The notes under the pieces were generated by a model. It saw only the letters and a program-made list of their open reading frames with translations. It made no database searches and was not told the DNA's origin. 64,000 nucleotides of DNA from Betaproteobacteria bacterium. GTDB taxonomy: Bacteria; Pseudomonadota; Gammaproteobacteria; Burkholderiales; Rhodocyclaceae. Position 1 is the first letter of the stretch; every line of letters begins with the position of its first letter. Positions 1-64,000 of the stretch are shown here, piece after piece. The DNA is taken from contig WRMF01000009.1 in NCBI GenBank assembly GCA_009777245.1, positions 1 through 64,000 on the forward strand, in the 5' to 3' direction. The translations under genes and the position numbers were made by a program.

Positions 1-1
1 G

Positions 2-247
2 AGCGATTATGTCTCTCCCTATGTGGGCGCGTACTATGACTACGAGTTCGGCGGCAAGGTCAAGGCCACGGCCAATGGCGAATCCATTGCCGCGCCTTCC
101 TTGAAGGGCGGCACGGGCGTGGGCGAATTCGGTCTTTCATTCGCGCCTTCCAGAAGCACGCCCCTGTCCATTGATTTGGGCGTGCAAGGCTATACAGGAA
201 GACGCCAGGGCGTGACCGGCTCATTGCAACTGAAGTTTGAGTTCTGA
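2..247 (+). CDS. Autotransporter beta-barrel C-terminus (partial gene)
   Basis: An open frame enters from the left edge and ends at 247, giving the last 81 residues of a larger protein. The segment alternates polar and hydrophobic residues as in amphipathic beta strands (for example YVSPYVGAYYDYEFGG) and ends in a C-terminal phenylalanine (LQLKFEF), the signature recognised by the BAM complex in outer-membrane barrels. This fits the terminal strands of a type V autotransporter translocator. The passenger lies outside the window, so its role cannot be told. An ATG at position 23 is internal to the reading frame and is not taken as a start. Confidence 0.75.
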   Translation, partial: SDYVSPYVGAYYDYEFGGKVKATANGESIAAPSLKGGTGVGEFGLSFAPSRSTPLSIDLGVQGYTGRRQGVTGSLQLKFEF

Positions 248-258
248 CGGGTTGGCGT

Positions 259-284
259 AGGGGCGACCGTCCTCGGTCGCCCCT
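259..284. repeat. Inverted repeat after the autotransporter gene
   Basis: Two perfect 11-base arms (AGGGGCGACCG and its complement) flank a 4-base loop just after the autotransporter stop. There is no T-run, so it looks like one of the dispersed TAGGGGCG-type palindromes seen again at 37801, although it could slow RNA polymerase. The rest of 285-415 is A+T-rich and holds a short 'gccttcaggccggag' motif, also found near 41030, but no gene. Confidence 0.6.
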
Positions 285-415
285 GCCGTTTGCGGCTTGC
301 AAACCCCCGTCCCTACGGGACACCCCTTTATGAAAGATTGCATAACATAATAACACAATCAATATAAAGTGAGCAATGCCTGCCTTCAGGCCGGAGCGAC
401 TCAAACGAAACTGCC

Positions 416-916
416 CTAACGGCGCACGAGCTGGATTTTTCCTTCGCTGTAGCGTTCCGCGCCGGTGTAGCGGGATTCGATCCCTTCGCTGTAATCAAGG
501 AGGCGATAGCCGCTAAAACCCAACTCGCGCTGAAGCTGCTCGGCGCGGCGGCGAAAGAGGCGAGGAGCTTCGCCTTCGCCCCCCTTGTTATGGCGTTTCA
601 GGGTGGCGCGCAGATAGAACGTGTCTTCCCCAAGCCGGGTTTCTGTAATGTGCCAGTTGGGGGACTGGGGATCAACAACGATATACGCCAAGCCCGCCAA
701 AATCAGATCGGAACCGCTGGGGCTGAAAAGCTGGTAGGCCACGAGCGCCGCCGCCGCGTCCCCCCAATCATGCCGCTCGACGCCAGCCCGCTCCTCTGCC
801 CGCTCCAACATCGCGCAACCGGAAATAAACAAAGCCGCAAGCGAAAAAAAAGCGGCAGCGAAGAACGTCCTTGAAGAACGTCCCGTCGCTGCCAAAAGTC
901 GCCGCGTCCAACCCAT
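416..916 (-). CDS. Putative lipoprotein of unknown function
   Basis: This 166-residue protein starts at an ATG preceded by an AGGA-type ribosome site. A hydrophobic N-terminus ends in a lipobox (LFISGC), so Cys34 is the likely lipidated residue and the mature part would sit in the periplasm anchored to a membrane. The mature region is mixed alpha/beta with a charged stretch (KRHNKGGEGEAPRLFRRRAE), and no family is recognised. It lies 12 bases beyond the flgL stop on the same strand and may be read from the flagellar transcript, but nothing in its sequence ties it to flagella. Confidence 0.7.
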   Translation of the reverse strand: MGWTRRLLAATGRSSRTFFAAAFFSLAALFISGCAMLERAEERAGVERHDWGDAAAALVAYQLFSPSGSDLILAGLAYIVVDPQSPNWHITETRLGEDTFYLRATLKRHNKGGEGEAPRLFRRRAEQLQRELGFSGYRLLDYSEGIESRYTGAERYSEGKIQLVRR

Positions 917-928
917 GATTCCTTATCC

Positions 929-2107
929 TTACATGAAATTAAACAGGGAAAGGCTCGTCACCCTGACAAAAGACTGCTGCGCGGCTTGCAATTGCAACTG
1001 GTTCTTTGCAAGGTCGCTTGCGGCTGTTATGTAATCAAGATCAACGAGGTCGGAAATCTGCGTCTTGTACTGCACATCCAGGTCTTTCCCAAGATTCGTT
1101 AGATCATCCAGTTCCGCAAGACTTGCGCCCACCGAGGAGCGGGCATTCAGCACATGTTGCAGTCCCTGATCCAGACTTGCGCCGATTCTTAACATGGCGT
1201 TCCTGAAGTCCGCCGAAGAGGAATCGCCGTTCTCCAGAGCCGTAATGAATTTGGTCAAGGTCGTGAAGATGCTCTCTTCCCCGCTTGGCGACACGGTAAA
1301 GGTATCGCCTGCGGCAGGCGTTCCGCTGATGGAAACCTGCGCCCCGCCAAGGTTGATCGGATCGCCCGCGACATAGCCGGTCACTGTGCTTGAGTACGTG
1401 CCGTCAATAAAAATATCAAACGTGTCCGAGGCGGTGAATTCGAGGGTGTAGGTTCGATTGTCGTAAGTTCCTACCATCGTGCCGTTGTTGATTACCCCGC
1501 TACCCGTATTGGCCGCGCCGGGATTGCCCACGAAATAGCCGTTGCCGGTGGGTATGGCTTCAAAAAGATCGCGTCCCGAAAAGCTGACCGGCATGAACCG
1601 CGCCGTCTCCACCTGCAACAGCCGCGTGCCGCTATCGCCCTGATAGCTAACCACGCCATTGGATGACACAAAAGGCATGGTCGCGGCCTGATAACCGGCA
1701 AAGCGGTAAAAGCCGGTCGCGTCGGAATTGTTGGCGATGCCCAACAGTCCTTCAAATTTGCCGCGTATATCTATGGCAAGGTCGCGCAATTCACTGTCCG
1801 AATAAGCGCCGTTCCCCGCCTCGACCCAGCGAGCTTTGGCGTCAATCAGGATGCCGCCGATGCTGTTCATCAGGGAATCCAGTTCCTTCAGTTGGAGCGC
1901 CGCGTTGCCCTGGTTGTCGAGAAACTGCTGATTGACGCTCTTTTTCTGCTCGGTGACCAGAGCCTGCGCGGCAGCGACCGGGTTATCGGCGGGCGTGACC
2001 ACCTTGCGTCCGGTCGACATCTGGTTTTGCAGACGATAGGCGTCATACTGGTTTTTCAGGAGACCGAAAACGCCGTTATCGTAAATTTGGGCTGTGCTTA
2101 TACGCAT
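929..2107 (-). CDS. flgL: Flagellar hook-filament junction protein FlgL (HAP3)
   Basis: FlgL joins the hook-associated protein FlgK to the flagellin filament. The 392-residue protein has the flagellin-like N-terminal helix (MRISTAQIYDNGVFGLLKNQ) and a matching C-terminal helix (residues 340-392, with NQLQLQAAQQSFVRV) that pack together in the assembled structure. The middle third (about residues 150-290) is Gly/Thr/Ser-rich beta sequence as in the variable exposed domains. It is last in the flgHIJKL order, 18 bases after the flgK stop, with a GGAGAA ribosome site. The length is typical for family members with an extended middle domain. Confidence 0.95.
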   Translation of the reverse strand: MRISTAQIYDNGVFGLLKNQYDAYRLQNQMSTGRKVVTPADNPVAAAQALVTEQKKSVNQQFLDNQGNAALQLKELDSLMNSIGGILIDAKARWVEAGNGAYSDSELRDLAIDIRGKFEGLLGIANNSDATGFYRFAGYQAATMPFVSSNGVVSYQGDSGTRLLQVETARFMPVSFSGRDLFEAIPTGNGYFVGNPGAANTGSGVINNGTMVGTYDNRTYTLEFTASDTFDIFIDGTYSSTVTGYVAGDPINLGGAQVSISGTPAAGDTFTVSPSGEESIFTTLTKFITALENGDSSSADFRNAMLRIGASLDQGLQHVLNARSSVGASLAELDDLTNLGKDLDVQYKTQISDLVDLDYITAASDLAKNQLQLQAAQQSFVRVTSLSLFNFM

Positions 2108-2125
2108 GACAGTTCTCCTTCGTCC

Positions 2126-4120
2126 TCATGTGCGAATGGCAAGCAGGGAATCAAAGAGGATGGAAACCGTGTTCAACATCTTTGCCGCCGCCTGATAAGA
2201 CATCTGGTATTTCATGAGATTTGCCGCTTCCTCGTCAAGATTGACTCCGGCAAGCGAGCTTCTCTGCTCAAAAGCCTGATTCAGCACCATATCCTGCGCC
2301 ATGCCGTTTGCAACCGCAGTCTTGGTTTGGGTGCCGATCTTGCTCACAAGTTGCGCGTAACCTGTCTGGAAGGTCGCGGTTCCGTTATCGCCGCTGCCGC
2401 CGTTCATGGTAAGCGCGGTTTGCAGACCGGCGATCTTGACGGCGTTGCGGGAGTCGGCAATGCCGCCGGTATTAGCCTCAAGGGTGAATCTGTCTCCATC
2501 GGCAGGAGTGCCGGTCAGAACAAACTTGAAGCCGTCAACGGTGATTTCGTCGCCGCTGTTGTAGGCAAACGGAAAGGATGTCGCAACTCCGTTTACCAGA
2601 ACGCTGCCCGGCGTGCCATTGATTGTGAGATTGCCGGTTCCGGAGTCGTAGGTAATCATCCAGGGCACTCCGGGCACTACATAGTTTGGGCTTACGATTT
2701 CACCGGCGCTGATTAGCGCCGTACCGGCATTTTCCGGATGCACCGCAGTACGCATCGGCATGGCGGCGGCGATCCGGCGCACATCGCCCGCAATTTCCTG
2801 CTTGACGCTTATATTGCGCGCAGTCTCGCGGGTCGGCTCCAGCCTGTAGGAATCGCCAAGCGCGTGGCCAGTATTCAGTACCAGAGTAAGCCCGTCAAAT
2901 TGGGCTGGCGTTGTGCCGTCCGCCGTGCCTGACCAGACAACCTGCTTGTCGCTCAAGCGGGTGATCGTGTAATCATCCGCGCTCGGCCCGTTAAAGCGCA
3001 CTTCGTAATCACTGCCGGTAAGCTGGGTGTAAAAATTGCCGCTTGCCGACATTTGCGGCGGATCGAAGGTAAAGCTGGCAATCGAGCCAGTTCCGCTATT
3101 GCGCGAATTTTCAATTGACTTGGGCGGACTCAGTTTGAAAATTTCGCTAACGAAGCCCATGTCGCCATTGATTTCGCCGAGCAAATCCTGCCCCAGCGCC
3201 TGCTGTGCGTTGACCGTGAGCGCAATCGCTGCCGCGATTTGCCCCAACGCATTGGATGCCTGGTCCAGCGCCTCGCGGCGGAAAGACAGGATGCCGCCTA
3301 CAAGGCCGCCGGACAAATGTGTTTCCGGCAATTCGGCCTGGCTTCCTCTTTGCGCGATTACCATGCGCTCAGGGTCGGAGGCGGACGGCCTTACCTCAAG
3401 CCTGACGGTCTGCGTGCCTACCACCAGCGATTGCCCGCTGCCGGTAAAGACATTGAGCGCGCCATTGTCATCAAGATATGTGTTGACCTTGACCAGTTCG
3501 TTGAGTTCCAGCACGAGTTGATCGCGCTTGTCAAGCAGGTCATTGGGCATATGACCGGTGCCGTGCTGGGCGACGATTTGCCGGTTCAATTCGGCAATGC
3601 GGTCGCTATAGGCGTTGATTTCCGCAACCGCGCTTTCAAGCTGGGTGTTTACCTCGTCATAGAGCTGGAACATGCGGTTTTCCAGGGTCTGAAAACGGGT
3701 CGCCAGCGCCTCTGCCGCGCTTACCATAGCCTGCCTCGCGGAAACCATGGCGGGATTGGCGGCGACATCATGCACCGCGTTGAAAAACCCGGAAAGTATC
3801 GGAGTCAGACCGGAATTGGGATCGGCAAGCAGATTGTCAATCCGGGAAATCATTGAATGGTAGGCGTTAAGCTCGCTGGATCGGCTTTGCGCGTCCTGAA
3901 GCTGCTTGGTCAGGATGTCGTCGTAGCTGCGCATGATAGTTATTACATGCACTCCCTGGCCGATTGAGCCTACGCCGGTATTCACGGCGTAATTGGTCGC
4001 CTGCATGGCGGTTTGGCGGCTGTAGCCCAGTGTGTTGGCGTTGGATATGTTGTGAAACGTGGTCGCCAACCCGAGTTGGGCAGTGTTGAGGGCAGTGATG
4101 CCTGTGCTCATCAAGCTCAT
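2126..4120 (-). CDS. flgK: Flagellar hook-associated protein FlgK (HAP1)
   Basis: FlgK forms the first junction layer on the distal end of the hook. The 664-residue protein carries the conserved N-terminus of rod/hook axial proteins (MSTGITALNTAQLGLATTFH and the ISNANTLGYSRQ motif) and the conserved C-terminal helix (NLDEEAANLMKYQMSYQAAA). The centre (about 330-580) is beta-rich and holds the variable domains. An upstream GGAG at suitable distance supports the first ATG, although a second ATG three codons later is possible. It lies 53 bases after flgJ. Confidence 0.96.
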   Translation of the reverse strand: MSLMSTGITALNTAQLGLATTFHNISNANTLGYSRQTAMQATNYAVNTGVGSIGQGVHVITIMRSYDDILTKQLQDAQSRSSELNAYHSMISRIDNLLADPNSGLTPILSGFFNAVHDVAANPAMVSARQAMVSAAEALATRFQTLENRMFQLYDEVNTQLESAVAEINAYSDRIAELNRQIVAQHGTGHMPNDLLDKRDQLVLELNELVKVNTYLDDNGALNVFTGSGQSLVVGTQTVRLEVRPSASDPERMVIAQRGSQAELPETHLSGGLVGGILSFRREALDQASNALGQIAAAIALTVNAQQALGQDLLGEINGDMGFVSEIFKLSPPKSIENSRNSGTGSIASFTFDPPQMSASGNFYTQLTGSDYEVRFNGPSADDYTITRLSDKQVVWSGTADGTTPAQFDGLTLVLNTGHALGDSYRLEPTRETARNISVKQEIAGDVRRIAAAMPMRTAVHPENAGTALISAGEIVSPNYVVPGVPWMITYDSGTGNLTINGTPGSVLVNGVATSFPFAYNSGDEITVDGFKFVLTGTPADGDRFTLEANTGGIADSRNAVKIAGLQTALTMNGGSGDNGTATFQTGYAQLVSKIGTQTKTAVANGMAQDMVLNQAFEQRSSLAGVNLDEEAANLMKYQMSYQAAAKMLNTVSILFDSLLAIRT

Positions 4121-4173
4121 GATATTCTCCAGTACTCTGTGTTATTACGGACAATGCGGGAAATTCTTTAGCC

Positions 4174-5127
4174 TTATCCGATCAATGCTTGTCGTAAAGT
4201 CGCGCCTTCGATGATGGCGGACAATTTTTCGGCATATCTCGGGTCGGTGGCATAACCCGCTTGCTGCAATCTTCGAGCAAACTCCGTGCCATTCTGTGAA
4301 CCGATTACCGCCCCATATCGCGGGTTGTCCGCCAGAAGGCGCGCGTAGTCGGAAAAGGCTTCCGCGTAGGAATCGTAGGAGCGGAAACGCGCCTTCTCCT
4401 TCACCGGAACGCCGTCCACATATTCTGTAGTGGTAATTTCCGCGCTCTTGCCCTGCCATCCCCCGTGCGCCTTGATACCGAACAGGTTGTGCGAGGCGGA
4501 GCCGTCGGCATTTCTTATGTCGCGCTGCCCCCAGCCGGATTCCAGCGCGGCATGCGCGATCAAAAAGTGCGGCGGAATGCCGGTTTTGCGGCTGGCTTCG
4601 GCGGCATGCGGCCACATTGACCGCACAAATTCACGCGGCGTCAAATTCTCATTGTTGCCCTGGGGTTCCAACGGACTGACAGATGTTTGACGCGCTATTG
4701 ACGCTCGTTCCATCGCTGCCGCAAGGCTCTTGGGCGCAAACGGCAAAACTTCCACGCTCCTGGCGGCAATACTTGCAGGCCGGACATTGCCGATTTCTTC
4801 CTCCTGGCTGCTTTCATTCATCCGGCGGCTCAATTGTTCTTCCAGCATCCTTGCCAGACCCAGCCCGCCCTGCTTCGAGAGATTCTTTGCAAGCTGCTCA
4901 TCCAGCATTCCGGTAAAGAAACGGCTCGCGTCGCTATCCATAATACTGTCCTGATCCGTCGTCTCCCGCATGGATTTCAGCATGATTTGCAGGAACAACG
5001 CCTCGAATTGCTGCGCCGCTTCCCTGATGCCCGCTTCCCGATTTGTGCGTAGCTGCCCTTTCAAGCCGTGGATGCTTTGCACATCGGAAGCCAGCGTGTT
5101 GTCCGGCAAAATACTCTGGATAGCCAT
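4174..5127 (-). CDS. flgJ: Flagellar rod assembly protein / peptidoglycan hydrolase FlgJ
   Basis: FlgJ caps the growing rod and cuts the peptidoglycan so that the rod can pass. The N-terminal domain (about residues 20-105, with QFEALFLQIMLKSMRE) is the rod-binding/scaffold part. The C-terminal domain (about 165-315) is a beta-N-acetylglucosaminidase of the GH73 type, with the expected glutamate at residue 196 in LESGWG, followed by NLFGIKA and a YDSYAEAFSDYA segment. At 317 residues it is the full two-domain form. Its ATG overlaps the flgI stop (TGATG), which suggests translational coupling. Confidence 0.95.
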   Translation of the reverse strand: MAIQSILPDNTLASDVQSIHGLKGQLRTNREAGIREAAQQFEALFLQIMLKSMRETTDQDSIMDSDASRFFTGMLDEQLAKNLSKQGGLGLARMLEEQLSRRMNESSQEEEIGNVRPASIAARSVEVLPFAPKSLAAAMERASIARQTSVSPLEPQGNNENLTPREFVRSMWPHAAEASRKTGIPPHFLIAHAALESGWGQRDIRNADGSASHNLFGIKAHGGWQGKSAEITTTEYVDGVPVKEKARFRSYDSYAEAFSDYARLLADNPRYGAVIGSQNGTEFARRLQQAGYATDPRYAEKLSAIIEGATLRQALIG

Positions 5128-6200
5128 CAGATGATCTCCAGTTCAGCCCGCAACGCGCCCGCCGCCTTCATAGCCTGCAAAATCGCCAGCAAATCCTGCG
5201 GATTCGCGCCCAGGGAATTCAACGCCTGCACCACATCGGCAAGATTGACTCCTGCGTCGAGCGAAAGCAGGTTCGTGCCGTCTACCGCAAGCTGCACCCT
5301 GCCCACGCGACGCCCCATGCCTTCTTCAACCACTACGGAGAGATTGCCGTGCGCGATGGCGCAGGCTTCGATTGCCACCTTTTGATTCATCACCACCGAG
5401 CCGGTTCTGGGATTCATGACGACCTTTGCCTGCGCCGGAGAGGGCGTTACTTCCAGATTTTCCAGGCGTCCCATGAAGGACACCCGTGCGCTGGACGATT
5501 CCGGGGCAAATACCCTGAACTGGCGACCGTCTATCGCCTCTGCCGTGCCTGCGCCCATTTCCCGGTTGATGGTGTCCACCACCCGGCTTGCCAGATCAAA
5601 GTCCATCCGTCGCAATTCATAGGTGATGTATGTGCTCTGTCCGACCGGGGTAGGCACTGCGCGTTCCACCGTCGCCCCGCCCGGAATCCTTCCGGCGGAT
5701 AGGTGATTGACCTGCGCCTGCGCGCCCGGCGCGGTAGCGCCCATTCCGCCGATCAGCACATTGCCCTGGGCAATCGCGTAGGTTTGTCCGTCAATCCCTT
5801 TCAGGGGGGTCATGAGGAGCGTGCCGCCGCGCAAACTCTTGGCGTTGCCGATGGAGGACACAGTAACGTCAATGGTCTGACCGGGACGGGCAAAAGGCGG
5901 ATGATTGGCAGTCACCATGACCGCCGCCACGTTTTTTAACTGGATGCTGCGTATTTGATCCATCGGGACGTTCACTCCCATTTGCGACAGCATGTTGATT
6001 ACCGACTGGGAAGTGAAGGGCGTTTGTGTTGTCTGGTCGCCGCTGTTGTCAAGGCCGACCACCAGGCCGTAGCCGACAAGCTGGTTATCGCGCACCCCTT
6101 CGATGGACGCCAAATCTTTCAGACGCTCCGCGTTTGCCAGCGGCAAAAAGACCAGTAAGCAGAAAAGGGTAAAAAGGAAATTTTTGCCGCTTTTTTTCAT
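5127..6200 (-). CDS. flgI: Flagellar P-ring protein FlgI
   Basis: FlgI builds the periplasmic P ring around the rod. Typical blocks include RLKDLASIEGVRDNQL after the signal peptide, then LVVGLDNSGDQT and GRTGSVV-type sequence near residue 270. I start it at the ATG at 6200, which gives a clean signal peptide (MKKSGKNFLFTLF..., cleaved after ANA) and a GGA seven bases upstream. An ATG at 6212 and a TTG at 6218 are alternatives that add 4 or 6 residues. It follows flgH closely. The protein is about 357 residues, normal for the family. Confidence 0.95.
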   Translation of the reverse strand: MKKSGKNFLFTLFCLLVFLPLANAERLKDLASIEGVRDNQLVGYGLVVGLDNSGDQTTQTPFTSQSVINMLSQMGVNVPMDQIRSIQLKNVAAVMVTANHPPFARPGQTIDVTVSSIGNAKSLRGGTLLMTPLKGIDGQTYAIAQGNVLIGGMGATAPGAQAQVNHLSAGRIPGGATVERAVPTPVGQSTYITYELRRMDFDLASRVVDTINREMGAGTAEAIDGRQFRVFAPESSSARVSFMGRLENLEVTPSPAQAKVVMNPRTGSVVMNQKVAIEACAIAHGNLSVVVEEGMGRRVGRVQLAVDGTNLLSLDAGVNLADVVQALNSLGANPQDLLAILQAMKAAGALRAELEII

Positions 6201-6223
6201 GACTTGTTCCATCCGCAATAATT

Positions 6224-6907
6224 TCAGAAAGGCAGGACGGAGAGGAAGAACCTCGCCAGCCAGCCCATGACTTGCGCTTCGCTCATCGTGCCGCTTGCCT
6301 TGTATTCGATTCTCGCATCGGCAATGCGGGAAGAATCCACGCTGTTTGTTTCGGCAAGCACATCGCGCGGATTGACCACGCCGGACAAGCGAATGAACTC
6401 CTGCTGGGAGCCTATGGCAACCTGTTTTTCCCCGGATACCAAAAGATTCCCGTTCGGGAATACGTCAATCACCGTCACCGTCATTCTGCCCTGGAACACA
6501 TTGTTGTTCCTCACGTCGCCGCCGCCGGAAAATTCATTGGAACTGGAAGCGCTGACATTCAGATCGCCCATTCTTCTGACCGCGCCCACCTTGTCCAGCG
6601 GGTAGATCGAGAGGTTATCCACGCCTGCGCTCACGCTACCTGATCGATTGATGTTGCTGGATGAGTCGGCTGATGCCCTATTGCTCTCCACGATGTTGAC
6701 CGTCAGGGTATCGCCCACGAAGCGGGCGCGCCTGTCCTCGAACAGGGGGCGGGCGGAAGCGTCCTGAAAGATGCTGCCGTTTGCGGCCTGCGGAACCTGG
6801 CGATATTCCGGCCTTGCCGTCATCGGCTGATGCACGCTCGTAGGCGGCGTTGTCGAACAACCGGATAACAGGGCTGACAGGGTCAGAAATACAAAAAGCC
6901 GCTTCAT
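6224..6907 (-). CDS. flgH: Flagellar L-ring lipoprotein FlgH
   Basis: FlgH forms the outer-membrane L ring. The 227-residue product starts at the ATG at 6907, which has an upstream GGAG and yields a lipoprotein signal with lipobox LLSGC (Cys17). A longer reading from a TTG at 6961 would bury the signal peptide and is rejected. Conserved FlgH blocks are present: the GDTLTVNIVE segment, the SNEFSGGGDVRNNN region, and FPNGNLLVSGEKQV followed by VRLSGVVNPRD-like sequence. It is the first gene of the flagellar group here. Upstream on the same strand is rsmE rather than flgG. Confidence 0.95.
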   Translation of the reverse strand: MKRLFVFLTLSALLSGCSTTPPTSVHQPMTARPEYRQVPQAANGSIFQDASARPLFEDRRARFVGDTLTVNIVESNRASADSSSNINRSGSVSAGVDNLSIYPLDKVGAVRRMGDLNVSASSSNEFSGGGDVRNNNVFQGRMTVTVIDVFPNGNLLVSGEKQVAIGSQQEFIRLSGVVNPRDVLAETNSVDSSRIADARIEYKASGTMSEAQVMGWLARFFLSVLPF

Positions 6908-7085
6908 GGCAGACGCTCCGAAAAAACATAATCTCGCAAATAGAAGCAACTGGCGTGCCAAGGGCAGGTATCAGGTGTCAGAGGTCAGGGGGTTGTAGAG
7001 GTGGGGCGAAGTCGAAGCTCAACGAAGTGGCTATATGTGACCGCCGCCAGTTACCACCAAGGCTTCGGATTTTCCGTACCCTTTT

Positions 7086-7823
7086 CTATGAATCTCCCCA
7101 CAAGCCTTGCAGAATGGCAAGCGCGGCGAGGCTTGCGGTTTCGGTGCGGAGAATGCGGGGGCCAAGTTGGATCGGATAAAAACCGGCCTTCCTTGCGGCA
7201 TCAATTTCCATCGGGTCAAAGCCGCCTTCCGCGCCTGCGAGCAGCGTGATTTCCGTCCCGGGCGCGGGACGATCCAAGGTGTGAATACGCTGTTCCGTGC
7301 CTGGCAACAGAAGCAGTTTCAGGCCGGGCAAGGCGCTTCCCGCTTCCCGCAACCAGTTTTCCAACGAGGCAACGGGCGCGACTTCCGGCAGACGGTTGCG
7401 TCCGCATTGCTCGCATGCGGCAATGGCAATTTCCCGCCAGCGCGTGTTTCGCTTTACCGCCCGTTCACCGTCAAGTCTCAATACGCTCCGCCGTCCCTCT
7501 AGCGGCAGAAAGGCGCGCACACCCAATTCCACCGCCTTTTGCAAGGTGTAATCCATTTTTTCACCGGCTTGCAGGGTTTGCGCGAGACGGACAAAAAGAG
7601 GCGATTCGCGCTCAATTGGGCGATGCTCTCCAAGTTTGACCTCAACCGCTCCCCGCTTGTTCGAGATAATTTCCGCCGGGTACTCGCCGCCCGTCCCGTC
7701 AAAAAGCGCCAGAAGCGATCCCGGCTTTAGGCGAAGGACGTTTGCCGCGTGATGCGCCGCTTTTGGCGGCAGTTCAAGCGTGCCAGCCGACAGGGACGCG
7801 CAGAAAAAACGGGGCGCTAACAC
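7086..7823 (-). CDS. rsmE: 16S rRNA (uracil1498-N3)-methyltransferase RsmE
   Basis: RsmE methylates U1498 of 16S rRNA using S-adenosylmethionine. The family signature is clear: an N-terminal PUA-like RNA-binding part (RFFC...LPPKAAHHAANVLRL), then the SPOUT knot with LLAGAEGGFDPMEI and LGPRILRTETA near the C-terminus. The frame is open further upstream into rnfH, but a GTG at 7823 gives a 245-residue protein starting MLAPRFFC, the usual length and N-terminus. That start lies 7 bases after the rnfH stop. The ribosome site is weak, so the start is probable rather than certain. Confidence 0.93.
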   Translation of the reverse strand: MLAPRFFCASLSAGTLELPPKAAHHAANVLRLKPGSLLALFDGTGGEYPAEIISNKRGAVEVKLGEHRPIERESPLFVRLAQTLQAGEKMDYTLQKAVELGVRAFLPLEGRRSVLRLDGERAVKRNTRWREIAIAACEQCGRNRLPEVAPVASLENWLREAGSALPGLKLLLLPGTEQRIHTLDRPAPGTEITLLAGAEGGFDPMEIDAARKAGFYPIQLGPRILRTETASLAALAILQGLWGDS

Positions 7824-7830
7824 GTCAGTG

Positions 7831-8148
7831 TCATGCAGCGGGTTCTTTGCCCGCTGTTTTTTTCTGCGCGATCTTTTCCGCTCTGGCGGCGCGGACAGCT
7901 TTGGGATCGGCAAGCAACGGACGATAGATTTCCACCCGGTCACGGTCGCGCAGAACGGCATCCGGTTTGGCGAGTTTGGAGAAAATGCCGAATTTGCCGC
8001 CATCAGGGTCTATCTGCGGATATTTTTCCGGCAGACCGGAGGCGTGTACGGCATCTATCAGAGTACTGCCGACGGGAAGACGCAAGGCGACGATCTCCTG
8101 CTTTTCCGGCAGGGCGTAGACTACTTCGACGGAAATGGTGTCAGACAT
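7831..8148 (-). CDS. rnfH: RnfH family ubiquitin-like protein
   Basis: This 105-residue protein has the beta-grasp pattern of the RnfH/UPF0125 (RatB) family: ISVEVVYALPEKQEIVALRL, then GSTLIDAVHASGL, KFGIFSKLAKPDAVLRDRDRVEIYRPL, and a basic Ala/Lys-rich tail. Its biochemical role is not established. Its start overlaps the ratA stop by 8 bases, the widespread ratA-rnfH pairing, and it precedes rsmE. The ion-pumping rnf genes of this genome are 38 kb away, so the name reflects family membership, not a shown link. Confidence 0.88.
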   Translation of the reverse strand: MSDTISVEVVYALPEKQEIVALRLPVGSTLIDAVHASGLPEKYPQIDPDGGKFGIFSKLAKPDAVLRDRDRVEIYRPLLADPKAVRAARAEKIAQKKTAGKEPAA

Positions 8149-8584
8149 GATTTGTCCCGTAAATTTGCTCCGCCCGTTTTACAAAGGCGTCAATGAGGGT
8201 ATTGGCAATGTGGCTGAAAACAGGACCGATGACCTTTTCCAGCAAGCGACTGGAGAATTCGTAATGCAACTGCAATTCAACCTTGCACGCCTTGTCGTTC
8301 AATGCCTTGAAGCGCCATGTTCCGTCCAGTTTTTTGAACGGGCCGTCCACCAGACGAATCAGCATCAAACCCGGAAATTCCTTTTCGTTCTCGGTGGTGA
8401 AATGCGCCTTTACGCCGCGATAGCGGATGTGAAGCGTGCCGATGGTCTTTTTGTCGTCACGAAAGCGACATTCCGTCTGGCCGCACCAGGGCAGGAATTC
8501 CGGGTAATCTTCGCAGCGATCCACCAACTCGAACATCTGCCGATCCGAGTGGGCGAGGAGCACCGATTTTTCAACCGTAGGCAT
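8141..8584 (-). CDS. ratA: RatA/Coq10-type START-domain protein
   Basis: This 147-residue protein belongs to the polyketide cyclase/START-like family that includes E. coli RatA and mitochondrial Coq10. Visible family features are the N-terminal [20 protein letters not shown], then [12 protein letters not shown] and the C-terminal helix [20 protein letters not shown] that closes the lipid pocket. RatA has been described as a ribosome-association inhibitor, and Coq10 homologues bind ubiquinone; which applies here cannot be told. The ATG at 8584 (MPTVEKS) is chosen over an upstream extension that would run into the divergent smpB start region. Confidence 0.88.
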
Positions 8585-8633
8585 GACGCGCCGATTCTTG
8601 CTAAAATTGGGTGATTCTACAGGAATCGCCATC

Positions 8634-9089
8634 ATGAGTATCATCTTCAACAAAAAAGCCCTGCACGACTACTTTATCGAGGAAAAATACGAAGCAGGCA
8701 TTGCGCTGGAGGGCTGGGAAGTCAAATCCATCCGCGCGGGCAAGGCGCATATCAAGGAGGCATACGTGCTCGTCAAAAAAGGGGAAATCTGGCTCTTTGG
8801 CATGCATGTCACGCCGATGGCGACTGCTTCCACCCATATCCACCCTGATCCGACGCGCACCAGAAAGCTGCTTTTGCGCGAACATGAAATCTCAAAGCTG
8901 ATCGGCAAGGTGGAGCGCGCCGGTTATACTCTGGTTCCGCTGAATCTGCATTACTCGCGTGGCCGTATCAAGGCGGAAATCGGTCTGGCGAAAGGAAAAA
9001 AGCAGCATGACAAGCGCGAGGACGCAAAGGAAAAAGACTGGGCGCGGGAAAAACAACGCTTGATGCGTGAGAAAGTGCGGGCAGGATAG
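8634..9089 (+). CDS. smpB: SsrA-binding protein SmpB
   Basis: SmpB binds tmRNA and brings it to stalled ribosomes for trans-translation. The 151-residue protein shows the oligonucleotide-binding barrel with [19 protein letters not shown], then [28 protein letters not shown], and the basic C-terminal tail ([17 protein letters not shown]) that folds in the mRNA channel. The start at 8634 (MSIIFNKK) gives the usual length. The frame is open 17 codons upstream, but that would overlap the divergent ratA start. No tmRNA gene was seen in the window. Confidence 0.96.
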
Positions 9090-9173
9090 GTTATCATGCT
9101 ATCCGGTCATGATTCGCTGGCATATCGCGCTCCCGGGCGGGACTGTCGGCATTGTTTTAAAAAGGAGATTTCA

Positions 9174-9605
9174 ATGACTCGTCTTGCGATTTTTTTATGC
9201 GCTCTTGCCGTTGTCGCCTGTGTGCACATCCCTCTGGAAAGAAAAATCGAGGTTCCCATACAAAATTATGTCTGGCGCGTAGTCTGGCTGAAAGGATGGG
9301 GAGTTACCGAACATGTCGGGCTGGAAGGATACGAAGCGGCTTATATCCGCTTGCTGGATGACGGGCATCTCGAAGGCTCCGGCGGTTGTAACCGGATTGC
9401 GGGCGAATATACCCAGGCGGGCGGAAAGATTGAATTTTCCCCGCTGATCTCAACCCGCCGCGCTTGTGTTACCGGCATGGAGCGCGAGGACTCTTTCCTT
9501 AGGGAATTGGAAGACGTAAGGCTCTGGCAGCGCAAAGGCGACCGTCTGCGCCTGCACGACGCAAGCGGACGAATGCTGATGGAAATGCGGGCAATAATAG
9601 ATTGA
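9174..9605 (+). CDS. META/HslJ-domain lipoprotein
   Basis: A strong AAGGAG ribosome site 7 bases upstream supports the ATG at 9174. The 143-residue product begins with a short signal peptide ending in a lipobox-like VVAC, so it is likely lipidated. The rest matches the META (HslJ-like) fold: YIRLLDDGHLEGSGGCNRIAGEYTQ, then IEFSPLISTRRAC, and a closing beta segment with DRLRLHDASGRMLM. Members are periplasmic or outer-membrane proteins often tied to stress or motility, but their activity is unknown. It stands alone between smpB and pdxJ. Confidence 0.8.
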   Translation: MTRLAIFLCALAVVACVHIPLERKIEVPIQNYVWRVVWLKGWGVTEHVGLEGYEAAYIRLLDDGHLEGSGGCNRIAGEYTQAGGKIEFSPLISTRRACVTGMEREDSFLRELEDVRLWQRKGDRLRLHDASGRMLMEMRAIID

Positions 9606-9623
9606 AGTCGGCAGGATAAGACA

Positions 9624-10382
9624 ATGCCTCTGCTCGGCGTCAATATTGATCACGTTGCCACTTTGCGGCAAGCGCGGCGCGGCTCTGAGCCTGATCCGGC
9701 TCGTGCGGCGGCGGAAGCGGAGTTGGGCGGCGCGGATGTAATTACCGTGCATCTGCGGGAAGATCGTCGTCATATCAACGATGACGATCTTCGCCGTCTG
9801 AAAGAGGCGGTGGAAGTCAAGCTCAATCTGGAAATGGCCGCTACCGCTGAAATGGTCGCCATTGCCTGCCGTCTGAAACCGGAGATGGTGACGCTGGTTC
9901 CGGAAGGGCGGCAGGAAATCACGACGGAAGGCGGGCTTGACATCGCGGGACAAATTGAACCGCTAATGGAAAAGATAGCGCGTCTTACCGACGCTGGTAT
10001 TCTGGTCAGTGTGTTCGTTGACGCGGATGTGTTCCAGATTGAGGCCGCCTGTACGGTTGGCGCGAAGGTCTGCGAAATTCACACCGGCCCCTACGCGCAT
10101 ATTTTCAATACGCGAGGGCGGGATTGCCATGCGCCGGAAGTGGCTGCCGAATTGGCGAGAATACGCGAGGCGAGCGCGGTCATTCGTGAGCTTGGCATGG
10201 TATTCAACGCGGGACACGCGCTTAATTACCATAACGTCCAGCCAATCGCCGCCTTGCCGCATGTGCGGGAATTGCATATCGGCCACTCGATTGTCAGCCG
10301 CGCTGTTTTTACCGGGTTACGCGAAGCGGTGCGCGAGATGAAAGCGAGGATAGCGGTAACGACGGAGCCTTCGGAGCCTTGA
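9624..10382 (+). CDS. pdxJ: Pyridoxine 5'-phosphate synthase PdxJ
   Basis: PdxJ condenses 1-deoxyxylulose 5-phosphate with 3-amino-2-oxopropyl phosphate to form pyridoxine 5'-phosphate, the last ring-closing step of DXP-dependent vitamin B6 synthesis. The 252-residue TIM-barrel protein begins LLGVNIDHVATLRQARRG and shows ITVHLREDRRHI, LNLEMAAT, MVTLVPEGRQEITTEGGL and GHALNYHNV, all family hallmarks. The last base of its stop is the first base of the acpS ATG (TGATG). The pdxJ-acpS pairing is common in proteobacteria. Confidence 0.97.
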   Translation: MPLLGVNIDHVATLRQARRGSEPDPARAAAEAELGGADVITVHLREDRRHINDDDLRRLKEAVEVKLNLEMAATAEMVAIACRLKPEMVTLVPEGRQEITTEGGLDIAGQIEPLMEKIARLTDAGILVSVFVDADVFQIEAACTVGAKVCEIHTGPYAHIFNTRGRDCHAPEVAAELARIREASAVIRELGMVFNAGHALNYHNVQPIAALPHVRELHIGHSIVSRAVFTGLREAVREMKARIAVTTEPSEP

Positions 10383-10768
10383 TGATTTATGGCATCGGCA
10401 CGGACATAGCCGCGACCGCAAGGCTGGAGCGTTTGTTTGTCCGCCACGGCGAGGCGGCGCTGAAAAAAATTCTGACCCTTGCCGAGCAGGCGGAATTTCC
10501 GCAACGGGGTCTTGCGGCGCAGGGGCGTTTTCTGGCGCGGCGCTGGGCGGCGAAAGAAGCCTTTGCCAAGGCGCTAGGCACCGGGCTTTGTTATCCGGCA
10601 ACCTTGACCAACATTGCAGTCACGCATGACGAAGCCGGGCGTCCTTTCTTCGTGTTCGCGCCTGTCCTGACTGAACACCTTGCGAGCCTTGGCCTTACGG
10701 CGCATCTTTCCATCAGCGACGAAAAAGCCTATGCTCTGGCGTTTGTCGTTTTGGAGCGTGTATGTTGA
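10382..10768 (+). CDS. acpS: Holo-[acyl-carrier-protein] synthase AcpS
   Basis: AcpS transfers 4'-phosphopantetheine from CoA to the serine of acyl carrier protein. The 128-residue protein begins with IYGIGTDIAATARLE, where the aspartate of GTD binds Mg2+, and contains FLARRWAAKEAFAKALGTG with the second metal-binding Glu, then the C-terminal LSISDEKAYALAFV. Its stop codon lies inside the start of nagZ (7-base overlap), so it is probably translated from a shared pdxJ-acpS-nagZ message. Confidence 0.96.
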   Translation: MIYGIGTDIAATARLERLFVRHGEAALKKILTLAEQAEFPQRGLAAQGRFLARRWAAKEAFAKALGTGLCYPATLTNIAVTHDEAGRPFFVFAPVLTEHLASLGLTAHLSISDEKAYALAFVVLERVC

Positions 10769-11796
10769 TCGGCCCTTTCATGCTGGACATTGCGGGCGAG
10801 AGCCTGAACGCTGCGGAGCGCGAGCGGGTAAATCAACCGCTCGTCGGCGGCCTGATTCTCTTTTCCCGCAATTACAGCTCAATCCCCCAGCTTGATTTGC
10901 TGATTCGGGAAATTCGCGCCCTGCGTAGCCCATCCCTGCCGCCGCTCTTGATCGCGGTTGACCACGAAGGCGGGCGAGTGCAACGCTTTCGGGAAGGCTT
11001 TACCCGCTTGCCGCCAATGCGGCGTTTGGGCGAGCGTTGGGAGGAAGACGCGGACGCCGCCATGAGCGAGGCGCGGCAAATCGGCTATCTGCTGGCGGCT
11101 GAACTTCGCGCCCATGACATTGATTTTTCCTTCACGCCTGTGCTTGACCTTGATTATGGCGTATCCAGCGTGATTGGCGACCGCGCCTTTCATCATGACC
11201 CGGATGTGGTTATCGCGCTGGCACAGAGCCTGATTGCGGGGCTACAGCACGGCGGCATGGCTTCCTGCGGCAAGCATTTCCCCGGACATGGGGCGGTTGC
11301 GGCTGATTCCCATCTGGAAACGCCGCTTGACCCACGCAAACTGGCGGAACTCGCCGCCGACCTGAAACCTTTTCGCGCCTTGCCTCTGGCAGCCGTCATG
11401 CCCGCGCATGTTATCTATCCGCAGGTCGACGCGAACACAGCCTGTTTTTCGGACTTCTGGCTCAACTATCTTAGAGGTGAACTTGGCTTTCAGGGCGCGA
11501 TATTCAGCGATGACCTGTCCATGCAGGGCGCGTGTATGGCGGGCGATATGCTCGCTCGCGCCGAAGCGGCCTATGGCGCGGGTTGCGACATGCTCCTGAT
11601 CTGCAATGCCCCCGAAGAAGCGGATTATGTTTTGCGCAACTGGCGCGGCAAACCTGATAAAGAACGGAGCGGGCGAATCAGCCGCTTGTTGCCGACTGCT
11701 GCCGCGCCCGATAGGGAAACATTGCAGACTATGCCGGTTTATCGGGAAGCGGTCGCGGTGGCGCAGCGTCTATGTCTTCGACTAGATAAATTTTGA
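10762..11796 (+). CDS. nagZ: Beta-N-acetylhexosaminidase NagZ
   Basis: NagZ is a cytoplasmic glycoside hydrolase of family 3 that removes N-acetylglucosamine from imported 1,6-anhydro-muropeptides in peptidoglycan recycling. The 344-residue protein shows the one-domain GH3 layout: GGLILFSRNY, AVDHEGGRVQRFREGFT, the loop GKHFPGHGAVAADSHLETP with the catalytic Asp/His pair, and the nucleophile aspartate in FSDDLSMQGA. No signal peptide is seen, as expected. A second, membrane-anchored GH3 protein lies at 30312-31703. Confidence 0.96.
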   Translation: MLIGPFMLDIAGESLNAAERERVNQPLVGGLILFSRNYSSIPQLDLLIREIRALRSPSLPPLLIAVDHEGGRVQRFREGFTRLPPMRRLGERWEEDADAAMSEARQIGYLLAAELRAHDIDFSFTPVLDLDYGVSSVIGDRAFHHDPDVVIALAQSLIAGLQHGGMASCGKHFPGHGAVAADSHLETPLDPRKLAELAADLKPFRALPLAAVMPAHVIYPQVDANTACFSDFWLNYLRGELGFQGAIFSDDLSMQGACMAGDMLARAEAAYGAGCDMLLICNAPEEADYVLRNWRGKPDKERSGRISRLLPTAAAPDRETLQTMPVYREAVAVAQRLCLRLDKF

Positions 11797-11839
11797 CAAA
11801 TCTCGGCATAATAAATTGATTTTTTTGAAGGAGAACATC

Positions 11840-12397
11840 ATGAAAGTTAAGGCAGTTTTGTTGATCTTGTGCGCTCTATCAACAGCTGGTGCGGAACAGA
11901 CGCAGCAGGTGGTGGAGATGCAGCCGGGTTTGTGGGAACTGCGCTTGTTGAAGATGGCAATGGATGGCGAAGACTGGTTGGAACAGCAGCGAGCAAAGAC
12001 GCGCACGGAGCAGGAACGCCAGATGCAATTGCCACCTGGGCAACGCCGACAAGTTAGAGATCCGCTGGTCTTTCGCTGGTGCGAGAGAGCTGGCGAGACA
12101 ATGCTTGATGAATGGCTAATTTCGCAAAATGTGTTGGGCAAGGATGATGAGTGTATGCCGCCCAAGGTGATCGGCAACGGCAAGCGGATAATGGCCGAGA
12201 GAATCTGCACAGGTTATACAATGAAAATAGAGACGGCAATGCCAAATAAAACAAACGTAGAGATGATTGTAACATTTGTATTTCCTGAACCTGGCGGATA
12301 CACGATGGTACAGGAGATGCACATGAAGTTTCTTGACAGCGACTGCGGTGGCGTTGCCCCGTTCAAACGTCCAACAAGCGGGGCGGGTATGCCGTGA
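11840..12397 (+). CDS. DUF3617-like exported protein
   Basis: A good ribosome site (GAAGGAGA) precedes the ATG at 11840. The 185-residue product has a signal peptide (MKVKAVLLILCALSTAGA) and then the DUF3617-like opening QQVVEMQPGLWELRL. Two spaced cysteines (in RWCERAGE and DDECMPPK) and a third in RICTGYTMKIETAM match the family habit of exported small beta proteins that start 'MQPGLWE'. Function unknown. It is the last chromosomal gene before the cassette array and is 433 bases from the first attC. Confidence 0.7.
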   Translation: MKVKAVLLILCALSTAGAEQTQQVVEMQPGLWELRLLKMAMDGEDWLEQQRAKTRTEQERQMQLPPGQRRQVRDPLVFRWCERAGETMLDEWLISQNVLGKDDECMPPKVIGNGKRIMAERICTGYTMKIETAMPNKTNVEMIVTFVFPEPGGYTMVQEMHMKFLDSDCGGVAPFKRPTSGAGMP

Positions 12398-12717
12398 TGG
12401 TTTTTTCATTCTATCCCATTGTGCCCCATCCAACCGTACAATAAGCAGCCCGATAGGTTGGGGTGAGCGAAACGCGAACCCCAACATGCCGCCCCCGGCA
12501 ACTGCTGCGTGCAGGGGTTCGCTGCGCTTGTCACCAACCTATAGGATACGGCCTTGCCGTCGTTACCAGCGGAAGCAAGAAATTAGCGACAGGCATTCAT
12601 GCCTGCCGTTCAAAACAAACAAGGAAGGGTTTTTTATCCCCTCCCTTGTGCTACGGTCGAAACCCCGGCCTTCAGGCTGGAGTTCCAACCTTCGCGCCGC
12701 CTGAAGGGCGGGGTTTC
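12398..12717. repeat. Repeat-filled spacer before the cassette array
   Basis: No gene is supported here. Around 12449-12550 there are two imperfect inverted copies of a motif beginning ATAGGTTGGGGTGAGCGAA, a layout like a small non-autonomous element. At 12588-12606 lies a short palindrome (GACAGGCATTCATGCCTG). At about 12660-12716 two arms (GAAACCCCGGCCTTCAGGC and the near-complement GCCTGAAGGGCGGGGTTTC) enclose about 20 bases, resembling a PATE or IS200/IS605-type end hairpin. The last arm abuts the truncated NIPSNAP fragment. Confidence 0.6.
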
Positions 12718-12819
12718 AAACTCAAGGAATTCGAGCACTACGGCAAACTCTGGATTCCACTCGTTGAGAAATTTGGCGGGAAACATCACAGGCGTTATGC
12801 TCCGCAAACTGCATACTGA
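12718..12819 (+). pseudogene. Fragment of a NIPSNAP-family gene
   Basis: A 33-codon stretch ending at a TGA reads KLKEFEHYGKLWIPLVEKFG and then GKHHRRYAPQ. This strongly resembles the N-terminal part of bacterial NIPSNAP-family proteins, where a 'KLxEFExYxxxWIPLVExFGGxHHGY' pattern is followed by about 70 more residues. The 5' end is cut exactly at the edge of the inverted-repeat element (12660-12716), and the 3' end drifts into unrelated sequence before the first attC. I call it a gene remnant, perhaps what is left of the first cassette. The assignment rests on memory of the family, not a search. Confidence 0.5.
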
Positions 12820-12830
12820 TTTGGCGCTGT

Positions 12831-12900
12831 GCCTGACTTTGCGCTCAAGCTGGACAGCCCCGCCTGCGGCGGGTCTGCCGCTTGGCTTTGAACGTTAGGC
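12831..12900 (+). other. attC site 1 (70-bp type)
   Basis: The left core is GCCTGAC and the right core is GTTAGGC. Inside, CAAGC..GGACAG pairs with CTGCCGCTTG around a CCCGCC-TGC-GGCGGG tip. It is nearly identical to the sites at 16736 and 22238. Confidence 0.85.
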
Positions 12901-12946
12901 AGCGCAGCCTTTCATGTAACGACGCAAACCCTTCGGAGATCAAAAC

Positions 12947-13333
12947 ATGAAACTTGGTTACACCATTCTTTACGTTGAAGATGTCGCCAAAACACTCGGG
13001 TTTTACGAGCAGGCTTTTGGATTGAAACGAAAGTTTTTGCATGAAAGTGGCGATTTCGGCGAACTGGACACAGGGAACACCGCGCTTGCATTTTCATCGC
13101 GCCGCCTGATGAAGCAACTGGGTAAAAATCCTTCTCCACCAGATAGCGAAGCGCCTTGCTTTGAAATCGCGCTGGTGACCGATGACGTTGCAGTTGCGCT
13201 CAAGCAGGCGATTCTGGCAGGCGCTCGTCTGGTGCAAGACGTCGAGGAAATGGCTTGGGGTCAAACGACCGCCTATGTCGCCGACCCTGATGGCTATCTC
13301 GTCGAAATATGCTCGCCGGTTATTGAGGATTAA
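12947..13333 (+). CDS. VOC-superfamily (glyoxalase/bleomycin-resistance-like) protein, cassette 1
   Basis: The 128-residue protein has the paired beta-alpha-beta-beta-beta pattern of vicinal-oxygen-chelate proteins: LGYTILYVEDVAKTLGFYEQAFG at the N-terminus and a second unit ending VADPDGYLVEICSP, with a Glu in the usual metal-ligand position. Members include glyoxalase I, antibiotic-binding and dioxygenase proteins, and the substrate here cannot be read. The gene starts 46 bases after the attC core and fills its cassette. VOC proteins are recurrent cargo of integron arrays, and a second one lies at 16320. Confidence 0.85.
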   Translation: MKLGYTILYVEDVAKTLGFYEQAFGLKRKFLHESGDFGELDTGNTALAFSSRRLMKQLGKNPSPPDSEAPCFEIALVTDDVAVALKQAILAGARLVQDVEEMAWGQTTAYVADPDGYLVEICSPVIED

Positions 13334-13372
13334 GGATCATATGTAGAAGTTCCAACTTGATCTGACAATCCT

Positions 13373-13446
13373 CGCTCCGGCAAGCGGAGGTGGTATACTT
13401 TGCGGATCGTGCGTTCGATTGAGCGTGTGTTCGGTTTCGCCAAGCG
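13373..13446 (+). promoter_or_regulatory. Conserved pre-attC module, copy A
   Basis: This 74-base stretch precedes attC 2 and recurs before five other 88-bp attC sites. It holds a small stem (CGCT..AGCG) and TGG-TATACT at 13391-13399, an extended -10-like box pointing to the next cassette. No -35 is evident. Confidence 0.45.
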
Positions 13447-13534
13447 TCCTAACAACATGTTCAACCCCGCTCCCTTCGGTCGCTGGACACCCAATCGCTG
13501 CGCGCTTGGGTGCCGGTTAACATAAACGTTAGGA
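13447..13534 (+). other. attC site 2 (88-bp type)
   Basis: The left core is TCCTAAC and the right core is GTTAGGA. The inner boxes TGTTCAACC and GGTTAACA pair, then ACCCAAT/GCTTGGGT-like arms continue the hairpin. Confidence 0.88.
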
Positions 13535-13579
13535 GGCACAGACTTCTCAAGACAGGCTGTCTATGTATAGTTAAACATC

Positions 13580-14071
13580 ATGGAACTCAAAGGCGCGCTC
13601 ACAAATCGAGACCTTCGCTCCGCAGCATGGCTGCATGTTGCGCCGCGCAAGGCATTTGCGTTCCTTGGGCTTCTTGTTCTTGCACTAGCGCTTTGGGCTT
13701 TATGGCTTGCCTTCTTCGGCTCAAAACAAGCCCCTAGCTGGAAGTGGGCGCTGTTGGCATTTCTTGTGTACTTGTTGGCGCACTACTCCCTTTATGTTCC
13801 GTATCGTCTGAGGCGCTACTTCCGCCAGTACAAAGCGCTTCAAAAAGAGCAATTTCTCTCCCCAACGGACATTGGCCTCATGGTATCAACCGAGAACGTA
13901 AAAGGAATAATTCCCTGGTCTGATTTGCTCCGCTGGAAAGAGAACAAGGTTCTCTTCATGCTCTACGTCGCCGACGACATGTACTACCTAGTTCCAAAGC
14001 GCTTCTTTGCAAATGCAGCGGACGTTCAGGAGTTTCGCGGTATTCTTCAAAGCAAGGTCACGTGCAAATGA
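13580..14071 (+). CDS. YcxB-like membrane protein, cassette 2
   Basis: The 163-residue protein has two adjoining hydrophobic segments (about residues 25-47 and 55-73), a short basic linker (YRLRRYFRQYKALQ), and then a cytoplasmic beta-rich tail: LMVSTENVKGIIPWSDLLRWKENKVLFML followed by YYLVPKRFFANAADVQEFRGIL. That tail matches the YcxB-like C-terminal domain seen in many small membrane proteins of unknown function. It is the only gene in its cassette and begins 45 bases after the core. Its operon partners, if any, depend on cassette order. Confidence 0.7.
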   Translation: MELKGALTNRDLRSAAWLHVAPRKAFAFLGLLVLALALWALWLAFFGSKQAPSWKWALLAFLVYLLAHYSLYVPYRLRRYFRQYKALQKEQFLSPTDIGLMVSTENVKGIIPWSDLLRWKENKVLFMLYVADDMYYLVPKRFFANAADVQEFRGILQSKVTCK

Positions 14072-14074
14072 CCC

Positions 14075-14098
14075 CTACCCTGCCATTCAACCCGGACG
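14075..14098 (+). other. Possible attC half-site relic
   Basis: Directly after the cassette 2 stop the sequence CCATTCAACCCGGACG occurs. It nearly equals the left half of attC 4 (14773-14788), but no matching right half follows; instead the conserved pre-attC module begins. It may be the scar of a replaced or fused attC. Confidence 0.4.
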
Positions 14099-14170
14099 CT
14101 CTGGCAAGCAGAGGTGATATTATTCGCGGGTCGTGCGTTCGGTTGGGCTTATGTTCGGTTTCGCCAAGCG
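14098..14170 (+). promoter_or_regulatory. Conserved pre-attC module, copy B
   Basis: This copy keeps GCGGGTCGTGCGTTCGGTTG and TTCGGTTTCGCCAAGC. Its -10-like box reads TGA-TATTAT (14115-14123), so the hexamer differs from copy A but stays close to TATAAT. Confidence 0.45.
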
Positions 14171-14258
14171 TCCTAACACCATGTTCAACCCCGCTCCCTT
14201 CGCTCGCTGGACACCCAATTGCTACGCGCTTGGGTGCCGGTTAACATAAACGTTAGGC
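14171..14258 (+). other. attC site 3 (88-bp type)
   Basis: TCCTAAC at the left and GTTAGGC at the right, with the TGTTCAACC/GGTTAACA inner boxes intact. It differs from attC 2 at a handful of bases. Confidence 0.88.
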
Positions 14259-14268
14259 TATTCAATCC

Positions 14269-14748
14269 ATGAGTTCCTTCATTCACATCGCGGATAAAAT
14301 CCAAGAGGCCGCCATCCGCAAGAACGGCCTTAAAATGGGACGCCGCAAGATTCGCGGCGTGTACGCAGTTCCCGTGGTTCCAGATTACGCGACTACTCAC
14401 CAGTGGGCACGCGAGCTGAAGCGGAGAGGTATGCAGGTATTAATCTGCGTTCAGTTTCGTATTCCGGATACGGAGATCGTCTGGGTCGGTCAATACAGTG
14501 GCGAAAAAATCCAAATGACTGCATCGGAAGCTGTGGCAAGCGTTCTTGAACACAGTGACCCAATGGGTCTTGAGGTACTCATCCCTCGCAAGGTTGCACC
14601 AAGCGAAATTACTCGTATCTATCCCGCCCCCAGGCTTGTCGGCTGGCGCTACTATCCTTCGGCAAAGGGCAAGAAGCCGTTCTGCCATTGTCGGTATTGC
14701 AATCGCGGTGAAATCCGCGCAAGTCGGTTAATTCGGGAGGAATCTTGA
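14269..14748 (+). CDS. Cassette 3 protein of unknown function
   Basis: The 159-residue protein is soluble, with no signal or membrane segment. It opens MSSFIHIADKIQEAAIRKNG, continues with GVYAVPVVPDY and THQWARELKRRG, and ends with a cysteine cluster (FCHCRYCNRGEIRASRL) that could bind a metal. The opening resembles a group of uncharacterised bacterial proteins with 'HIAD...GVF-MPVVP..-HQW-RELKRRG' blocks that I remember but cannot name. It begins 10 bases after the attC core with no strong ribosome site, a common trait of cassette genes. No activity is assigned. Confidence 0.75.
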   Translation: MSSFIHIADKIQEAAIRKNGLKMGRRKIRGVYAVPVVPDYATTHQWARELKRRGMQVLICVQFRIPDTEIVWVGQYSGEKIQMTASEAVASVLEHSDPMGLEVLIPRKVAPSEITRIYPAPRLVGWRYYPSAKGKKPFCHCRYCNRGEIRASRLIREES

Positions 14749-14761
14749 AAGGTCGCGTTTG

Positions 14762-14818
14762 GCCTAACATTGCATTCAACCCGGACGGCTTTGCCGTCGG
14801 TTAACTTTGGCGTTAGGT
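14762..14818 (+). other. attC site 4 (57-bp type)
   Basis: GCCTAAC on the left, GTTAGGT on the right, with the simple stem TTCAACCCG...CGGTTAAC and a GGCTTTGCC tip. It is the most canonical and shortest site of the array. Confidence 0.9.
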
Positions 14819-14854
14819 TCTACATCCAACCCGTTGCATCATAGGAGTACCGAA

Positions 14855-15265
14855 TTGAGCTGGGACGTGTTTCTCCATAAGTTCACGCGGCTGTATCGAA
14901 CCGTCGGGGAGATTCCGGACGACGAGCAGCCACTTCCTCTTGGTTCACTTTCCGAAGTGCAAGCGGCTATCTCAGCCATCTTTCCCGGAACTAACTGGAG
15001 CGATCCTGTATGGGGTGTCTACGACAGCAAACTTGGCTCAATCGAGTTCAATGTTGGGAGAGACGACCCTGTGCAATGCTTGGGGCTTCACGTACGAGCA
15101 AGTGACACTATTGTTGGTGGAATTCTCCATCTATGCGAGCGCATGGGCTGCCAAGCCATAGACTCGACAGACAGCACCTTCCTTGATCAGTCGGAACACC
15201 CGGCTTCTGGCTTGGAGAAATTGCGTAAGTACAGAGATCAAGTCATCGGGAAGAGTGGGGTCTAA
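14855..15265 (+). CDS. Cassette 4 protein of unknown function
   Basis: I place the start at the TTG at 14855, which has AGGAG seven bases upstream and gives MSWDVFLHKF. A start further upstream would begin inside attC 4. The 136-residue product shows SWDVF, IPDDEQPLPLGS, FPGTNWSDPVWGVYD, IEFNVGRDDPVQCLGLHVRAS and ILHLCERMGCQAIDS. This pattern recurs in uncharacterised bacterial proteins I recall but cannot name; some may be immunity-like. It is acidic and soluble. No enzyme motif is visible. Confidence 0.72.
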   Translation: MSWDVFLHKFTRLYRTVGEIPDDEQPLPLGSLSEVQAAISAIFPGTNWSDPVWGVYDSKLGSIEFNVGRDDPVQCLGLHVRASDTIVGGILHLCERMGCQAIDSTDSTFLDQSEHPASGLEKLRKYRDQVIGKSGV

Positions 15266-15289
15266 GCGTATGACTTCGCAACCGCATCC

Positions 15290-15363
15290 CGCTCTGGCAA
15301 GCAAAGGCGGTATAATTTGCGGGTCGTGCGTTCGGTTGAGCGTGAGTACGGTTTCGCCAAGCG
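15290..15363 (+). promoter_or_regulatory. Conserved pre-attC module, copy C
   Basis: The -10-like hexamer here is a consensus TATAAT (15311-15316). The preceding trinucleotide is CGG rather than TGN, so this copy lacks the extended element. Confidence 0.45.
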
Positions 15364-15448
15364 TCCTAACAACATGCTCAACCCCGCTCCCTTCGGTCGC
15401 TGGACAGTCCCGCTATAGCAGGTCTGCCGATTAGCATAAACGTTCGGT
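15364..15448 (+). other. attC site 5 (degenerate 88-bp type)
   Basis: The left half matches its relatives, but the right half has changed to CAGTCCCGCTATAGCAGGTC and GATTAGCA, and the right core reads GTTCGGT. A second GTTAAGG lies 16 bases later. Recombination through this site is likely impaired. Confidence 0.65.
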
Positions 15449-15468
15449 TGGCATAACGTTAAGGAACA

Positions 15469-16110
15469 ATGGAACTTACGTCGCTCTTCATAGCAACGCT
15501 CAAGCCCCTGCTGTGGCTCTTACCGCTGCTGATCGTTGTCGCCATTCTCAAGAGACCTTGGTTCAAGGGCACTATGGGAGAGCGCCGAGTCAAACGCCTA
15601 ATCGGGAGGCAACTGAACCCGTCTATTTATAGAGAGTTCTCGAACGTTACTGTACAAACCGATGATGGAACCACCCAGATCGACCACATCTACGTCTGTC
15701 CTTTCGGCGTTCTCGTGATCGAGACAAAGAATATGAGCGGTTGGATTTTCGGTGGAAGGAATCAAGCCCAGTGGACACAAACCATCTACCGGAAAAAGGT
15801 GAAATTTCAGAACCCACTGCGACAGAACTACCGCCACATCAAAGCGCTTGAGTCGCTGCTTGACCTTCCAACCGAGTGCTTCAAGTCTATTGTCGTTTTC
15901 GCTGGCAATTGCACGCTCAAAACAGAAATGCCAGACGAAGTCTGTAGAACTTCCGATCTTATCAAGTATATCTACTCAATTGACGCCCGGATATTTTCGG
16001 ATGCGCAGGTTGACGACATCTGCAACAAGATAATATCATTTCGACTTGAACCGACCCGGCAAGTCCATCGTGACCATGTTGAAAACCTCAAGCGTAGGCA
16101 TCGTGCGTAA
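15469..16110 (+). CDS. NERD-domain protein, cassette 5
   Basis: The 213-residue protein has one N-terminal membrane helix (LLWLLPLLIVVAIL, residues 13-26) followed by a NERD (nuclease-related) domain: GTMGERRVKRLIGRQL, then TTQIDHIYVCPFGVLVIETK, where D-E-x-K matches the restriction-endonuclease-like active site. NERD proteins are predicted nucleases whose targets are mostly unknown. The gene begins 5 bases after the second core-like motif downstream of degenerate attC 5. A membrane-tethered nuclease fits a defence or signalling role, but that is inference. Confidence 0.85.
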   Translation: MELTSLFIATLKPLLWLLPLLIVVAILKRPWFKGTMGERRVKRLIGRQLNPSIYREFSNVTVQTDDGTTQIDHIYVCPFGVLVIETKNMSGWIFGGRNQAQWTQTIYRKKVKFQNPLRQNYRHIKALESLLDLPTECFKSIVVFAGNCTLKTEMPDEVCRTSDLIKYIYSIDARIFSDAQVDDICNKIISFRLEPTRQVHRDHVENLKRRHRA

Positions 16111-16115
16111 CATCC

Positions 16116-16192
16116 CGCTCTGGCAGGCGGAGGTGGTATACTTTGCGGGTCGTGCGTTCGGTTGGGTTTGTGTTCGGCACTCCGCCCAGGCG
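16116..16192 (+). promoter_or_regulatory. Conserved pre-attC module, copy D
   Basis: TGG-TATACT at 16134-16142 is followed by TTGCGGGTCGTGCGTTCGG. The 3' part differs from other copies (CACTCCGCCCAGG in place of TTTCGCCAAG). Confidence 0.45.
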
Positions 16193-16280
16193 TCCTAACA
16201 CTATGCTCAACCCCGCTCCCTTCGGTCGCTGGACACCCAATCGCTACGCGCTTGGGTGCCGGTTAACATAAACGTTAGGC
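16193..16280 (+). other. attC site 6 (88-bp type)
   Basis: TCCTAAC left core, GTTAGGC right core. The left inner box reads TGCTCAACC, one base from attC 2, while GGTTAACA is kept. Confidence 0.88.
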
Positions 16281-16319
16281 AGCCAAACCACCGCATCAGC
16301 TTTCACCAAGGAGTCTCCA

Positions 16320-16709
16320 ATGCTTGTCCAGTCGCTATCCCCCTGCATCACCACTACCAAGGTGACGGAATCCCGCGATTTCTATGTGAAGCACTTTGGA
16401 GCCAAGGTCACATTCGATTGTGGCTGGTACGTTAATCTCGAATTTGGCAAGGGGGCTTCCCTCCAATTCATGACCCCGCAGCCCGATCATCCAGTCTGCA
16501 ATCCTGTCGGCTTGACGTACAACTTTTGCGTTGCAGATGTCGATGCTGAGTTTCAATTGCTTGCGGCTTCCGGTCTGGCTGCCCTCATGCCCTTGGAAGA
16601 TCATTCTTGGGGAGATCGCGGCTTCGCAGTTCAAGACCCAAACGGAGTTGTTCTGTATATCTACTCTGAACGGGAACCTGACCCCGAGTTCAAGCAGTAC
16701 TACAAATAA
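16320..16709 (+). CDS. VOC-superfamily protein, cassette 6
   Basis: A strong AAGGAG lies upstream of the ATG. The 129-residue protein has the two VOC repeats: SLSPCITTTKVTESRDFYVK and, in the second half, WGDRGFAVQDPNGVVLYIYS with the closing acidic ligand. The central NLEFGKGASLQFMTPQ supports a compact binding protein like those for bleomycin or fosfomycin, but the ligand is not predictable. It is clearly different in sequence from the VOC protein of cassette 1, so the two are separate acquisitions rather than a duplication. Confidence 0.85.
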   Translation: MLVQSLSPCITTTKVTESRDFYVKHFGAKVTFDCGWYVNLEFGKGASLQFMTPQPDHPVCNPVGLTYNFCVADVDAEFQLLAASGLAALMPLEDHSWGDRGFAVQDPNGVVLYIYSEREPDPEFKQYYK

Positions 16710-16735
16710 CACCATGCGCACCAAATTGGCACCAC

Positions 16736-16805
16736 GCCTAACTTTGCGCTCAAGCCGGACAGCCCCGCCTGCGGCGGGGCTGCCGCTTAGCTTTGAACGT
16801 TAGGA
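16736..16805 (+). other. attC site 7 (70-bp type)
   Basis: GCCTAAC left core (the intact form of the GCCTGAC seen at sites 1 and 10) and GTTAGGA right core, with the CCCCGCC-TGC-GGCGGGG tip. Confidence 0.9.
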
Positions 16806-16825
16806 AACACATCCCGGAGTCACCT

Positions 16826-17437
16826 ATGAAACTAGCACCCATTTCATTTCAGAATGTTGTAACCGCTGTTGCGACTTGCATTTCTGTCGTAGCTGTTTTC
16901 TTTTCTTGGCAGCTAGTCAAGGCTTCATGGCAGCAAGCTGAGATTTCAAGTCAGCAAGTCGAAATCACCCGAGATCACTATCGAAGGTCAGTAACTCCAA
17001 TTCTCAACGTAACCCCATATGCAGAAGGAAAGGGGCGTCGCAACGGAATCTACCTTTCAAACGATGGCCTCGGCCCTGCAATCATCAAAGAATTCTCAGT
17101 CAAATCAGGGAGCACTGTGGTTAGTGGCTTCGAGTCAGAACAATGGCATGATATACTGACGGCAGCGGACATAAATCCTGCTTGCTTTGAACTCGGTTGG
17201 CCTAGAGCTGATGCGGCAATCAGCGCTAGTGAAAAGGATCATGTTCTTTTATCTATCACGAAAGCAGAGGGTCACGACATTTGTTACCCAGAACTCATCA
17301 AGTTAATCGGTGATCAAAGTATCGACATTTCTATTCAATATGAGTCCATCTACGGAGAACCGAAGCGTGTTTTGGCAAGTTCAAAAATCAAGTCCAAAAC
17401 AGTAGATGCGTTACGCCGCCAGATCTTCGGAAAATGA
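16826..17437 (+). CDS. Membrane-anchored protein of unknown function, cassette 7
   Basis: The ATG at 16826 has CGGAG upstream and lies 20 bases after the attC core. An in-frame start at 16793 would overlap the attC. The 203-residue product begins with one membrane helix (VVTAVATCISVVAVFF, near residues 10-26), then a Gln-rich coiled-coil-like stretch (QQAEISSQQVEITRDHYRR) and a soluble beta-rich domain (TPILNVTPYAEG, IYLSNDGLGPAIIKEFSV). Such single-helix proteins with a 'NDGxGPAxI' domain are common hypotheticals in accessory DNA. Function unknown. Confidence 0.72.
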   Translation: MKLAPISFQNVVTAVATCISVVAVFFSWQLVKASWQQAEISSQQVEITRDHYRRSVTPILNVTPYAEGKGRRNGIYLSNDGLGPAIIKEFSVKSGSTVVSGFESEQWHDILTAADINPACFELGWPRADAAISASEKDHVLLSITKAEGHDICYPELIKLIGDQSIDISIQYESIYGEPKRVLASSKIKSKTVDALRRQIFGK

Positions 17438-17492
17438 CCCGTTCATTCTCTTGCGCTGCATCCGTTCAATGTTCGGCCTCGCGATCACATCC

Positions 17493-17566
17493 CGCTCCGG
17501 CAAGCGGAGGTGGTATGCTTTGTGGCTCGCGCGTTCGGTTGAGCGTGTGTTCTGTTTCGCCAAGTG
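17493..17566 (+). promoter_or_regulatory. Conserved pre-attC module, copy E
   Basis: The box reads TGG-TATGCT (17511-17519). Elsewhere the copy diverges by single bases (TGTGGCTCGCGCG for TGCGGGTCGTGCG). Confidence 0.42.
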
Positions 17567-17654
17567 TCCTAACAACATGTTCAACCTCGCTCCCTTCGGT
17601 CGCTGGACACCCAATCGCTTCGCGCTTGGGTGCCGGTTAACATAAACGTTAGGC
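17567..17654 (+). other. attC site 8 (88-bp type), left border of the restriction-modification cassette
   Basis: TCCTAAC left core and GTTAGGC right core with both inner boxes intact (TGTTCAACC, GGTTAACA). Confidence 0.88.
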
Positions 17655-17724
17655 TATGTACGAAGATCTGCTACCTTGGTTTTTAAGTGATAGCGGGTTG
17701 GCACGACCGAGGGGGCGGGTGCGA

Positions 17725-17761
17725 TTGACAGAACCTCCGAAATATTCGATAATCGAATATT
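17725..17761 (+). promoter_or_regulatory. Methyltransferase promoter overlapped by a perfect palindrome
   Basis: TTGACA (17725-17730) and GATAAT (17748-17753) are 17 bases apart, a near-consensus sigma-70 promoter. The -10 lies inside a perfect 21-base palindrome (17741-17761): arms AATATTCGAT and ATCGAATATT around one central A. A protein bound there would block the promoter. The predicted transcript start is near 17760, 24 bases before the methyltransferase ATG. Which protein binds (the cassette controller or the methyltransferase itself) is not shown by sequence. Confidence 0.75.
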
Positions 17762-17783
17762 ATCACTAGAGACTCGCTCCACA

Positions 17784-20120
17784 ATGAATCTCCAGCAAGC
17801 ATTAACGGATGAATTCGAAGGACTAATTGGATTCAGTGTAGATTTGCCGATCGAATACAGGCGGGTGTTTAAGGCTTTGTGCTGTCATCTGGCGAAACGC
17901 AAACTACGAACTCGTAGCGAACGTCGAAATATATTGATTTCACATATCAACTCGAAGTTTGATATCAACCGAGAGGGCATTGCTGCAGTTCTTGCTCGGG
18001 CAGCGTCCCGTGGGCTAGTCTTCAATTTTCATGAGAAAAACCTTATCCAGAGAGCGTTCGATTTGCGCGATAAGGCAGCTTTTGCAGATGCTGTCAGGAA
18101 GGCAAGAAACGATCACGGTCTCCATAGTTTACTTTGCCAGCTCTTTACTCCCGCCACCGAAGAGGAAACACTCGCTCATTTTCGAGCAGAAGTCACGAAT
18201 CCATCAAGACTTCGCGTGGAAAAGGGAGTGCGCCCGATAGGTAATGAAATTCTTCTTTCTGCACTGTCCGCGTTTGTTTTTTCTGCAGCAGATGAAGAGG
18301 TAATGCATGAATTCTTCGATTCCGCATACAGCCATGAAAGATACGAGCGGTCTTTCTGGCTGCAGTTGAGAAAGCTACAACCACAGTTCTACTCGCGAAC
18401 GAGGACACTGGATATTGCTAAGGTTGACCAAAATTTTGCCGATTCGTGCGGCTCACTTGAAACGCTGCGATTAATTCTATTCGGCCAGACGGCATTGAGC
18501 TATAAGATGCTCGAAAATCACGGGTATTTAGCCTATTGGATAGAACCGCTAGTTATTGACGGACGAAATGTAACATGGGAAATTTGCTCCGACATCATGC
18601 TTTTTGCTGAAAAGCATGATGAGGTAATGCTCACCAACACATACTTTAAAACCAGCCAAATCAAAGCCGAGACCGTCTCTTACGTAAACGGCATTGATGA
18701 GTCTAATGCCCGATTTGACCTTGCAAATGAAGGGTTTACATACAAAGACATATTTGTCTGCATTCCCTCGACTGGCTCTCTTGTCGGCTCTGAGTCGCTT
18801 CTACTTCTTTTTCAAAAGAACAAGAGGGACGAAACATTAATCCCATGCCCTGCATGCAGAACGCACAATGTTCAAGGAAATTCCTACCCGAGCTTGGGTG
18901 TACGCAGTTGGGAGTGTCGAAATATTCTTTGCCCGGATAGAAGCAAATACAATCGAGGAAAGCGATATTCGTTTAAATCCTTGCTGATGCAGGAAGCTAT
19001 TGATGAGATAGAGAGCCAAATTTCACCAGAGTCGATTCGAAGATGGTCGCGAGACATTCAGATTGGTCGCACAGCTGACGATGCCGTCGAAATGTTAATT
19101 CGCCATTATTCATTGCATGGAGATGGGGTATATCTTTTTGGTATCAATGATCCGAATGACTCGCTAGGCCGTCGAATTGTGCGACACGAAGATATTATGA
19201 CTACCGAAGAGAACCTCGCATCGTGCTTCTTCGACTCGCATTGGTTCAAGAGGTATGCATTTTCTTCGGACGTAGGAGGGCGGGAGAACGCCAGTAGTAT
19301 CAATCAATGCTGCATTGGTTCCTTGACTATGGTTCACGGCGACTCATGTACAGTGCTCGAAGGATTTCCGGATAACTATTTCGATGGAGCAGTGACTTCC
19401 CCTCCCTATTTCAACGCACGAGAGTATTCTCAATGGTCGAACATCTATTGCTATTTGCACGACATGCTCTCTATTGCAAAGAGTTGCTTTAGAGTCCTCA
19501 AACCAGGGGCAACATATCTTTATAATATTTTCGACTACTTCGACAATGAGCGCAGTATTGTTTTTTCAGCCATGGGCGAGAAACGTCTAGTACTAAGTGC
19601 CTACACTGCGGACTTGTTCCGACGTGTAGGATTTCAGCTGGCCGGAGCCATAACTTGGGATAAAGGTGAAATCGAAGGAAAACGTGGGTTCAATGCTGGT
19701 AATTTTTCACCATATTATCAGGCTCCATTTAATTGCTGGGAACATATTCTCGTATTTGTAAAACCGCCGACGGATATGGCACAGAGAGTACTGAGCAACA
19801 TGCCAGCAGTCCTCCGTGCTCAACCAGTGAACAAAATGGTAAAGGGCAAGAATACACACGGCCACACCGCACCTTTCCCGGCGGATATTCCAAATCTCTT
19901 ACGTCCCTTCTTGCCAAAAGGGGGGAGAGTACTAGATCCCTTTGGAGGAAGCGGCACAACTGCTCGTGCGCTCGATGGCTTCGTGAGCGAGACGATCTGT
20001 ATCGAGAAGAAGAAGGAGTATTTTGACCTCGCTCTTAATCTCTTTATGTCCTATCGTAGCGCACTGAATCAGGGAACACATCAGGCGATTCTATCCAGAG
20101 AGGAAATCGTTGGCGCATGA
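17784..20120 (+). CDS. Site-specific DNA methyltransferase, beta class (probably m4C or m6A), cassette 8
   Basis: The 778-residue protein is modular. The first 340 residues match nothing I know. A zinc-ribbon-like region follows (CPAC at 355-358 and C378/C383). The catalytic domain is C-terminal: motif IV TSPPY (538-542) comes before the AdoMet-binding motif DPFGGSGTT (718-726), the order of beta-class amino-methyltransferases; TSPPY favours N4-cytosine but does not prove it. ETICIEKKKEYFDLA after motif I is typical. It converges on the HNH gene with a 40-base tail-to-tail overlap. Base composition is lower in G+C than the flanking chromosome, pointing to foreign origin. Confidence 0.88.
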   Translation: MNLQQALTDEFEGLIGFSVDLPIEYRRVFKALCCHLAKRKLRTRSERRNILISHINSKFDINREGIAAVLARAASRGLVFNFHEKNLIQRAFDLRDKAAFADAVRKARNDHGLHSLLCQLFTPATEEETLAHFRAEVTNPSRLRVEKGVRPIGNEILLSALSAFVFSAADEEVMHEFFDSAYSHERYERSFWLQLRKLQPQFYSRTRTLDIAKVDQNFADSCGSLETLRLILFGQTALSYKMLENHGYLAYWIEPLVIDGRNVTWEICSDIMLFAEKHDEVMLTNTYFKTSQIKAETVSYVNGIDESNARFDLANEGFTYKDIFVCIPSTGSLVGSESLLLLFQKNKRDETLIPCPACRTHNVQGNSYPSLGVRSWECRNILCPDRSKYNRGKRYSFKSLLMQEAIDEIESQISPESIRRWSRDIQIGRTADDAVEMLIRHYSLHGDGVYLFGINDPNDSLGRRIVRHEDIMTTEENLASCFFDSHWFKRYAFSSDVGGRENASSINQCCIGSLTMVHGDSCTVLEGFPDNYFDGAVTSPPYFNAREYSQWSNIYCYLHDMLSIAKSCFRVLKPGATYLYNIFDYFDNERSIVFSAMGEKRLVLSAYTADLFRRVGFQLAGAITWDKGEIEGKRGFNAGNFSPYYQAPFNCWEHILVFVKPPTDMAQRVLSNMPAVLRAQPVNKMVKGKNTHGHTAPFPADIPNLLRPFLPKGGRVLDPFGGSGTTARALDGFVSETICIEKKKEYFDLALNLFMSYRSALNQGTHQAILSREEIVGA

Positions 20121-20938
20121 GAGTATTTGCTGCCAGGCTCAATTTCATATAAACCGATTTGCTGGAGCCATCTAGCCATTGCCCAAGCTTCTTCAAATCT
20201 AATGTTCGCCATCGTGAGACCATACTCACGACAAAGGTTATGAAAACATCTGTAATTGCTAGGTCGATGCACAAACAAAAGCCACATAAGACCAGCTTCA
20301 GCAGTCAGGAATGTCAGTCCACCGTTTGCGTGCGAAGGTCTGCGGATAACATTGTGTCTTCTGCATCGAAGAATCATGTTGTCCAGGCGGTCGGCAACAT
20401 CTTCAAGGTCTTTCTGAGTACGTATACTTCCAGACGTTAGTGCGTTATATAAATCCCCCGAAATATTATCCAGGAGTTGCGCCTGTACGCCTGTGTAGTT
20501 GTGCCGATTAAGTAGGCCTACCAATCTCGCCTTAATTTCGGCCACAATGCGTGCGCAGTCTTGCCGAACCAAGTCTGGAATCTCTTTTTGCACAGATAAA
20601 CCCACGTCTCCAACAAACTCTTTCGGAATTACGTGGTCAGCCTGCAGGTCTACGCGAGTACCGCAATCAGCGCATTTTCCATTTTGCATAAAATGCCAGG
20701 TACGCACTGCTTCCCAGCATTTTCGGGGTGGAAAGTGGCGTTGAAATGATTTTTTGGACGCTATTGAGGTGCCAACCTGAGACGGATTAAGGTTTCCCAA
20801 AGTGGTCGCTGTTACCTCTCGCCAAGATATTATCCCTTCTTCAATAAGCTCCTCAAGGAACATTTGCCAGTGCTCCTCTGTCCAATCGGCTCCGTTTGCC
20901 GGATATTCAGAAGCATGCTGTTCTCCCTCACCAGTCAT
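20081..20938 (-). CDS. HNH-type endonuclease, presumed restriction enzyme of the cassette
   Basis: The 285-residue protein (ATG at 20938, MTGEGEQH) contains an HNH nuclease core: CADCGTRVDLQADHVIPKEF (Cys89, Cys92, Asp101-His102) and NMILRCRRHN (Cys192, His195), a zinc-supported beta-beta-alpha metal fold. The N-terminal part (DWTEEHWQMFLEELIEEGIISW) may recognise DNA or form the dimer. Its start overlaps the controller stop by 11 bases, so the two are read from one transcript. Placement between a controller and a methyltransferase makes restriction the natural role; the target site is unknown. The frame is open 34 codons further upstream inside the controller, but MTGEGE is the better start. 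Confidence 0.82.
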   Translation of the reverse strand: MTGEGEQHASEYPANGADWTEEHWQMFLEELIEEGIISWREVTATTLGNLNPSQVGTSIASKKSFQRHFPPRKCWEAVRTWHFMQNGKCADCGTRVDLQADHVIPKEFVGDVGLSVQKEIPDLVRQDCARIVAEIKARLVGLLNRHNYTGVQAQLLDNISGDLYNALTSGSIRTQKDLEDVADRLDNMILRCRRHNVIRRPSHANGGLTFLTAEAGLMWLLFVHRPSNYRCFHNLCREYGLTMANIRFEEAWAMARWLQQIGLYEIEPGSKYSHAPTISSLDRIA

Positions 20939-21203
20939 TCGATGTCTCCTCGGTGTGTCCTTCGAGAGTTGCTTCAAATTTCGAAACAAATTCAGATAAG
21001 CCAATACCCAAAGCAGCACAGAAAATGCGGAGTTCAGCAACGTCTAGTCGTCTTTCCCGACGCTCAATCTTGCTTATCAGAGACTGCTCGACACCCAGCC
21101 GCGTAGCCAACTCGACTTGAGTAAGGCCAGCCTCTTTCCGCGCTGTGCGCAGCAATGAGACGAGCGCCGAGTAATCATCGCTGTGTAGGGGAATTGGAAT
21201 CAT
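20928..21203 (-). CDS. XRE-family controller (C) protein of the restriction-modification cassette
   Basis: The 91-residue protein is almost entirely a Cro/CI-type helix-turn-helix domain: LVSLLRTARKEAGLTQVELA, then TRLGVEQSLISKIERRERRL and DVAELRIFCAALGIGLSEFV. This size and fold match the C proteins that delay nuclease expression until methylation is complete. I start it at the ATG at 21203 (MIPIPLHS). A longer frame to 21320 would run across the presumed operator. It is co-directional and overlapping with the HNH gene, the classic C-R arrangement. Confidence 0.85.
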   Translation of the reverse strand: MIPIPLHSDDYSALVSLLRTARKEAGLTQVELATRLGVEQSLISKIERRERRLDVAELRIFCAALGIGLSEFVSKFEATLEGHTEETSNDW

Positions 21204-21244
21204 TTTGCTAAGATAAAGCCGATTTTTGAATATGCCAAAATCGA
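21203..21244 (-). promoter_or_regulatory. Controller-gene promoter with operator-like inverted repeat
   Basis: Reading the minus strand, TATCTT lies six bases before the controller ATG, so a transcript would start at or next to the ATG and be leaderless, as reported for several C-protein genes. Just upstream, arms CGATTTT and AAAATCG (21220-21243, plus strand) flank a 10-base centre with GAATAT, a plausible binding site for the controller. Confidence 0.5.
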
Positions 21245-21536
21245 CTATTATTGCCATTCGAAACGCGGACTCGTTGGTCTTGTGTCTTGCGCACAAGCGG
21301 ACGGCCTGCGACCGGCGCATACCTTGTACGCAAGATATTCAAGTTATCACATCTCAGACGTTGACCGCTTACCCGATGAGGTCGTTCCAATGACCTACAA
21401 GGATGGCCTCCTTCAACACCCTGCTGGCTTCACAGTGACTCTCGGCAAAACATCCGGCAACCTCTCCGGCGGGAGAGTCGAACACAAGCGTGTTAGCGAG
21501 TTTACTGTAGAGGAGAGGAGAAAAAACATTCCAAGA
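21245..21536 (+). other. Right part of the restriction-modification cassette, no convincing gene
   Basis: A GTG-initiated frame from 21282 runs through attC 9 to 21686 and includes DVDRLPDEVVPMTYKDG and HPAGFTVTLGKTSG, which look protein-like. It has no ribosome site and ends in attC-derived sequence. It could be the remains of an earlier cassette. Confidence 0.3.
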
Positions 21537-21612
21537 TCGACTGGTAAGCGAAAGCGGTATACTTTACGGATTGCGCGTTCGGTTGGCCTTGTACCTGAGC
21601 ACTACCCATGTG
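21537..21612 (+). promoter_or_regulatory. Conserved pre-attC module, copy F (diverged)
   Basis: TATACT at 21558-21563 is kept, with GCGCGTTCGGTTG after it. The remainder (CCTTGTACCTGAGCACTACCC) departs from the other five copies. Confidence 0.4.
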
Positions 21613-21700
21613 TCACAACAACATGTTCAACCCCGCTCCCTTCGCTCGCTGGACATCCAATCGCTTCGCGCTTGGGTGCCGGTTAACATAAACGTTAGGT
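21613..21700 (+). other. attC site 9 (88-bp type), right border of the restriction-modification cassette
   Basis: The left core is altered to TCACAAC, whereas the rest (TGTTCAACC, GGTTAACA, right core GTTAGGT) is intact. Confidence 0.82.
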
Positions 21701-21718
21701 CACCAGAAAAACCCCAGT

Positions 21719-22243
21719 ATGCATATTTCAACAAATCTTCCGGGTTGCGTTCTTCGCTCATGGCGGCCTGAGGACAAAGCTGCCCTGCTGCTGCACGCCA
21801 ACAATCGCAATATCTGGCGCAACCTCACCGAGATGTTCCCGCATCCATACACTGAAACCAACGCGGTTCAGTGGCTCTCTATCGCATCGAGTCCCGGTAC
21901 CAGCATTTATCTAGCCATTGAGGTCGGCGGTGAGGCTGTTGGTGGCATTGGCATCATCGCAGGCACAGGCATCGGCCAGTACACCGGCCAGTTTGGCTAT
22001 TGGTTGGGTGAGTCATTGTGGGGCAGAGGTATCGCTACAGCATCGGCCAGTGCCTTGGCAACACATGCACTTGCTCAACCGCAGTTCGTGCGTCTCGAAG
22101 CGCCTGTGTTTGCCTGGAATCCTGCTTCCATGCGAGTGCTGGAAAAAGTTGGCTTCATCAGAGAAGGCGTCCTGCGCAGGAGCGTATTCAAAGATGGGCA
22201 ACTTATTGACAATGTTATGTATGCCAAAGTACGCGATGCCTGA
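21719..22243 (+). CDS. GNAT-family N-acetyltransferase (RimJ/RimL type), cassette 9
   Basis: The 174-residue protein has the GNAT order of motifs: LRSWRPEDKAALLLHANN at the N-terminus, YLAIEVGGEAVGGIGI, GYWLGESLWGRGIATASASA (the acetyl-CoA pyrophosphate loop RGIATA), LEAPVFAWNPASMRVLEKVG and FIREGVLRRSVFKDGQ. This is the RimJ/RimL branch, which acetylates protein N-termini or small molecules including some drugs; the substrate is unknown. The stop codon falls within the left core of attC 10, as is common for tightly packed cassettes. Confidence 0.9.
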   Translation: MHISTNLPGCVLRSWRPEDKAALLLHANNRNIWRNLTEMFPHPYTETNAVQWLSIASSPGTSIYLAIEVGGEAVGGIGIIAGTGIGQYTGQFGYWLGESLWGRGIATASASALATHALAQPQFVRLEAPVFAWNPASMRVLEKVGFIREGVLRRSVFKDGQLIDNVMYAKVRDA

Positions 22244-22307
22244 CTTTGCGCTCAAGCCGGACAGACCCGCCTGCGGCGGGTTTGCCGCTTGGCTTTGAAC
22301 GTTAGTT
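22238..22307 (+). other. attC site 10 (70-bp type), end of the array
   Basis: The left core is GCCTGAC. The right core reads GTTAGTT, departing from consensus at the outermost bases, as expected where the last cassette joins non-integron DNA. The mfd ATG follows after two bases. Confidence 0.82.
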
Positions 22308-22309
22308 TT

Positions 22310-25300
22310 ATGATGAACGCGCAGACTTTATCCCTTCTTTCCCTTGCCCCGTCGCCCTTGCCTGGTCGCAAGGTGGAATGGCAGGTTGCGGGCGGCTCTG
22401 CGGACGCTCTGCTGCTCGCCGACATTGCCAGGCAAAGGGCGGAAAGTCCGGGCATATTGACGGTAATCACGGCCAATGCCTTGGATGCGCGGCGGTTGCA
22501 GGAAGAAATCGCCTGGTTTTTTCCGGCATCCCGTCCCCATCTTCTGCCGGATTGGGAGACCCTGCCTTACGATAGTTTTTCGCCGCATCAGGATTTGATT
22601 TCCGAACGCCTGGCGACCCTTTGGGCAATGTTGCGGGGAGAGTGTCGGGTATTGCTGGTTGCGGCGACAACGGCGATAGCCCGCTTTCTGCCGCCTTCCT
22701 TTCTGGCGGCTTATGCCTTTTCCTTTGCCAGAGGCGAAAAATTCGACAACGAGCGATTCATCAATCAATTGACATTGGCGGGTTATGCCCGCGTGACCCA
22801 GGTTGCCGCGCCCGGAGAATTCGCGGTGCGCGGCTCCCTGATTGATCTTTATCCGATGGGGGAAAAATCGCCTTTTCGCATTGACCTCTTTGATGACGAA
22901 ATTGAATCCATCCGTCTTTTTGATGTGGAGAGCCAGCGCACGCTTTGTCCGGTGGAGGCGGTTCGTCTTCTGCCGGCGCGGGAATTTCCGCTGGACGAGC
23001 AGGGAAGAGCCACCTTTCGCCGCAAATTTCGCGCATGTTTTGAAGGCGATCCCGGCAAAAGCCGGGTGTACAAGGATGTTTCCGCAGGCATTGCCAGCGC
23101 GGGCGTCGAATACTTCCTGCCCCTGTTTTTTGACGAGACCGCGACCCTGTTCGATTATCTGCCGTCCGGCTCAGTGCTGGCGACGCATGGCGACGTAGCG
23201 GGAGCGTTGGAAGCGTTCCGGCAGGATACCCGCACTCGCTACGACATGCTGCGCGGCGATTCCGTCACCCACGGAACCAGACTGTTGCCGCCGGAGGCAC
23301 TGTTTCTTTCTTCTGAAGAATTTTTCACCAGGGTAAAGGAGAGAGGGCGGGCGGAGATTATTCGTTCGCCCGTATTAGATGCCTTGCCGGTCGCGGTCAA
23401 TCGGCGTTCCGAAAACCCGCTTGCCGCTCTTGAAGGTTTTCTGGCGAGCTTTCCGGGGCGTGTGCTGGTTGTAGCCGAATCCGCCGGACGGCGGGAGACG
23501 ATGGCGCAATTTTTCGCCGGATGTGGTCTTTCCCTTCCGGTTGTTGATGATTTTGCCGCTTTTCTGGGCGGCGAAGAAAAGGCGGCTCTGGCGATTGCGC
23601 CCTTGCAGGCGGGTTTGCGCCTTGACGACAAATTGTCTCTCATCAGCGAAAACGAGCTTTACGCGGATCGTCCCCGCTCCAGGCAGCGCCGGAAAAGCAG
23701 GCTGGATAACTGGCTGCGCGACCTTGCCGAACTGAAAGTGGGCGCTCCGGTCGTGCATGAATCGCACGGAGTAGGGCGTTACATGGGATTGGCGCGGATG
23801 GATACAGCCGAAGGGCAGGTGGAATTTCTGGAAATCCATTATGCGGGGGATGCAAAGCTCTTCGTGCCGGTTGCCCAGTTGCAGGTGATTGCCCGCTATT
23901 CCGGCGCAGACCCGGAACATGCTCCTCTGCACATATTGGGTTCCGGGCAGTGGGAAAAAGCAAAAAGAAAGGCGGCGATACAGGCGCGGGACGCGGCGGC
24001 GGAATTGCTCGCCCTTTACGCCCGTCGCGCCGCCCGAAAAGGTTACGCCTTCGAGTTTGGAGCAGCGGACATTGAAGCGTTCGCGGCAGGTTTCGGCTTT
24101 GAGGAAACGCCGGATCAGCAGGAAGCCATTGACGCGGTGTTGGCGGATATGAGATCAGACAAGCCGATGGATCGGCTTGTCTGCGGGGATGTCGGTTTCG
24201 GCAAGACCGAAGTCGCGTTAAGGGCGGCTTTCGCGGCGGTGGAGGACGGCAGGCAGGTGGCGATTCTCTGCCCGACCACCCTGTTGTGCGAGCAGCATTT
24301 CCGCACATTTACGGATCGCTTTGCCGACTGGTCGGTCAGGATAGCGGAGCTTTCCCGTTTCAGGAGCAAAAAGGAATCAGCGGAGACGCTCTGTGATCTG
24401 GCGGAAGGAAAAATTGACATTGTTCTCGGCACGCACAAACTGCTCGGCAGGGAGGTGAAATTCGCCCGCCTTGGCCTTGTGGTGATTGACGAGGAACATC
24501 GTTTCGGGGTACGGCAGAAAGAAAGGTTGAAGGCGCTACGCGCCGAAGTGGATGTATTGACCCTGACCGCTACCCCGATTCCGCGCACTCTTGCCATGAG
24601 TCTGGAAGGCTTGCGCGATTTTTCCGTTATTGCCACCGCGCCCAACAAACGGCTTGCCATCAAGACTTTTGTTTCCCCTTCTTCCGGCGGACTGATTCGG
24701 GAAGCGGTGCTGCGCGAACTGAAGCGAGGCGGACAGGTTTATTTTTTGCATAACGAAGTCGCCACTATCGAAGCAATGCGAAATAGAATTGCCGACCTTG
24801 TGCCGGAGGCTACCATTGCGGTCGGACATGGGCAAATGCCGGAGCGCGAGCTGGAACGGGTAATGCGCGATTTCATGGGGCAGAGAATCAATCTCCTGCT
24901 CTCCACGACCATCATCGAGACGGGCATTGACAATCCTCATGCCAATACCATTCTCATCAATCGGGCGGATAAATTCGGCCTTGCCCAGTTGCACCAGTTG
25001 CGGGGAAGGGTAGGGCGTTCCCACCATCAGGCTTACGCTTATCTGTTGGTGGAAGAGGGGATGACAAAGCAGGCGCGGCAACGTCTGGAGGCAATTCAGG
25101 CTATGGAAGAGCTGGGTTCCGGCTTTTATCTTGCCATGCACGATCTGGAAATTCGCGGCGCGGGGGAGGTGCTGGGGGAAAACCAGGCGGGCGAGATGCA
25201 GGAAGTTGGCTTCAATGTATTTCTGGATATGCTGAATCGCGCGGTTGCTGTCTTTAAGGCGGGCAGGGATGTGAGCGCCGATGATCTGACCGCGCCGCTT

Positions 25301-25762
25301 GGCCTGTCCGGTGAAATTCACCTTTCCGTACCGGCGCTGTTGCCGGATACTTATTGTCCTGATGTTGAGGAACGTCTGAACCTCTATAAACGGCTGGCCA
25401 ACTGCGAGCGGGACGATGAAATTGACGCGATGCAGGAGGAATTGATAGACCGCTTCGGCGTATTGCCCTTGCAGAGTTGCTCCCTTATTGCGACGCATCG
25501 CTTGCGTCTTTTCATTCGTCCTTTTGGGGTGAAAAAGCTGGAGGCTGCCGATGATCGCATTCTGGTTTCCTTTAATCCTGATTTTTCGAGTGATTCAGCT
25601 TTGGACCCGACCAGGATTATCGCGCTCGTGCAAAAGGATAGGCGTTATCGCTTCGCGGGGCAGGACAGAATCGCGCTGGACGGGCATTATCCGACGCTGG
25701 AAGAAAAAGTCGCGGCCATTAAGGAAATGTTCGCCGCTCTGGAAAGGAGTGATACAGGATGA
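22310..25762 (+). CDS. mfd: Transcription-repair coupling factor Mfd
   Basis: Mfd removes RNA polymerase stalled at DNA lesions and recruits UvrA. The 1150-residue protein has the full layout: UvrB-like N-terminal modules (LLPDWETLPYDSFSPHQDLI), the polymerase-interacting domain (GAPVVHESHGVGRYMGL), a RecG-like translocase with Walker A GDVGFGKTEVAL, DEEH in VVIDEEHRFGV, TATPIPRTLAMS and the TRG-like region ending near 980, and the C-terminal UvrA-masking domain. Two ATGs stand at 22310 and 22313. Neither has a ribosome site, because the sequence before them is attC 10. The array has evidently displaced whatever promoter and leader mfd had. Confidence 0.97.
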   Translation: MMNAQTLSLLSLAPSPLPGRKVEWQVAGGSADALLLADIARQRAESPGILTVITANALDARRLQEEIAWFFPASRPHLLPDWETLPYDSFSPHQDLISERLATLWAMLRGECRVLLVAATTAIARFLPPSFLAAYAFSFARGEKFDNERFINQLTLAGYARVTQVAAPGEFAVRGSLIDLYPMGEKSPFRIDLFDDEIESIRLFDVESQRTLCPVEAVRLLPAREFPLDEQGRATFRRKFRACFEGDPGKSRVYKDVSAGIASAGVEYFLPLFFDETATLFDYLPSGSVLATHGDVAGALEAFRQDTRTRYDMLRGDSVTHGTRLLPPEALFLSSEEFFTRVKERGRAEIIRSPVLDALPVAVNRRSENPLAALEGFLASFPGRVLVVAESAGRRETMAQFFAGCGLSLPVVDDFAAFLGGEEKAALAIAPLQAGLRLDDKLSLISENELYADRPRSRQRRKSRLDNWLRDLAELKVGAPVVHESHGVGRYMGLARMDTAEGQVEFLEIHYAGDAKLFVPVAQLQVIARYSGADPEHAPLHILGSGQWEKAKRKAAIQARDAAAELLALYARRAARKGYAFEFGAADIEAFAAGFGFEETPDQQEAIDAVLADMRSDKPMDRLVCGDVGFGKTEVALRAAFAAVEDGRQVAILCPTTLLCEQHFRTFTDRFADWSVRIAELSRFRSKKESAETLCDLAEGKIDIVLGTHKLLGREVKFARLGLVVIDEEHRFGVRQKERLKALRAEVDVLTLTATPIPRTLAMSLEGLRDFSVIATAPNKRLAIKTFVSPSSGGLIREAVLRELKRGGQVYFLHNEVATIEAMRNRIADLVPEATIAVGHGQMPERELERVMRDFMGQRINLLLSTTIIETGIDNPHANTILINRADKFGLAQLHQLRGRVGRSHHQAYAYLLVEEGMTKQARQRLEAIQAMEELGSGFYLAMHDLEIRGAGEVLGENQAGEMQEVGFNVFLDMLNRAVAVFKAGRDVSADDLTAPLGLSGEIHLSVPALLPDTYCPDVEERLNLYKRLANCERDDEIDAMQEELIDRFGVLPLQSCSLIATHRLRLFIRPFGVKKLEAADDRILVSFNPDFSSDSALDPTRIIALVQKDRRYRFAGQDRIALDGHYPTLEEKVAAIKEMFAALERSDTG

Positions 25763-26394
25763 ATTCGGCTCTCTTTGGCGCACCGCCCGTGGAAGTTGCG
25801 GAAGGCGCGATGTTTTTCAAGGCGCGGCTGCGGGATGAAGCTGCTGATTATTTGCGGACGGTCGAAAAAATAGCGACAGAAGCGCCGTTTCGTCATATGC
25901 TGACACCGGGCGGGCAGACTATCTCGGCGGCGATGACGAACTGCGGCGATTTTGGCTGGGTGTCCGACCGCAAGGGCTATCGTTATGCCGCTGCCGATCC
26001 GATTAGCGGCAAGCCCTGGCCCTTGATGCCGGAGCGGTTTCGCAGAGAGGCGATCAAGGCTGCGGAGGAAGCGGGTTTTACGAATTTTTCCCCGGAAGCC
26101 TGCCTGATAAACCGCTATGCCATTGGCGCAAAGATGGGACTGCATCAGGATCGGGACGAGGCGGATTTTAGCCAGCCGATAGTTTCTTTTTCCTTTGGCC
26201 TCTCTGCCGTTTTTTTGTTCGGCGGCGCGACAAGGCGTGACAAGACGCAAAAAATCATCCTGGAAGAAGGCGATGTTTTTGTCTGGGGCGGCGCGGCGCG
26301 CCTGTTTTTTCACGGAATAGCGCCGATCAAGGCGGACGCAGCTCGTCCTAACTCAAATTACCGTTTCAATCTGACCTTCCGGCGTGTCCGGTGA
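25759..26394 (+). CDS. alkB: Alkylated DNA repair dioxygenase AlkB
   Basis: AlkB removes methyl groups from 1-methyladenine and 3-methylcytosine with Fe(II) and 2-oxoglutarate. The 211-residue protein has MTNCGDFGWVSDRKGYRY (nucleotide lid), NRYAIGAKMGLHQDRDE with the His-x-Asp iron ligands, RLFFHGIAP with the distal His, and NYRFNLTFRR with the 2-oxoglutarate-binding Arg. The start overlaps the mfd stop (ATGA), so both repair genes are co-translated. Its end is 3 bases from the converging nadC end. Confidence 0.95.
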   Translation: MNSALFGAPPVEVAEGAMFFKARLRDEAADYLRTVEKIATEAPFRHMLTPGGQTISAAMTNCGDFGWVSDRKGYRYAAADPISGKPWPLMPERFRREAIKAAEEAGFTNFSPEACLINRYAIGAKMGLHQDRDEADFSQPIVSFSFGLSAVFLFGGATRRDKTQKIILEEGDVFVWGGAARLFFHGIAPIKADAARPNSNYRFNLTFRRVR

Positions 26395-26397
26395 GGT

Positions 26398-27276
26398 TCA
26401 GTTCGGGATAACGCGCAGGGAAAAATCCAGCGCCTTGATGTTTTTGGTCAACGCGCCGATGGAGATGCGATCAATGCCGGTTGCGGCAATTTGGGCGAGT
26501 GTTTTTAGCGTTGCTCCGCCGGAAGCCTCAAGGATAGCGGGGCTATCGTAGCGGCGGTTTATGGCGACGGCTTGTTTGAGCAGGGGAACGCTGAAATTGT
26601 CGAGAAGGAGCATGGTTGCCCCGGCATTGATGGCAGTTTCCATGTCTGCCAGATTTTCGACTTCTATCTGAACAAAGCGGCAGCAAGGCTCGGTTTCGGC
26701 AAGGCTTTCCGCCGCAGTCAAAGCAGGACGAATGCCGCCCGCCGCCGCGATATGGTTTTCCTTGATTAGAATGGCGTCCCAGAGCGCGAAGCGGTGATTT
26801 TGCCCGCCGCCTATGCGGACGGCGTATTTTTGCGCCAACCTCAAACCGGGCAAGGTCTTTCTGGTATCCACGATGACAGCATTGGTATCGCGGACGCAAT
26901 CGGCATATTGGCGCGTCTGGCTTGCCACGCCGGAAAGCATCTGGAGAAAGTTCAAGGCGGCGCGCTCGGCGGAAAGAATGGCTCGGGCGTTGCCAAAAAT
27001 TTCGCACAGGGTTTTCCCAGCGGAAATTGTCGCGCCTTCTTCAAGATGCCATTTTATCCTGACAGTCGGGTCAAGACCGATAAAACAGGCATTGAACCAG
27101 GCTTGTCCGCAAAGAATGCCCGCCTCACGGCTGATAAGCAGTGCCTTTGCGTTACGCTCAGCGGGAATCAGGCTTGCGGTCAAGTCGCCAGGACCCAGGT
27201 CTTCGGCAAGCGCAAGCGCGACATTACCCTTAATGACTTCCGCAAGGGGAAGGGGAAAATCGTAGTCAAAAGTCAT
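26398..27276 (-). CDS. nadC: Nicotinate-nucleotide pyrophosphorylase NadC
   Basis: NadC converts quinolinate and PRPP to nicotinate mononucleotide in de novo NAD synthesis. The 292-residue protein shows ALAEDLGPGDLTASLIP, SAERAALNFLQMLSGVAS, VDTRKTLPGLRLAQKYAVR, GGGQNHRFALWDAILIKENH, QIEVENLADME, and the C-terminal ILEASGGATLKTLAQIAATG and IDRISIGALTK, all standard. It follows the small cysteine-rich gene by 1 base on the same strand. Confidence 0.97.
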   Translation of the reverse strand: MTFDYDFPLPLAEVIKGNVALALAEDLGPGDLTASLIPAERNAKALLISREAGILCGQAWFNACFIGLDPTVRIKWHLEEGATISAGKTLCEIFGNARAILSAERAALNFLQMLSGVASQTRQYADCVRDTNAVIVDTRKTLPGLRLAQKYAVRIGGGQNHRFALWDAILIKENHIAAAGGIRPALTAAESLAETEPCCRFVQIEVENLADMETAINAGATMLLLDNFSVPLLKQAVAINRRYDSPAILEASGGATLKTLAQIAATGIDRISIGALTKNIKALDFSLRVIPN

Positions 27277-27277
27277 A

Positions 27278-27463
27278 TCATTCAGGCTTTTTCTGGGAGC
27301 GGGGTTGAAAACAAAGACAGGCGTAACCGCTGGCTTCTTCCACTTCCTGCGAGGGCAGGCTGCGGCTCTTGAAATTCATGGCGCGACACCCATAGGGAAA
27401 AGCCACTTCATGAGTGATGAAAAAATATAGACAGTTTTGGCAGTCATTGGTCTGGCATGACAC
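27278..27463 (-). CDS. Small cysteine-containing conserved protein
   Basis: I start this at a GTG (27463) with AAGGA eight bases upstream, giving 61 residues beginning MSCQTNDCQNC. The pattern NDCQNCLYFFITHEVAFPYG then CRAMNFKSRSLPSQEVEEAS and YACLCF matches a small conserved proteobacterial protein I recall, with a 'C..YY.T....FPYGCRA..FKS..LP...V...SG..C' signature, possibly metal-binding. No role is known to me. It ends just before nadC and begins 29 bases after the glycosyltransferase stop, so it may be the tail of that transcript. Confidence 0.6.
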   Translation of the reverse strand: MSCQTNDCQNCLYFFITHEVAFPYGCRAMNFKSRSLPSQEVEEASGYACLCFQPRSQKKPE

Positions 27464-27491
27464 GATCAATATCCTTTTCGGAAAGTGGTTT

Positions 27492-29132
27492 TCAGGCCGT
27501 TTGCGGCTCGGCAAAAAACCTTTTTATCGTATCGTCCCTGACCAATAACGGAGCGATTTCAATCGCGCAAAACTTTCCGACATATTTGTCATACTCGTTA
27601 TCCATGTCCAAAGAGCCGTTCCTGAATCCGTTGTAAAAATAGCGCCAATGTCCGCCTTGCTTGTCGCCCAGCTTCGTGTTGCGCTCTAACGCCCTGCCGC
27701 CCGCCAGCATTTTCCGTTTGAAATGCTCGCGCCCGCGACTGCCAAAATGATAAATAATGATGTCGCGCGATATATGCGGGGGGTGCATTACGACCATTTG
27801 GGCGTGATGATTGCCATCATGGATATGCGTGTATTCCATTGCGCGAACCAGAACTTTCGGCAGGGTTTGTCCGTATGGATGCCATTTGCACAACCGTCCG
27901 GCGGCGATAAGTCCTTCCGCCAAGTGTTCCTGCAAAATCCCCTGGATCATATCCGTGTTGTCAATCCAGTCGCCGCCCTTGTCCAGCATGTGACACATCG
28001 GAACGTACAGCATGTTTTCGGGGCTGCTTGAAATTTCCGCCTTCAAATCGCCAGATTGCGGATGCCAGAACTCATCCGCATCAGCGTTTATGATCCAGTC
28101 CGCATGATATTTATGCCGCGCCAATGCAGCCATGCGATGTACCCATTCGGCCTGATTGTGATTCTGGTCGGGTTCGTCAATGATGTCCAGAATCCAGTCC
28201 TTGTATTCTTGCAGAATCTCGCGGGAGCCGTCGGTTGACATATTATCCGTAACGATAAAGCCATCAACACCCATTGCCTTGTGAAATTCGAGGTTGCGCC
28301 CGATTATGTCAGACTCATTCTTTACCAGCAGGGTCATTATCAGTTTCGGATTTTGAATCCTCGGATAATTCGCGGGGATTGAGAGCGCCAGACGTTCTCC
28401 CTGCTCTAGCGGCAAATCCATAAGAGGATTTTCATAGAGCGCGGCATGTTTTGTCCGCACATGCTCCTTAAGCCGGGCAATGACATCTTGCATACCTTGC
28501 GAGGGTTTGTTATTTCTGGATTCCGGTAAAAAGCGGTAATAAAACAGGGGTTCAGGAATCCGGTAGAAATTTCTTCCGTCCGCAATGAAGTTAAGCCAGA
28601 ATTCCCAGTCTTCCAGACCGTCCTTCATATTGTTATCGTACCCGCCGTATTTTTCCCAGTCGCTTTTTTTATAGAGCGCACTATTGTCGACGTAGTTCTT
28701 GTGAATCATATTTTCCCGCGTCGGAAGATCCGGCGCGCACAATCCTTCCCTGGCTCCGAACAGCTCCATGTCGGAATATATCACGTCGCCCAGACCAAGC
28801 CTTGCTGCGGCAAGGAGTTTTGATAACGCATCCGGGGAAATTTTGTTATCGGCATCCAGCGGATAAATATACTCGCCTGCCGCTGCCGCTATCCCGTTGT
28901 TACGCGCCGCTACAACGCCGCCGTTCGGTTGCTCCAGCAGCTTGATCCGTTCGTCTTTCCGGGCATATTCCGCTGCTATTCCAGGCGAGCAGTCCGTGCT
29001 GCCGTCGTTCATTATCACCAACTCCCACTCCGTAAACGTCTGATTCAGCACGCTTTCTATCGCTTCCCCGACAAATTCAGCCTTGTTATACAGCGGCATA
29101 ATTACGGAAATGGATGGAGTTTTGTCTTTCAT
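27492..29132 (-). CDS. Two-domain glycosyltransferase (family 2 plus second glycosyltransferase-like domain)
   Basis: The 546-residue protein has an N-terminal GT-A domain of family 2: SISVIMPLYNKAEFVGEAIE, VIMNDGSTDCSPGIAAEYA, GGVVAARNNGIAAAAGEYI and the metal-binding DADNK. After about residue 260 a second GT-A-like unit begins with LIMTLLVKNESDIIGRNLEF, continues with GFIVTDNMSTDGSREILQEY and has its own metal motif NADADEFW, like GT2_4/GT92 proteins. It likely makes surface glycans, but donor and acceptor are unknown. Its ATG overlaps the stop of the ProQ-like gene by one base. Confidence 0.85.
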   Translation of the reverse strand: MKDKTPSISVIMPLYNKAEFVGEAIESVLNQTFTEWELVIMNDGSTDCSPGIAAEYARKDERIKLLEQPNGGVVAARNNGIAAAAGEYIYPLDADNKISPDALSKLLAAARLGLGDVIYSDMELFGAREGLCAPDLPTRENMIHKNYVDNSALYKKSDWEKYGGYDNNMKDGLEDWEFWLNFIADGRNFYRIPEPLFYYRFLPESRNNKPSQGMQDVIARLKEHVRTKHAALYENPLMDLPLEQGERLALSIPANYPRIQNPKLIMTLLVKNESDIIGRNLEFHKAMGVDGFIVTDNMSTDGSREILQEYKDWILDIIDEPDQNHNQAEWVHRMAALARHKYHADWIINADADEFWHPQSGDLKAEISSSPENMLYVPMCHMLDKGGDWIDNTDMIQGILQEHLAEGLIAAGRLCKWHPYGQTLPKVLVRAMEYTHIHDGNHHAQMVVMHPPHISRDIIIYHFGSRGREHFKRKMLAGGRALERNTKLGDKQGGHWRYFYNGFRNGSLDMDNEYDKYVGKFCAIEIAPLLVRDDTIKRFFAEPQTA

Positions 29133-29845
29133 TATTTCCTGCCGAATTTTTCTGTCAGCAGGGCAAGTTTTTCAGAGAGGGTTGCAGATTGGCTTTTCGC
29201 GTTGCTTGTGGTTTTTTCGGCTTTTTTGGCGGCATGTTTTTTGCGATCAGGCTTTTGCTCCACCCCGGCGCGTGGTTCAGGAGAGCTTTCGTCATGAGTT
29301 CCCGTTTCGCTTGCGCTCATTGTCGGGTTTTCGCTTTTTTCAGGATATTTCCTGCCTTTTTCTCGCGCCTTTGTTGTTGTATTCTTGTCGTTTGCCTGCG
29401 CGCCGTTGACCTGTTTTTGGGGACGGAAGCGTTTGCCGGATGAAGGTTTGTCCGGCTTGTCGGCGATCATTTGTTCACCCTGACGTTGCAGGCGCTCTTT
29501 CAGCGCGGCGGTGGCGAATTGCCGGTGTTCTTCGCTGACCTCGGCAACCGGCTCTCCGTCCAGATTGAAGCGTTTTTCGGCCTTGGCAAGCAGGCGAAGA
29601 TAACGATTGCAATGGGTGTGCATGGAAAGGGCAATCCGCAATGCCTTCCGGTTGGCTTCCGGCAAGCGCGCCCGAACGGCCTTGTCAATGCCGATGGCAA
29701 GCGGCTGACAATTGCGGAACACTTCAAAGCGCGTCCGCAATTCCGTAAGCAGTTCGCGCGGGTCTTGCGCCTGCTTTGCTTCGGTCTCACAAGAAACGTC
29801 GGCGGAGAGTTCTTCCGCCGGGGCAGTCATAGGTTCAGAGGTCAT
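29132..29845 (-). CDS. ProQ/FinO-family RNA chaperone
   Basis: The 237-residue protein carries a FinO/ProQ domain at about residues 25-125: DPRELLTELRTRFEVFRNCQ, PLAIGIDKAVRARLPEANRK, ALRIALSMHTHCNRYLRLL, then ERFNLDG-type sequence (KRFNLDGEPV). The remaining 100 residues are a Lys/Ser/Thr-rich linker, ending in a short predicted helix (LSEKLALLTEKFGRK). Family members bind structured small RNAs and mRNA 3' ends. Coupling to a glycosyltransferase gene is unusual. A second ATG at residue 6 is an alternative start. Confidence 0.85.
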   Translation of the reverse strand: MTSEPMTAPAEELSADVSCETEAKQAQDPRELLTELRTRFEVFRNCQPLAIGIDKAVRARLPEANRKALRIALSMHTHCNRYLRLLAKAEKRFNLDGEPVAEVSEEHRQFATAALKERLQRQGEQMIADKPDKPSSGKRFRPQKQVNGAQANDKNTTTKAREKGRKYPEKSENPTMSASETGTHDESSPEPRAGVEQKPDRKKHAAKKAEKTTSNAKSQSATLSEKLALLTEKFGRK

Positions 29846-30311
29846 GGCGACGTGACAAGCCGGTAGAAAGCGAAGATTACCACAAGCCAGGCAGGATTAT
29901 TGCACAATGGCGAGATATAGCCATTCCTGTAATTAAAAAAATCACGCAACTTGCAAACCCTCGCCCACCAGGGCGTATCCCCGTAATAGTGCTTTTCGCA
30001 AATAAAACGACTATCGGGCGCAGTTATTCTTTCGCACAGACTATAATCCATCGGTCATTCCCGCGAAGGCGGGAATCCAGTACGGCGCTGAAAGTTGCGA
30101 TAGGTTTCCAGAACAGGAACGACATTCCCATACCGCAAGAGGAACAGCATTCCCGCTTCTAGTCATACTGAACATCAGTCACAAATTTTGATGCAGCGCT
30201 GGATTCCCGCCTTCGCGGGAATGACAGGTGATTGGAAGTGGGAGCAAGGCTCTCACTCTCCTGATCGCTCTGGGGAAAGTATAATTATTTACGGAAATCG
30301 CTATAACTCCT
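29846..30311. repeat. Spacer with an inverted pair of REP-like elements
   Basis: Copies of GTCATTCCCGCGAAGGCGGG at about 30055 and its reverse complement at about 30200-30225 bracket 120 bases. Each is itself a hairpin (CCCGCgaagGCGGG). The sequence next to the ProQ-like start is A+T-rich and may hold its promoter, but I see no clear boxes. No gene is supported. Confidence 0.7.
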
Positions 30312-31703
30312 TCAATTCCTGTTGGAATTTGCCTGTTTCTGCCGCCAGTATCGGGTGAGTCTGTTTGCGCTCTCAATCTCGCGGTCGGCGTTGATGCTTC
30401 CCCGCTTCCATGCCTTCCAGGCTGCGTAGAGCGCGCGGTAATACTGGTCAGGGTCGTATGAAATCAGGATCAGGTCTACTCCCGCGTCCAGCGCCGCAAT
30501 CGCCGCCTGACCGATGCCGTCATTGTAGACCGCGCCCATGTTGAGATCGTCGGTTATCAGCAACCCCTGAAAATTCCAGCCGCCTCCGCCTTCCTTACGC
30601 AGCACGTCCTGCACGACAATACGGGAGAGCGACACCGGCTTCTCCGGGTCAATGTCGGGCAGTCGCACATGCGCGAGCATCATTGCCGCGCCGGTACGGG
30701 CGGTGACTTCGCGGAAAGGCAGCCAATCGGCGGACTGCTCCGCCGGATCAAGCGTCAAGGAAGCCTTGACGAGATGCGTGTCGGCATTGACCCGACCAAG
30801 TCCCGGAAAATGCTTGACGGTAGGCTGCACGCCGCTAGCGAGCAGACCTTTGCCATAAGCGGCGGCGATACTGGCCACGATCCACGGGTCGTCGGCAATG
30901 GCGCGTTGCCCGATCAAGGTATGCCGATCCTTCCATTTTTCCGTTGGTTCGATCTTCAAATCAACTACCGGAGCAAGATTCATGTTGATGCCCGCTCCGG
31001 CCAGAGCAAGCCCTTGTTGTTCGCCGTAGGCGCGGGCGCGCAATTCCAGATTTTCCATGCCATCGTCAAGAAGGCTTGAGAGCGGCGGCATACGGGCAAG
31101 AAGCGGGGAGAGGTGGGAGACTTTTCCTCCTTCCTGATCCGCCATTACAAACAGCGGCGGCAATCCCGCCTTTACACGCAAAGCCTGTAATTCGTCTATG
31201 CGATTTTTGAGGCTGGCGATGGTTTCGCCCTCCAGGTTGCGCCGGGTGATGTAGATGCCGCCGATCAGACCGCGCTCGACCAGAGGTTTCACGTCGTCAA
31301 AATCCCAAAACCCCACCACGAAGTGTTGACCAATGCGGGACAACTCCGCATCTCCCCGGAGAATCTGATATTGCTGCCAGCGAAACCACCCTTCCTGACC
31401 GAGTACGAGCGCCGCCAGCAATATGCCCAACGCCAGCCGCAACCCCGACTCTAGTTTGCGCGACGAACGCGCGGCAACCTTGCGGATGCGCCATGCGCCC
31501 CAGATTGCGATAGAGACCAGCACAAGCATGAGCGGTGTCTCGAATACGCGCAGAAACAGAAAGTCCGGGCGCTTGAAGCAGAATCCCGCCCAGATGCCAA
31601 CAAACGCGAGCAATATCCACCAGAGCAGCGCAGCCAGCCAGCCCGGAAGGCGCGGCGCTCTCCATTGGAACAGGCGATTTCGCATTTCCCGAATCGTAAT
31701 CAT
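30312..31703 (-). CDS. Membrane-anchored glycoside hydrolase family 3 protein (NagZ-like)
   Basis: The 463-residue protein has two or three N-terminal membrane helices (WLAALLWWILLAFVGIWAG, LMLVLVSIAIWGAW, LALGILLAALVLG; residues 20-105), followed by a GH3 barrel: GLIGGIYITRRNLEG, PPLFVMADQEGGKVSHL, NLAPVVDL, QPTVKHFPGLGRVNADTHLV with the catalytic Asp/His loop, and the nucleophile in LLITDDLNMGAV. The catalytic parts agree with beta-N-acetylhexosaminidases, but topology places the barrel probably on the periplasmic side, unlike cytosolic NagZ at 10762. GGGAGA precedes the ATG. Substrate unproven. Confidence 0.85.
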   Translation of the reverse strand: MITIREMRNRLFQWRAPRLPGWLAALLWWILLAFVGIWAGFCFKRPDFLFLRVFETPLMLVLVSIAIWGAWRIRKVAARSSRKLESGLRLALGILLAALVLGQEGWFRWQQYQILRGDAELSRIGQHFVVGFWDFDDVKPLVERGLIGGIYITRRNLEGETIASLKNRIDELQALRVKAGLPPLFVMADQEGGKVSHLSPLLARMPPLSSLLDDGMENLELRARAYGEQQGLALAGAGINMNLAPVVDLKIEPTEKWKDRHTLIGQRAIADDPWIVASIAAAYGKGLLASGVQPTVKHFPGLGRVNADTHLVKASLTLDPAEQSADWLPFREVTARTGAAMMLAHVRLPDIDPEKPVSLSRIVVQDVLRKEGGGGWNFQGLLITDDLNMGAVYNDGIGQAAIAALDAGVDLILISYDPDQYYRALYAAWKAWKRGSINADREIESANRLTRYWRQKQANSNRN

Positions 31704-31727
31704 GCTAATTCTCCCGTGCTTGCGGAA

Positions 31728-33104
31728 TTATATCTTTCCCTGCTTCAGTTGATACCAGTCGAAATGGCGAGTACTCAACATGATGGCGGCAAGGGCTGCG
31801 AAGAGAAGCAGGCTGCCCATGAGCAATGCCGTATCTTCCAGTTGCAGGATGGCGTAGAGTGTCCCGTAGAGGGCGGCAAGCCCGCCGCCAAAGGATGCGG
31901 CTATGCGGCTGGAGCCGAACACTCCGGCAAGGTAGATGACGATTAGCCCGATACAGGCGACAGCGCCCGCAAGGTAAGCCCAGGCAAACGGCAGATGCTC
32001 GGAAAGCGCGATCAGAAGCAGGAAGAAGATGGATAGCGACAAACCCACCAGCGCGTACTGCATGATGTGCATCGGGCGACGGCGCAGGGCTTCGCCGATG
32101 AAGAACGCGGCAAAGGTCAGCACGATGAAGAGGCTGCCGTATTTCACCGCCCGTTCCGCTTGCAGGTAGATGTTGACAGGTTCAATGAACCTTATTGTCA
32201 AGGCTTCTCCTCGTTGATTATCGAGAGCATGATCCAGATTGCGCGAGAGTTGCGAAATTTCCCATTCCGAGGTGAAACCCGCCGCGTTGATCTCGTGCTT
32301 GCGCGGCAGGAAACGCCCCCCGAAGCTCGGATGCTTCCAGTCGGAAGTCAATGCGACAATGTTGTTCTCTGCCGTGGGCGCGATGGCCAGGGCTTCTGTG
32401 CCGGTCAGCTTCAACGGGAAAGAGAAAGCGATATTGCGCGCCTGGTCAGGAAGCCACGCGCCGAGGTTGATCTCCAGGCGGCTGCCGCTCATCACCGCCT
32501 CAAAACGCTTGTCGTTCGGCGTCCTGAAATGCAGCGTCCTTCCGTTGACAAGCACATCCGGGTCGGAAGCAAAGCCGCGCAGATCGGAAACGCTGAACAG
32601 GATCGCAGCTCTGGCGTCCATGAATTCGCTTCCATCCGTGATTTTTATCATGTCGGCGGGCGCCTCAAACATGCCTTCTGCCTCGGCATCAAGATGAAAC
32701 AGCCTCGCCTGATAAATGCCGCGCTTACGAAGTTCTACACCGGCGTTGCCCCGGATCGTCAGCCTTTTTGCCGGGATGTACACAACCCGTTCATTGACCT
32801 TGGCTGCTTCTGTGGCTATCGTGCCTGATTTTGAGTCATAGTAGCTTCTCTCAGGAGTTTTCGTCCGATAATGAACCGCCAGAACCGGCCCGATCACGGT
32901 TTGCGATGATGCGGCGGCGCTTGCGATATCCTCTGTCACCTGATCCTGATACCATGCGCGGGAGCTGACCTGATCCTCGACAAGTCCCAACGGAATCATC
33001 AGAAGCAAGGTCAAAAAGAGTACGCCGACAAACTTTGCCGTTAGAGAGGAGCGTAAGTTGCGGAATTTTTCCAGATTTGTTGCGTTTGCAGAATGCGTTT
33101 CCAT
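31728..33104 (-). CDS. creD: Inner membrane protein CreD
   Basis: The ATG at 33104 is preceded by CAGGAG and gives 458 residues. One N-terminal helix (FVGVLFLTLLLMIPLGLV) leads into a large periplasmic region (residues 50-310) with the family blocks RAWYQDQVTEDIASA, PVLAVHYRTKTPE and RGIYQARLFHLDAEAEG. Five to six C-terminal helices follow (YALVGLSLSIFFLLLIALSE, HLPFAWAYLAGAVACIGLIV). CreD belongs to the CreBC regulon and affects envelope stress and beta-lactam tolerance in other bacteria; its molecular role is unclear. It is divergent from creB with a cre-tag between them. Confidence 0.9.
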   Translation of the reverse strand: METHSANATNLEKFRNLRSSLTAKFVGVLFLTLLLMIPLGLVEDQVSSRAWYQDQVTEDIASAAASSQTVIGPVLAVHYRTKTPERSYYDSKSGTIATEAAKVNERVVYIPAKRLTIRGNAGVELRKRGIYQARLFHLDAEAEGMFEAPADMIKITDGSEFMDARAAILFSVSDLRGFASDPDVLVNGRTLHFRTPNDKRFEAVMSGSRLEINLGAWLPDQARNIAFSFPLKLTGTEALAIAPTAENNIVALTSDWKHPSFGGRFLPRKHEINAAGFTSEWEISQLSRNLDHALDNQRGEALTIRFIEPVNIYLQAERAVKYGSLFIVLTFAAFFIGEALRRRPMHIMQYALVGLSLSIFFLLLIALSEHLPFAWAYLAGAVACIGLIVIYLAGVFGSSRIAASFGGGLAALYGTLYAILQLEDTALLMGSLLLFAALAAIMLSTRHFDWYQLKQGKI

Positions 33105-33215
33105 GTCAATCTCCTGTTTGTGGATAAACGCGCCGGAAACGGATTTTTCCGACCGACGCGAGGCAGAGCATAAAACGCTTATGTGAACAGCCAAGGAAGT
33201 CGGCGTGTGGCAGAT

Positions 33216-33231
33216 GTGAAGCGAGCGTGAA
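33216..33231 (-). promoter_or_regulatory. Perfect cre-tag (CreB-binding direct repeat) upstream of creD
   Basis: On the minus strand the sequence is TTCACGCTCGCTTCAC, exactly the known CreB site TTCAC-N6-TTCAC. It lies 112 bases before the creD ATG and 42 bases before the divergent creB ATG. A further single TTCAC occurs at about 33183-33187 and a TATGCT-like -10 near 33170 on the same strand. Confidence 0.8.
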
Positions 33232-33272
33232 ATACTGGCTTTCCATTTTGGAAGCCATTACCATATGACCCC

Positions 33273-33953
33273 ATGAAAATTCTCATAGTTGATGACGAAC
33301 AGGCCATTGCCGACACGCTCCTCTACGCGCTGTCCGCCAACGGCTTTGAGGCCGATAGCTGTATGCTGGGCGGCGAGGCAATCAATCGCGCGGCAAGCGG
33401 AGATTACGCGCTTGTCGTTCTTGACGTAGGTCTGCCGGACATGAACGGCTTTGACGTGTGCCGCGAAGTGCGGCGAAGCTCAAACGTGCCGATTTTGTTC
33501 CTTACCGCGCGAACCGAGGAAGTCGACCGCATAGTCGGGCTGGAACTGGGCGCGGACGATTATGTCTCCAAACCTTTCAGCCCCCGCGAACTGGTTTCGC
33601 GCGTTCGCGCCATCTTGAGACGCGCGCGAAGCCATGAGCCGGAAAATACGCCGAGCGATACTCCGGCGCCTGCATTTCAGGTCGACCGCGAAGGCTTACG
33701 CATCGCCTGCAAAGGGCAATGGCTAAACCTCACCCGCTATGAAACCCTGTTGCTCATTTGCCTGCTCGAACACCCGGGGCGCGTCTACTCCCGCGCCGCG
33801 CTGATGGACAAGGTGTGGACGGATGCCGAAGAAACCGTGGATCGCACCGTCGACACCCACATCAAGACCCTGCGCGCCAAACTGCGAGCCGCCCTCTCCG
33901 GTAAAGACCCAATCGTCACTCATCGCGGCCTCGGCTATAGCATTGACCTTTGA
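33273..33953 (+). CDS. creB: Response regulator CreB (OmpR family)
   Basis: The 226-residue protein has a receiver domain (acidic pair in VDDEQ, phosphoacceptor Asp51 in VVLDVGLPDMNG, Lys in YVSKPFSPREL) and an OmpR-type winged-helix domain (LNLTRYETLLLICLLEHPGR, then SRAALMDKVWTDAEETVDRT and VDTHIKTLRAKLR). Its place opposite creD, with a cre-tag between, identifies it as CreB rather than another OmpR-type regulator. The cognate sensor gene creC normally follows directly, but no kinase follows here. Confidence 0.88.
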   Translation: MKILIVDDEQAIADTLLYALSANGFEADSCMLGGEAINRAASGDYALVVLDVGLPDMNGFDVCREVRRSSNVPILFLTARTEEVDRIVGLELGADDYVSKPFSPRELVSRVRAILRRARSHEPENTPSDTPAPAFQVDREGLRIACKGQWLNLTRYETLLLICLLEHPGRVYSRAALMDKVWTDAEETVDRTVDTHIKTLRAKLRAALSGKDPIVTHRGLGYSIDL

Positions 33954-34226
33954 TATTGACGCTTGAACGACTACTTTTTCCAGGCTATGGTTTCCTGAAA
34001 ATAACGAGACTATCAGGGTGCTAACTACGCCGCAAGCGGGAGAGTGTGACCACTCGCTGCGTAGCCAAAGGCCGGGAGATGGGAGTGCAGCGCTCTCCCT
34101 GACAGTTGCGTTATTTACAGAAACAACTATGGTAATTCACATAATTTCGGGATATTTATACGAATCACTATATACGGAAGGCAATATACCTGCAACCCCG
34201 CGCCCGCCCTAGCGGGCAGGGGGTTG
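33954..34226. other. Spacer after creB where creC would be expected
   Basis: No sensor-kinase frame is present. The spacer contains partial copies of the dispersed repeat (CGCAAGCGGGAGAGTG near 34029 and CTGCGTAGCCAAAGGC near 34055) and A+T-rich sequence. It may be the scar of a deletion, but no kinase fragment is recognisable. Confidence 0.6.
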
Positions 34227-34898
34227 CTATCGCTTTGCCGCAAGGGTATAACTCTCGTCAATCCGGCAAAAGATTTCTTCTACGGGAACGGAACCGTCAA
34301 GACATATCGTAAGCCAATGTCTTTTGTTCATGTGATACCCCGGAAAATAGTTCTTTCCATCCACCAAAGCATCTATATCTTCCGGTTTGCCTCGCAAATC
34401 AATGATGTCAACCATGCCCTCTTCGTCCAGTCCCAATTTTTTCCTTGACACAATCAGCAGGACGGCATACCACTTCGCATTGTCCTGCCGCCGGAAAACC
34501 GCGCTGCCCGGAAATTTCCACAAGAATTGAAGTTCATCCCGATATTTGTCCCTGACATATTGAATAACCTGTCTTGCGTCCTCGCTTTTGAACACATCGG
34601 GTTCAAAGCAGTCATCGGCAATCCTGACAAGCAGATTTTCGTATTCCTGCCGAACCCTGCCGACAAATTCGCCGCTTGTATTCGGGAGACGATGGAGCAC
34701 ATAGGCATCCTTGAAAACGCTGTCAATCACTTTAGCCGACACTTTTCCATCTTTTGTTACAGTAACAATCATTTCGAATTGACCGTCAATTAAATCAGTG
34801 GAATAGGTGTACGCGCTCTCGTTTTCAGAAAACCCAAAAGCGATAAGCAGCTCGACCTTCATTTTCCGGTCTTTGAACAAAGCCTCTATATCTGTCAT
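34227..34898 (-). CDS. YjbR/MmcQ-like protein
   Basis: The 223-residue protein has two parts. The C-terminal half (about 105-220) fits the YjbR/MmcQ fold: FLWKFPGSAVFRRQDNAKWY, GLDEEGMVDIIDLRG, PGYHMNKRHWLTICLDGSVP and EIFCRIDESYTLA. The N-terminal half (IEALFKDRKMKVELLIAFGF, FEMIVTVTKDGKVSAKVID) resembles a helical/beta extension seen in some family members. The fold is CyaY-like and has been linked to DNA binding, without a defined role. No co-transcribed neighbour. Confidence 0.75.
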   Translation of the reverse strand: MTDIEALFKDRKMKVELLIAFGFSENESAYTYSTDLIDGQFEMIVTVTKDGKVSAKVIDSVFKDAYVLHRLPNTSGEFVGRVRQEYENLLVRIADDCFEPDVFKSEDARQVIQYVRDKYRDELQFLWKFPGSAVFRRQDNAKWYAVLLIVSRKKLGLDEEGMVDIIDLRGKPEDIDALVDGKNYFPGYHMNKRHWLTICLDGSVPVEEIFCRIDESYTLAAKR

Positions 34899-35112
34899 GG
34901 GATTCAGTCCATATACACTTTTTCTTCAAGCTGAAAGCTGGTTTGGTAAGCCCTCTCCCCCGACCCCTCTCCCATAAATGGGAGAGGGGAGACATCCACG
35001 CTCTGCTTGCTGTTGTCCCCTCTCCCACTCGCTTTGATGCCACTCGCGGCGTAGCCAAAGGCAGGGAGTGTGTGCGTAAAATGTACTCACTTGAACCGAA
35101 ACCGCTATGCTG
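34899..35112 (-). repeat. Dispersed repeat, copy between the YjbR-like gene and argH
   Basis: It runs in reverse orientation to the copy at 60691: TTCGGTTCAAGTGAGTACAT, TTACGCACACACTCCCTGCC and TTTGGCTACGCCGCGAGTGG at its right end, then blocks of CCCTCTCCC hairpins to the left. It probably follows or replaces the 3' ends of argH and its neighbour, and contains no gene. Confidence 0.75.
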
Positions 35113-36510
35113 TCACTCTGCGCCTAACCTTTTACGCGCCCGATCAATAGCGGCGTTGACCTGTTCAGGCGCGGTTCCGCCTATGTGGTTACGGGCAGCG
35201 AGTGAGCCTGTAACTGTTAGCGCGAAAAACACATCCTCATCAATCAGGGGAGAAAATTCCTTGAGTTGCGGCAAGGTCAAGTCCGGCAAATCAACCCCCT
35301 GCTTATCGGCAAACTTGACGACACTGCCCACGACGGCATGAGCGTCCCGAAAAGGCATTCCCCGCTTCACCAGATAATCCGCGAGGTCTGTAGCGGTAGC
35401 AAAACCCGCATGAAGCGCCTCTTTCATTCTGTACGCAACCACCGTTATGCCGGTTCCCATCATGTCCGCGAAAATTGCGAGGGTGTCCGTCAAGGTGTCC
35501 AGAGTATCGAACAGCGGTTCCTTGTCCTCCTGATTGTCCTTGTTATAAGCAAGCGGCTGGCCTTTCATAAGGGTCAGGAGCGCCATGAGATTGCCATTTA
35601 CCCGCCCGGTCTTGCCGCGCGCCAACTCCGGCACGTCCGGGTTCTTCTTCTGTGGCATGATCGAAGAGCCGGTGCAGAAACGATCCGCAATGCGGATAAA
35701 CCCTACCTGCGGATTCATCCATAGCACCAATTCCTCGGAAAGACGGGAGATATGGGTCATACAGAGCGCGGCGGCGGCAGAAAACTCAATGGCAAAATCC
35801 CGGTCGGATACCGCGTCAAGCGAATTTTCGCAAACCGCCTCAAACCCCAGTTCAACGGCGACAGATTCCCGATCAATCGGATAAGTCGTGCCCGCCAGAG
35901 CCGCCGCGCCCAGCGGCAGGCGGTTTACGCGCCGTCGGCAATCACGGAGACGCTCGGAATCGCGCCAGAACATCTCGAAATAAGCCAGCATGTGATGCCC
36001 GAAAGTAACGGGCTGCGCTACCTGAAGGTGGGTAAAGCCGGGCATCGGCGTTGCCGCTTCCCGCTCGGCAAGCGTAACGAGAGCTTCCTGAAACAATTTC
36101 AGCAAATCAAGCAGGCAATCTATTCCGTCGCGCAGATAAAGGCGGATGTCGGTCGCCACCTGATCGTTACGGGAACGTCCGGTATGCAGGCGTTTGCCCG
36201 CCTCGCCCACAAGCGCGGTCAAGCGTTTTTCGATGTTGAGATGTACGTCTTCAAAGTCAAGCGACCATTCAAAGCGCCCGGATTCGATCTCGGCCTCTAC
36301 AAGCGCCATGCCGCGCTCAATGTCGGCCAAATCGTTTTCGCTTAAAATACCTTGCCGCGCAAGCATTCGGGCGTGCGCGATCGAGGCGCGTATGTCCTGC
36401 CGCCACATGCGTTTGTCGAAATGGACAGAAGCGGTATAACGCTTGACAATATAGGAAACGGGTTCAGAAAAAACCCCGTCCCATGTATATTGCTGGGATG
36501 GATTGTTCAT
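35113..36510 (-). CDS. argH: Argininosuccinate lyase ArgH
   Basis: ArgH splits argininosuccinate to arginine and fumarate. The 465-residue protein shows the superfamily signature [20 protein letters not shown] with the catalytic serine loop, plus [58 protein letters not shown] and [18 protein letters not shown]. Length is standard. It is divergent from the histidine kinase gene with only 32 bases between starts, so the promoters must overlap. Confidence 0.97.
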
Positions 36511-36542
36511 GCGACTTTTGACCTGAAAGGAAAGATTAGGAA

Positions 36543-37559
36543 ATGGGCAGTATACGGCAAAAACACCCCCTGCCGGATTGGCGCAACCTGGGCGTTATCT
36601 TCCGCGTCGCTCTGGCAGCCAATCTCTTTTCCATCGGAGCCGCGCTGGCCAGCGCAAACAGTATGCAAAGCTGGATCGGGCATGTTTTGGTAAATTCGGC
36701 CTGGGTCGAGCCTATGCTGTTCATCAATCTTCCGTTGCTGGCAATCTTCCGCGATCTCCTATGGCGCTGTCCGCCCCGTCTCGCGCAAGCCTTCGTCCTC
36801 TTTCTTGTCGGAGCTTCCGCCATGCTCCTGCATGACGGCATGTATTTCCTCGCGCTTATTGAATCCACCGACATCTGGCGTTCCTGTCTCATGGCGGTCA
36901 CGGTCGCCGCCTGTCTGCTCTTTTATTTTGAACTGCGAGCGGAAGCCTTGTCGCCGCGTCTGGAAGAAGCGCGTCTCTCCGCATTGAATGCCAGAATCCG
37001 CCCGCATTTTTTCTTCAATGCCCTGAATACGGTACTGGCCCTGATGAGAAGCGACCCGAAGAATGCGGAAAATGTTCTGGAAAACCTAGCCGAACTCTTT
37101 CGCTCTCTCCTTAAAACCCCGCGCGAACTCGTGCCGCTCTCGGAAGAAATCGCCCTCGGACGCCGGTATCTCGAAATAGAAAAGCTGCGCCTGGGAGAGC
37201 GTTTGCGCGTTTTTTGGGAAGTGGAAGCATTGCCTGAAGACATGCGAGTGCCGCCCCTGATTTTGCAACCCCTGCTGGAGAACGCCGTCTATCACGGCGT
37301 TGAACCTTCGGACAAGGGGGGCGAAATCCGTGTTCGCATAAGTCTGTCAGGCGATTTTTTCCAGCTTGAAATAACCAACAGCGCCGTTAGCGCCGATCGC
37401 AATCCTTCCGGCAATCATATGGCGCTGGACAACATTCGCCAACGCCTTGACCTCTATTACGACATGGAAGCCCGGCTTGAACGTCACGCAACCAATGATC
37501 GCTATCAGGTACGCATCATCCTGCCCCGACGGGCAAGCGATCTCTCCCTGCCGGGGTAG
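36543..37559 (+). CDS. LytS/YehU-type sensor histidine kinase (AlgZ/FimS-like)
   Basis: The 338-residue protein has an N-terminal membrane region with about four helices (residues 17-125) and a His_kinase domain of the LytS type: [20 protein letters not shown] with the phospho-acceptor His155, [37 protein letters not shown] and the ATPase segment [20 protein letters not shown]. Divergence from argH matches the algZ-algR locus of many beta- and gammaproteobacteria. The partner regulator with a LytTR domain (AlgR) does not follow: the next gene is ahpC after 702 repeat-rich bases. Confidence 0.88.
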
Positions 37560-38261
37560 GTATAGTGATCTGCGTTTTTTTCGTAGGGCGTACAGGAGAG
37601 GGAGAGCCTCGCACACCCAATCAATCGTCATTCCCGCGCAGGCGGGAATCCAGGTGAGCCTTTCCGCACCGATAGCGCCGTACTGGATTCCCGCCTGCGC
37701 GGGAATGACGAGCGGGTTAATCTCTGTGCGAAAGAGTGACCGCGCCGCTGTAGGGGTTAAAAATTTTTAACCCCTAAGTCACAAACGGGCGAAGGGCGTT
37801 GTAGGGGCGAATAATTATTCGCCCCTACGGCAGCGACGCGGCGCGGGGCGGCAAAGCAGCGTTGGTGTTAGCTCCCTTTTTAAAGGGGATTGCTCACTTT
37901 ATATTGATTTTTTTGTACTGTTTTTGATGAAAGAACAGTAAGAGGGTATCGCTTAATGCCTCAAGGCTTTTGCTGTATCTCTTCCTCTTCCTGTTAAATC
38001 TGGCAAGGTTATTCCCTGATACTGCTGTTGATACTCTCTATCAAGCGCGGATTTCCCTGGCGCTATTCTGCGTAGCTTTGGTATCCCTACAATAGCATTC
38101 CACAAACATATGCTCACGCTTCAATAGCCAAGGTCTATCGCAGGCATGAACAAAAATAATTGGCATAAAAGGAAAAAGCCTTTTACCATGCCGCCCATAC
38201 GTTCTGTTTCGGTCATTCGCCGGTTCATGGCGTTCTTTCTCAACCATTCAAGGAGCCTTCG
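37560..38261. repeat. Repeat-rich region between the kinase gene and ahpC
   Basis: It holds an inverted REP-like pair (37627-37710; outer arms CGTCATTCCCGCGCAGGCGG and complement), a perfect 26-base palindrome (37751-37776, TAGGGGTTAAAAA and its complement) and a perfect 28-base palindrome (37801-37828, half GTAGGGGCGAATAA). From 37870 to 38261 the DNA is A+T-richer with no repeats noted, and presumably includes the ahpC promoter, though I cannot point to its boxes. No gene is supported. Confidence 0.75.
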
Positions 38262-38828
38262 ATGCACACTCTTATCAATACTGAAATTCTTCCCTTCAAA
38301 GCCCAGGCTTTTCAAGCCGGCAAGTTCCTCGAAGTCACGGAAGCCACGCTGAAAGGCAAGTGGTCTGTCGTTTTCTTCTATCCTGCCGACTTCACGTTCG
38401 TATGTCCCACCGAGCTTGGCGATCTGGCCGATAGTTACGCCGAGTTCCAGAAACTCGGCGTGGAAATCTACGCTGTTTCCACCGATACCCATTTCGCCCA
38501 CAAAGCCTGGCACGATACATCGGACACCGTCCGGAAAATCCAATTCCCGATGGTGGGCGACCCTACCGGCGCGATCAGCCGTAATTTCGGCGTGATGATC
38601 GAGGAGATGGGGCTTGCCGAGCGCGGCACTTTCGTAATCAATCCCGAAGGCAGGATTCAGGTCATCGAAATCAACGCTGGCAACATAGGGCGCAGCGCGG
38701 AAGAATTGCTACGCAAGATCAAGGCGGCGCAATATGTGGCCAAAAACCCCGGCGAAGTCTGCCCGGCCAAATGGAAAGAGGGCGAAAAGACCCTGAAGCC
38801 CGGACTTGATCTGGTCGGCAAAATCTGA
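38262..38828 (+). CDS. ahpC: Alkyl hydroperoxide reductase peroxidase subunit AhpC
   Basis: AhpC reduces hydrogen peroxide, organic peroxides and peroxynitrite in the cytoplasm. The 188-residue protein is a typical 2-Cys peroxiredoxin: peroxidatic Cys48 in [15 protein letters not shown], resolving Cys167 in GEVCPAKW, and the family stretch [22 protein letters not shown] lies upstream. AhpF (39280) recycles it; the two genes are in the same order as in enterobacteria but are separated by 451 bases of repeats. Confidence 0.97.
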
Positions 38829-39279
38829 CGCCTGATCTTCTCCCCCGACCCCTCTCCCGCTCGCGGCGCAGCCACAAGCGGGAGAGGGAAGAAAATTGCC
38901 GCCCTACCCTCGCGGCGAAGCCACTCGCGGCGAAGCCACTCGCGGCGAAGCCACTTGCGGCGAAGCCACTTGCGGCGAAGCCACTCGCGGCGAAGCCACT
39001 TGCGGCGAAGCCACTCGCGGCGAAGCCACTTGCGGCGAAGCCACTTGCGGCGAAGCCACTCGCGGCGAAGCCAAAAGCGGGCTTTGCGTCGCGCTAGGAG
39101 CCAATCCAAGGCCACTTTTTAAAGGTGGCGCCGCAAGGGCGAGGGTTTGTAGGCGGCGCATGATTTTTTGGCGAGACGGGCTATAATTCAGACTCGCTAC
39201 CCTTTCGCCAAGCGGCGGATGAATGCGTAAAACTTACGCAAACGCAATAGCAGATTCTTCAACCGAAAAGGAACGCGCC
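38829..39279. repeat. Spacer between ahpC and ahpF with a dispersed-repeat piece and tandem repeats
   Basis: After ahpC there is a truncated copy of the dispersed repeat (CCCCTCTCCCGCTCGCGGCG to AAGCGGGAGAGGG; 38843-38889), then the 15-bp tandem array described separately, then an unremarkable stretch before ahpF with GCTACCCTTTCGCCAAG. The open frames on both strands here are by-products of the 15-base unit. Confidence 0.7.
38910..39074. repeat. Tandem array of eleven 15-bp units
   Basis: The unit is TCGCGGCGAAGCCAC or TTGCGGCGAAGCCAC; the order of the second base along the array is C C C T T C T C T T C. The final unit ends in AA in place of AC. Because 15 is divisible by 3, both strands stay open and encode 5-residue repeats (RGEAT on plus, SPRVA on minus). 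The unit resembles the CTCGCGGCGTAGCCAC block of the dispersed repeat, so it probably arose by local amplification of it. Confidence 0.92.
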
Positions 39280-40833
39280 ATGCTGGACGATTCTCTCAAG
39301 GAACAAATCAAGGTCTATCTTGAAAAATTGCTCATGCCCATTGAGCTGACCGCTTCTCTGGACGAGAGCGAGGGCGCGCGGCAAATGCGGGAACTGTTGG
39401 AAGAAATTGCTTCCCTGTCCAACAAAATCAAGCTCGGCTTCAACGGCGCGAACCCGCGCCGTCCTTCTTTTTCCGTTGCGGTCATGGGCGAGGTTCCGCG
39501 CATTCACTTTGCGGGCTTGCCGATGGGACACGAATTTACTTCCCTCGTGCTTGCCATCCTGCAAACTGGCGGCGTGCCTCCCAAGCTGGATATTGACACC
39601 ATCGAACAAATCAGGGAGCTTGCCGGTTCTTTCCGTTTTGAGACTTACGTTTCTCTCACTTGCCATAATTGCCCGGAAGTGGTGCAGGCGTTCAACACCA
39701 TGGCCGCCTTGAATCGCGCTTTTGAAGCCACGATGATCGAGGGCGGGGAGTTTCAGCATGAAATCGAGGAAAGGCAGGTAATGGGCGTGCCTGCCGTTTA
39801 TCTGAACGGCGAGCCGTTCGGTTCCGGGCGGATGAGCGTGGAAGAAATCCTCGCCAGGCTGGATACCGGCGCTGCCGAGCGCAAGGCAAAAAAACTCTCG
39901 GAAAAGGAGCCGTTCGATCTGTTGGTGATCGGGGGCGGCCCTGCCGGTTCCGCCGCCGCCATTTATGCGGCGCGTAAGGGTATCAGAACCGGGGTTGCGG
40001 CGCTTCGTCTGGGCGGTCAGGTACTTGATACGCTTGCCATTGAAAATTTTATTTCCGTCGAGCATACCGAAGGGCCGAAACTCGCGCAGGCTCTGGAAGA
40101 GCATATGCGCGCCTATCCGATTGACCTGATGAATCTGGAACAGGCTGAACGCCTGCTCCCCGCCAATGCCGACGGTCTCTTTACCATTCGCCTTGCCAGT
40201 GGCGGGGAATTGAAGAGCAAGGCCGTGGTTCTGGCGGTCGGGGCGCGTTGGCGGGAAATGAACGTGCCCGGCGAAGCCAAATATCGCGCCCGGGGAGTTG
40301 CCTATTGTCCGCATTGCGACGGGCCGTTATTCAAGGGCAAGCGGGTTGCGGTCATCGGCGGCGGTAATTCCGGCGTTGAAGCCGCCATTGATCTGGCGGG
40401 CATTGTCTCTCACGTCACCTTGCTTGAATTTGGCGGCGAGCTTCGCGCCGACGCGGTTTTGCGGAAAAAGCTGGCGAGCCTTGGCAATGTGACTGTGCTG
40501 ACCGAAGCGGAAACGACCGAAGTTCATGGCGACGGGCAAAAAGTGAACGCTTTGTCCTACAAGGATCGGGCAAGCGGTGATCTGCATCGTCTTGATTTGG
40601 AAGGGATTTTCGTGCAAATCGGCCTTCTCCCCAATACGGACTGGTTAAAAGACACGCTGACGCTCGCACCCAACGGTGAAATCGTGATTGATACGCATGG
40701 GCAAACTTCCCTGCCCGGAGTTTTTGCCGCCGGTGATTGCACGACCGTGCCTTACAAACAGATCATCATCGCAATGGGCGAAGGCGCAAAGGCGAGCCTT
40801 GGCGCTTTTGACTATCTGATCCGATCGAGTTGA
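39280..40833 (+). CDS. ahpF: Alkyl hydroperoxide reductase flavoprotein subunit AhpF
   Basis: AhpF uses NADH to reduce AhpC. Domains in order: an N-terminal double-thioredoxin-fold region with the redox pair Cys128/Cys131 (TCHNC), an FAD-binding segment ([20 protein letters not shown]), the thioredoxin-reductase-like redox centre CPHC (Cys343/Cys346), an NAD-binding motif ([18 protein letters not shown]) and the closing FAD motif [14 protein letters not shown]. The ATG at 39280 (MLDDSLKEQ) gives 517 residues, the family length. An upstream in-frame ATG at 39223 is less likely. Confidence 0.96.
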
Positions 40834-41116
40834 CAGGGCGCTTCCCGTCCCCGTCTCAAGGGGAATGAATTGCAAAGCGCGGAAGGAATTGATATTCCCC
40901 CGCGCTTTTGTGCGAGTCGGATGTATCATGAACACGCGTCGAGCGCAATCCTCGCCATTTATGGCGAGGCGAGCGAGACAGTCGTTTTATGGAGCATTGA
41001 GGCTCTCTAACCTGTATCGAGGAATCCCCAGACTTCAGGCCGGGGTGACTCAACACATGCGCATCGTGTATAGTGAGAGCGGCGGCGCACAAAACACTCT
41101 GACTGAAAGATAAAAA

Positions 41117-42622
41117 ATGACATTCCATGACTTGCTGAAAACCATTGTAAAGGGTTTTCTTGGTCTTTTTTTGCTAGCGGGACTGTGCGCGGCGCTATGG
41201 CTGGTCTGGGTATTATCCATCAATTTTGTTGATGAACCGCTGACGCCAGAAGCTCGAGCCATGCTTTCCTATCAGGCAAAGGCTGTGCCGGATGCCGAAA
41301 ACGGCTATGTCATGATGGCTGGATTCACCGCGCCGTCTGGCAGCGATTGGAAGAAGGTCGGCGCTGAACGGATAGAGCTTTACAACGAACAAGTCCGCGC
41401 TTCAAGGGGTGTGGTCACTGAGAATGCAGCAAAGATTCCGGCAGAAGAGGAAACGCAGAAACTAAAATTTTCCGAATGCGGTGGCTGTGAGGAGACACTG
41501 GAAATGTACAGCGGAGATAATGAAGCCGTATTGTTGGCTTCATTGCAAGCACTGCTTCAACAACAGGAACAGATAGACAAGGCGCTTAAAGACAATGCCG
41601 AGTTGGTCCATCGCTACGAGGCGTTGCAATCTGCTGCTGCATTCAGCGAGACGTTGCTGCCTTCTTTGGAGACTTCGATTGAGTTTGACGAAGAAAAATT
41701 AAGCGTTATTTTCCAGGTACGGCGTCTCCTGCTTTCTGAGGCGATGCTTGTCGCGCTTTCTGGCGACCGGGAACCTTTGCTTGATTTTCTCGAGCGAGAC
41801 ATCTTCCTCTGGCGTTTGCTCATGAGAAGCGATATCTCGCTTTTCGCAGCTATGATGGCCAAAGCAAATCTCGCGCAAGAACTGCGTCTGTTACGACTGC
41901 TGCTAACGCATGTTGATTTTTCTACACCTGAATTAGAGTGCCTACGCCGTCTGCTCACGCCACTTTCTGCGGAAGAGCGGAGTCTTTTGCGGGCGCTGGA
42001 AGAAGAGTGGAATGCCCGTGCTCACATGCTTCTGCGCCTTGGGAGGCACAATTTTATTACCGAAAAACGCCTATTCGTAGCGTTTTTGAAAAAATTGCTC
42101 TTCCAACCGCAAGCCACAGTGAATCTTTATGCGGAAAGGATGCGCTATTGGAAAGAGTTAGCATCCTTGTCATCGTCAGAATTCGCTGTTCGCCATGATG
42201 CTGTGACGAAAGCATTCCAAGAAAAAGAAGAGGTCACAGAAATCCTGGATATTTTGCAGAACCCCTTTAATTATATAGGGTACAGCTTTGTGGTAATCTC
42301 AGATTATAACTATGGAAAACAAATCGCCATATCTCACGACCTTGCAGCCTCGCTGCAACTAACCCGCGCTCTACTTGAATTGCGCTTGGCTGGAATTGAC
42401 GCAGGGGAAAATCCAGAGGCGGTTCCTGAATTTCTCGCACAAGCTGACGTGGAAACCCTCAATCCCTACACGGGAAAGCCTTTTGAGTGGAATGAAGCCT
42501 GTCGGCGTTTGAGTTTTACACCGCAGTATGCGGGGATTATCGTTGGCGAAATAACTCTGGCGCATATTCCTGAAGGAAACGCCGCTGCCTGTGCATCATC
42601 GGCTGCATCTCCCGACCCCTAG
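41117..42622 (+). CDS. Large membrane-anchored protein of unknown function
   Basis: The 501-residue protein has one N-terminal membrane helix (GFLGLFLLAGLCAALWLVWV, about residues 13-34). The rest is probably periplasmic and mostly helical and acidic (ALLQQQEQIDKALKDNAELV, LLDFLERDIFLWRLLM). A CxxC-like pair occurs in SECGGCEETLEM. The C-terminal third reads DYNYGKQIAISHDLAASLQL, ALLELRLAGIDAG, then LNPYTGKPFEWNEACRRLSF, which recalls the end of uncharacterised exported proteins where a 'DPY.GKPF.Y......YS.G' motif occurs. No activity is assigned. No neighbour is co-transcribed. Confidence 0.75.
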   Translation: MTFHDLLKTIVKGFLGLFLLAGLCAALWLVWVLSINFVDEPLTPEARAMLSYQAKAVPDAENGYVMMAGFTAPSGSDWKKVGAERIELYNEQVRASRGVVTENAAKIPAEEETQKLKFSECGGCEETLEMYSGDNEAVLLASLQALLQQQEQIDKALKDNAELVHRYEALQSAAAFSETLLPSLETSIEFDEEKLSVIFQVRRLLLSEAMLVALSGDREPLLDFLERDIFLWRLLMRSDISLFAAMMAKANLAQELRLLRLLLTHVDFSTPELECLRRLLTPLSAEERSLLRALEEEWNARAHMLLRLGRHNFITEKRLFVAFLKKLLFQPQATVNLYAERMRYWKELASLSSSEFAVRHDAVTKAFQEKEEVTEILDILQNPFNYIGYSFVVISDYNYGKQIAISHDLAASLQLTRALLELRLAGIDAGENPEAVPEFLAQADVETLNPYTGKPFEWNEACRRLSFTPQYAGIIVGEITLAHIPEGNAAACASSAASPDP

Positions 42623-42839
42623 AGCGGTTTCGGTTAAAGTGAGTACATTTTACGCACACACGCCCGCCTTTGGCTGTGCCGCGAGTGGCATAAAAGCGAG
42701 TGTCCGCACTCTCCCACAAGTGATAGAGGAAACAACTCCCCTCTCCCGCTTGCGGGAGAGGGGCCGGGGGAGAGGGCTAACAGCGTCGTGACTGCTTTAA
42801 CCTTGGAGAAAAAATGTACGCGCTTAAATCGAAACCGCC
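42623..42839. repeat. Dispersed repeat, long copy with inverted ends
   Basis: Starting at 42624 with AGAGCGGTTTCGGTTAAAGT and ending near 42840 with AAATCGAAACCGCCCT, the two ends are inverted relative to each other. The middle holds CTCCCCTCTCCCGC hairpin blocks. This copy shows that the unit can have a terminal inverted-repeat form. Confidence 0.75.
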
Positions 42840-43223
42840 CTAACGCTTTTCCGAACGGTATTTTTCAAGCATCGTCCTGAACCACATGCCGCTCTGCATT
42901 GGCTCGTCATTACCGCATTTTACCAAATAGAATTTGCCGCTCACGCTACTGTTTGTCGCGGCTTTGGCGATAAAATCCTCTGTTGAAGAAAGCATATTCT
43001 TTTCGAGTAGATATGTATACTTCCTATCAAGATGGGAAACGGCTTCGCTCGCGTCATACCATTTTTCATTCCGGTTGAATTGGCACCCGGAATTTTTCAG
43101 ATAAGAGAACAGATAATCAATTTCCGCCTTGCTTTGCGTGGAAAGCCCAGAGGCATATGCGTTGCCGCCGCCGCAAAATAAAATGACAACCAAAAACGCT
43201 GCCGCAGCAAAAAAATGTGACAT
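42840..43223 (-). CDS. DUF5329/YfeK-like exported protein
   Basis: The 127-residue protein begins with a signal peptide (cleavage after NAYA near residue 24). The mature part shows AEIDYLFSYLKNSGCQFNRN, KWYDASEAVSHLDRKYTYLL, EDFIAKAATNSSVSGKFYLV and KCGNDEPMQSGMWFRTMLEK, matching the DUF5329/YfeK pattern, with two cysteines that may form a periplasmic disulphide. Function unknown. Confidence 0.75.
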   Translation of the reverse strand: MSHFFAAAAFLVVILFCGGGNAYASGLSTQSKAEIDYLFSYLKNSGCQFNRNEKWYDASEAVSHLDRKYTYLLEKNMLSSTEDFIAKAATNSSVSGKFYLVKCGNDEPMQSGMWFRTMLEKYRSEKR

Positions 43224-43745
43224 GAAAGCTCTCCCTCATTAATGAGCGCAAAAGAACAGCCTACGATCAGAACGGCATTATAAGCCCGTAGGGATGAGCT
43301 GGAGCGTTTTCGGTTCAAGTGGATACTTTTTCTCCCGGACTTTGGCTACGCCGCGAGTGGCCACACTCTCCCACAAGCGGGAGAGGGGATTTGTTCCCTC
43401 TCCTGCCAACGAGCGGGAAAGTGAGAAAGAGGTCGGGGCGCGAGCTTGTTCGCTCCCCCCTCCTATTGGGATTTTTGGGAATTACTTCAGTGTGTCCACA
43501 AGCATATTTGTCGAGTTTGTCTGACATCCACCAAAGTTGGTACTGAAACTATAAAGGGAGAGCTATTGTCGTCCGCAAGACCGCCGGGGGTTTGCTTTTA
43601 CCACACCATCGTGAACCTACTTTAAAACCGATACCCCACCTGTAGCGCATACATACTTGTGACAATACCGCCAAAAGATTATATTAAGCCTTTATGCAGG
43701 CGCGGCGGCAAGCGTCGGCTCATGAACCCAAACCGGAAATCCTGA
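43224..43745. repeat. Intergenic region with another dispersed-repeat copy
   Basis: From 43300 to about 43445 there is a plus-oriented copy (GTTTTCGGTTCAAGTGGATA, GACTTTGGCTACGCCGCGAG, CTCTCCCACAAGCGGGAGAG). The remainder up to the permease gene is unique sequence; near 43671 CCAAAAGATTATATTAAGCC could hold a -10 (TATATT), but no -35 is convincing. I see no gene. Confidence 0.65.
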
Positions 43746-44873
43746 ATGACCTTCCTTCGCCCAATTCACCTGCAAACAGCCGCCTGGACAGGCGTCGCGC
43801 TGGCGCTGGCGACGCTCCTCTGGTTGCTATCGCCCATCCTTATGCCATTCGCGCTGGGAGCGATATTCGCCTACCTGTGCAATCCGATAGTAAACGCCTT
43901 GGTTCGCCGTCGTCTGCCGCGCACGGCGGCGGCGTTATTGGTGGTAATTGGATTAATCCTGTCGCTCGCCGCGCTCCTGCTCGTGTTTCTGCCGATGGTC
44001 TACAAACAGGCGGTGATATTCGCACAGAGGTTGCCGGGGCTGATTGACCTGTTCAATGTGCACGTATCCCCCGCGCTGAACGAGCATTTGGACGTGCAAC
44101 TCCAGCTTGACGCGGCGCAGATTCGCGTGTGGCTCGGACAATTCTTCGCCAACTCGCACGACCTAATCCCTGCCATGCTGCAACGCGTCGGCCACAGGGG
44201 CATGGAAGTCGCCATGATGCTCGTCAACCTGTTAATGGTTCCTTTCGTCGCCTTCTATCTGCTTCAGGAGTGGCCGCGCATCATTGACGGGCTATCAAGA
44301 ATGCTGCCGCGCCCCTGGCTGCCGCGCGCGCGGCGGATTGCCAACGAAATTGACAGCGTATTGGCGCAGTTCTTCCGGGGGCAGATGCTGGTAATGCTGA
44401 TTCTGGCCGTATATTACAGCGTGGGGTTGTCGCTGATCGGGCTTGATTTCGCGCTGCCGGTCGGCGTGCTCACGGGTATGCTGATCTTCATTCCCTATAT
44501 CGGATTCGGAAGCGGAATGGTGCTGGCCGTGCTGACCGCGCTGCTCCAGGGCGGATGGGAACCGCTGATCGGCGTCGCCATAGTCTATGGCATCGGCCAG
44601 GTAGTCGAGAGTTTCGCCCTCACTCCCTATATCGTCGGCGAACGTATCGGCCTGCATCCGCTGGCGGTTATCTTCGCCCTTTTGGCCTTCGGTCAGTTGT
44701 TCGGATTTACCGGCGTGCTAATCGCCCTGCCCGCCAGCGCGGCGCTCCTCGTAGGACTGCGCGAAGTCGCCTCGGCATGGTTTGCCAGCCCGGTTTATCA
44801 AGGCGACGAAGGTGGAACAGACCCGCCCGCCGCGCCCGCCCGCCGCCGAAATCGGGAACGCGGCGCGAAGTGA
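43746..44873 (+). CDS. AI-2E/PerM-family transporter
   Basis: The 375-residue protein has the eight-helix layout of the family: paired N-terminal helices (AWTGVALALATLLWLLSPIL, FALGAIFAYLCNPIVNAL), a third near residue 70, a large central domain (SPALNEHLDVQLQLDAAQIR), then the conserved VPFVAFYLLQEWPRIIDGLS, FFRGQMLVMLILAVYYSVGL, FIPYIGFGSGMVLAVLTALL and ALLAFGQLFGFTGVLIALPA. Members move autoinducer-2, Na+ or metabolites; the substrate here cannot be predicted. Confidence 0.9.
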   Translation: MTFLRPIHLQTAAWTGVALALATLLWLLSPILMPFALGAIFAYLCNPIVNALVRRRLPRTAAALLVVIGLILSLAALLLVFLPMVYKQAVIFAQRLPGLIDLFNVHVSPALNEHLDVQLQLDAAQIRVWLGQFFANSHDLIPAMLQRVGHRGMEVAMMLVNLLMVPFVAFYLLQEWPRIIDGLSRMLPRPWLPRARRIANEIDSVLAQFFRGQMLVMLILAVYYSVGLSLIGLDFALPVGVLTGMLIFIPYIGFGSGMVLAVLTALLQGGWEPLIGVAIVYGIGQVVESFALTPYIVGERIGLHPLAVIFALLAFGQLFGFTGVLIALPASAALLVGLREVASAWFASPVYQGDEGGTDPPAAPARRRNRERGAK

Positions 44874-45049
44874 CTTTTATGGCGCTTTCCGCAAGTAACG
44901 AGATGGTCAGGGCGCGCGTTTTACTCCCTGCAAACTCCCACCGCCTACGGCGCCACACCCTTTCAAAAGGGGGCTGACACCATTGCGGCTTTGCCGATCC
45001 AAGGCGTGGTTGAGATATTCTATTGGTATACAAAGCGGGTGAGAATTGG

Positions 45050-46267
45050 TCACGCGCTAATCACCAGCCGACTGCCCGCGAGGCGGTCGTGCAGGAATTG
45101 TCTTTCCGGGTCGGCTATGCGCCAGAAAAAACCGATTCCAAAGAATAGCAGGCTAAACCAGGCCACCAGGTAGCGAAACAATGCCTGCATGGGACGCAAA
45201 GGCCCGCCGCCCTTGTCAACCACGCGGATTTTCCAGGTTCTCATCGGCAAGGTTTGCCCGCCATGCAGCCAGAACCAGACAAAGTAAAGAGCAAGGAGCA
45301 GTAAGAAATGCAGTTGTTGAACCCAGGCGGGAAGTTCGATATTCGCAAGCGCGCCCAGCAGGATGTGGGGAGCAAGCCAGAAGATGACAATCACGCCCAG
45401 CAGCAGCAATAATAATTCATACAACATGGCAGCCAGACAGCGGGCAATGCCGGGAACGGCTCCGATCCGGCTTGTGCGCTTGGCAATTAAGTCAGGCGCC
45501 TGGACAGCGGACAGGCTCGTATGCTTGGCGGGAGAGTCGGACAAAGCGGCTCCGGGCTGAGCCGCGCCAACAGGGTCGGGCGAGACTGCGGCTTCGGACT
45601 GGCTTATGCCGGGGTTGGGCGAGGCGGCTATTCGGCTTGCCCGTTCATCCAGCCAGTTTTTTCCGGCAATCAAAAATCCCAGCAAAATGAACGCGCCGGG
45701 CGGCAAGGCCGCGAGCAGAAAACCAGAGTAATCATCCGGCAAAATCTGGAGAGCGGTAGCGTGGGGAATGACAAGATCAATCCCGCCAAGCAAGGTTCCG
45801 TGCGCGATAAATTCGCGCAAAGCTCCGAGCAACGCCAGCACCCATAACAGCCCAATCCCCATGAAAATGCCGTCAAGCGTGGATTCCAGAGGCGGATTTT
45901 TACCCGCGAAGGCTTCCACACGGGCAAGCACGATGCAGTTCGTGGTGATAAGCGGGATGAAAATCCCAAGAATCAGGTACAGGTCGTGAAACAAGGCATT
46001 GAACATCAGATCAACGACCGTGACCAGCGAGGCGACGACAAGAATAAACACCGGAATGCGAATCTCACGCGGAATCCAGCGGCGAAAGAGGGAGACGGCG
46101 GCATTGGCAAGCGCCATGACGACAAGGGTCGCGGTCGCCAGCATGACGGCGTTTACCATGTTGCTGGAAATGGCAAGCAACGGGCATAGCCCCAGCATTT
46201 GGGTCAAGCAGGGGTTTTGCTTCCAGAGGCCATTTACCGCCAGAGTATGCAAGGTTTTCCGGTTCAT
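45050..46267 (-). CDS. rnfE: Ion-translocating oxidoreductase subunit RnfE fused to an RDD-like domain
   Basis: Residues 1-215 are a full RnfE: GLWKQNPCLTQMLGLCPLLA, IPVFILVVASLVTVVDLMFN, LGIFIPLITTNCIVLARVEA with the membrane cysteine, and LPPGAFILLGFLIAGKNWLD. After a Pro/Ala/Ser-rich linker (about 220-270) the protein continues with three membrane segments that match the RDD family: ARCLAAMLYELLLLLLGVIV, then WLHGGQTLPMRTWKIRVVD and RPMQALFRYLVAWFSLLFFG. Standard RnfE ends near residue 230, so this is a fusion with no frame break visible. The start overlaps rnfG by 4 bases. Confidence 0.9.
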   Translation of the reverse strand: MNRKTLHTLAVNGLWKQNPCLTQMLGLCPLLAISSNMVNAVMLATATLVVMALANAAVSLFRRWIPREIRIPVFILVVASLVTVVDLMFNALFHDLYLILGIFIPLITTNCIVLARVEAFAGKNPPLESTLDGIFMGIGLLWVLALLGALREFIAHGTLLGGIDLVIPHATALQILPDDYSGFLLAALPPGAFILLGFLIAGKNWLDERASRIAASPNPGISQSEAAVSPDPVGAAQPGAALSDSPAKHTSLSAVQAPDLIAKRTSRIGAVPGIARCLAAMLYELLLLLLGVIVIFWLAPHILLGALANIELPAWVQQLHFLLLLALYFVWFWLHGGQTLPMRTWKIRVVDKGGGPLRPMQALFRYLVAWFSLLFFGIGFFWRIADPERQFLHDRLAGSRLVISA

Positions 46268-46908
46268 TCTGCTTCCTCGCCGAACAGTTTATCCCGATTG
46301 AGCGCGGCGAAGCGCAAAGCGCGATGCACAGCGGTAATGACGGCGCGCGGCGAGATGGTGGCTCCGGCGCGGTAATAAAAGCGGCCATTGTCCTTTTGCA
46401 CTTTCCATTGGGAATCAGGCACGATGGGGTAATTCAGATCGTCGAACTGGAGAATCCAGGGATACTCCTTGTTCTTGTCCTTTTTCAAATCAATGTAATC
46501 GCCCAGGCCCGGCGTTTCACGATGCTCCATGATGCGAACGCCGGTTATCGTGCCGTCGTAGGTAATCCCTATAATCATGCGGATTTTGCCCGCGTAGCCG
46601 TCGGGCGCGATGGCTTCCAGCGCCAGCGCGGCGGGTTGTCCGTCCCGTCTGGCGCGGTAGACCCGGCTCTCGTCGGTCTGCCCAAGCTCCGGCATGGGGG
46701 GCAGAACAAGCACATCGGCAAGCAGATCGTTATCGTAATAATTTTTGGGCAGCACTTCGTTCAAAAAAGCCAGCCTCGCGGCGGCAAGGGAGGCTTCAAT
46801 GGCGGGCAGCGTCAGATAATGCACGACGGCAAGCAGACCAGTAAAGGGAATAACGAACGCCAGGAGAATCGCCGCTAACTTCCTTGAGGAGCGAAACGCG
46901 GCGTTCAT
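46264..46908 (-). CDS. rnfG: Ion-translocating oxidoreductase subunit RnfG
   Basis: RnfG is a membrane-anchored periplasmic flavoprotein of the Rnf complex. The 214-residue protein has an N-terminal helix (LAAILLAFVIPFTGLLAVVH), a middle FMN-domain region with YAGKIRMIIGITYDGTITGV and MEHRETPGLGDYIDLKKDKN, and the flavinylation motif AGATISPRAVITAVHRAL, in which the threonine carries the covalent FMN. Overlaps both rnfD and rnfE by 4 bases. Confidence 0.94.
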   Translation of the reverse strand: MNAAFRSSRKLAAILLAFVIPFTGLLAVVHYLTLPAIEASLAAARLAFLNEVLPKNYYDNDLLADVLVLPPMPELGQTDESRVYRARRDGQPAALALEAIAPDGYAGKIRMIIGITYDGTITGVRIMEHRETPGLGDYIDLKKDKNKEYPWILQFDDLNYPIVPDSQWKVQKDNGRFYYRAGATISPRAVITAVHRALRFAALNRDKLFGEEAE

Positions 46909-47966
46909 GGCGCTTTATCCTCGTTCATTGGCGCTTCCCTTTTGACCGGTAGGGAAGAGAGAGCGCCAAAGACTTTGGGCTTGCAATAGAGATCAAGCAG
47001 GGGTACGGTCATGTTCATCATGAGCACGGCAAAGGCAATGCCGTCCGGAAACGAGCCGAACAACCGGATAATATAGGCAAGCAATCCCGCGCCCGCGCCG
47101 AAAATAATTTTGCCTTTGGGAGTGGATGAGCCGGATGTCGGGTCAGTGGCGATGAAAAACGCTCCCAGCATCGCCCCGCCGGAGAAAAGATGAAAAATCG
47201 GATCGGCAAAACGGGAAGGGTCAAACAGCCAGCATACCAGGGAAATGGCGCTCATGCTGGCAATGAAAGCCACCGGCACATGCCAGGTGATAGTTCCCGT
47301 TATGAGAAGAAAGATGCCGCCGCAAAGATAGGCCATCGTTACCCATTCCCAGCCGCGTCCGGCGAATGTTCCGTAGAGGTCCTGGCTCATCAGGAGTTTT
47401 TGCACGCTCTCTTGCAGGGTATCCGTTTTCATCGCCGTCTTGATTGCGTCAAGGGGGGTTGCGGAAGTCAGCGCGTCCAGACGCGGGGCAAGGTCAAAGA
47501 TAATTTCCAGTTGCTTCAGGAATGGCAGAGCCAGTCCCTGCGTCGGCCATTGCGACATCAGGGCGGGAAAGGCGATGATGCAGACGGCAAAAGCAATCAT
47601 CGCCGGATTGAACGGGTTTTGCCCCATGCCGCCGAAAAGTTGCTTGGCGATCACGATGGCGAAAAAAACGCCGATGACGGTCAACCACCAAGGGGAGAGC
47701 GGCGGAAAGGTAAGCGCAATCAGCCAGGCTGTGACCAGCGCGGAATTATCGCTCAAACGCTCCCGCACCGGCTTGCCGCGCAAATAAAGGAGCAGCGCCT
47801 CGAAAAACAGGGCGGCGACGCTGGCAATGGCAATCTGCACTATAAGGGCAGTGCCGATCAGAAACATATATACAAGAATGCCGGGCAGGAGCGCCAACAG
47901 CACCAGATTCATGGAATGACTGAGGCCGATCGGACGGCGAAGATAAGGGGCGGAAAATGGATTCAT
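46905..47966 (-). CDS. rnfD: Ion-translocating oxidoreductase subunit RnfD
   Basis: RnfD is a polytopic membrane subunit with covalent FMN. The 353-residue protein shows about nine helices and the family blocks SAPYLRRPIGLSHSMNLVLL, WLIALTFPPLSPWWLTVIGV, KQLFGGMGQNPFNPAMIAFA, the flavinylation region DALTSATPLDAIKTA, and FFIATDPTSGSSTPKGKIIF. Its start follows a 192-base gap after rnfC that contains a repeat copy. Confidence 0.95.
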   Translation of the reverse strand: MNPFSAPYLRRPIGLSHSMNLVLLALLPGILVYMFLIGTALIVQIAIASVAALFFEALLLYLRGKPVRERLSDNSALVTAWLIALTFPPLSPWWLTVIGVFFAIVIAKQLFGGMGQNPFNPAMIAFAVCIIAFPALMSQWPTQGLALPFLKQLEIIFDLAPRLDALTSATPLDAIKTAMKTDTLQESVQKLLMSQDLYGTFAGRGWEWVTMAYLCGGIFLLITGTITWHVPVAFIASMSAISLVCWLFDPSRFADPIFHLFSGGAMLGAFFIATDPTSGSSTPKGKIIFGAGAGLLAYIIRLFGSFPDGIAFAVLMMNMTVPLLDLYCKPKVFGALSSLPVKREAPMNEDKAP

Positions 47967-48158
47967 GAGCGGATTATTGATAACGTTTTTGGCTTAATTG
48001 TGTACCCTCGCCCGGCCTGCGGTCACCCCCTCCCATTCGCGGCGCAGCCACAAACGGGAGAGGTATCGGGGAAGAGGGGAGAAAGGCGCTTCTTCCCCGC
48101 TCGCCAGAGGGAAAAGGATAATTATTTACGGGAATAAATGCGCCTGTATCGAAAATGC
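47967..48158. repeat. Repeat copy between rnfC and rnfD
   Basis: CCCTCCCATTCGCGGCGCAG, CCACAAACGGGAGAGG and GGGAGAAAGGCGCTTCTTCC form part of a dispersed-repeat copy within the rnf operon. The gap is unusual, since rnfC and rnfD usually lie close together. Confidence 0.65.
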
Positions 48159-49697
48159 TCATGCTTTCTCTCCATGTTCGCGCGTTGTCGCGCCGCTACT
48201 ACCTACGCGCTCTACGGCTGCGGCGATTTCGGCCTGCTCAGCCGCGGATTTTTGGGCGGCTCGGGCGAGTTTCAAGGATCGTTCCTCCTTTTCCCGTTCG
48301 ATGCGAAACTGGCGAAATTCAAAGCGTTCCCGCGCCTTGTCCGCAGCTTCCTTTTTTCTTGCCGCAGTGCGAATCTCGTCCTTGGCAAAGCGAAAATACT
48401 GGACAAGCGGGATTGAGGACGCGCAAACGTAAGAGCAACAGCCGCACTCGATACATTCATTGATGTTATAGTTTATGACCTTGGCAAAGTCTTTCACGCG
48501 GCTCCACCTGTACATTTCGTAAGGCAGGAGACCTTGCGGACAAACCTGGGCGCAGGAAGTGCAGCGCATACAGGGAGATTCTGGCGCTCTTGCCGGAAAA
48601 AATTCCGGCGAGCGGGCGATAAGACAGTTGGCGCCCTTGCCGATCGGCGCGTCGTAATTCGGCAGGAGAAAGCCCATCATCGGCCCGCCTACCAGACAGC
48701 CGTCGGTTTCCGGGCGAACTTCCGCATAGCGCAGAATATCAAGAATGGGTGTACCGAGCGGGGCTTCCAGATTGCCGGGGCGATTCACATTGCCGGTAAC
48801 GGTGATAATCCGGCTGATGACCGGCTCGCCATGCGCCAATGCTCGCCAAATGGCATGGATAGTAGCAGTATTGAAACACTGGACGCCAAGCTGGGCGGGC
48901 AGGACGCCAGCCGGAGCGCGTTTGCCGGTGAGCATGTAAATCAGTTGTTTTAAGCTCCCTGCCGGATAAACGGCGGGAATAATCGTTACGCGAATGTCGT
49001 TAGCCGTGGTTTCCAGACGAGCGGAGAGGGCGGCGCGCATGGCGGCTGCCGCTTCCGGCTTGTTGTCTTCGATGGCGATAATGGCTTCCCTTGCCCCAAG
49101 AAGTTCCACCAGGAAAATTATGCCGGAGGCGATTTCGTCGGAGCGTTCGCGCATCAGGCGATCATCGCAGGTGATGAACGGCTCGCATTCCGCGCCGTTT
49201 ACGATCAGCGTCTCCAGCGATATTCCCGGCGCTTTCGAGAGTTTGACATGACTTGGCAGAACCGCGCCGCCCATGCCGACAACGCCCATGCCCTGCAAAT
49301 AGCGTTGGGTGGCTTCCGGCCCCAGACGCGCCGAATCTTCAAGGAAAGGGCGGCGCTCTACCCAGGCGTCTTCGCCGTCCGCCTCGATGACGATACATAG
49401 CGCTGCAAGGCCGGAAGGGTGCGCGATTGGGTAATCGCCAATATCACGCACCGTACCGGAAGTGGGCGCGTGCAGGCTGGCGGAAATCCAGCTCTCGGCA
49501 GAGGCAAGGCATTGTCCTTTTTTGACCTTTTCTCCCGTTTTCACGATGGGCATTGGCGCGCTGCCCGCGCTATGGCGCAAGGGGAGAATCAGCCTGTCCG
49601 GCATTGGCAGCGGCTCTATCGCCTTTTCCGAGGATGCTTCTTTCCGGTGCGCGAGCTTGATGCCGCCAGGGAAGCTGAAAATTTTTTGCCCGCTCAT
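48159..49697 (-). CDS. rnfC: Ion-translocating oxidoreductase subunit RnfC
   Basis: RnfC is the membrane-associated subunit that takes electrons from NADH. The 512-residue protein has the barrel-sandwich N-terminus (FPGGIKLAHRKEAS, PLPMPDRLILPLRHSAGSAP), the flavin/NADH segment GMGVVGMGGAVLPSHVKLS, VNGAECEPFITCDDRLMRE, and two 4Fe-4S motifs (CMRCTSCAQVCPQGLLPYEM and CIECGCCSYVCASSIPLVQY). The C-terminal 90 residues are charged and helical (KEAADKARERFEFRQFR); RnfC proteins differ in this part. Confidence 0.95.
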   Translation of the reverse strand: MSGQKIFSFPGGIKLAHRKEASSEKAIEPLPMPDRLILPLRHSAGSAPMPIVKTGEKVKKGQCLASAESWISASLHAPTSGTVRDIGDYPIAHPSGLAALCIVIEADGEDAWVERRPFLEDSARLGPEATQRYLQGMGVVGMGGAVLPSHVKLSKAPGISLETLIVNGAECEPFITCDDRLMRERSDEIASGIIFLVELLGAREAIIAIEDNKPEAAAAMRAALSARLETTANDIRVTIIPAVYPAGSLKQLIYMLTGKRAPAGVLPAQLGVQCFNTATIHAIWRALAHGEPVISRIITVTGNVNRPGNLEAPLGTPILDILRYAEVRPETDGCLVGGPMMGFLLPNYDAPIGKGANCLIARSPEFFPARAPESPCMRCTSCAQVCPQGLLPYEMYRWSRVKDFAKVINYNINECIECGCCSYVCASSIPLVQYFRFAKDEIRTAARKKEAADKARERFEFRQFRIEREKEERSLKLARAAQKSAAEQAEIAAAVERVGSSGATTREHGEKA

Positions 49698-49872
49698 CAG
49701 ATGTCGCCTGTTACGTAGCGGTCAACCCTCTCCCCCGACCCCTCTCCCGCGCGCGGGAGAGGGGAGGGCTTGCAGACGGCAATGTCGTTCCCTCTCCCAC
49801 TTGTGGCTATGCCGCGAGCGGGAGAGGGTGGCCTAAGGCCGGGAGAGGGTATGTAAAATATATCCATTTCAA
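49698..49872. repeat. Repeat copy between rnfB and rnfC
   Basis: A minus-oriented dispersed-repeat copy (CCCTCTCCCCCGACCCCTCT, hairpin CCCGCGCGCGGG, CACTTGTGGCTATGCCGCGA, and an end block CAAAACCGCTCTAGCG). It lies inside the operon and adds several strong hairpins to the mRNA between rnfB and rnfC. No gene is supported. Confidence 0.7.
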
Positions 49873-50448
49873 TCAAAACCGCTCTAGCGTTGGCGCGGCA
49901 AACGGCCTGTTTTCGGCGGGGTGGGGCCATGCCCAGTTTTCCGGCGACTCCGGCGCGGGTTTTATTTCGATGCAATCAACAGGACAGGGCGGAAGGCAGA
50001 GTTCGCAACCGGTGCAAAAGGGAATGATGACCGTGTGCATTTGCTTGGCCGCCCCCAGAATGGCATCCACCGGACAAGCCTGAATGCAGAGCGTGCAACC
50101 GATACATGCCGCTTCATCAATCAGGGCTATGCCGGGTTGGGTTTCTGTTCGGACACTTTCTCCCGCAGGTTTATATTCGCGTCCCAGTAATTCAGACAGG
50201 TTGCGAATGGCATCTTCGCCACCTGGCGGACATAGGTTGATTTCCGCATCCCCCCTTGCGATTGCTTCGGCATAAGGCTTGCAGCCCGGATAACCGCATT
50301 GTCCACATTGGGTTTGCGGCAGAATTGCGTTGATTTTATCCGTTATCGGGTCGCCATCCACCTTGAAGCGGACGGCGGCATAACCGATTGCCGCGCCCAG
50401 AATGAGCGCGCCAAACGCCATGACGGAAATTGCGGCCAGGATTTCCAT
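49873..50448 (-). CDS. rnfB: Ion-translocating oxidoreductase subunit RnfB
   Basis: RnfB passes electrons through several iron-sulphur clusters. The 191-residue protein has a membrane helix at the N-terminus ([20 protein letters not shown]), a 4Fe-4S motif in [20 protein letters not shown] followed by INLCPPGG, and two ferredoxin-like clusters ([20 protein letters not shown] and [20 protein letters not shown]). It overlaps rnfA by one base. Confidence 0.96.
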
Positions 50449-51026
50449 TAGCGGTTCATCCCCGCAAAGCCCATGAAGGCAAGGCTCATCAAGCCTGCGA
50501 TAATCATGGTTATGGCCGCGCCTTTGAAGGGACGCGGCACGTCGGCGGCTTCCACCCGTTCGCGGATGCCGGAGAACAAGAGGAGAACCAACGAAAAACC
50601 AATGGCGCTCCCCATGCCGAAGAGGATTGATTCCACAAAGTCATGGCTGTTTGAAATGTTGATGAGCGGCACTCCCAGCACGGCGCAGTTTGTGGTGATA
50701 AGGGGAAGATAAATGCCAAGGGTTTGCTGCAGGACGGGCGAAGTCCTGGCGATTACCATTTCCGTCAGTTGGACTGCGGCGGCGATGGTAACGATAAAGG
50801 CCAGGGTACGCAGATACTCAAGGCCGAAGGGCAACAGAAGATAGTGGTCAATGATGAAACACGCGCCCGTCGCCAGAGTGAGCACAAAGGTGGTCGCTAC
50901 GCCCATTCCGAAAGCAGTTTCGAGTTTTCTGGACGCGCCCATGAAAGGGCAAAGCCCCAACATTTGCACCAGCACGATGTTGTTTACCAGAACCGCGCCG
51001 ATAATGAGGAACAAGTATGCGGTCAT
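50448..51026 (-). CDS. rnfA: Ion-translocating oxidoreductase subunit RnfA
   Basis: RnfA is a six-helix membrane subunit. The 192-residue protein shows [56 protein letters not shown] with the membrane cysteine shared with RnfE, and [15 protein letters not shown]-like C-terminal sequence ([17 protein letters not shown]). Its start overlaps the pyrD stop (ATGA). Confidence 0.96.
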
Positions 51027-52072
51027 GATTTTTTGCCGTTCGTTTTACCGTTCATCATGGCTAGAGCGGCTTCCCGCGCGAGGGCGGGACCACGATAGAT
51101 CAAGCCGGTATAGATTTGCGCGAGTTTGGCGCCTGCCGCGATTTTGGCGCGGGCGTCTTCCCCGCTCATGATGCCGCCCGCGCCGATCAAGGGGACTTCT
51201 CCTTGCAGGGCGTTGGCCAATTTGCCCAGCGCCTGATTGGCAAGGCGAAAGACAGGCGCGCCGGAAAGTCCGCCGGTTTCATTGCCGCGCGGCAGATGGT
51301 CGACTCCTGTGCGTGAAATGGTGGTATTGGTGGCGATAGCCGCGTCCATCCGGTGTTTTTTGAGGGCGGCGGCTATGTCCTGAATATCCTGATCCGCAAG
51401 ATCAGGCGCGATTTTCAGCGCCAGCGGCACGTAACGACCATGTTGGTCGGCGAGTCTTGTTTGCGCCGCTTTCAGGCTTAAGAGCAGATCGTCAAGGGCT
51501 TCGGTCTTTTGCAGCGCGCGCAGGTTTTCGGTGTTCGGGCTGGAAATGTTGATGGCGACGTAGCTTGCGACGGGATAGACCTTTTCCAGACAGCAGAGAT
51601 AATCATCAACCGCCTTCTCCAATGGCGTATCGGCATTTTTTCCGATGTTTACGCCTATGATTCCGCCTTGTCTGTAGAAGCGGGCGAGTTTGACGTTGGC
51701 TACGAGGGCGTCTGCTCCGTGGTTGTTGAACCCCATCCGGTTGATGATGGCGCGCTCTTGCGGCAGGCGGAACAAGCGCGGTTTGGGGTTGCCCGCCTGC
51801 GGGCGCGGCGTGACCGTGCCGATTTCGATGTGACCGAAACCGAGCGCGGCAAGGGCGTCTATGTGTTCGCCGTTTTTGTCCATGCCTGCGGCAAGCCCTA
51901 TCCGGTTGGGGAATGTCAGGCCCATGACCTCTATTGGATCGGACACCGGCGGAGGAAGGACGCGAGAGAGCATCCCGGCGGCTTCCAGGAACGAGAGACC
52001 GCTCAAGCTGACGCAGTGCGCGCGCTCGGCGGGTAGGGCAAACAAGGTTTTACGAAGTAGCGGATAAAGCAT
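51023..52072 (-). CDS. pyrD: Dihydroorotate dehydrogenase (quinone), class 2 PyrD
   Basis: PyrD oxidises dihydroorotate to orotate and passes electrons to the quinone pool. The ATG at 52072 gives 349 residues starting [19 protein letters not shown], the class 2 membrane-docking helix; an open frame further upstream is rejected. Other signatures are [65 protein letters not shown] and [16 protein letters not shown]. It is the first gene of the pyrD-rnf group. Confidence 0.96.
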
Positions 52073-52158
52073 GATGGGACGGCATTTTACCAGAGCATGA
52101 ACGCGAGGCGGGCGGAATGGGTGAAATCTTGCCAGGATGACGAGGCGCGGGCATAAAA

Positions 52159-52183
52159 AAGCAGGCGCTAAAAGCGCCTGCTT
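52159..52183 (-). terminator. Intrinsic terminator after the porin gene
   Basis: AAGCAGGCGCT pairs with AGCGCCTGCTT around three bases. On the minus strand it is followed by a T-rich run (the complement of AAAAAA at 52155-52160). It lies 19 bases beyond the porin stop. Confidence 0.85.
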
Positions 52184-52201
52184 TGGATTCATGAGAATGA
52201 A

Positions 52202-53299
52202 TCAGAATGTATGCCTCAAGCCGAGCTGGAAGCCTTGCTGGTAGTCGTTCCCGCTGTTGGAGCTGTCGCCCACGGCGGCAAAGGCGGCGCGCTGCTTCTT
52301 GTTGCTGATGTCGGAGTAGGCGGCGTAGAAGTTGGTGCGCTTGGAGAGGCTGTAGGTGTAGCCTACCGCCCACTGGTTCGCCTTGTAACTTTTCTCGCCT
52401 TTGGCAGCTCTCAGCTTGCTCTCGGTGTAGGAAGCCTGGATGGCATTCTTGCCGAACGGCACACTTACGCCCAAAAGGTAGCTCTTCAGCTTTTTGCCGT
52501 CTGCGGCTGCCGTATCGCTGGATAGCTTGTTTTCATCATAGAAAGCGTGCAGCTTTACCGCGCCGAAATCATAGGTTCCGGCCAGCGCCCAGTTGGTGAT
52601 TTTTGGCTTGAGGACAATTACCGTGCCGTCGGATTTGATTTGGTGATAGGAAAGGCCGATGTCCACGGGGCCGTTGGTATAGCGGGGCATAAGCGCGTAT
52701 ACCTTGGCATCGCCGTCATTGCCCACAGCTTCTTGCAAAATGGCGTTGGTCGAGTAAGCCGCAGTCACGTTGAAACCGCCGAAGGAGGGGCTGACGTAGG
52801 CAACCGTGTTATCCACCCGGGTCGGGTCGAACAGGTTTTCGCCTGATGTGGTTACTCCCGCCGCGAATACGTTGCGATACATTCCGACCGTGCCGGCCTT
52901 GAAGGGATCAACGGCGGAGAGAAGGGAATAGTGTGGCGCATACAGACGACCAGCGATTAACGTGCCGACGCTGCTGTTGGTAAAACCCGCAAAGGCTTGT
53001 CGCCCGAAGATGCGACTGCTTTGGCGCAGATTGCCGGTATCGGCGGCAAACCCGGTTTCCAGGGTAAACAGGGCTGACCAGCCGTTACCCAGGTCTTCCG
53101 TGCCTCTGAAACCCAGACGGCTACCGGCGGAGATGCCGTCGTCAATAGCGGTCTGGGACTTTACCCCTTTAACCGCATTGTCGCTGCGATGGGCGATACC
53201 CATATCTACGCTGCCGTAGATGGTCACGTTAGCGGACTGGGCGAATGCCGCGCCAGAAGCCAGGGCGGCAACGGCGAGCGCGATGATTTTTTTCTGCAT
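52202..53299 (-). CDS. General porin (trimeric, Neisseria/Burkholderia type)
   Basis: The ATG at 53299 with CAGGAG upstream gives 365 residues. A signal peptide (MQKKIIALAVAALASG..., cleaved after AFA) is followed by SANVTIYGSVDMGIAHRSDN, SRLGFRGTEDLGNGWSALFT, LETGFAADTGN, RIFGRQAFAGFTNSSVGTLI and a C-terminal strand ending GLRHTF with the terminal Phe. This is the 16-stranded porin 4 pattern common in betaproteobacteria. It allows passive uptake of small solutes. The gene stands alone with its own terminator. Confidence 0.94.
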   Translation of the reverse strand: MQKKIIALAVAALASGAAFAQSANVTIYGSVDMGIAHRSDNAVKGVKSQTAIDDGISAGSRLGFRGTEDLGNGWSALFTLETGFAADTGNLRQSSRIFGRQAFAGFTNSSVGTLIAGRLYAPHYSLLSAVDPFKAGTVGMYRNVFAAGVTTSGENLFDPTRVDNTVAYVSPSFGGFNVTAAYSTNAILQEAVGNDGDAKVYALMPRYTNGPVDIGLSYHQIKSDGTVIVLKPKITNWALAGTYDFGAVKLHAFYDENKLSSDTAAADGKKLKSYLLGVSVPFGKNAIQASYTESKLRAAKGEKSYKANQWAVGYTYSLSKRTNFYAAYSDISNKKQRAAFAAVGDSSNSGNDYQQGFQLGLRHTF

Positions 53300-53599
53300 G
53301 AGATACTCCTGTGATGAAATGAAAAGGGATTTGAATTGTCCGTTCAACGGGAATTCCAAATCTCGACTGCTATTTAAGCAAGTTTTGTTTGACAGTTCAG
53401 TGACAGTTGGCGCATTAAGGCGGACAGAATCGCAATATCGGGGGTTTTGTCGGGTTTTTTACAACAGCTTGCCGCCGCCAACTCACAATCTGCCAGGCTC
53501 CAAAAAGCGATAAAGGCGCGCTCAACAGGCCAGATGGTTTTTGCAACACACTTGCCAATTCTGCTACACTTCAACCAACCATAAACAGGAGCGCACATC
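53300..53599. other. Intergenic region between divergent porin and small membrane protein genes
   Basis: No gene. On the plus strand TTGCAA (53541-53546) and TACACT (53565-53570), 18 bases apart with TGC before the -10, form a plausible promoter for the small gene at 53600. The porin promoter should lie in 53320-53420 but has no clear consensus boxes; two GACAGTT motifs (53390 and 53401) are 11 bases apart. Confidence 0.4.
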
Positions 53600-53875
53600 A
53601 TGACTACCCTCAACTTCACGTTTTCAGATGCCTTGCAGGAAATCGGCATATCGAAAGAAAAAGCCCAAGCAATGGCGGAACTGTTAGGCAAAGAAATCAA
53701 TCAGAACATTGACAGCAGGTACACGATTCATTCAAGAATGCTGGCTACTCAAGGCGACATCGAAAAATTACGCGCCGACATGGCAAACGCAAAAGTCGAG
53801 ATCATCAAGTGGAATCTGGGCGCAATCTTCGCAGCCGTCACCCTGGCTGTCGCAATCATAAAAATCTTCAACTGA
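53600..53875 (+). CDS. Small coiled-coil protein with a C-terminal membrane helix
   Basis: CAGGAG precedes the ATG. The 91-residue protein has a helical N-terminal half (EIGISKEKAQAMAELLGKEI), a coiled-coil-like region (QGDIEKLRADMANAKVEIIK) and a closing hydrophobic helix (LGAIFAAVTLAVAIIKIF). The pattern resembles DUF1640-like and phage-derived tail-anchored coiled-coil proteins. Function unknown. A good terminator follows, so it is a one-gene unit. Confidence 0.75.
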   Translation: MTTLNFTFSDALQEIGISKEKAQAMAELLGKEINQNIDSRYTIHSRMLATQGDIEKLRADMANAKVEIIKWNLGAIFAAVTLAVAIIKIFN

Positions 53876-53876
53876 C

Positions 53877-53906
53877 AAAACCCGGGCATACACCGGGTTT
53901 TCTTTT
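53877..53906 (+). terminator. Intrinsic terminator after the small coiled-coil gene
   Basis: AAAACCCGG pairs with CCGGGTTTT around a 7-base loop, followed by CTTTT. It begins one base after the stop codon. Confidence 0.85.
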
Positions 53907-54050
53907 GCCTGATTAGCCTGGACTATCAAAATCGCGCTTGGTCAGCTAGCGCCAGCTCCCGATGAAAAGCTCGACCAAATGGGAGAGGGGAAACCGAAGA
54001 GGAGCGACAAAAATGTAACAGAATGAAACATTCAGGGAAGAGGCGCATAA

Positions 54051-54073
54051 ACATACAAACGTGTATGTATAAT
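54051..54073 (+). promoter_or_regulatory. Operator and -10 of the RND efflux operon
   Basis: Perfect 7-base arms ACATACA (54051-54057) and TGTATGT (54062-54068) flank AACG. The right arm runs directly into TATAAT (54068-54073), so a bound repressor would cover the promoter. The sequence is like published AcrR operators, which contain ACATACA/TGTATGT-type arms. No good -35 is present 16-18 bases upstream. Confidence 0.7.
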
Positions 54074-54101
54074 ACGCAAGATTTTTTACCGGAGAGAGTA
54101 T

Positions 54102-55280
54102 ATGAGAATCTCATACCGCGATAAACTGGCAATAACAGGTTGCCTGTTGCTGGTCGGCATGGTCGGCTGTTCGGAAGCTCCGAATACGGGGCAACAGATG
54201 CCGGTATTGCCGGTGACAGTAATTGCCGTAGAGCCGCAAAGCGCGCCGCGTGTGCTGGAAATCACGGCGCAGACCGAGGGCGCGAAGGAAACCGAAGTGC
54301 GCGCCCGCGTTAGCGGACTGTTGATGCGGCAGTTTTATCAGGAAGGCGACATGGTCAAGGCCGGACAGCCTTTGTTTTTGATTGACCGCGCATCCTACGA
54401 GAACGCCTACGCCGAAGCCAAGGCCAGAGCCGACCAGACAGCGCGGGAGCGGGAGCGCTTCAAGAGATTGCTGGACATGAACGCCATCTCCAGAAAGGAA
54501 TACGACGACACGGCTTCCGCCGACGACATGGCGCAGGCGGCGTTAAGACAGGCAGCCCTGAATCTCTCCTGGACGAACGTGACCGCGCCGGTGGATGGAA
54601 TAACGGGACGCGCGGACAAATCTGTCGGTAACCTGATCAGCGCGGGCGCGGACAGCCTGCTTACCGTAATTCGCCAAAACGACCCGATTTGGGTGCGTTT
54701 TTCCCTGTCCGAGAGCGAATCGGCCAAACTCCCCGGCGGCAGACTGACGCCGGGAGCCATTACCGGCGTGGAATTGGTGCTGGCGGACGGTTCGGTATAC
54801 GAGTATCCGGGACAGATCAATTTTCTCGCTTCATCCATTGACACGACGCTGGGAACCCAGCAGATACGGGCGGAATTTCCCAACCCTGAAGGACGCCTGC
54901 TGCCGGGGCAATTCGCGCGGGCGCGGTTGATCGCCGGCGAATACGAGAATGTTTATCTGATCCCGCAAGTGGCGATATTGCAGACCCCGCAAGCCAATCT
55001 GGTAATGCTGGCGGACGCGGACAACAAAGTCGCGCCGCGTCCGGTCAAGTTGGGCGAATGGTCGGGCAAAAACTGGATCGTGCTGGGCGGACTTAATCCG
55101 GGAGACAGGGTTATCGTGGATAACATCATCAAACTTCGTCCCGGCAATCCGGTAGCGCCCCATCCGCCGCAAACGCAGGGTCAGCCGGGCCAGGGCGGCC
55201 AGCCCGGGCAACAGCCGAGCCAGCCGGGGCAACCTGGCGGGCAGTCGGCTTCCGGCGGGACGCCACAGGCCGGACAATAA
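54102..55280 (+). CDS. RND efflux periplasmic adaptor (AcrA/MexA type)
   Basis: The 392-residue lipoprotein (lipobox GMVGC, Cys23) links the inner-membrane pump to the outer-membrane channel. It has the lipoyl and hairpin domains (EVRARVSGLLMRQFYQEGDM, VKAGQPLFLIDRASYENAYA), the helical segment, LNLSWTNVTAPVDGITGRAD and RLLPGQFARARLIAGEYEN, then a low-complexity Gly/Pro/Gln tail (residues about 355-392) not usual for the family. GGAGAG lies upstream. It is the first gene of a four-gene operon. Confidence 0.95.
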   Translation: MRISYRDKLAITGCLLLVGMVGCSEAPNTGQQMPVLPVTVIAVEPQSAPRVLEITAQTEGAKETEVRARVSGLLMRQFYQEGDMVKAGQPLFLIDRASYENAYAEAKARADQTARERERFKRLLDMNAISRKEYDDTASADDMAQAALRQAALNLSWTNVTAPVDGITGRADKSVGNLISAGADSLLTVIRQNDPIWVRFSLSESESAKLPGGRLTPGAITGVELVLADGSVYEYPGQINFLASSIDTTLGTQQIRAEFPNPEGRLLPGQFARARLIAGEYENVYLIPQVAILQTPQANLVMLADADNKVAPRPVKLGEWSGKNWIVLGGLNPGDRVIVDNIIKLRPGNPVAPHPPQTQGQPGQGGQPGQQPSQPGQPGGQSASGGTPQAGQ

Positions 55281-55289
55281 GGAGCCGTC

Positions 55290-58200
55290 ATGTTTTCCAA
55301 GTTCTTTATTGACCGGCCTATTTTCGCGTCGGTTGTCTCCATTATCGTAGTCCTTGCCGGTCTTGCGGCCTTTCAGATTTTGCCGGTCGCGCAATATCCG
55401 GAGATTACCCCGCCGACCGTCACGATTTCCGCGAGCTATCCGGGCGCTTCCGCGGAAACGCTTGCCAAAACGGTTGCCGCCCCTATCGAAGCGCAGCTAA
55501 GCGGAACCGAAGGCTTGGCCTACTTCAATTCTGTAGCGACTGCGGATGGAACCATCTCGATTACCGTCACCTTCGAGGTCGGAACCGACCCGGATATGGC
55601 GCTCGTCAATGTGAATAACCGGGTCAAGATCGCCGAACCCAGGCTTCCGGAAGACGTGCGGCGTAACGGGGTGTCGGTTCTGAAACGCTCGCCCGACATC
55701 CTGAAAGTCTATGGTATTACTTCAAACCAGGGGCATTCCCGTCTGTTTCTTTCCAATTACACTTCCATCAATATCGTTGACGAATTGAAAAGGGTTCCCG
55801 GCGTCGGCGACGTTATGGTATTCGGAGCGCAGGATTATTCAATGCGTATCTGGTTGAAGCCTGACCGGATGGCGCAACTGCAAATAACCACGGCGGAAAT
55901 CGCCGCCGCCATCCGCGAGCAGAACAGCCAGAACGCCGCCGGAAAAATCGGGCAGGAGCCGGTGGTGGATGGTCAGATGCTGATGTACACCGTCAACGCG
56001 AAGGGGCGGCTGGTAGAGCCAGAAGAGTTTGGCGACATCGTGCTGCGCGCCGACGGCCCTGGCGGCATTCTGCGCCTGAAAGATGTGGCAAGAGTGGAAC
56101 TGGGCGCGAACTACTACAACTCGCGCACCATGCTAAAAGGTCAGGACTCGGTCGGAATGGGCATCTTCCTGTTGGCCGGAGCCAACGCCCTGAAGGTCTC
56201 CGAGCTTGTGGAAGCCAAGATGCAGGAGATGAAAAAAGACTTCCCGGAAGGCATGTATTATTTAGTGCCCTTTGATACGACCAGATTCATTGTCGCTTCC
56301 ATTGACGCAGTGCAGGAAACCCTATACGAGGCGTTCTTTCTTGTGCTTCTGGTTATATACGTCTTCCTGCAAAGCTCTCGCGCGACCTTTATTCCGATGC
56401 TTGCCGTGCCTATTTCGCTGATCGGCGCTTTTGCCGGTCTCTGGCTATTCGGCTTCACCATAAATACCTTGACCCTGTTTGCGGTGGTGCTTGCTATCGG
56501 GATTGTGGTGGATGACGCCATTATCGTGATAGAAAACGTCGAGCGTCTGATGGAAGAAGAAAAAATGGCGCCTTACGCCGCTGCGGTGGAAGCCATGCGC
56601 GAAATATCCGGCGCGTTGGTTGCCATTGTGCTTGTGCTGTGTTCGGTGTTCATTCCGGTGGCATTCCTGGGAGGCATGGCCGGACAACTCTACAAACAAT
56701 TTGCGGTGACGGTGGCTGTTGCCGTTGTGTTTTCCGGAATGGTGGCGCTGACAATCGCTCCGGCGCTTTGCGCTCTTCTGTTGAAACACAAGCACAACGG
56801 AGATAAAAACGGCGATGGTTTGCAACAAAAACTGAACCGCTTGGTGGAAAAATTCTTCATCCCCTTTAACCGTCTGTTTGACGGGATTACTCGCGCCTAC
56901 ACTTCAACGGTAAGATTTGTGCTGAATCATGACATGATAGGGGCGGTGGCGTTTGCCGCTGTGATAGGGATTTGCGTCCTGCTCCTTCGCACCGTGCCCG
57001 GCGGCTTTGTGCCGCAGGAAGACCAGGGCGCGCTCTTTGCCGCCATGATAATGCCGGATGGCGCAACCTTGGAACGCACGGTTAACGTGGGTCAGCAAAT
57101 GGCGGCGATGGTGGAGAGCGATCCAGCCGTCGAATTCGCGTTTGCCGTAGCCGGGTTTGACATGATCGGCGGCAGCAAGGGAACCATGTTCATCAACCTG
57201 AAAAACTGGAGCGAGCGACCGGAGCCAAAGTTGCTGGAAAGAATCGCGGTGAAACTGGGCTTAAAGAAGAAACGGGAGGACATGTCTGCGGACGCTTTGG
57301 CCGGCAAATTCTCCGGCATGGGACAGATGATGACCGACGGCATGGTTATCGTGTTCAATCTTCCCGCCATTACCGGGTTAGGCTCGGTCGGCGGTTTTGA
57401 GGCGTATATCCAGAATCGTAACAATGATGATCCGGTGCAGCTTGCCGACGTGATTCAGGACTTCATGACCGCCCTTGGCAAACGCCCTGAATTCCAGTGC
57501 CCGACCTGTCGCATCTCCACTTCAATCCGCGCCACCGTGCCGCAGTTGTTCATCGAGGTGGACGAGCAAAAGGCGATAGCCCTTGGGCTTTCCCTAAGCG
57601 ACGTGTACTCGACGCTCCAAGCCAACATGGGCGCTCTTTACGTCAATGACTTCAATCTGGGCAGCAAGGTCTACCAGGTGCAGATGCAGGCTGAGAGCGA
57701 ATACCGGATGAAGCCTGAGGATCTCGGCAAATTGTATGTGAAGAGCAGAAACGGAGCGATGATTCCCACCTCCGCGTTCAGTTCGGTGAGATTTATCAAC
57801 GCGCCGGAAGTGGCGGAGCGTTTCAACGGATTCAGCGCCGCCAAGGTCATGGGCGCCGCCCGTGACGGCGTCAGTTCCGGCGAAGTCATCAAGATGGTCG
57901 AGGAAACTGTCGCCGAAGTTCTGCCGGAAGGATTCCAGCTTGCCTGGACGGGTTCTGTGTATCAGGAAAAAGCGACCGCCGGTTCCGCAGTGACCGCCTT
58001 TCTCTTCGCCATAGTCCTGGTGCTCCTTATCCTTGCTGCGCTCTACGAGAGATGGGCATTGCCGGTAGCCATCATCATGGCGGTGCCTTTCGCCCTTATG
58101 GGGGCGCTTGTCGCCGTCTGGCTGCGCGATATGCCTAACGACATATATTTCCAGATTGGCCTTTTGGTCTTGATTGGCCTGGCCTCAAAGAACGCCATTC

Positions 58201-58517
58201 TGATTGTGGAATTTGCCTCGCATAATCTGGCCAAAGGCATGAGCGTGGTTGAAGCCGCGGTTGAAGCCGCCAGACTGCGTTTCAGGCCAATCATCATGAC
58301 CTCGCTTGCCTTTACGATGGGGGTATTTCCGCTCTTCAAGGCAACCGGCGCGGGCGGAGCGGCGCGACGTTCTATGGGAACGGGCGTGGTAGGCGGCATG
58401 ATCGCCGCGACTTTTATCGCCATTATCTTCGTGCCTCTCTTTTTCAAATGGTTTGAGCGCGGCAGGAAGCGGGCGTTGCCGGAAGATCGGCATGTAGTGA
58501 AAGGAGACGCGCCATGA
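55290..58517 (+). CDS. RND multidrug efflux transporter (AcrB/MexB type, HAE1)
   Basis: The 1075-residue inner-membrane pump exports drugs and amphiphiles using proton flow. It starts MFSKFFIDRPIFASVVSIIV. The proton-relay aspartate pair is in VLAIGIVVDDAIIVIENVER and the TM10 lysine in GLLVLIGLASKNAILIVEFA. Also seen are GVGDVMVFGAQDYSMRIWL, PGGFVPQEDQGALFAAMIMP and RPIIMTSLAFTMGVFPL. It is slightly longer than AcrB (1049), with additions near the central loop. The stop overlaps the next gene by 4 bases. Confidence 0.96.
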   Translation: MFSKFFIDRPIFASVVSIIVVLAGLAAFQILPVAQYPEITPPTVTISASYPGASAETLAKTVAAPIEAQLSGTEGLAYFNSVATADGTISITVTFEVGTDPDMALVNVNNRVKIAEPRLPEDVRRNGVSVLKRSPDILKVYGITSNQGHSRLFLSNYTSINIVDELKRVPGVGDVMVFGAQDYSMRIWLKPDRMAQLQITTAEIAAAIREQNSQNAAGKIGQEPVVDGQMLMYTVNAKGRLVEPEEFGDIVLRADGPGGILRLKDVARVELGANYYNSRTMLKGQDSVGMGIFLLAGANALKVSELVEAKMQEMKKDFPEGMYYLVPFDTTRFIVASIDAVQETLYEAFFLVLLVIYVFLQSSRATFIPMLAVPISLIGAFAGLWLFGFTINTLTLFAVVLAIGIVVDDAIIVIENVERLMEEEKMAPYAAAVEAMREISGALVAIVLVLCSVFIPVAFLGGMAGQLYKQFAVTVAVAVVFSGMVALTIAPALCALLLKHKHNGDKNGDGLQQKLNRLVEKFFIPFNRLFDGITRAYTSTVRFVLNHDMIGAVAFAAVIGICVLLLRTVPGGFVPQEDQGALFAAMIMPDGATLERTVNVGQQMAAMVESDPAVEFAFAVAGFDMIGGSKGTMFINLKNWSERPEPKLLERIAVKLGLKKKREDMSADALAGKFSGMGQMMTDGMVIVFNLPAITGLGSVGGFEAYIQNRNNDDPVQLADVIQDFMTALGKRPEFQCPTCRISTSIRATVPQLFIEVDEQKAIALGLSLSDVYSTLQANMGALYVNDFNLGSKVYQVQMQAESEYRMKPEDLGKLYVKSRNGAMIPTSAFSSVRFINAPEVAERFNGFSAAKVMGAARDGVSSGEVIKMVEETVAEVLPEGFQLAWTGSVYQEKATAGSAVTAFLFAIVLVLLILAALYERWALPVAIIMAVPFALMGALVAVWLRDMPNDIYFQIGLLVLIGLASKNAILIVEFASHNLAKGMSVVEAAVEAARLRFRPIIMTSLAFTMGVFPLFKATGAGGAARRSMGTGVVGGMIAATFIAIIFVPLFFKWFERGRKRALPEDRHVVKGDAP

Positions 58518-60022
58518 GCCATAGAATTTTTGCGCCCGGCTTGATTGCCGCCCTCTTTTTTTCCGGCTGCGCGGTCGGCCCCGACTATAGCCGCCCGGAA
58601 GCCACATTGCCGGAAGGATATAGAGCCGTAACGCCGGATGCCGCTACCGCAGCCATCAATCCGGAATGGTGGCGGCTCTTTGGCGACGAGGAACTTGATC
58701 GCCTTGTCGAATTGACGTTTGCCAACAATCAGAATCTGGTTGCCGCCGCCGCCCGTATGGAAGCCGCCGAAGCCGCAGCGCGGGAAGCGGGCGCGGACTA
58801 TTTTCCGACTGTTGATCTCTCCGCTTCTTCCGTCCGCGCCCGTACCAGCGGAACGACGGCCAGCGGGGAAATGACGGGGCCAGTGGTTGCGTCCAACCAC
58901 CGCGCCGCCCTTGTCGTCGGCTATGAACTGGACCTTTGGGGGCGAATCCGGCGGCAAAACGAAGCGGCGCGCGCCCAGGCCCTTTCCAGCCGTTTTGCCC
59001 GCGACGCGCTTGTCCTCTCGCTTGCCGGCATGGTGACAACGGAATATCTGACTATCAGGATGCTGGATGCGGAGCTGGATGCCGCAATGGACAACCTCGC
59101 AAGCTGGCTTAGAACCGAACGGATCATGCGGACGCGGTTTGAGGAAGGGTTGTCTTCGGAGCTGGATTGGAAGCAGTCCGTAGTCGCGCACGCCGCCGCG
59201 CACGCGCAATGGGTGGAGCTTAGGCGTCAGCGCGAGTTGTCCGAAAATCGGCTGGGGTTGCTTACCGGACAACCCGGCCTTGTAATCGCTGCCGCGCACG
59301 CGCATGAGCAACCCGGAGAGCGAAACGAAGGACGAAACGGAGAGCGAAACCAGGAGTTTTTCCGCAATATCCCGCTTCCGCCCATTCCGCCGTTGGGCTT
59401 GCCTTCTTCCTTGCTTGAAGCAAGGCCGGATGTGCGCCAGGCCGAGGAAAACCTGATTGCGGCCAATGCCTATATCGGCGTCGCCAAGGCGGCTTATTTC
59501 CCGATGATTGGCTTGACAGGTTTTCTGGGGAGCGAGAGCGCCGAGCTTTCCAAACTGTTTTCCTCGCCCGCGAGAATCTGGTCTTACGGCGCGTCGCTTG
59601 CCATGCCGATTTTCGATGCGGGTCGCACCGGCGCAAGGGTGGATCAGGCGAGCGCCGTTCAGCAGGAAGCTCTTGCCAACTATCGGATGACCGTGCAGAC
59701 CGCTTTTACCGAAGTGAGAGACGCGCTTGTCAATCTGGATTATTACAAGAGGGCGGTTGACGCTCTGGAAGCGCAGGTCAATGCCGCGCGCGATAGCGAA
59801 CGGCTGGCGATGGCGCGTTACGAAGAGGGCTACAGCAGCTTTCTTGAGCCGCTGGATAGCCGTCGGACGCTGGCAAGCGCCGAGCTTTCCCTGTTGGCGG
59901 CGCATCGCAATCATCTGTCTGCCGCTGTGGAACTGTTCAAGGCGTTGGGCGGCGGTTGGCGGCAGGAGCAAACAGGGGAAGCAAACGACAGCGCCTTGCC
60001 GGATGCCGACAAGGAAGGCTGA
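58514..60022 (+). CDS. RND efflux outer-membrane channel (OprM/NodT family)
   Basis: The 502-residue protein is an outer-membrane lipoprotein (lipobox FSGC, Cys19) that completes the tripartite pump. It has AVGPDYSRPEATLPEGYR, WWRLFGDEELDRLVELTFAN, NNQNLVAAAARMEAAEAAAR, LDLWGRIRRQNEAARAQALS, SLLEARPDVRQAEENLIAAN and SYGASLAMPIFDAGRTGARV, standard for the family. An Asn/Glu/Arg-rich insertion lies near residue 270 (GERNEGRNGERNQE). A long open frame on the opposite strand across this gene is a high-G+C shadow. Confidence 0.95.
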   Translation: MSHRIFAPGLIAALFFSGCAVGPDYSRPEATLPEGYRAVTPDAATAAINPEWWRLFGDEELDRLVELTFANNQNLVAAAARMEAAEAAAREAGADYFPTVDLSASSVRARTSGTTASGEMTGPVVASNHRAALVVGYELDLWGRIRRQNEAARAQALSSRFARDALVLSLAGMVTTEYLTIRMLDAELDAAMDNLASWLRTERIMRTRFEEGLSSELDWKQSVVAHAAAHAQWVELRRQRELSENRLGLLTGQPGLVIAAAHAHEQPGERNEGRNGERNQEFFRNIPLPPIPPLGLPSSLLEARPDVRQAEENLIAANAYIGVAKAAYFPMIGLTGFLGSESAELSKLFSSPARIWSYGASLAMPIFDAGRTGARVDQASAVQQEALANYRMTVQTAFTEVRDALVNLDYYKRAVDALEAQVNAARDSERLAMARYEEGYSSFLEPLDSRRTLASAELSLLAAHRNHLSAAVELFKALGGGWRQEQTGEANDSALPDADKEG

Positions 60023-60690
60023 TGGTCAGAAAAACCCAGGAAGACGCGCTCATCACCCGCGAGCGCATTCTTGACGCGGCGATCATCCAGTTTGGGGAAC
60101 ATGGCGTTTCCCGCGCGACTTTGGCGGGCATCGCGCGCGAGGCCGGAGTGACGAGAGGCGCGATTTACTGGCACTTCAAGGATAAGGTGGACTTGTTCGC
60201 CGCCATGATAGAGCGCCTTGTGGAGCGTCTTGTCACTCCCCTGTTTTTCAGGAGCGATGATAATGAAACGTGGATTGCGGAAAATCCGCTGGGGTTTGTC
60301 CGTGAAGGGGTGAATGAATTTTTTGAAAAATTGGCGCATGACAGGAATTTCTTGCGGGTGTTTGAAATTCTCTGGCACAAATGCGAGTACGTAGGCGATA
60401 TAGCCCTGCTGCGCCGGAAATATCTGGAAGAGGACGCGAAGCACATCGGCGTTTTGCAACGGGCATTTACGCTTGCGGGGGAAAATGGGCAAATTTCCGC
60501 TAATCCGCGCGAGGCGGCCATTGGTCTGGTATCGCTGATAAACGGCCTGATTTTCAACTGGACGAAAAACCGCAGCCTGTTTTCCATGCCGGAAGAGGCT
60601 TTGTTCATCATGGAGATTTTTTTCCGGGGTCTGGGCGCGAAACCGAAAACAATAAACCGCGCCGGGGAAGAAGGAGCGGTATATGCTTAG
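60022..60690 (+). CDS. TetR-family regulator of the efflux operon (AcrR-like)
   Basis: The ATG at 60022 shares one base with the preceding stop (TGATG), giving 222 residues. The N-terminal DNA-binding domain reads TRERILDAAIIQFGEHGVSR then ATLAGIAREAGVTRGAIYWH and FKDKVDLFAAMIERLVE, as in AcrR/TtgR. The ligand-binding part is typical (ANPREAAIGLVSLINGLIFN). It is the fourth gene of the pump operon, so it probably represses its own message from the operator at 54051; in most species this regulator is divergently transcribed. Confidence 0.92.
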   Translation: MVRKTQEDALITRERILDAAIIQFGEHGVSRATLAGIAREAGVTRGAIYWHFKDKVDLFAAMIERLVERLVTPLFFRSDDNETWIAENPLGFVREGVNEFFEKLAHDRNFLRVFEILWHKCEYVGDIALLRRKYLEEDAKHIGVLQRAFTLAGENGQISANPREAAIGLVSLINGLIFNWTKNRSLFSMPEEALFIMEIFFRGLGAKPKTINRAGEEGAVYA

Positions 60691-60920
60691 AGCGGTTTCG
60701 GCTCAAGTGAGTACATTTTACGCACACACTCCCTGCCTTTGGCCACGCCGTGAATGGCTATCCTCTCCTATAAATGGGAGAGGGGACTACATTGCCGTCT
60801 GCAAGAGTTCCCCTCTCCCACTTGTGGGAGAGGGGTCGGGGGAGAGGGTTGCCGCGCCTGATTTCAGCCTGGAGCGCGTAGGTGATCGTAGCAAACCTCA
60901 ACACGTTGTGAGATAACCGT
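60691..60920 (+). repeat. Dispersed repeat, plus-oriented reference copy
   Basis: It opens within the last codons of the tetR gene (TTAGAGCGGTTTCGGCTCAA), continues GTGAGTACATTTTACGCACA, CTTTGGCCACGCCGTG, then CTCTCCTATAAATGGGAGAG, CCCCTCTCCCACTTGTGGGA and GGGGTCGGGGGAGAGGGTTG. The other copies in this window can be lined up against it. No gene is present. Confidence 0.75.
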
Positions 60921-62408
60921 ATGAAGTACATGCGTATATGGCATGGGCGGGTGATGACTTTCACGCCGGGGAACATTGGCGATGTTGGGGTTTGCTACGC
61001 TCCTTCCAGCCTGAAGAGATTATGCCTTTGCCTTGCCTTGCTGTTTTTCGCCATGCCGCTGTTTGCGAGCGAACTGCCGAAATCTGTACAGCAGGCGTTA
61101 TCAAGGGCGCGTATCCCTGAAGACGCGGTATCGGTGGTGGTTGAGCCGGTGGAGGGCAATGATTTTTTGTTTTCCCATAATGGCGATGTGCCTATGAATC
61201 CGGCTTCGGCGATGAAGCTGGTTACGGCTTATGCCGCGCTGGAAATTCTGGGGCCGGGCAACACCTGGCGCACCGGCTTCTGGTCGGAGGTCGAACCGGA
61301 TGAGGACGGCGTGCTGCAAGGCGACTTGTATCTCAAGGGGAGCGGCGATCCGGTATTGACCCAGGAGCGGTTCTGGCGGCTGCTTCGGCTGTTGCGCGAG
61401 CGCGGGGTGAGGACGATAACGGGCAATCTGGTGCTCGATCGTTCTCTTTTTCGCGCTCCGCAGGGTAATCCCGGCGCTTTCGACAAACGCCCGCTCCGCG
61501 CCTACAACGTCGCGCCGGATGGCTTGCTGGTAGATTTTTTCGCCTTGCGTTTTATTCTGCGTCCTGAAGAAGACGGGGTGCGGTTCATGATGGAGAATCC
61601 GAACGACAGCATTACGGTCAATGCGAATGTTGCCCTGGGGACAGGCGGTTGCGACGGCTGGCGTAACCGGCTTGATGTTCGCCGGACGCGCGGACATCTG
61701 GATATCGCGGGGGATTTTCCGGCAAGCTGCGGCGAGCGATTCCTGCTCCTTTCCCCGCTTTCGCCGGATGTCTATATTGACGGATTGTTCCGTTCCCTGT
61801 GGCGGGAATTGGGGGGGGCGCTGCAAGGCAAGGTTCGTTCTGGAAATACTCCAGGAGATGCAATCCTGCTGGCGGCGCAGGATTCGCCGCATCTGTCCGA
61901 AATAGTCCGCGATGTGAACAAGTGGAGCAACAATGTTGTGGCAAGGCAGGTTTTTCTGGCTTTGGGCGGTAATGGCGCGGTCAGCACGGAGGCGGCGGCG
62001 AAGCGGGTAGCGGACTGGCTGGCGCAGCAGGGGCTGGATTTTCCTGAACTCGTGTTGGAGAACGGCTCCGGTCTTTCCCGGATAGAGCGAATCAGCGCCG
62101 ACAGTATGAACCGGATGCTGGCTCATGCCTGGAGGGCAGCTACCATGCCGGAATTTCTGGCGTCGCTTCCTGTCGCCGCCGTTGACGGCACGATGCACCA
62201 ACGCCTGAAAGGGACTGCGGCGGCTGGTCGCGCCCGAATCAAGACCGGATATCTGGATGGCGTGAGGACTGCCGCCGGTTACGTGCAGGATGTGAATGGA
62301 CGGCGTTACGCGATGACGATTTTCATCAACCACCCGAACGCCATTTCAGGCCAGGGCGCGATTGACGCCTTGATACGCCAGATTGCGGAAGGCTCGTTCG
62401 CAAGATAG
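60921..62408 (+). CDS. dacB: D-alanyl-D-alanine carboxypeptidase/endopeptidase, PBP4 type (peptidase S13)
   Basis: The protein (up to 495 residues) cuts cross-links and terminal D-Ala in peptidoglycan. The penicillin-binding motifs are all present: SAMK (Ser96-Lys99, in NPASAMKLVTAYAALE), SNN (336-338, in KWSNNVVARQVF) and KTG (441-443, in IKTGYLDG). The inserted domain between SxxK and SNN is typical of the family. The hydrophobic signal segment (LKRLCLCLALLFFAMPLFAS) starts at about residue 31, so the true start may be the ATG at 60954 or a later codon; the ribosome site is unclear. Confidence 0.93.
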   Translation: MKYMRIWHGRVMTFTPGNIGDVGVCYAPSSLKRLCLCLALLFFAMPLFASELPKSVQQALSRARIPEDAVSVVVEPVEGNDFLFSHNGDVPMNPASAMKLVTAYAALEILGPGNTWRTGFWSEVEPDEDGVLQGDLYLKGSGDPVLTQERFWRLLRLLRERGVRTITGNLVLDRSLFRAPQGNPGAFDKRPLRAYNVAPDGLLVDFFALRFILRPEEDGVRFMMENPNDSITVNANVALGTGGCDGWRNRLDVRRTRGHLDIAGDFPASCGERFLLLSPLSPDVYIDGLFRSLWRELGGALQGKVRSGNTPGDAILLAAQDSPHLSEIVRDVNKWSNNVVARQVFLALGGNGAVSTEAAAKRVADWLAQQGLDFPELVLENGSGLSRIERISADSMNRMLAHAWRAATMPEFLASLPVAAVDGTMHQRLKGTAAAGRARIKTGYLDGVRTAAGYVQDVNGRRYAMTIFINHPNAISGQGAIDALIRQIAEGSFAR

Positions 62409-62787
62409 GGCGTGGGGAAATAACTGCCTGTGAGAGCTACTATAACCATGCCGCTGCAGGGGTTGAAAATTTTAACCCCTACGCCGCAAGCGGGAGAGGG
62501 AAGCAAAGCGCGCCCCCGACCGTATCGTTATTTGCGGAAAGCACTATACATGAAGTGTTGCGAGCAATGCAGAATTGACACAGCTTTTTAAAGGGTGTGG
62601 CGGCGAAGCCGACGTGGATTGCTGTTTGCATAACAGCCTAGGTTTGCTTTTAGCGCACTATCGTGTTAGCAGACTTTCAAACCAAGATACTGCCAAATTA
62701 TCCCGCTATTGCCGGTTGATTTGAGATGTGTTATATTATAAAGTTTGCTGGTTCCCATTGTTTTTTACCATTCTTGGAGGTTTTCCC
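62409..62787. other. Spacer before the BI-1 gene, with a palindrome and a promoter
   Basis: CAGGGGTTGAAAATTTTAAC then CCCTACG (62457-62484) is an imperfect palindrome like the one at 37751, followed by a short piece of the dispersed repeat (CCGCAAGCGGGAGAGGG). TTGCCG (62709-62714) and TATATT (62732-62737), 17 bases apart, make a reasonable promoter for the next gene. No gene is supported. Confidence 0.55.
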
Positions 62788-63480
62788 ATGAGCATGAATG
62801 AGCATTCTTATCAAGGCGCGGTCGCTACCGAGGGTAGCGTGATTGATCTGACTTCGCCTGCGGCGCGTAAAGTCTTGCGTAATACCTACATGCTGCTTGC
62901 CATGACATTGGCTTTCAGCGCGGTTGTTGCCGGAGTCGCGGCTGCATTGAGGATGCCTTTCCTGCACCCGGTCGTAACCATAGCCTGCTATTTGGGGCTT
63001 TTTTTTGCCGTGGCCAAATTTCGGAACAGCAGCATGGGCGTCCTTTTGGTCTTCGCCCTGACCGGATTTCTCGGCTACACCCTGGGGCCGTTGTTGAGCG
63101 TATATCTTTCGCTGCCGAACGGTAGCGGCATAGTCATGATGGCGTTGGGCGGCACGGCCTCAATCTTCTTTGCCATGTCCATCATTGCGCTAACCTCAAA
63201 GCGTGATTTCAGCTTTGTGGGTAAATTTCTGTTCGCGGGCATTCTCGTCGCCTTTCTCGCCGGAGTGGTGACCATCTTCTTCCCGATGCCAGCACTGGCG
63301 CTGGTGGTTTCCACCGTGTTTATCCTGCTGTCGAGCGGTTTGATTCTGTGGCAAACCCAGAGCATCATACGCGGCGGCGAAACCAATTACGTCATGGCTA
63401 CAGTTACCCTGTACGTCAGTCTTTACAACATCTTCGTCAGCCTGTTGCACATTCTTCAGGTCTTTTCCGGCGACGATTGA
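62788..63480 (+). CDS. BI-1/YccA-family inner membrane protein
   Basis: TTGGAGG upstream supports the ATG at 62788 (MSMNEHSY). The 230-residue protein has seven hydrophobic helices and the family pattern: SPAARKVLRNTYMLLAMTLA, FSAVVAGVAAAL, GFLGYTLGPLLSVYL, IFFAMSIIALTSKRDFSFVG, FILLSSGLILWQTQSIIRGG and ATVTLYVSLYNIFVSLLHIL, with acidic residues at the very C-terminus. Relatives include E. coli YccA (FtsH modulator) and YbhL; members may leak Ca2+. The role here is unproven. Confidence 0.92.
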   Translation: MSMNEHSYQGAVATEGSVIDLTSPAARKVLRNTYMLLAMTLAFSAVVAGVAAALRMPFLHPVVTIACYLGLFFAVAKFRNSSMGVLLVFALTGFLGYTLGPLLSVYLSLPNGSGIVMMALGGTASIFFAMSIIALTSKRDFSFVGKFLFAGILVAFLAGVVTIFFPMPALALVVSTVFILLSSGLILWQTQSIIRGGETNYVMATVTLYVSLYNIFVSLLHILQVFSGDD

Positions 63481-63501
63481 GACAGAAACGCTAATGTTTC
63501 A

Positions 63502-63525
63502 GGGCGGCCTTAAGCCGCCCTTTTT
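63502..63525 (+). terminator. Intrinsic terminator after the BI-1 gene
   Basis: GGGCGGC and GCCGCCC form a stem around CTTAA, followed by TTTTT. It lies 21 bases after the stop codon. Confidence 0.92.
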
Positions 63526-63581
63526 GCGGGACGACAGTCCCGCAATCCGTTAAGATACGGTTTTTACTTTCTTTCTTCGCC

Positions 63582-64000
63582 ATGTCCCAGACTCGTAAAG
63601 GCATCATTCTGGCCGGAGGTTCCGGTTCCCGGCTGTATCCGGTCACTCTGGCGGTTTCCAAGCAGTTGTTGCCGATATTCGACAAGCCGATGATTTATTA
63701 CCCGCTGTCAACCCTGATGCTGGCGGGAATACGGGAGATTCTGATTATTTCAACTCCCCAGGATATACCGCGCTTTGAGCAGCTTTTGGGCGACGGGAGC
63801 CAATGGGGGATTGCTCTTTCCTACGCCATCCAGCCAAAACCGGAAGGTCTGGCGCAGGCTTTCCTGATAGGCGAGGACTTTCTGGACGGCAGTCCTTCCG
63901 CGCTGGTGCTGGGCGACAATATTTTTCACGGTCACAGGCTCCATCAACTGCTGGCTTCCGCATCCGGGCGGGAGTCGGGCGCGAGCGTGTTCGCCTATCA
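63582..64000 (+). CDS. rfbA: Glucose-1-phosphate thymidylyltransferase RfbA (partial, N-terminal half)
   Basis: RfbA makes dTDP-glucose, the first step of dTDP-L-rhamnose synthesis for surface polysaccharides. The 139 residues in the window carry the nucleotidyltransferase signature [17 protein letters not shown], then [40 protein letters not shown] and [12 protein letters not shown]. The gene continues past the right edge. A rhamnose operon is expected downstream but is not visible. Confidence 0.95.

Follow-up and report, generated by a model that had tools for sequence, protein, structure and literature searches.

The window (a 64,000-nucleotide stretch of betaproteobacterial DNA) carries between positions 12831 and 22307 nine cassettes bounded by ten attC sites, all on the plus strand, and the ATG of mfd at 22310 lies two bases past the last of these sites (Table 1). 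Three of the attC sites are 70 bp long, five are 88 bp, the fifth is 85 bp and one is 57 bp; the three classes reported in an earlier, sequence-only reading do coexist, although the six 88-bp sites counted there comprise five of that length and one of 85 bp. Upstream of the first attC, at approximately 12717–12790, the sequence reads by eye as the end of another, broken gene, so that the array likely starts with a left-truncated tenth cassette. The putative endonuclease of cassette 8 matched nothing in Pfam and nothing convincingly in the PDB; by eye it has an HNH-like reading. Relatives of the YcxB-like protein in two other genera appear, again by eye, to be flanked by attC-like repeats of another type.

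Table 1. Features of the cassette array. Model positions refer to the 172-position profile of the gene-less element; fold z compares the bottom strand with 200 shuffles.
Feature	Position	Strand	Description	Fold z
Second tail subtype	12790-12837	+	GTTATGCTCCGCAAACTG...; before attC 1, common to the sister species G017	
attC 1	12831-12900	+	70-bp class, R'' GCCTGAC	-3.24
Cassette 1	12895-13528	+	VOC/glyoxalase-fold protein 12947-13333	
Truncated gene-less element	13371-13453	+	Model 90-172, after cassette 1 gene; -10-like TATACT 13394-13399	
attC 2	13447-13534	+	88-bp class	-4.66
Cassette 2	13529-14252	+	YcxB-like protein 13580-14071	
Truncated gene-less element	14097-14177	+	Model 92-172; -10-like TATTAT 14118-14123; apparent 5' half of a 57-type attC on its 5' side	
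attC 3	14171-14258	+	88-bp class	-2.48
Cassette 3	14253-14812	+	Protein 14269-14748, no Pfam match	
attC 4	14762-14818	+	57-bp class	-2.50
Cassette 4	14813-15442	+	Protein listed 14807-15265, true start inside cassette; no Pfam match	
Truncated gene-less element	15285-15370	+	After cassette 4 gene; -10-like TATAAT 15311-15316	
attC 5	15364-15448	+	88-type but 85 bp, R' GTTCGGT	-0.72, weak
Cassette 5	15443-16274	+	NERD-domain protein 15469-16110	
Truncated gene-less element	16107-16199	+	At cassette 5 stop codon (GCGTAAC); -10-like TATACT 16137-16142	
attC 6	16193-16280	+	88-bp class	-4.44
Cassette 6	16275-16799	+	VOC/glyoxalase-fold protein 16320-16709	
attC 7	16736-16805	+	70-bp class	-4.50
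Cassette 7	16800-17648	+	Protein ending 17437, no Pfam match	
Gene-less element, longest in array	17434-17573	+	At cassette 7 stop codon; -10-like TATGCT 17514-17519	
attC 8	17567-17654	+	88-bp class	-4.79
Cassette 8	17649-21694	+	4 kb, restriction-modification cassette	
Type II-like DNA methyltransferase (cassette 8)	17784-20120	+		
Putative endonuclease (cassette 8)	about 20081-20938	-	Presumed role	
HTH regulator (cassette 8)	20928-21320	-		
Diverged truncated gene-less element	21541-21614	+	After restriction-modification cassette; -10-like TATACT 21558-21563	
attC 9	21613-21700	+	88-type, degenerate R'' (TCACAAC)	-0.61, weak
Cassette 9	21695-22301	+	GNAT acetyltransferase 21719-22243; common to the orthologous G017 array	
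attC 10	22238-22307	+	70-bp class, R' GTTAGTT	-2.32

An R/L-box scanner located eight of the ten sites on the plus strand, together with one false site (13360–13419) and two duplicate R' choices, against a background of 0–5 sites per simulation (both strands of the full 64 kb, simulated 10 times with a Markov model). Sites 9 and 10, whose degenerate R boxes the scanner missed, were located by eye. The bottom strands of eight sites folded better than their shuffled versions (z between -2.3 and -4.8) and most of the folds show an extra, unpaired base in the L arm, whereas the fifth and ninth sites did not differ from 200 shuffles. Thus, scanning, folding and inspection by eye place the ten sites and nine cassettes where the sequence-only reading had put them, and its expectation of attC-like bottom-strand folds was borne out for all sites except these two. 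Given the weak folds of the fifth and ninth sites and the unpaired R arms in those of the ninth and tenth, some of these attC may be poor substrates.

We found no integron integrase in the genome from which the window comes (G000; 2.15 Mb in 43 contigs, 93.3% complete). A TIGR02249 search returned four matches, the best of which scored 73.7 bits against a cut-off of 265 and which we take to be XerC/D. With at least two attC sites close together, no integron integrase nearby and no intI above the cut-off in the genome, the array is a CALIN, as had been proposed on condition that no intI lay elsewhere; the combination of intI with attI and Pc that makes a complete integron is absent from it. The integron-integrase cut-off was passed in six of the 20 genomes of the genus, and intI above the cut-off is encoded in G417, G431, G272 and G117; the intI of the sister species G017 has a broken reading frame, with one TAG and an insert of roughly 100 bp with inverted ends. 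Two further integrase-less arrays are present in G000. One (contig C28) directly adjoins an attI-like and Pc-like stretch without intI (63 nt; 76% identity with the G017 attI region), and the other (contig C11) is small and lies 5' of a gene that reads by eye as ilvD.

The sister species, whose mfd product is 99% identical to that of G000 over the first 197 residues, has an array with five sites at the same place, and in two more distant congeners that were read (G016 and G007; gene names by reading) nagZ is directly followed by mfd. The separation of nagZ from mfd by the array therefore dates from the common ancestor of G000 and G017. The last GNAT cassette and the last attC are the same in the two arrays and the middle cassettes are different, so the content of the array has turned over since these species diverged. 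The outer boundaries (marked by a slash; left, in G017, ...CGAAG/TTAGGC; right, G/TTAGTTTTATG) would fit a first cassette inserted by an integrase at a non-attI site; no identical empty insertion site was found. The mixture of attC classes had been taken for a mosaic from at least three sources. G017 speaks against this, since it has 57-, 88- and 70-type sites together both in the array next to its intI and in the orthologous array at mfd; the mixture is thus the ordinary cassette pool of the lineage.

Six of the attC sites belong to a 161-nt repeat that consists of the attC and about 75 nt upstream and has no match in plasmid, phage and viral collections; Rfam gave nothing near the gathering score in the array. 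The additional sequence 5' of these six sites (70–135 nt) is the 3' part of a gene-less cassette of ~250 bp, complete copies of which are found in G017 (two in tandem) and in G000 (one beside attI). A 172-position profile of this element gave 42 matches in 29 sequences (348,777 bases). Of these, 11 are complete gene-less cassettes and 28 are copies truncated at the 5' end; one of the other three is a split piece and two are unclear. All 15 sites of the 88 type (77–88 bp) that the scanner returned from 21 loci are directly preceded by the element (five in the window, three in L053, two each in L051 and L098 and one each in L054, L055 and L066), and its 3' portion, or tail, occurs before 88-, 57/61- and 70-type sites. 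The dominance of the 88-bp class would accordingly be that of the attC of one gene-less cassette, carried along by the many gene cassettes to which its 3' part appears to be fused. More generally, the attC class that prevails in an array need not reflect where the array came from; a single hitch-hiking cassette can supply it.

When the tail alone was used to search 395 genomes of the family, 31 passed E 0.01. The convincing matches were in G000 and G017 (same genus), five genomes of the genus g95, one of g99 and, more weakly, one of g11 (E 5e-8), while the other 22, with E of 7.8e-4 or worse, were chance-like; the element is present in at least three genera. An exact pattern derived from the tail occurs on six contigs, five of them with isolate names of the kind given to a series of termite-gut MAGs (as far as naming is visible in PMC7024585) and one from a Burkholderiales MAG, and these isolate names point to the termite gut as the probable habitat. 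In the open-licence literature that was searched, termites and integron attC sites came together in work on Treponema.

In L098, an intact intI (462.8 bits) and attI are followed by five element and four gene cassettes in strict alternation, with the element first, which is one of 126 possible orders. One element of this array has a decayed attC with a second short tail behind it. No other array showed strict alternation: there is a tandem pair of elements in L053 and just one element in L064. As their first cassette next to attI, G431, G272 and G117 each have a gene cassette to which the element is fused, and with L098 and contig C28 of G000 this places the element in the first cassette at five of the six readable attI sites, with G017 as the exception.

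The 28 truncated copies begin at model positions 20–104 and are joined there to unrelated sequence (as local alignment placed the junctions, each may be off by about 10 nt). In 22 of them the end of an ORF of at least 60 aa lies near the junction, with the stop within -30 to +50 nt in 20; the six copies that have no nearby ORF end include a tRNA cassette and the restriction-modification cassette. The R''-like tetranucleotide TAAC is found at nine of the 28 junctions, compared with 7.7% of random windows, and is absent from the other 19, and several junctions retain the 5' half of another attC. The unfused order, an intact attC followed by a full element, is seen in L098, L099, L064, L100 and L053. 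A gene and its fused counterpart were sought with two cassette proteins in 390 genomes each, which yielded distant relatives only and no gene present in both forms. As far as the sequence goes, a first attC has been partly or wholly lost and the attC of the next cassette is used, and the fusion of gene cassettes to the gene-less cassette is well supported. The junctions would be explained most simply by deletions that occurred repeatedly between a gene cassette's attC and the gene-less cassette behind it. Such a process has been described for fused cassettes with attC loss, which are called rare (Fonseca and Vicente, PMC4670013, in the part available), and we found no gene-less cassette family fused to gene cassettes in the open-licence literature.

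The same junctions could be viewed as the birth of cassettes, with tail and attC forming a preformed module that attC-less genes join and the gene-less cassette being the module without a gene. Stop codons close to the junction in 20 of 28 copies and the many junctions near model positions 84–97 agree with this proposal, as does the fact that the origin of cassettes is discussed as unsettled (PMC8352920, in the text available). We nevertheless consider it unlikely, because R''-like TAAC at nine junctions and attC half-sites at several mean that the gene had earlier been a cassette; unfused neighbours, moreover, are common.

About 55 nt before R'', the element keeps the pattern of an extended -10 promoter, TGnTATnnT. 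Among 31 aligned copies, G-14, A-11 and T-7 are present in all 31 and T-12 in 30, whereas position -9 is conserved in 19; one variable inner position between conserved ends is the pattern of a sigma-70 -10 box. Positions outside the motif are equally conserved. None of the 28 junctions lies past model position 104, just before the motif, even though tails of 45 nt would be detected in 35 of 36 simulated cases. For junctions distributed uniformly over positions 20–127 the chance of this is ~0.001 (calculated by hand), a figure that is only suggestive because the junctions are not uniform. A consensus promoter scan for hexamer pairs returned 7 sites against 8.9 expected, none of them a -10 of the element, in which no -35 was found. 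Two other functions were rejected: a small protein, since differences per codon position (.179/.191/.200) show no codon-position bias, and a structured RNA, since only one of the 13 pairs in the consensus fold has a two-sided change (built from 31 of 34 tail copies, some with trimmed starts). The 11 complete copies have no coding signature and are gene-less cassettes. The conserved function of the element is most likely that of an extended -10 promoter facing the next cassette. Gene-less cassettes with sense promoter activity are known from Vibrio, where, according to the available text, in silico prediction of their promoters was not possible (Blanco et al., 2024, PMC11014356).

The tail might instead be an accessory recombination sequence that raises the use of the adjacent attC, so that cassettes with the tail pile up near attI and become over-represented throughout. 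It always adjoins R'', is kept to at least 68 nt before R'' and belongs to an element present in the first cassette at five of the six readable attI sites, all of which would suit such a role. However, the tail accompanies three attC architectures, is missing from many attC sites of these arrays, and has invariant positions that match an extended -10; attC recombination as it is known requires no more than the folded R-L-L-R site. This alternative therefore seems doubtful to us. It is quite improbable that the extended repeat is functionless 3' sequence of an ordinary CALIN, spread neutrally by recombination between arrays: CALINs are common (PMC12444791, in the part available) and decay is expected where the integrase appears to have been lost, but the sequence of the element has been kept from genus to genus despite differing junctions, and all 31 aligned copies agree at three motif positions.

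We favour, as the somewhat more probable reading, a promoter-cassette family fused to gene cassettes and forming a relay-promoter array in the nine-cassette CALIN 5' of mfd. A CALIN would have been seeded in trans immediately 5' of mfd before G000 and G017 split. Most of its cassettes would be composites, in which a gene cassette has wholly or partly lost its own attC, presumably by deletion as the joining step, and the remnant of a downstream gene-less cassette makes up the 3' part and supplies the only working attC, of the 88-bp class. In a row of composites, gene, promoter and attC would follow one another again and again; transcription from the element could then reach cassettes that lie far from Pc or, as here, have none, and mfd might be expressed from inside the array. 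More tentatively, the arrays of these gut betaproteobacteria may in general be self-expressing chains, in which one promoter cassette family has repeatedly been fused 3' of unrelated gene cassettes. If so, each cassette would bring a promoter for whichever cassette lands behind it, arrays would be freed from Pc, and integrase-less arrays could stay expressed. These findings touch on two open questions, the expression of cassettes remote from Pc and the way in which a cassette gains its attC. A dispersed gene-less family in complete, truncated and fused states, with many junctions that record how composite cassettes arise, makes both questions testable.

In outline, the array is an ordinary CALIN; its composition is unusual, in that most cassettes are composites with one promoter-like gene-less cassette. 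Like the CALINs of PMC12444791 (in its available part), it has at least two attC sites without intI, and its chromosomal place is common to sister species; it differs in that composite cassettes dominate and in that it adjoins mfd and parts it from nagZ. The outer boundaries, of which the left one is that of G017, resemble those expected from a single non-attI insertion, as at attG sites (Loot et al., 2024, as cited in the available parts of PMC12901181 and PMC12444791), although here we infer the insertion from the boundaries, with no identical empty site. The promoter cassettes of the Vibrio superintegron (PMC11014356, in the text available) are likewise short and gene-less and proposed to drive downstream cassettes in the sense direction. 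They are, however, separate and differing cassettes with activity demonstrated by experiment, whereas the element described here is one family, found across genera and fused into gene cassettes, whose activity is deduced from its motif. In the fused cassettes of class 1 integrons, whose pairs move as one cassette, the first attC is likewise partly or wholly lost, sometimes with a few core bases remaining, as covered by the available part of PMC4670013. Those fusions are described as rare and join gene to gene, while in this array the partner is a gene-less cassette and fusion is the most frequent state.

The cassette array of the sister species (G017) carries a tRNA gene, which ARAGORN called as tRNA-Ile (GAT), although its variable arm is long and class-II-like, and which scored 48.6 bits against the Rfam tRNA model; this cassette, too, is joined to the gene-less element. 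The adjacent integron integrase gene is broken by an insert of ~100 bp with inverted ends, and an element of ~250 bp, also with inverted ends, cuts a 57-type attC site in the second of the arrays that the window's genome carries. A decayed attC is followed by a second short gene-less tail family (TTTTATTTTTTACCGCAACCGAG..CATGGTTACTGCCTA), which lies 5' of attC sites of 61 bp. In the window itself, a 4-kb cassette seems to hold an entire type II-like restriction-modification system.

Coordinates and strands of the features
Feature	Locus	Position	Strand
tRNA gene within cassette	L053 (G017)	8940-9026	minus
Insert in integrase gene	L053 (G017)	about 12130-12220	minus
Element in 57-type attC	L051 (G000:C28)	about 10455-10700	
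Second tail family	L098	about 4975-5030, 5925-5980	
Second tail family	L100	near 4900	
Restriction-modification cassette	window	17649-21694	methyltransferase +; putative endonuclease -; HTH controller -
Third array	L052 (G000:C11)	7140-8110	minus

The third integrase-less array of the window's genome comprises two cassettes and is seated immediately 5' of a gene whose sequence reads as ilvD. According to PMC12444791, ilvD is also where Xanthomonas integrons are located.

Follow-up and report, generated by a model that had tools for sequence, protein, structure and literature searches.

For many integron cassettes the encoded protein has no assigned function, and phage-defence genes in integrons have been reported. 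The locus described here raises the question of what two such cassettes carry and whether their products serve in conflict. They lie side by side in an array of attC-type sites within the window, by which we mean the whole stretch of 64,000 nucleotides that was analysed, and are called cassette 3 and cassette 4. A sequence-only reading had described two protein families with conservation-like blocks and no known role, and had judged defence or immunity functions worth testing for them in an array with restriction–modification (R-M) and nuclease-like genes.

We found ten attC-type sites in the array (window 12831-22304), all on one strand and of mixed length types (86, 67 and 57 bp); nine were detected by the R' end AACGTT[A/C]G and one (14761-14817) by eye. 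The bottom strands of nine sites were folded, each against 200 shuffles, and seven of the nine folds were matched or beaten by at most 9/200 shuffles. The site between the two genes has a fold z of -2.08, with 9/200 shuffles as good, while the outer sites on either side of the pair, which close cassettes 2 and 4, fold weakly and without excess over shuffles. At the close of cassette 4 the R' end has GTTCGG in place of GTTAGG, and some dozen bases further on there is a second GTTAAGG (window 15439-15460). On one side the array is flanked by the gene after nagZ (11816-12397, with a weak DUF3617 match) and on the other by mfd (from ~22311), the names nagZ and mfd being our reading of the translations. 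No integron integrase matched above the family cut-off in the host genome, which is 93.3% complete; only weaker recombinase matches were obtained, and the integrase model gave sub-cut-off matches in all 14 control genomes as well. The array looks like a set of attC sites without an integrase, unless that gene lies in the missing part of the genome.

Table 1. Features of cassettes 3 and 4 in the window
Feature	Position	Strand	Basis
attC site closing cassette 2 and opening cassette 3	14170..14255	+	86-bp type, R' end; 25/200 shuffles as good
Cassette 3 gene, 159-aa protein with predicted ART fold and CxCxxC-type tail	14269..14748	+	ORF, model, alignment
attC site closing cassette 3 and opening cassette 4	14761..14817	+	57-bp type, by eye and alignment
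AGGAG, probable ribosome-binding site of cassette 4	14843..14847	+	By eye
Cassette 4 gene (TTG start), 136-aa acidic protein, putative orphan immunity protein	14855..15265	+	
attC site closing cassette 4	15363..15445	+	R' end, alignment; 59/200 shuffles as good

Cassettes 3 and 4 each hold a single gene between attC sites, and both are genuine single-gene integron cassettes (Table 1). Other cassettes of the array encode two glyoxalase-fold proteins, a YcxB protein, a NERD protein (E 1.6e-32) and a GNAT acetyltransferase, all assigned by Pfam, and a multi-gene R-M cassette of 4 kb (window 17650-21697) carries a type II methyltransferase (778 aa, model E 7e-93). The R-M and nuclease-like neighbours invoked by the sequence-only reading are therefore real. 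The R-M cassette also contains an HTH protein that matches control-protein models and, on the opposite strand, a 319-aa protein with an HNH-like motif by eye, which is probably the restriction enzyme. Cassettes 3 and 4 are mutually unrelated, stand-alone cargo. A single system made of both was considered and rejected: in the class samples both were matched only in the window's own genome, and no Myxococcota sample genome was matched by both, which is a partial test.

The cassette 3 protein (159 residues) opens with MSSFIHIADK and ends in the tail FCHCRYC, so its open reading frame (ORF), HIAD opening and Cys-rich tail stand as previously described. For cassette 4, the longest ORF begins at a TTG (14807) inside the attC site and would give 152 residues. 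The 136-residue form claimed earlier begins at the TTG at 14855, with AGGAG seven bases upstream, and the aligned relatives begin at the same MS[W/Y]D, in agreement with this start; the protein has a pI of 4.9. Relatives of the cassette 3 protein were found at 47-49%, 43-44% and, for the others, 29-38% identity, and those of the cassette 4 protein at 59% (one relative) and 22-38%; because relatives at these identities exist, we regard both genes as coding and not as chance ORFs. Alignments of the relatives reveal that the blocks noticed in the single sequences are truly conserved in both families. The claim of no known role was also borne out: cassette 3 had no match in Pfam, NCBIfam, PADLOC or PHROGs, and cassette 4 matched no Pfam, NCBIfam or PADLOC model and no named immunity family, with a single match in PHROGs (E 0.092) to a family of unknown function.

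The cassette 3 family is rare and basic, with a pI of 8.9-10.9 for residues 1-125. Among 84,980 species genomes scanned by pattern there were 107 matches, and five of these encode a relative; because such scans catch only relatives that keep the chosen blocks, these counts are lower bounds. A relative is present in one of 72,556 plasmid records and, within the class, in 2 of 274 genomes, the window's own included. We left out a doubtful third match in the class (genome G245), which lies within a 1108-aa frame at 21% identity (E 2.5e-4). Sampled genomes of Myxococcota (2/140, both already known) and Spirochaetota (4/149, three new) also carry relatives; four loci (L002, L011, L023, L033) are one contig and were counted once. 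Cassette 4 was found in its own genome only among 274 genomes of the class and 398 of the phylum, in 3/399 genomes of the order sample (its own and two distant matches, E 9e-9 and 2.4e-7) and in 4/188 Myxococcota; the matches in genomes G1065 and G680 have one internal stop each. Plasmid records with a cassette 4 relative numbered seven with the window protein as the query and eight with a Streptomyces relative, and all the carriers are Streptomyces except one Variovorax. The Streptomyces relative had no match in phage records, and in viral contigs four pattern scans matched 23, 3, 38 and 23 stretches, none of which encoded a relative. A housekeeping role was rejected for either gene, as only 2/274 and 1/274 genomes of the class, own included, carry cassettes 3 and 4, respectively.

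Each family recurs, in one further phylum, as a cassette with a single gene and attC sites on both sides. In the spirochaete Breznakiella, the cassette 3 relative (L013 8001-8864) is the only gene between two attC-type repeats (7820-7976 and 8873-9053), the left one of which folds far better than its shuffles (z -3.95). A myxococcotal cassette 4 relative (L059 8578-8991) likewise stands alone between sites at 8394-8568 and 8984-9155, with fold z of -4.55 and -2.41, in an array of 17-18 attC-type sites in 17 kb (L059 1-17001). This recurrence between attC sites points to useful mobile cargo and not to chance ORFs. The window and Breznakiella proteins do not reflect a recent exchange, because they are 36% identical. 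We saw no array-like repeats around the cassette 3 relatives L005, L011, L012, L014 and L030-L032 or around the cassette 4 relative L006. The Breznakiella stretch (L013 1-16444) is chromosomal and forms a cassette array of varied single genes with many attC-type repeats, and the other cassettes of L059 include a DUF4272 protein and an MtlR-like protein. The available text of earlier papers reports integrons in Treponema (PMC3607928) and resistance cassettes with Spirochaetes-type attC sites in Proteobacteria (PMC8352920).

In an alignment of nine cassette 3 sequences, which is gapped in the tail and in the loop that precedes position 30, the invariant residues include H6, I16, G20, P35, H44, Q45, W46 and E49, as well as V71, G100, R107, E113, G125, W126 and P130. 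The tail motif CxCxxC is kept in eight sequences and lost in one. Some relatives have a C-terminal extension with HEAT-type repeats, and the window protein ends before that part. The repeats lie above the Pfam cut-off in L014 (E 3.5e-12) and below it in two spirochaetes (2.2e-5, 9.8e-5), L012 (0.011) and L013 (0.18), and the Pfam scan found none in L005, L011 and L032. HEAT-fused relatives are encoded at L014 3357-4340, L030 1750-2613 and L031 2003-2863. In a Sorangium MAG (L015), which has two matches on the contig, the frame breaks after ~90 residues; this relative is absent from the nine-sequence alignment, and only its in-frame part was used in two other alignments.

An ADP-ribosyltransferase (ART) hypothesis for cassette 3 was noted from the sequence before structure prediction, because of H-I-A...I...G-L near the start and G-L-E-V-L-I-P later in the protein. 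The model, built on six aligned sequences, has a mean pLDDT of 72, with blocks of 61 to 96 in residues 1-121 and values below 50 in residues 122-159. Foldseek against the PDB placed DarT1 and Tpt1/KptA chains at ranks 1-18, with Tpt1/KptA at most of ranks 2-18, and CC0527 at rank 19; the best E was 5.1e-3, and no match reached 0.001. VIA also placed DarT1 first (Z 9.2, rmsd 3.0, 122 aligned), effectively tied with CC0527 (Z 8.9) and Tpt1 (Z 8.7) because matches within 1 Z count as tied, where a best Z of 7-8 is typical of models without a clear match. Among viral structure predictions four matches fell below 0.001, the best being an unnamed phage protein (E 1.9e-6), and those with a name include a DarT, a protein with a PARP domain and a putative RNA 2'-phosphotransferase. 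The cassette 3 profile had two weak matches to PDB sequences, one to a designed repeat protein (0.029) and the other to a chromatin protein (0.24), which were set aside. Comparison by hhalign with DarT (four sequences) and DUF952 (eight sequences) gave nothing, and the test had no power at this depth, because the control pair of DarT and DUF952 also failed. The sequence-only reading had named a confident fold match to a housekeeping enzyme as grounds for abandoning a defence role; no clear one appeared, and the best matches are a toxin, tRNA 2'-phosphotransferases and an uncharacterised protein. We have little doubt, from the model, that cassette 3 adopts an ART fold.

The fold prediction is accompanied by a putative active site. 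In all nine sequences a triad of H6, Y or F at position 32 (Y in two, F in seven) and E or Q at position 102 (E in five, Q in four) follows the expected order; in the window protein H6, Y32 and E102 lie on predicted strands 2-9, 31-35 and 101-105. The same order, H-Y-[QED], is described for this ART class in the available text of a paper on Arr (PMC8492726), and the three are candidate catalytic positions. Catalysis is in doubt because four of the nine sequences carry Q at position 102; we consider an active enzyme somewhat more likely than not. The cassette 3 protein, for which we infer catalysis, substrate and metal binding, would most likely be an NAD+-using ADP-ribosyltransferase of a family without a name. 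Its H-Y-[QED] site would be made up of H6 from the first strand, Y/F32 from the second strand and E/Q102 from a strand further along, and its basic surface and Cys-rich tail may bind a negatively charged partner such as a nucleic acid.

The cassette 4 model, predicted from a single sequence, failed with a pLDDT of 40. Thirteen context loci were compared (L006-L010, L050, L051, L053, L054 and L059-L062), in which L051, an incomplete relative, served for context only and the unannotated Streptomyces NBC_01384 was left out. SUKH/SMI1-KNR4 or barstar genes lie near the relatives at three of these loci (L006, L008, L050). Genes for DUF4240, 4253, 4259, 4265 or 5958 are found near all six annotated Streptomyces copies, which are close relatives and not independent; we take these families to be of immunity type and, like DUF6310 and DUF5953, conflict-related, an assignment that none of the papers found on them states. 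On the L008 plasmid six immunity-type names lie within ~3.3 kb of the cassette 4 relative, as compared to none among the other 42 features of the same 40-kb stretch and none among 36 in a control stretch of 49 kb. A Fic-family gene is also close to the L008 copy. At L053 (4183-10291) a same-strand run consists of a 1123-aa protein, a DUF5953 gene, a distant cassette 4 relative and another DUF5953 gene. The 1123-aa protein is large and exported, with a transglutaminase core and a C-terminal DUF6310, which suggests that the run combines a toxin with immunity genes; the locus looks undescribed.

Cassette 4 would encode an acidic protein of small size that blocks, by binding it, a toxin which rival bacteria deliver, and its gene would be carried without that of the toxin. 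An orphan immunity protein is our best reading, and we give it about an even chance. It might equally belong to the other small cytosolic proteins with a stress, regulatory or metabolic role outside immunity, for which we see a chance slightly short of even: the array of the window holds no toxin, no family was matched, and the surroundings of L054, L060, L061 and L062 are ordinary, with no immunity context by eye, although the neighbourhoods of L006, L008, L050 and L053 speak against it. The proposed immunity role thus finds moderate support for cassette 4 at the SUKH or barstar loci and at L053, but nothing similar at four or more ordinary loci. It is hardly credible that either ORF, or both, is spurious or a decayed cassette; the TTG start of cassette 4 and the sparseness of both families would fit, but conserved full-length relatives exist in several phyla.

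For cassette 3, several roles were weighed against that of an ART without a named family. A DarT-like conflict protein, which would ADP-ribosylate DNA or RNA against phage or competitors as an abortive or conditional toxin, agrees with the first place of DarT1 in both PDB lists, with the basic charge and with the R-M and NERD genes of the array. Yet we found no Pfam match to DarT (PF14487), no PADLOC match, no relative in the viral contigs scanned and no macrodomain antitoxin of DarG type among ten window proteins scanned with Pfam, and beside the relatives there was neither a DarG-type antitoxin (neighbours by eye, four of them Pfam-scanned) nor a common partner gene by eye, so that this role is unlikely. 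A DarTG system as such was rejected, having no antitoxin. The prevalence of Tpt1/KptA in the Foldseek list and the variation between E and Q at position 102 would suit an RNA 2'-phosphate or end-processing enzyme of the Tpt1/KptA kind, or a catalytically dead binder of NAD+ or nucleic acid, which together we consider doubtful: Pfam gave no match to the Tpt1/KptA family, and the alignment runs from model residue 1 over Tpt1 chain 91-183 only, the N-terminal domain being missing. An Arr-like enzyme, inactivating a small molecule such as an antibiotic by ADP-ribosylation, is quite improbable. It has in its favour a similar length, the stand-alone cassette and the fact that Arr is itself an H-Y-[QED] ART known from integrons (available text of PMC8492726), but the third residue differs, Pfam gave no match to the Arr family, Arr is not among the best 50 VIA matches (which is not an exclusion), and a macromolecular partner is indicated by the basic charge and by the relatives fused to HEAT repeats. 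Pfam gave no match to DUF952 (PF06108) either. Since these searches placed cassette 3 in none of the DarT, Tpt1 and Arr families, we file it under the ART superfamily only, and judging from the model it is very likely a member of that superfamily without an assigned family. A role in defence is possible, because the ART superfamily includes conflict proteins (DarT) as well as RNA-processing enzymes (Tpt1); the earlier proposal of defence keeps this much for cassette 3.

As a joint explanation, cassette 3 as an ART of a family without a name and cassette 4 as an orphan immunity protein has, in our estimate, an even chance of being right. A more specific reading is speculative and rather unlikely: cassette 3 would represent a separate ART family, recognisable by HQW, by the CxCxxC tail and, in some members, by HEAT repeats, which acts without an antitoxin, modifies a nucleic acid or other anionic target in bacterial conflict and travels between phyla on integrons, while the same arrays spread orphan immunity proteins like cassette 4. 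In that case the protection kept in integrons would be directed at rival bacteria, besides phages and drugs. Cassette 3 gains a fold-level assignment, as a predicted ART outside the named subfamilies tested, and cassette 4 a likely class, that of orphan immunity proteins; both proteins can now be tested directly. If active, cassette 3 would be, as far as we know, an integron-borne ART of a kind other than Arr. Among the papers listed in literature searches that combined integron cassettes with phage defence, with immunity proteins, with ADP-ribosyltransferases or with these DUFs, in a collection without most subscription journals, we recognised none that describes either family.

Compared with known systems, cassette 3 resembles DarT, a DNA ADP-ribosyltransferase toxin, in predicted fold, whereas it is shorter and has the HQW and CxCxxC features. 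A true DarT match lies elsewhere in the host genome (contig C12:14738-15340, E 3.1e-54), not near the array. Only the C-terminal half of the tRNA 2'-phosphotransferase Tpt1/KptA shares the predicted cassette 3 fold, and CC0527, presumably a DUF952 protein, is similar in fold as well. Arr is of similar size, but its third residue is D84 where the cassette 3 family has E or Q, if the positions are taken as equivalent. Mixed immunity loci are described for polymorphic toxin systems in the available text of PMC3482391. Cassette 4 differs from such loci in standing alone in its cassette with no toxin in the array, but, like polymorphic-toxin immunity proteins, its relatives are found in clusters of mixed content that include SUKH and barstar genes and, in one case (L053), in a run that resembles a toxin operon.

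Follow-up and report, generated by a model that had tools for sequence, protein, structure and literature searches.

A probable C-controlled Type II restriction-modification system in a three-gene, 4-kb integron cassette

Described systems closest to the cassette

Type II restriction-modification (R-M) systems governed by a controller (C) protein are the closest described counterparts of the locus analyzed here, a cassette encoding a methyltransferase (M), a C protein and an endonuclease (R) within a 64,000-nucleotide stretch of DNA (the window). In Esp1396I the M, C and R genes are separate, C comes before R, and operators lie upstream of both M and C-R (PMC3758141, PMC4824078). The window presents the same arrangement, and the fold of its C protein is matched in the PDB by such controllers. 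It differs from Esp1396I in having one box per promoter, with no OL/OR tandem seen at C, in a box sequence that is not of the GACT type, and in its location in an integron array, whereas Esp1396I is carried on a plasmid. Csp231I shares with the window the convergence of M against C-R (PMC4824078), but the overlap of C and R in the window, the CTAAG-n5-CTTAG box of Csp231I and the fact that no C binding was shown at the M promoter of Csp231I set the two apart. C-REase fusions are known from R-M systems under C control (PMC3850674). A fusion like that of CR.NsoJS138I is seen in one relative of the window system, the Competibacteraceae contig L010, where C and R share one reading frame; the nuclease of CR.NsoJS138I is PvuII-like, whereas here it is HNH, and C and R of the window are separate, overlapping genes.

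R-M genes have already been reported in integron cassettes (PMC9892861, PMC12444791), and the phage-defence cassettes of Vibrio, Xanthomonas and mobile integrons likewise hold defence genes between attC sites (PMC12444791, PMC12409362, PMC9892861). According to one review (PMC12409362, citing Darracq 2025), Type II and Type IV restriction genes in integrons are significantly size-reduced, and systems with more than two genes are conspicuously missing. The window cassette is unlike the restriction genes described there, with three genes, 4 kb, full-length proteins and regulation of its own. A sequence-only reading of the window had called the cassette far from the usual kind. This applies to its size and strandedness; R-M cassettes as such are not new. 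What is already known includes R-M cassettes, C proteins and C-R fusions, and the window cassette, though assembled from such known parts, stands out as a genuine exception by its size, its number of genes and its self-regulation.

The cassette, its borders and its genes

The sequence-only reading had placed a 778-residue beta-class methyltransferase, a converging HNH nuclease and an XRE controller between attC8 and attC9, in a cassette of about 4 kb with genes on both strands, and all of this is borne out (Table 1). The cassette measures 4,046 bp from the recombination point of attC8 to that in the R' box of attC9 (21694/21695), with M on the forward strand and R and C on the reverse strand. 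The overlap claimed between the C and R genes amounts to 11 nt (ATGACTGGTGA), C lying upstream of R; the convergent 3' ends of M and R overlap by 40 nt. The gene calls stand with two corrections, as R and C are both shorter than their longest open frames. R probably starts at ATG 20938 (285 aa, with GAGGAG upstream), in agreement with its relatives, and not at 21040, and C probably starts at ATG 21203, giving 91 aa as in Duganella and not 130 aa.

Table 1. Positions of the genes, recombination sites and predicted regulatory elements of the cassette in the window
Feature	Position	Strand	Basis or remark
attC8, left cassette border	17566..17654	-	recombination point in R' at 17648/17649
Predicted M promoter	17725..17753	+	TTGACA-N17-GATAAT, 11/12 consensus
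C-box at M promoter	17741..17761	.	perfect palindrome AATATTCGATAATCGAATATT, over -10
M, 778-aa beta-class DNA methyltransferase	17784..20120	+	PF01555, PADLOC MTase_II, structure model
R, 285-aa HNH endonuclease	20081..20938	-	family alignments; PF01844 in relatives
C, 91-aa XRE controller protein	20928..21203	-	HTH_3 E 7e-13; PDB controllers matched
Predicted C-R promoter	21210..21238	-	TTGGCA-N17-TATCTT
C-box at C-R promoter	21229..21249	-	AATAGTCGATTTTGGCATATT, over -35; identical 21 bp in Duganella
Gap between C-R promoter and attC9	21250..21611	.	~360 bp, no recognised gene
attC9, right cassette border	21612..21700	-	R'' box degenerate (TCACAAC)

The two borders are the eighth and ninth of ten attC sites found between 12830 and 22307. 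They have the same orientation and both fold on the bottom strand, as cassette borders do, attC9 more poorly (-25.9 kcal/mol) than attC8 (-38.2 kcal/mol). Their covariance-model scores (104.5 bits for attC8 and 96.1 bits for attC9) are high by construction, the model having been made from the ten sites of the window. The same model matches sites of this type elsewhere in the assembly, at G000:C28:7539-8915 (L055) and G000:C11:39595-39683 (L056). Upstream of the R'' box, six of the ten sites share about 70 bp of conserved sequence (13366-13445, 14090-14169, 15283-15362, 16112-16191, 17486-17565 and 21532-21611) that includes a short inverted repeat, for example CTCCGGCAAGCGGAG, so that the repeated unit at these six sites, about 160 bp, is larger than the folding attC.

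On one side of the array lie a nagZ-like gene (10762-11796) and, after it, a single uncharacterised ORF; on the other side lies mfd (22289-25762). The M, R and C genes have a G+C content of 43-49% (up to 52% around C), against 56-60% for mfd. Other cassettes of the array encode two glyoxalase/VOC-family proteins (12947-13333 and 16320-16709), a GNAT acetyltransferase (21719-22243, after attC9) and a NERD (nuclease-related domain) protein (15469-16110, E 1.6e-32), the last possibly another defence cassette. Only below-cut-off matches to an integron integrase occur in the assembly itself, which is 93% complete. The array is therefore classed as a CALIN, an attC cluster with no integrase, rather than as a complete chromosomal integron, in which intI accompanies the array. 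Of the 20 other genomes in the genus, 8 have an integrase match at E 1e-40 or better; two of these matches are partial or interrupted. Within the gap that precedes attC9, positions 21255-21560 have no match among 149 other genomes of the order. A 134-aa frame at 21282-21686 was considered as an additional cassette gene; it has no family match and a weak codon-position signal, the TAA that ends it is a conserved element of this type of attC, and we do not accept it as a gene.

M matches PF01555 (N6_N4_Mtase) at E 3e-20 and the PADLOC MTase_II model PDLC03236 at E 7e-93, the latter through residues 336-750, the zinc-ribbon and methyltransferase region, against a model of 912 positions. A helical N-terminal region is followed by a Cys4 zinc-ribbon-like motif (about 355-383), TSPPY (538-542) and DPFGGSGTT (718-726). 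Alignment with relatives finds both catalytic motifs intact, and TSPPY precedes DPFGGSGTT, as it does in beta-class enzymes. In the predicted structure (pLDDT 78.7, pTM 0.80), residues from about 510 to 761 match the beta-class methyltransferases TTHA0409, M.MboIIA and M.PvuII in the PDB, with Z values of 17.7-19.7. SPPY is typical of N4-cytosine methyltransferases; as M bears TSPPY, it probably modifies cytosine at N4 (m4C). M equals its relatives outside integrons in length, and its gene differs from that of Duganella by 0.23/0.16/0.62 at codon positions 1/2/3, a purifying pattern. Searches of plasmids and phages return matches to the methyltransferase domain only. The PADLOC model may be linked to M.BslI. 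The BslI endonuclease, unlike anything in the window, has two kinds of subunit (PMC4081073), and the BslI relation was discarded as a basis for recognition-site prediction, the site not being transferable.

R is recognized through its family. PF01844 is matched by 10 of 11 family members, at best with E 2e-8, which identifies the family as HNH by way of the relatives, whereas window R alone reaches only E 0.2 because a 69-residue insertion lies inside its HNH motif. The CxxC, ADH, N and CxxC/H positions are conserved in the family alignment, and D101, H102, N187, N196 and H203 are invariant. At the fourth zinc ligand, window R has His in place of Cys; this change and the insertion in the HNH core mean that the activity of window R is not certain. 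R is longer than most of its relatives, and its predicted structure (pLDDT 59) is too poor for a structure search. Plasmids yielded no match to R and the PDB nothing credible. C, in turn, matches the R-M controllers C.BclI, C.Esp1396I and C.AhdI in the PDB, and its transcript is predicted to be leaderless (-10, six bases, ATG) in both the window and Duganella.

Co-conservation and the operator

Relative loci were found with R alone as the query. A scan of 84,980 species genomes returns nine, in Duganella, Competibacteraceae, Nostoc and mostly Firmicutes/Clostridia MAGs. M adjoins R in all nine, and C is matched by tblastn in eight; in the ninth, Nostoc, a weak XRE match lies directly before R. 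Genomes G053 and G424 hold all three genes, and a viral contig (L036, 6007-9391) has convergent R and M, no C homologue and an adjoining unrelated XRE gene. M is thereby adjacent in 12 of 12 R relatives, which come from several phyla and the one viral contig, and C in 11, which argues that M, C and R are one system. The sequence-only reading had named methyltransferase and nuclease relatives belonging to unrelated systems as the result that would overturn it; we made that comparison, and its claim survives. The strength of the match of M to PF01555 and the co-occurrence of the three genes in other phyla are more than chance would give.

In Duganella the genes converge as in the window, and at most other loci M diverges from C-R. 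A serine-recombinase-like gene (L007, 11936-12661) adjoins the Duganella module, as judged by eye, which suggests that the module is mobile by another route there. The R family is rare: in overlapping samples, a strong match occurs in one of 368 other genomes of the class, in one of 397 of the phylum and in none of the 20 other genomes of the genus or the 199 others of the family. For the R-M family as a whole (HNH nuclease, zinc-ribbon methyltransferase of about 780 aa, C-box of its own), we found no characterised member.

The C-box is a 21-bp inverted repeat resembling AATATGCGATTTTGGCATATT, with AATATGC-n7-GCATATT as its best form rather than the GACT-type box of C.PvuII and Esp1396I. It is conserved at the C promoter, as in C-controlled systems, and occurs in the M-C region of the relatives at matching promoter positions, weakly in Nostoc (6 mismatches); the viral contig, which has no C, has no box. 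Compared with a query box taken from another genome, G053, the window box on the C side has 2 mismatches and that on the M side 4. No third box with up to 6 mismatches occurs in the 64-kb window, and 20 first-order Markov shuffles of the cassette contain none. In all eight loci with a recognised C promoter, the distance from the start of the box to the start of the C -35 element is exactly 11 bp; for the M -35 element it is 19 bp in six divergent loci. The divergent loci have one common box, and each of the two convergent loci that possess C has the box twice. The promoter scan by itself does no better than chance; the case for the promoters rests on this conserved spacing from box to promoter. 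As the M box covers the -10 of its predicted promoter, it should repress M. The C box lies over a -35, where a single site more often represses than activates; regulation at C could have either sign.

The co-conserved genes and the conserved operator and promoter anatomy support what the sequence-only reading had proposed, internal promoters and one complete, controlled R-M system in a single cassette. Judged by its sequence, the locus is very probably a complete Type II R-M system under C control that was captured as a single integron cassette or within one. The genes for the methyltransferase and the endonuclease are separate and adjacent; the methyltransferase has intact catalytic motifs; the endonuclease family is HNH with invariant residues, the window copy carrying the motif insertion; and a small HTH protein is encoded upstream of R, overlapping it.

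The system may work as follows. M would protect the host by methylating a short DNA site, probably at N4 of cytosine, and R would cut the same site when unmethylated. On entry into a cell, M would be made at once from its near-consensus promoter, and C and R would be produced from one coupled transcript driven by a weaker promoter. As C accumulates, it would bind the palindromic box over the M -10 and presumably shut M down. It may also bind the second box over its own -35, where the geometry favours autorepression and activation is possible. The cassette would have been captured by an integron integrase.

Alternative readings and the meaning of the cassette

A real R-M module may instead have entered an existing cassette otherwise, by transposition or illegitimate recombination, and never have moved as a cassette, a reading that we consider doubtful though far from negligible. 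The covariance model finds no attC of this type at the loci of the 12 relatives (made from sites of this genome, it may miss other types), and the module therefore normally lives outside integrons. The roughly 360 non-coding bp of the 3' part, which reach from the module to attC9, would fit insertion of the module into a cassette that was already there, as opposed to capture of the whole as a single unit, and homology with Duganella ends, by eye, just outside the boxes. Yet canonical attC sites form both borders, M is oriented as cassette genes usually are, and no transposase gene is seen in the cassette.

A quite improbable reading concerns function: M and C would work, and R, inactivated or altered by its insertion, would leave a solitary methyltransferase and a regulator. 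The altered zinc ligand and the poor score against PF01844 point this way, but the catalytic residues are conserved, and Duganella R (68% identity) carries the same insertion. The two R genes differ by 0.23/0.18/0.57 at codon positions 1/2/3, a purifying pattern with third positions changing about three times as much as second positions, which argues that this form is maintained. Somewhat more improbable still is a different defence or regulatory system, in which an HNH nuclease (PtuB-like, modification-dependent or abortive) is accompanied by an accessory methyltransferase. R relatives do give weak HMM matches to the PtuB and PDC-M01B HNH nucleases, PADLOC assigns no restriction enzyme to window R, and neither PADLOC nor the PDB offers a characterised homologue of it. 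The match of window R to these models, however, extends over the initial part of the HNH motif only, there is no ATPase partner as in Septu, and M, C and R with C-boxes are the gene set of C-controlled Type II systems.

The proposal that the cassette is addictive and stabilises the whole array is a weakened hypothesis. The usual agent of cassette loss is not present in the assembly (93% complete), so IntI-driven loss is not expected there. Stabilisation would require that losses take place and that R kills when they do, and addiction would affect only deletions that include the cassette. We regard as improbable the full form of the idea, in which a full-size, self-regulated, addictive three-gene module is carried and shuffled as one cassette independently of the array promoter, kills the cells that lose it and so helps to hold the surrounding array in place.

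The R-M family, with its HNH nuclease, its large zinc-ribbon methyltransferase and its own C-box, spans several phyla. In the published picture, the defence systems favoured in integron cassettes are small and have one or two genes; a three-gene, 4-kb exception with promoters and a regulator of its own shows that this size rule is not absolute. The cassette also suggests a safe way for a toxic system to join an array, in which the system controls its own expression and does not depend on the array promoter.
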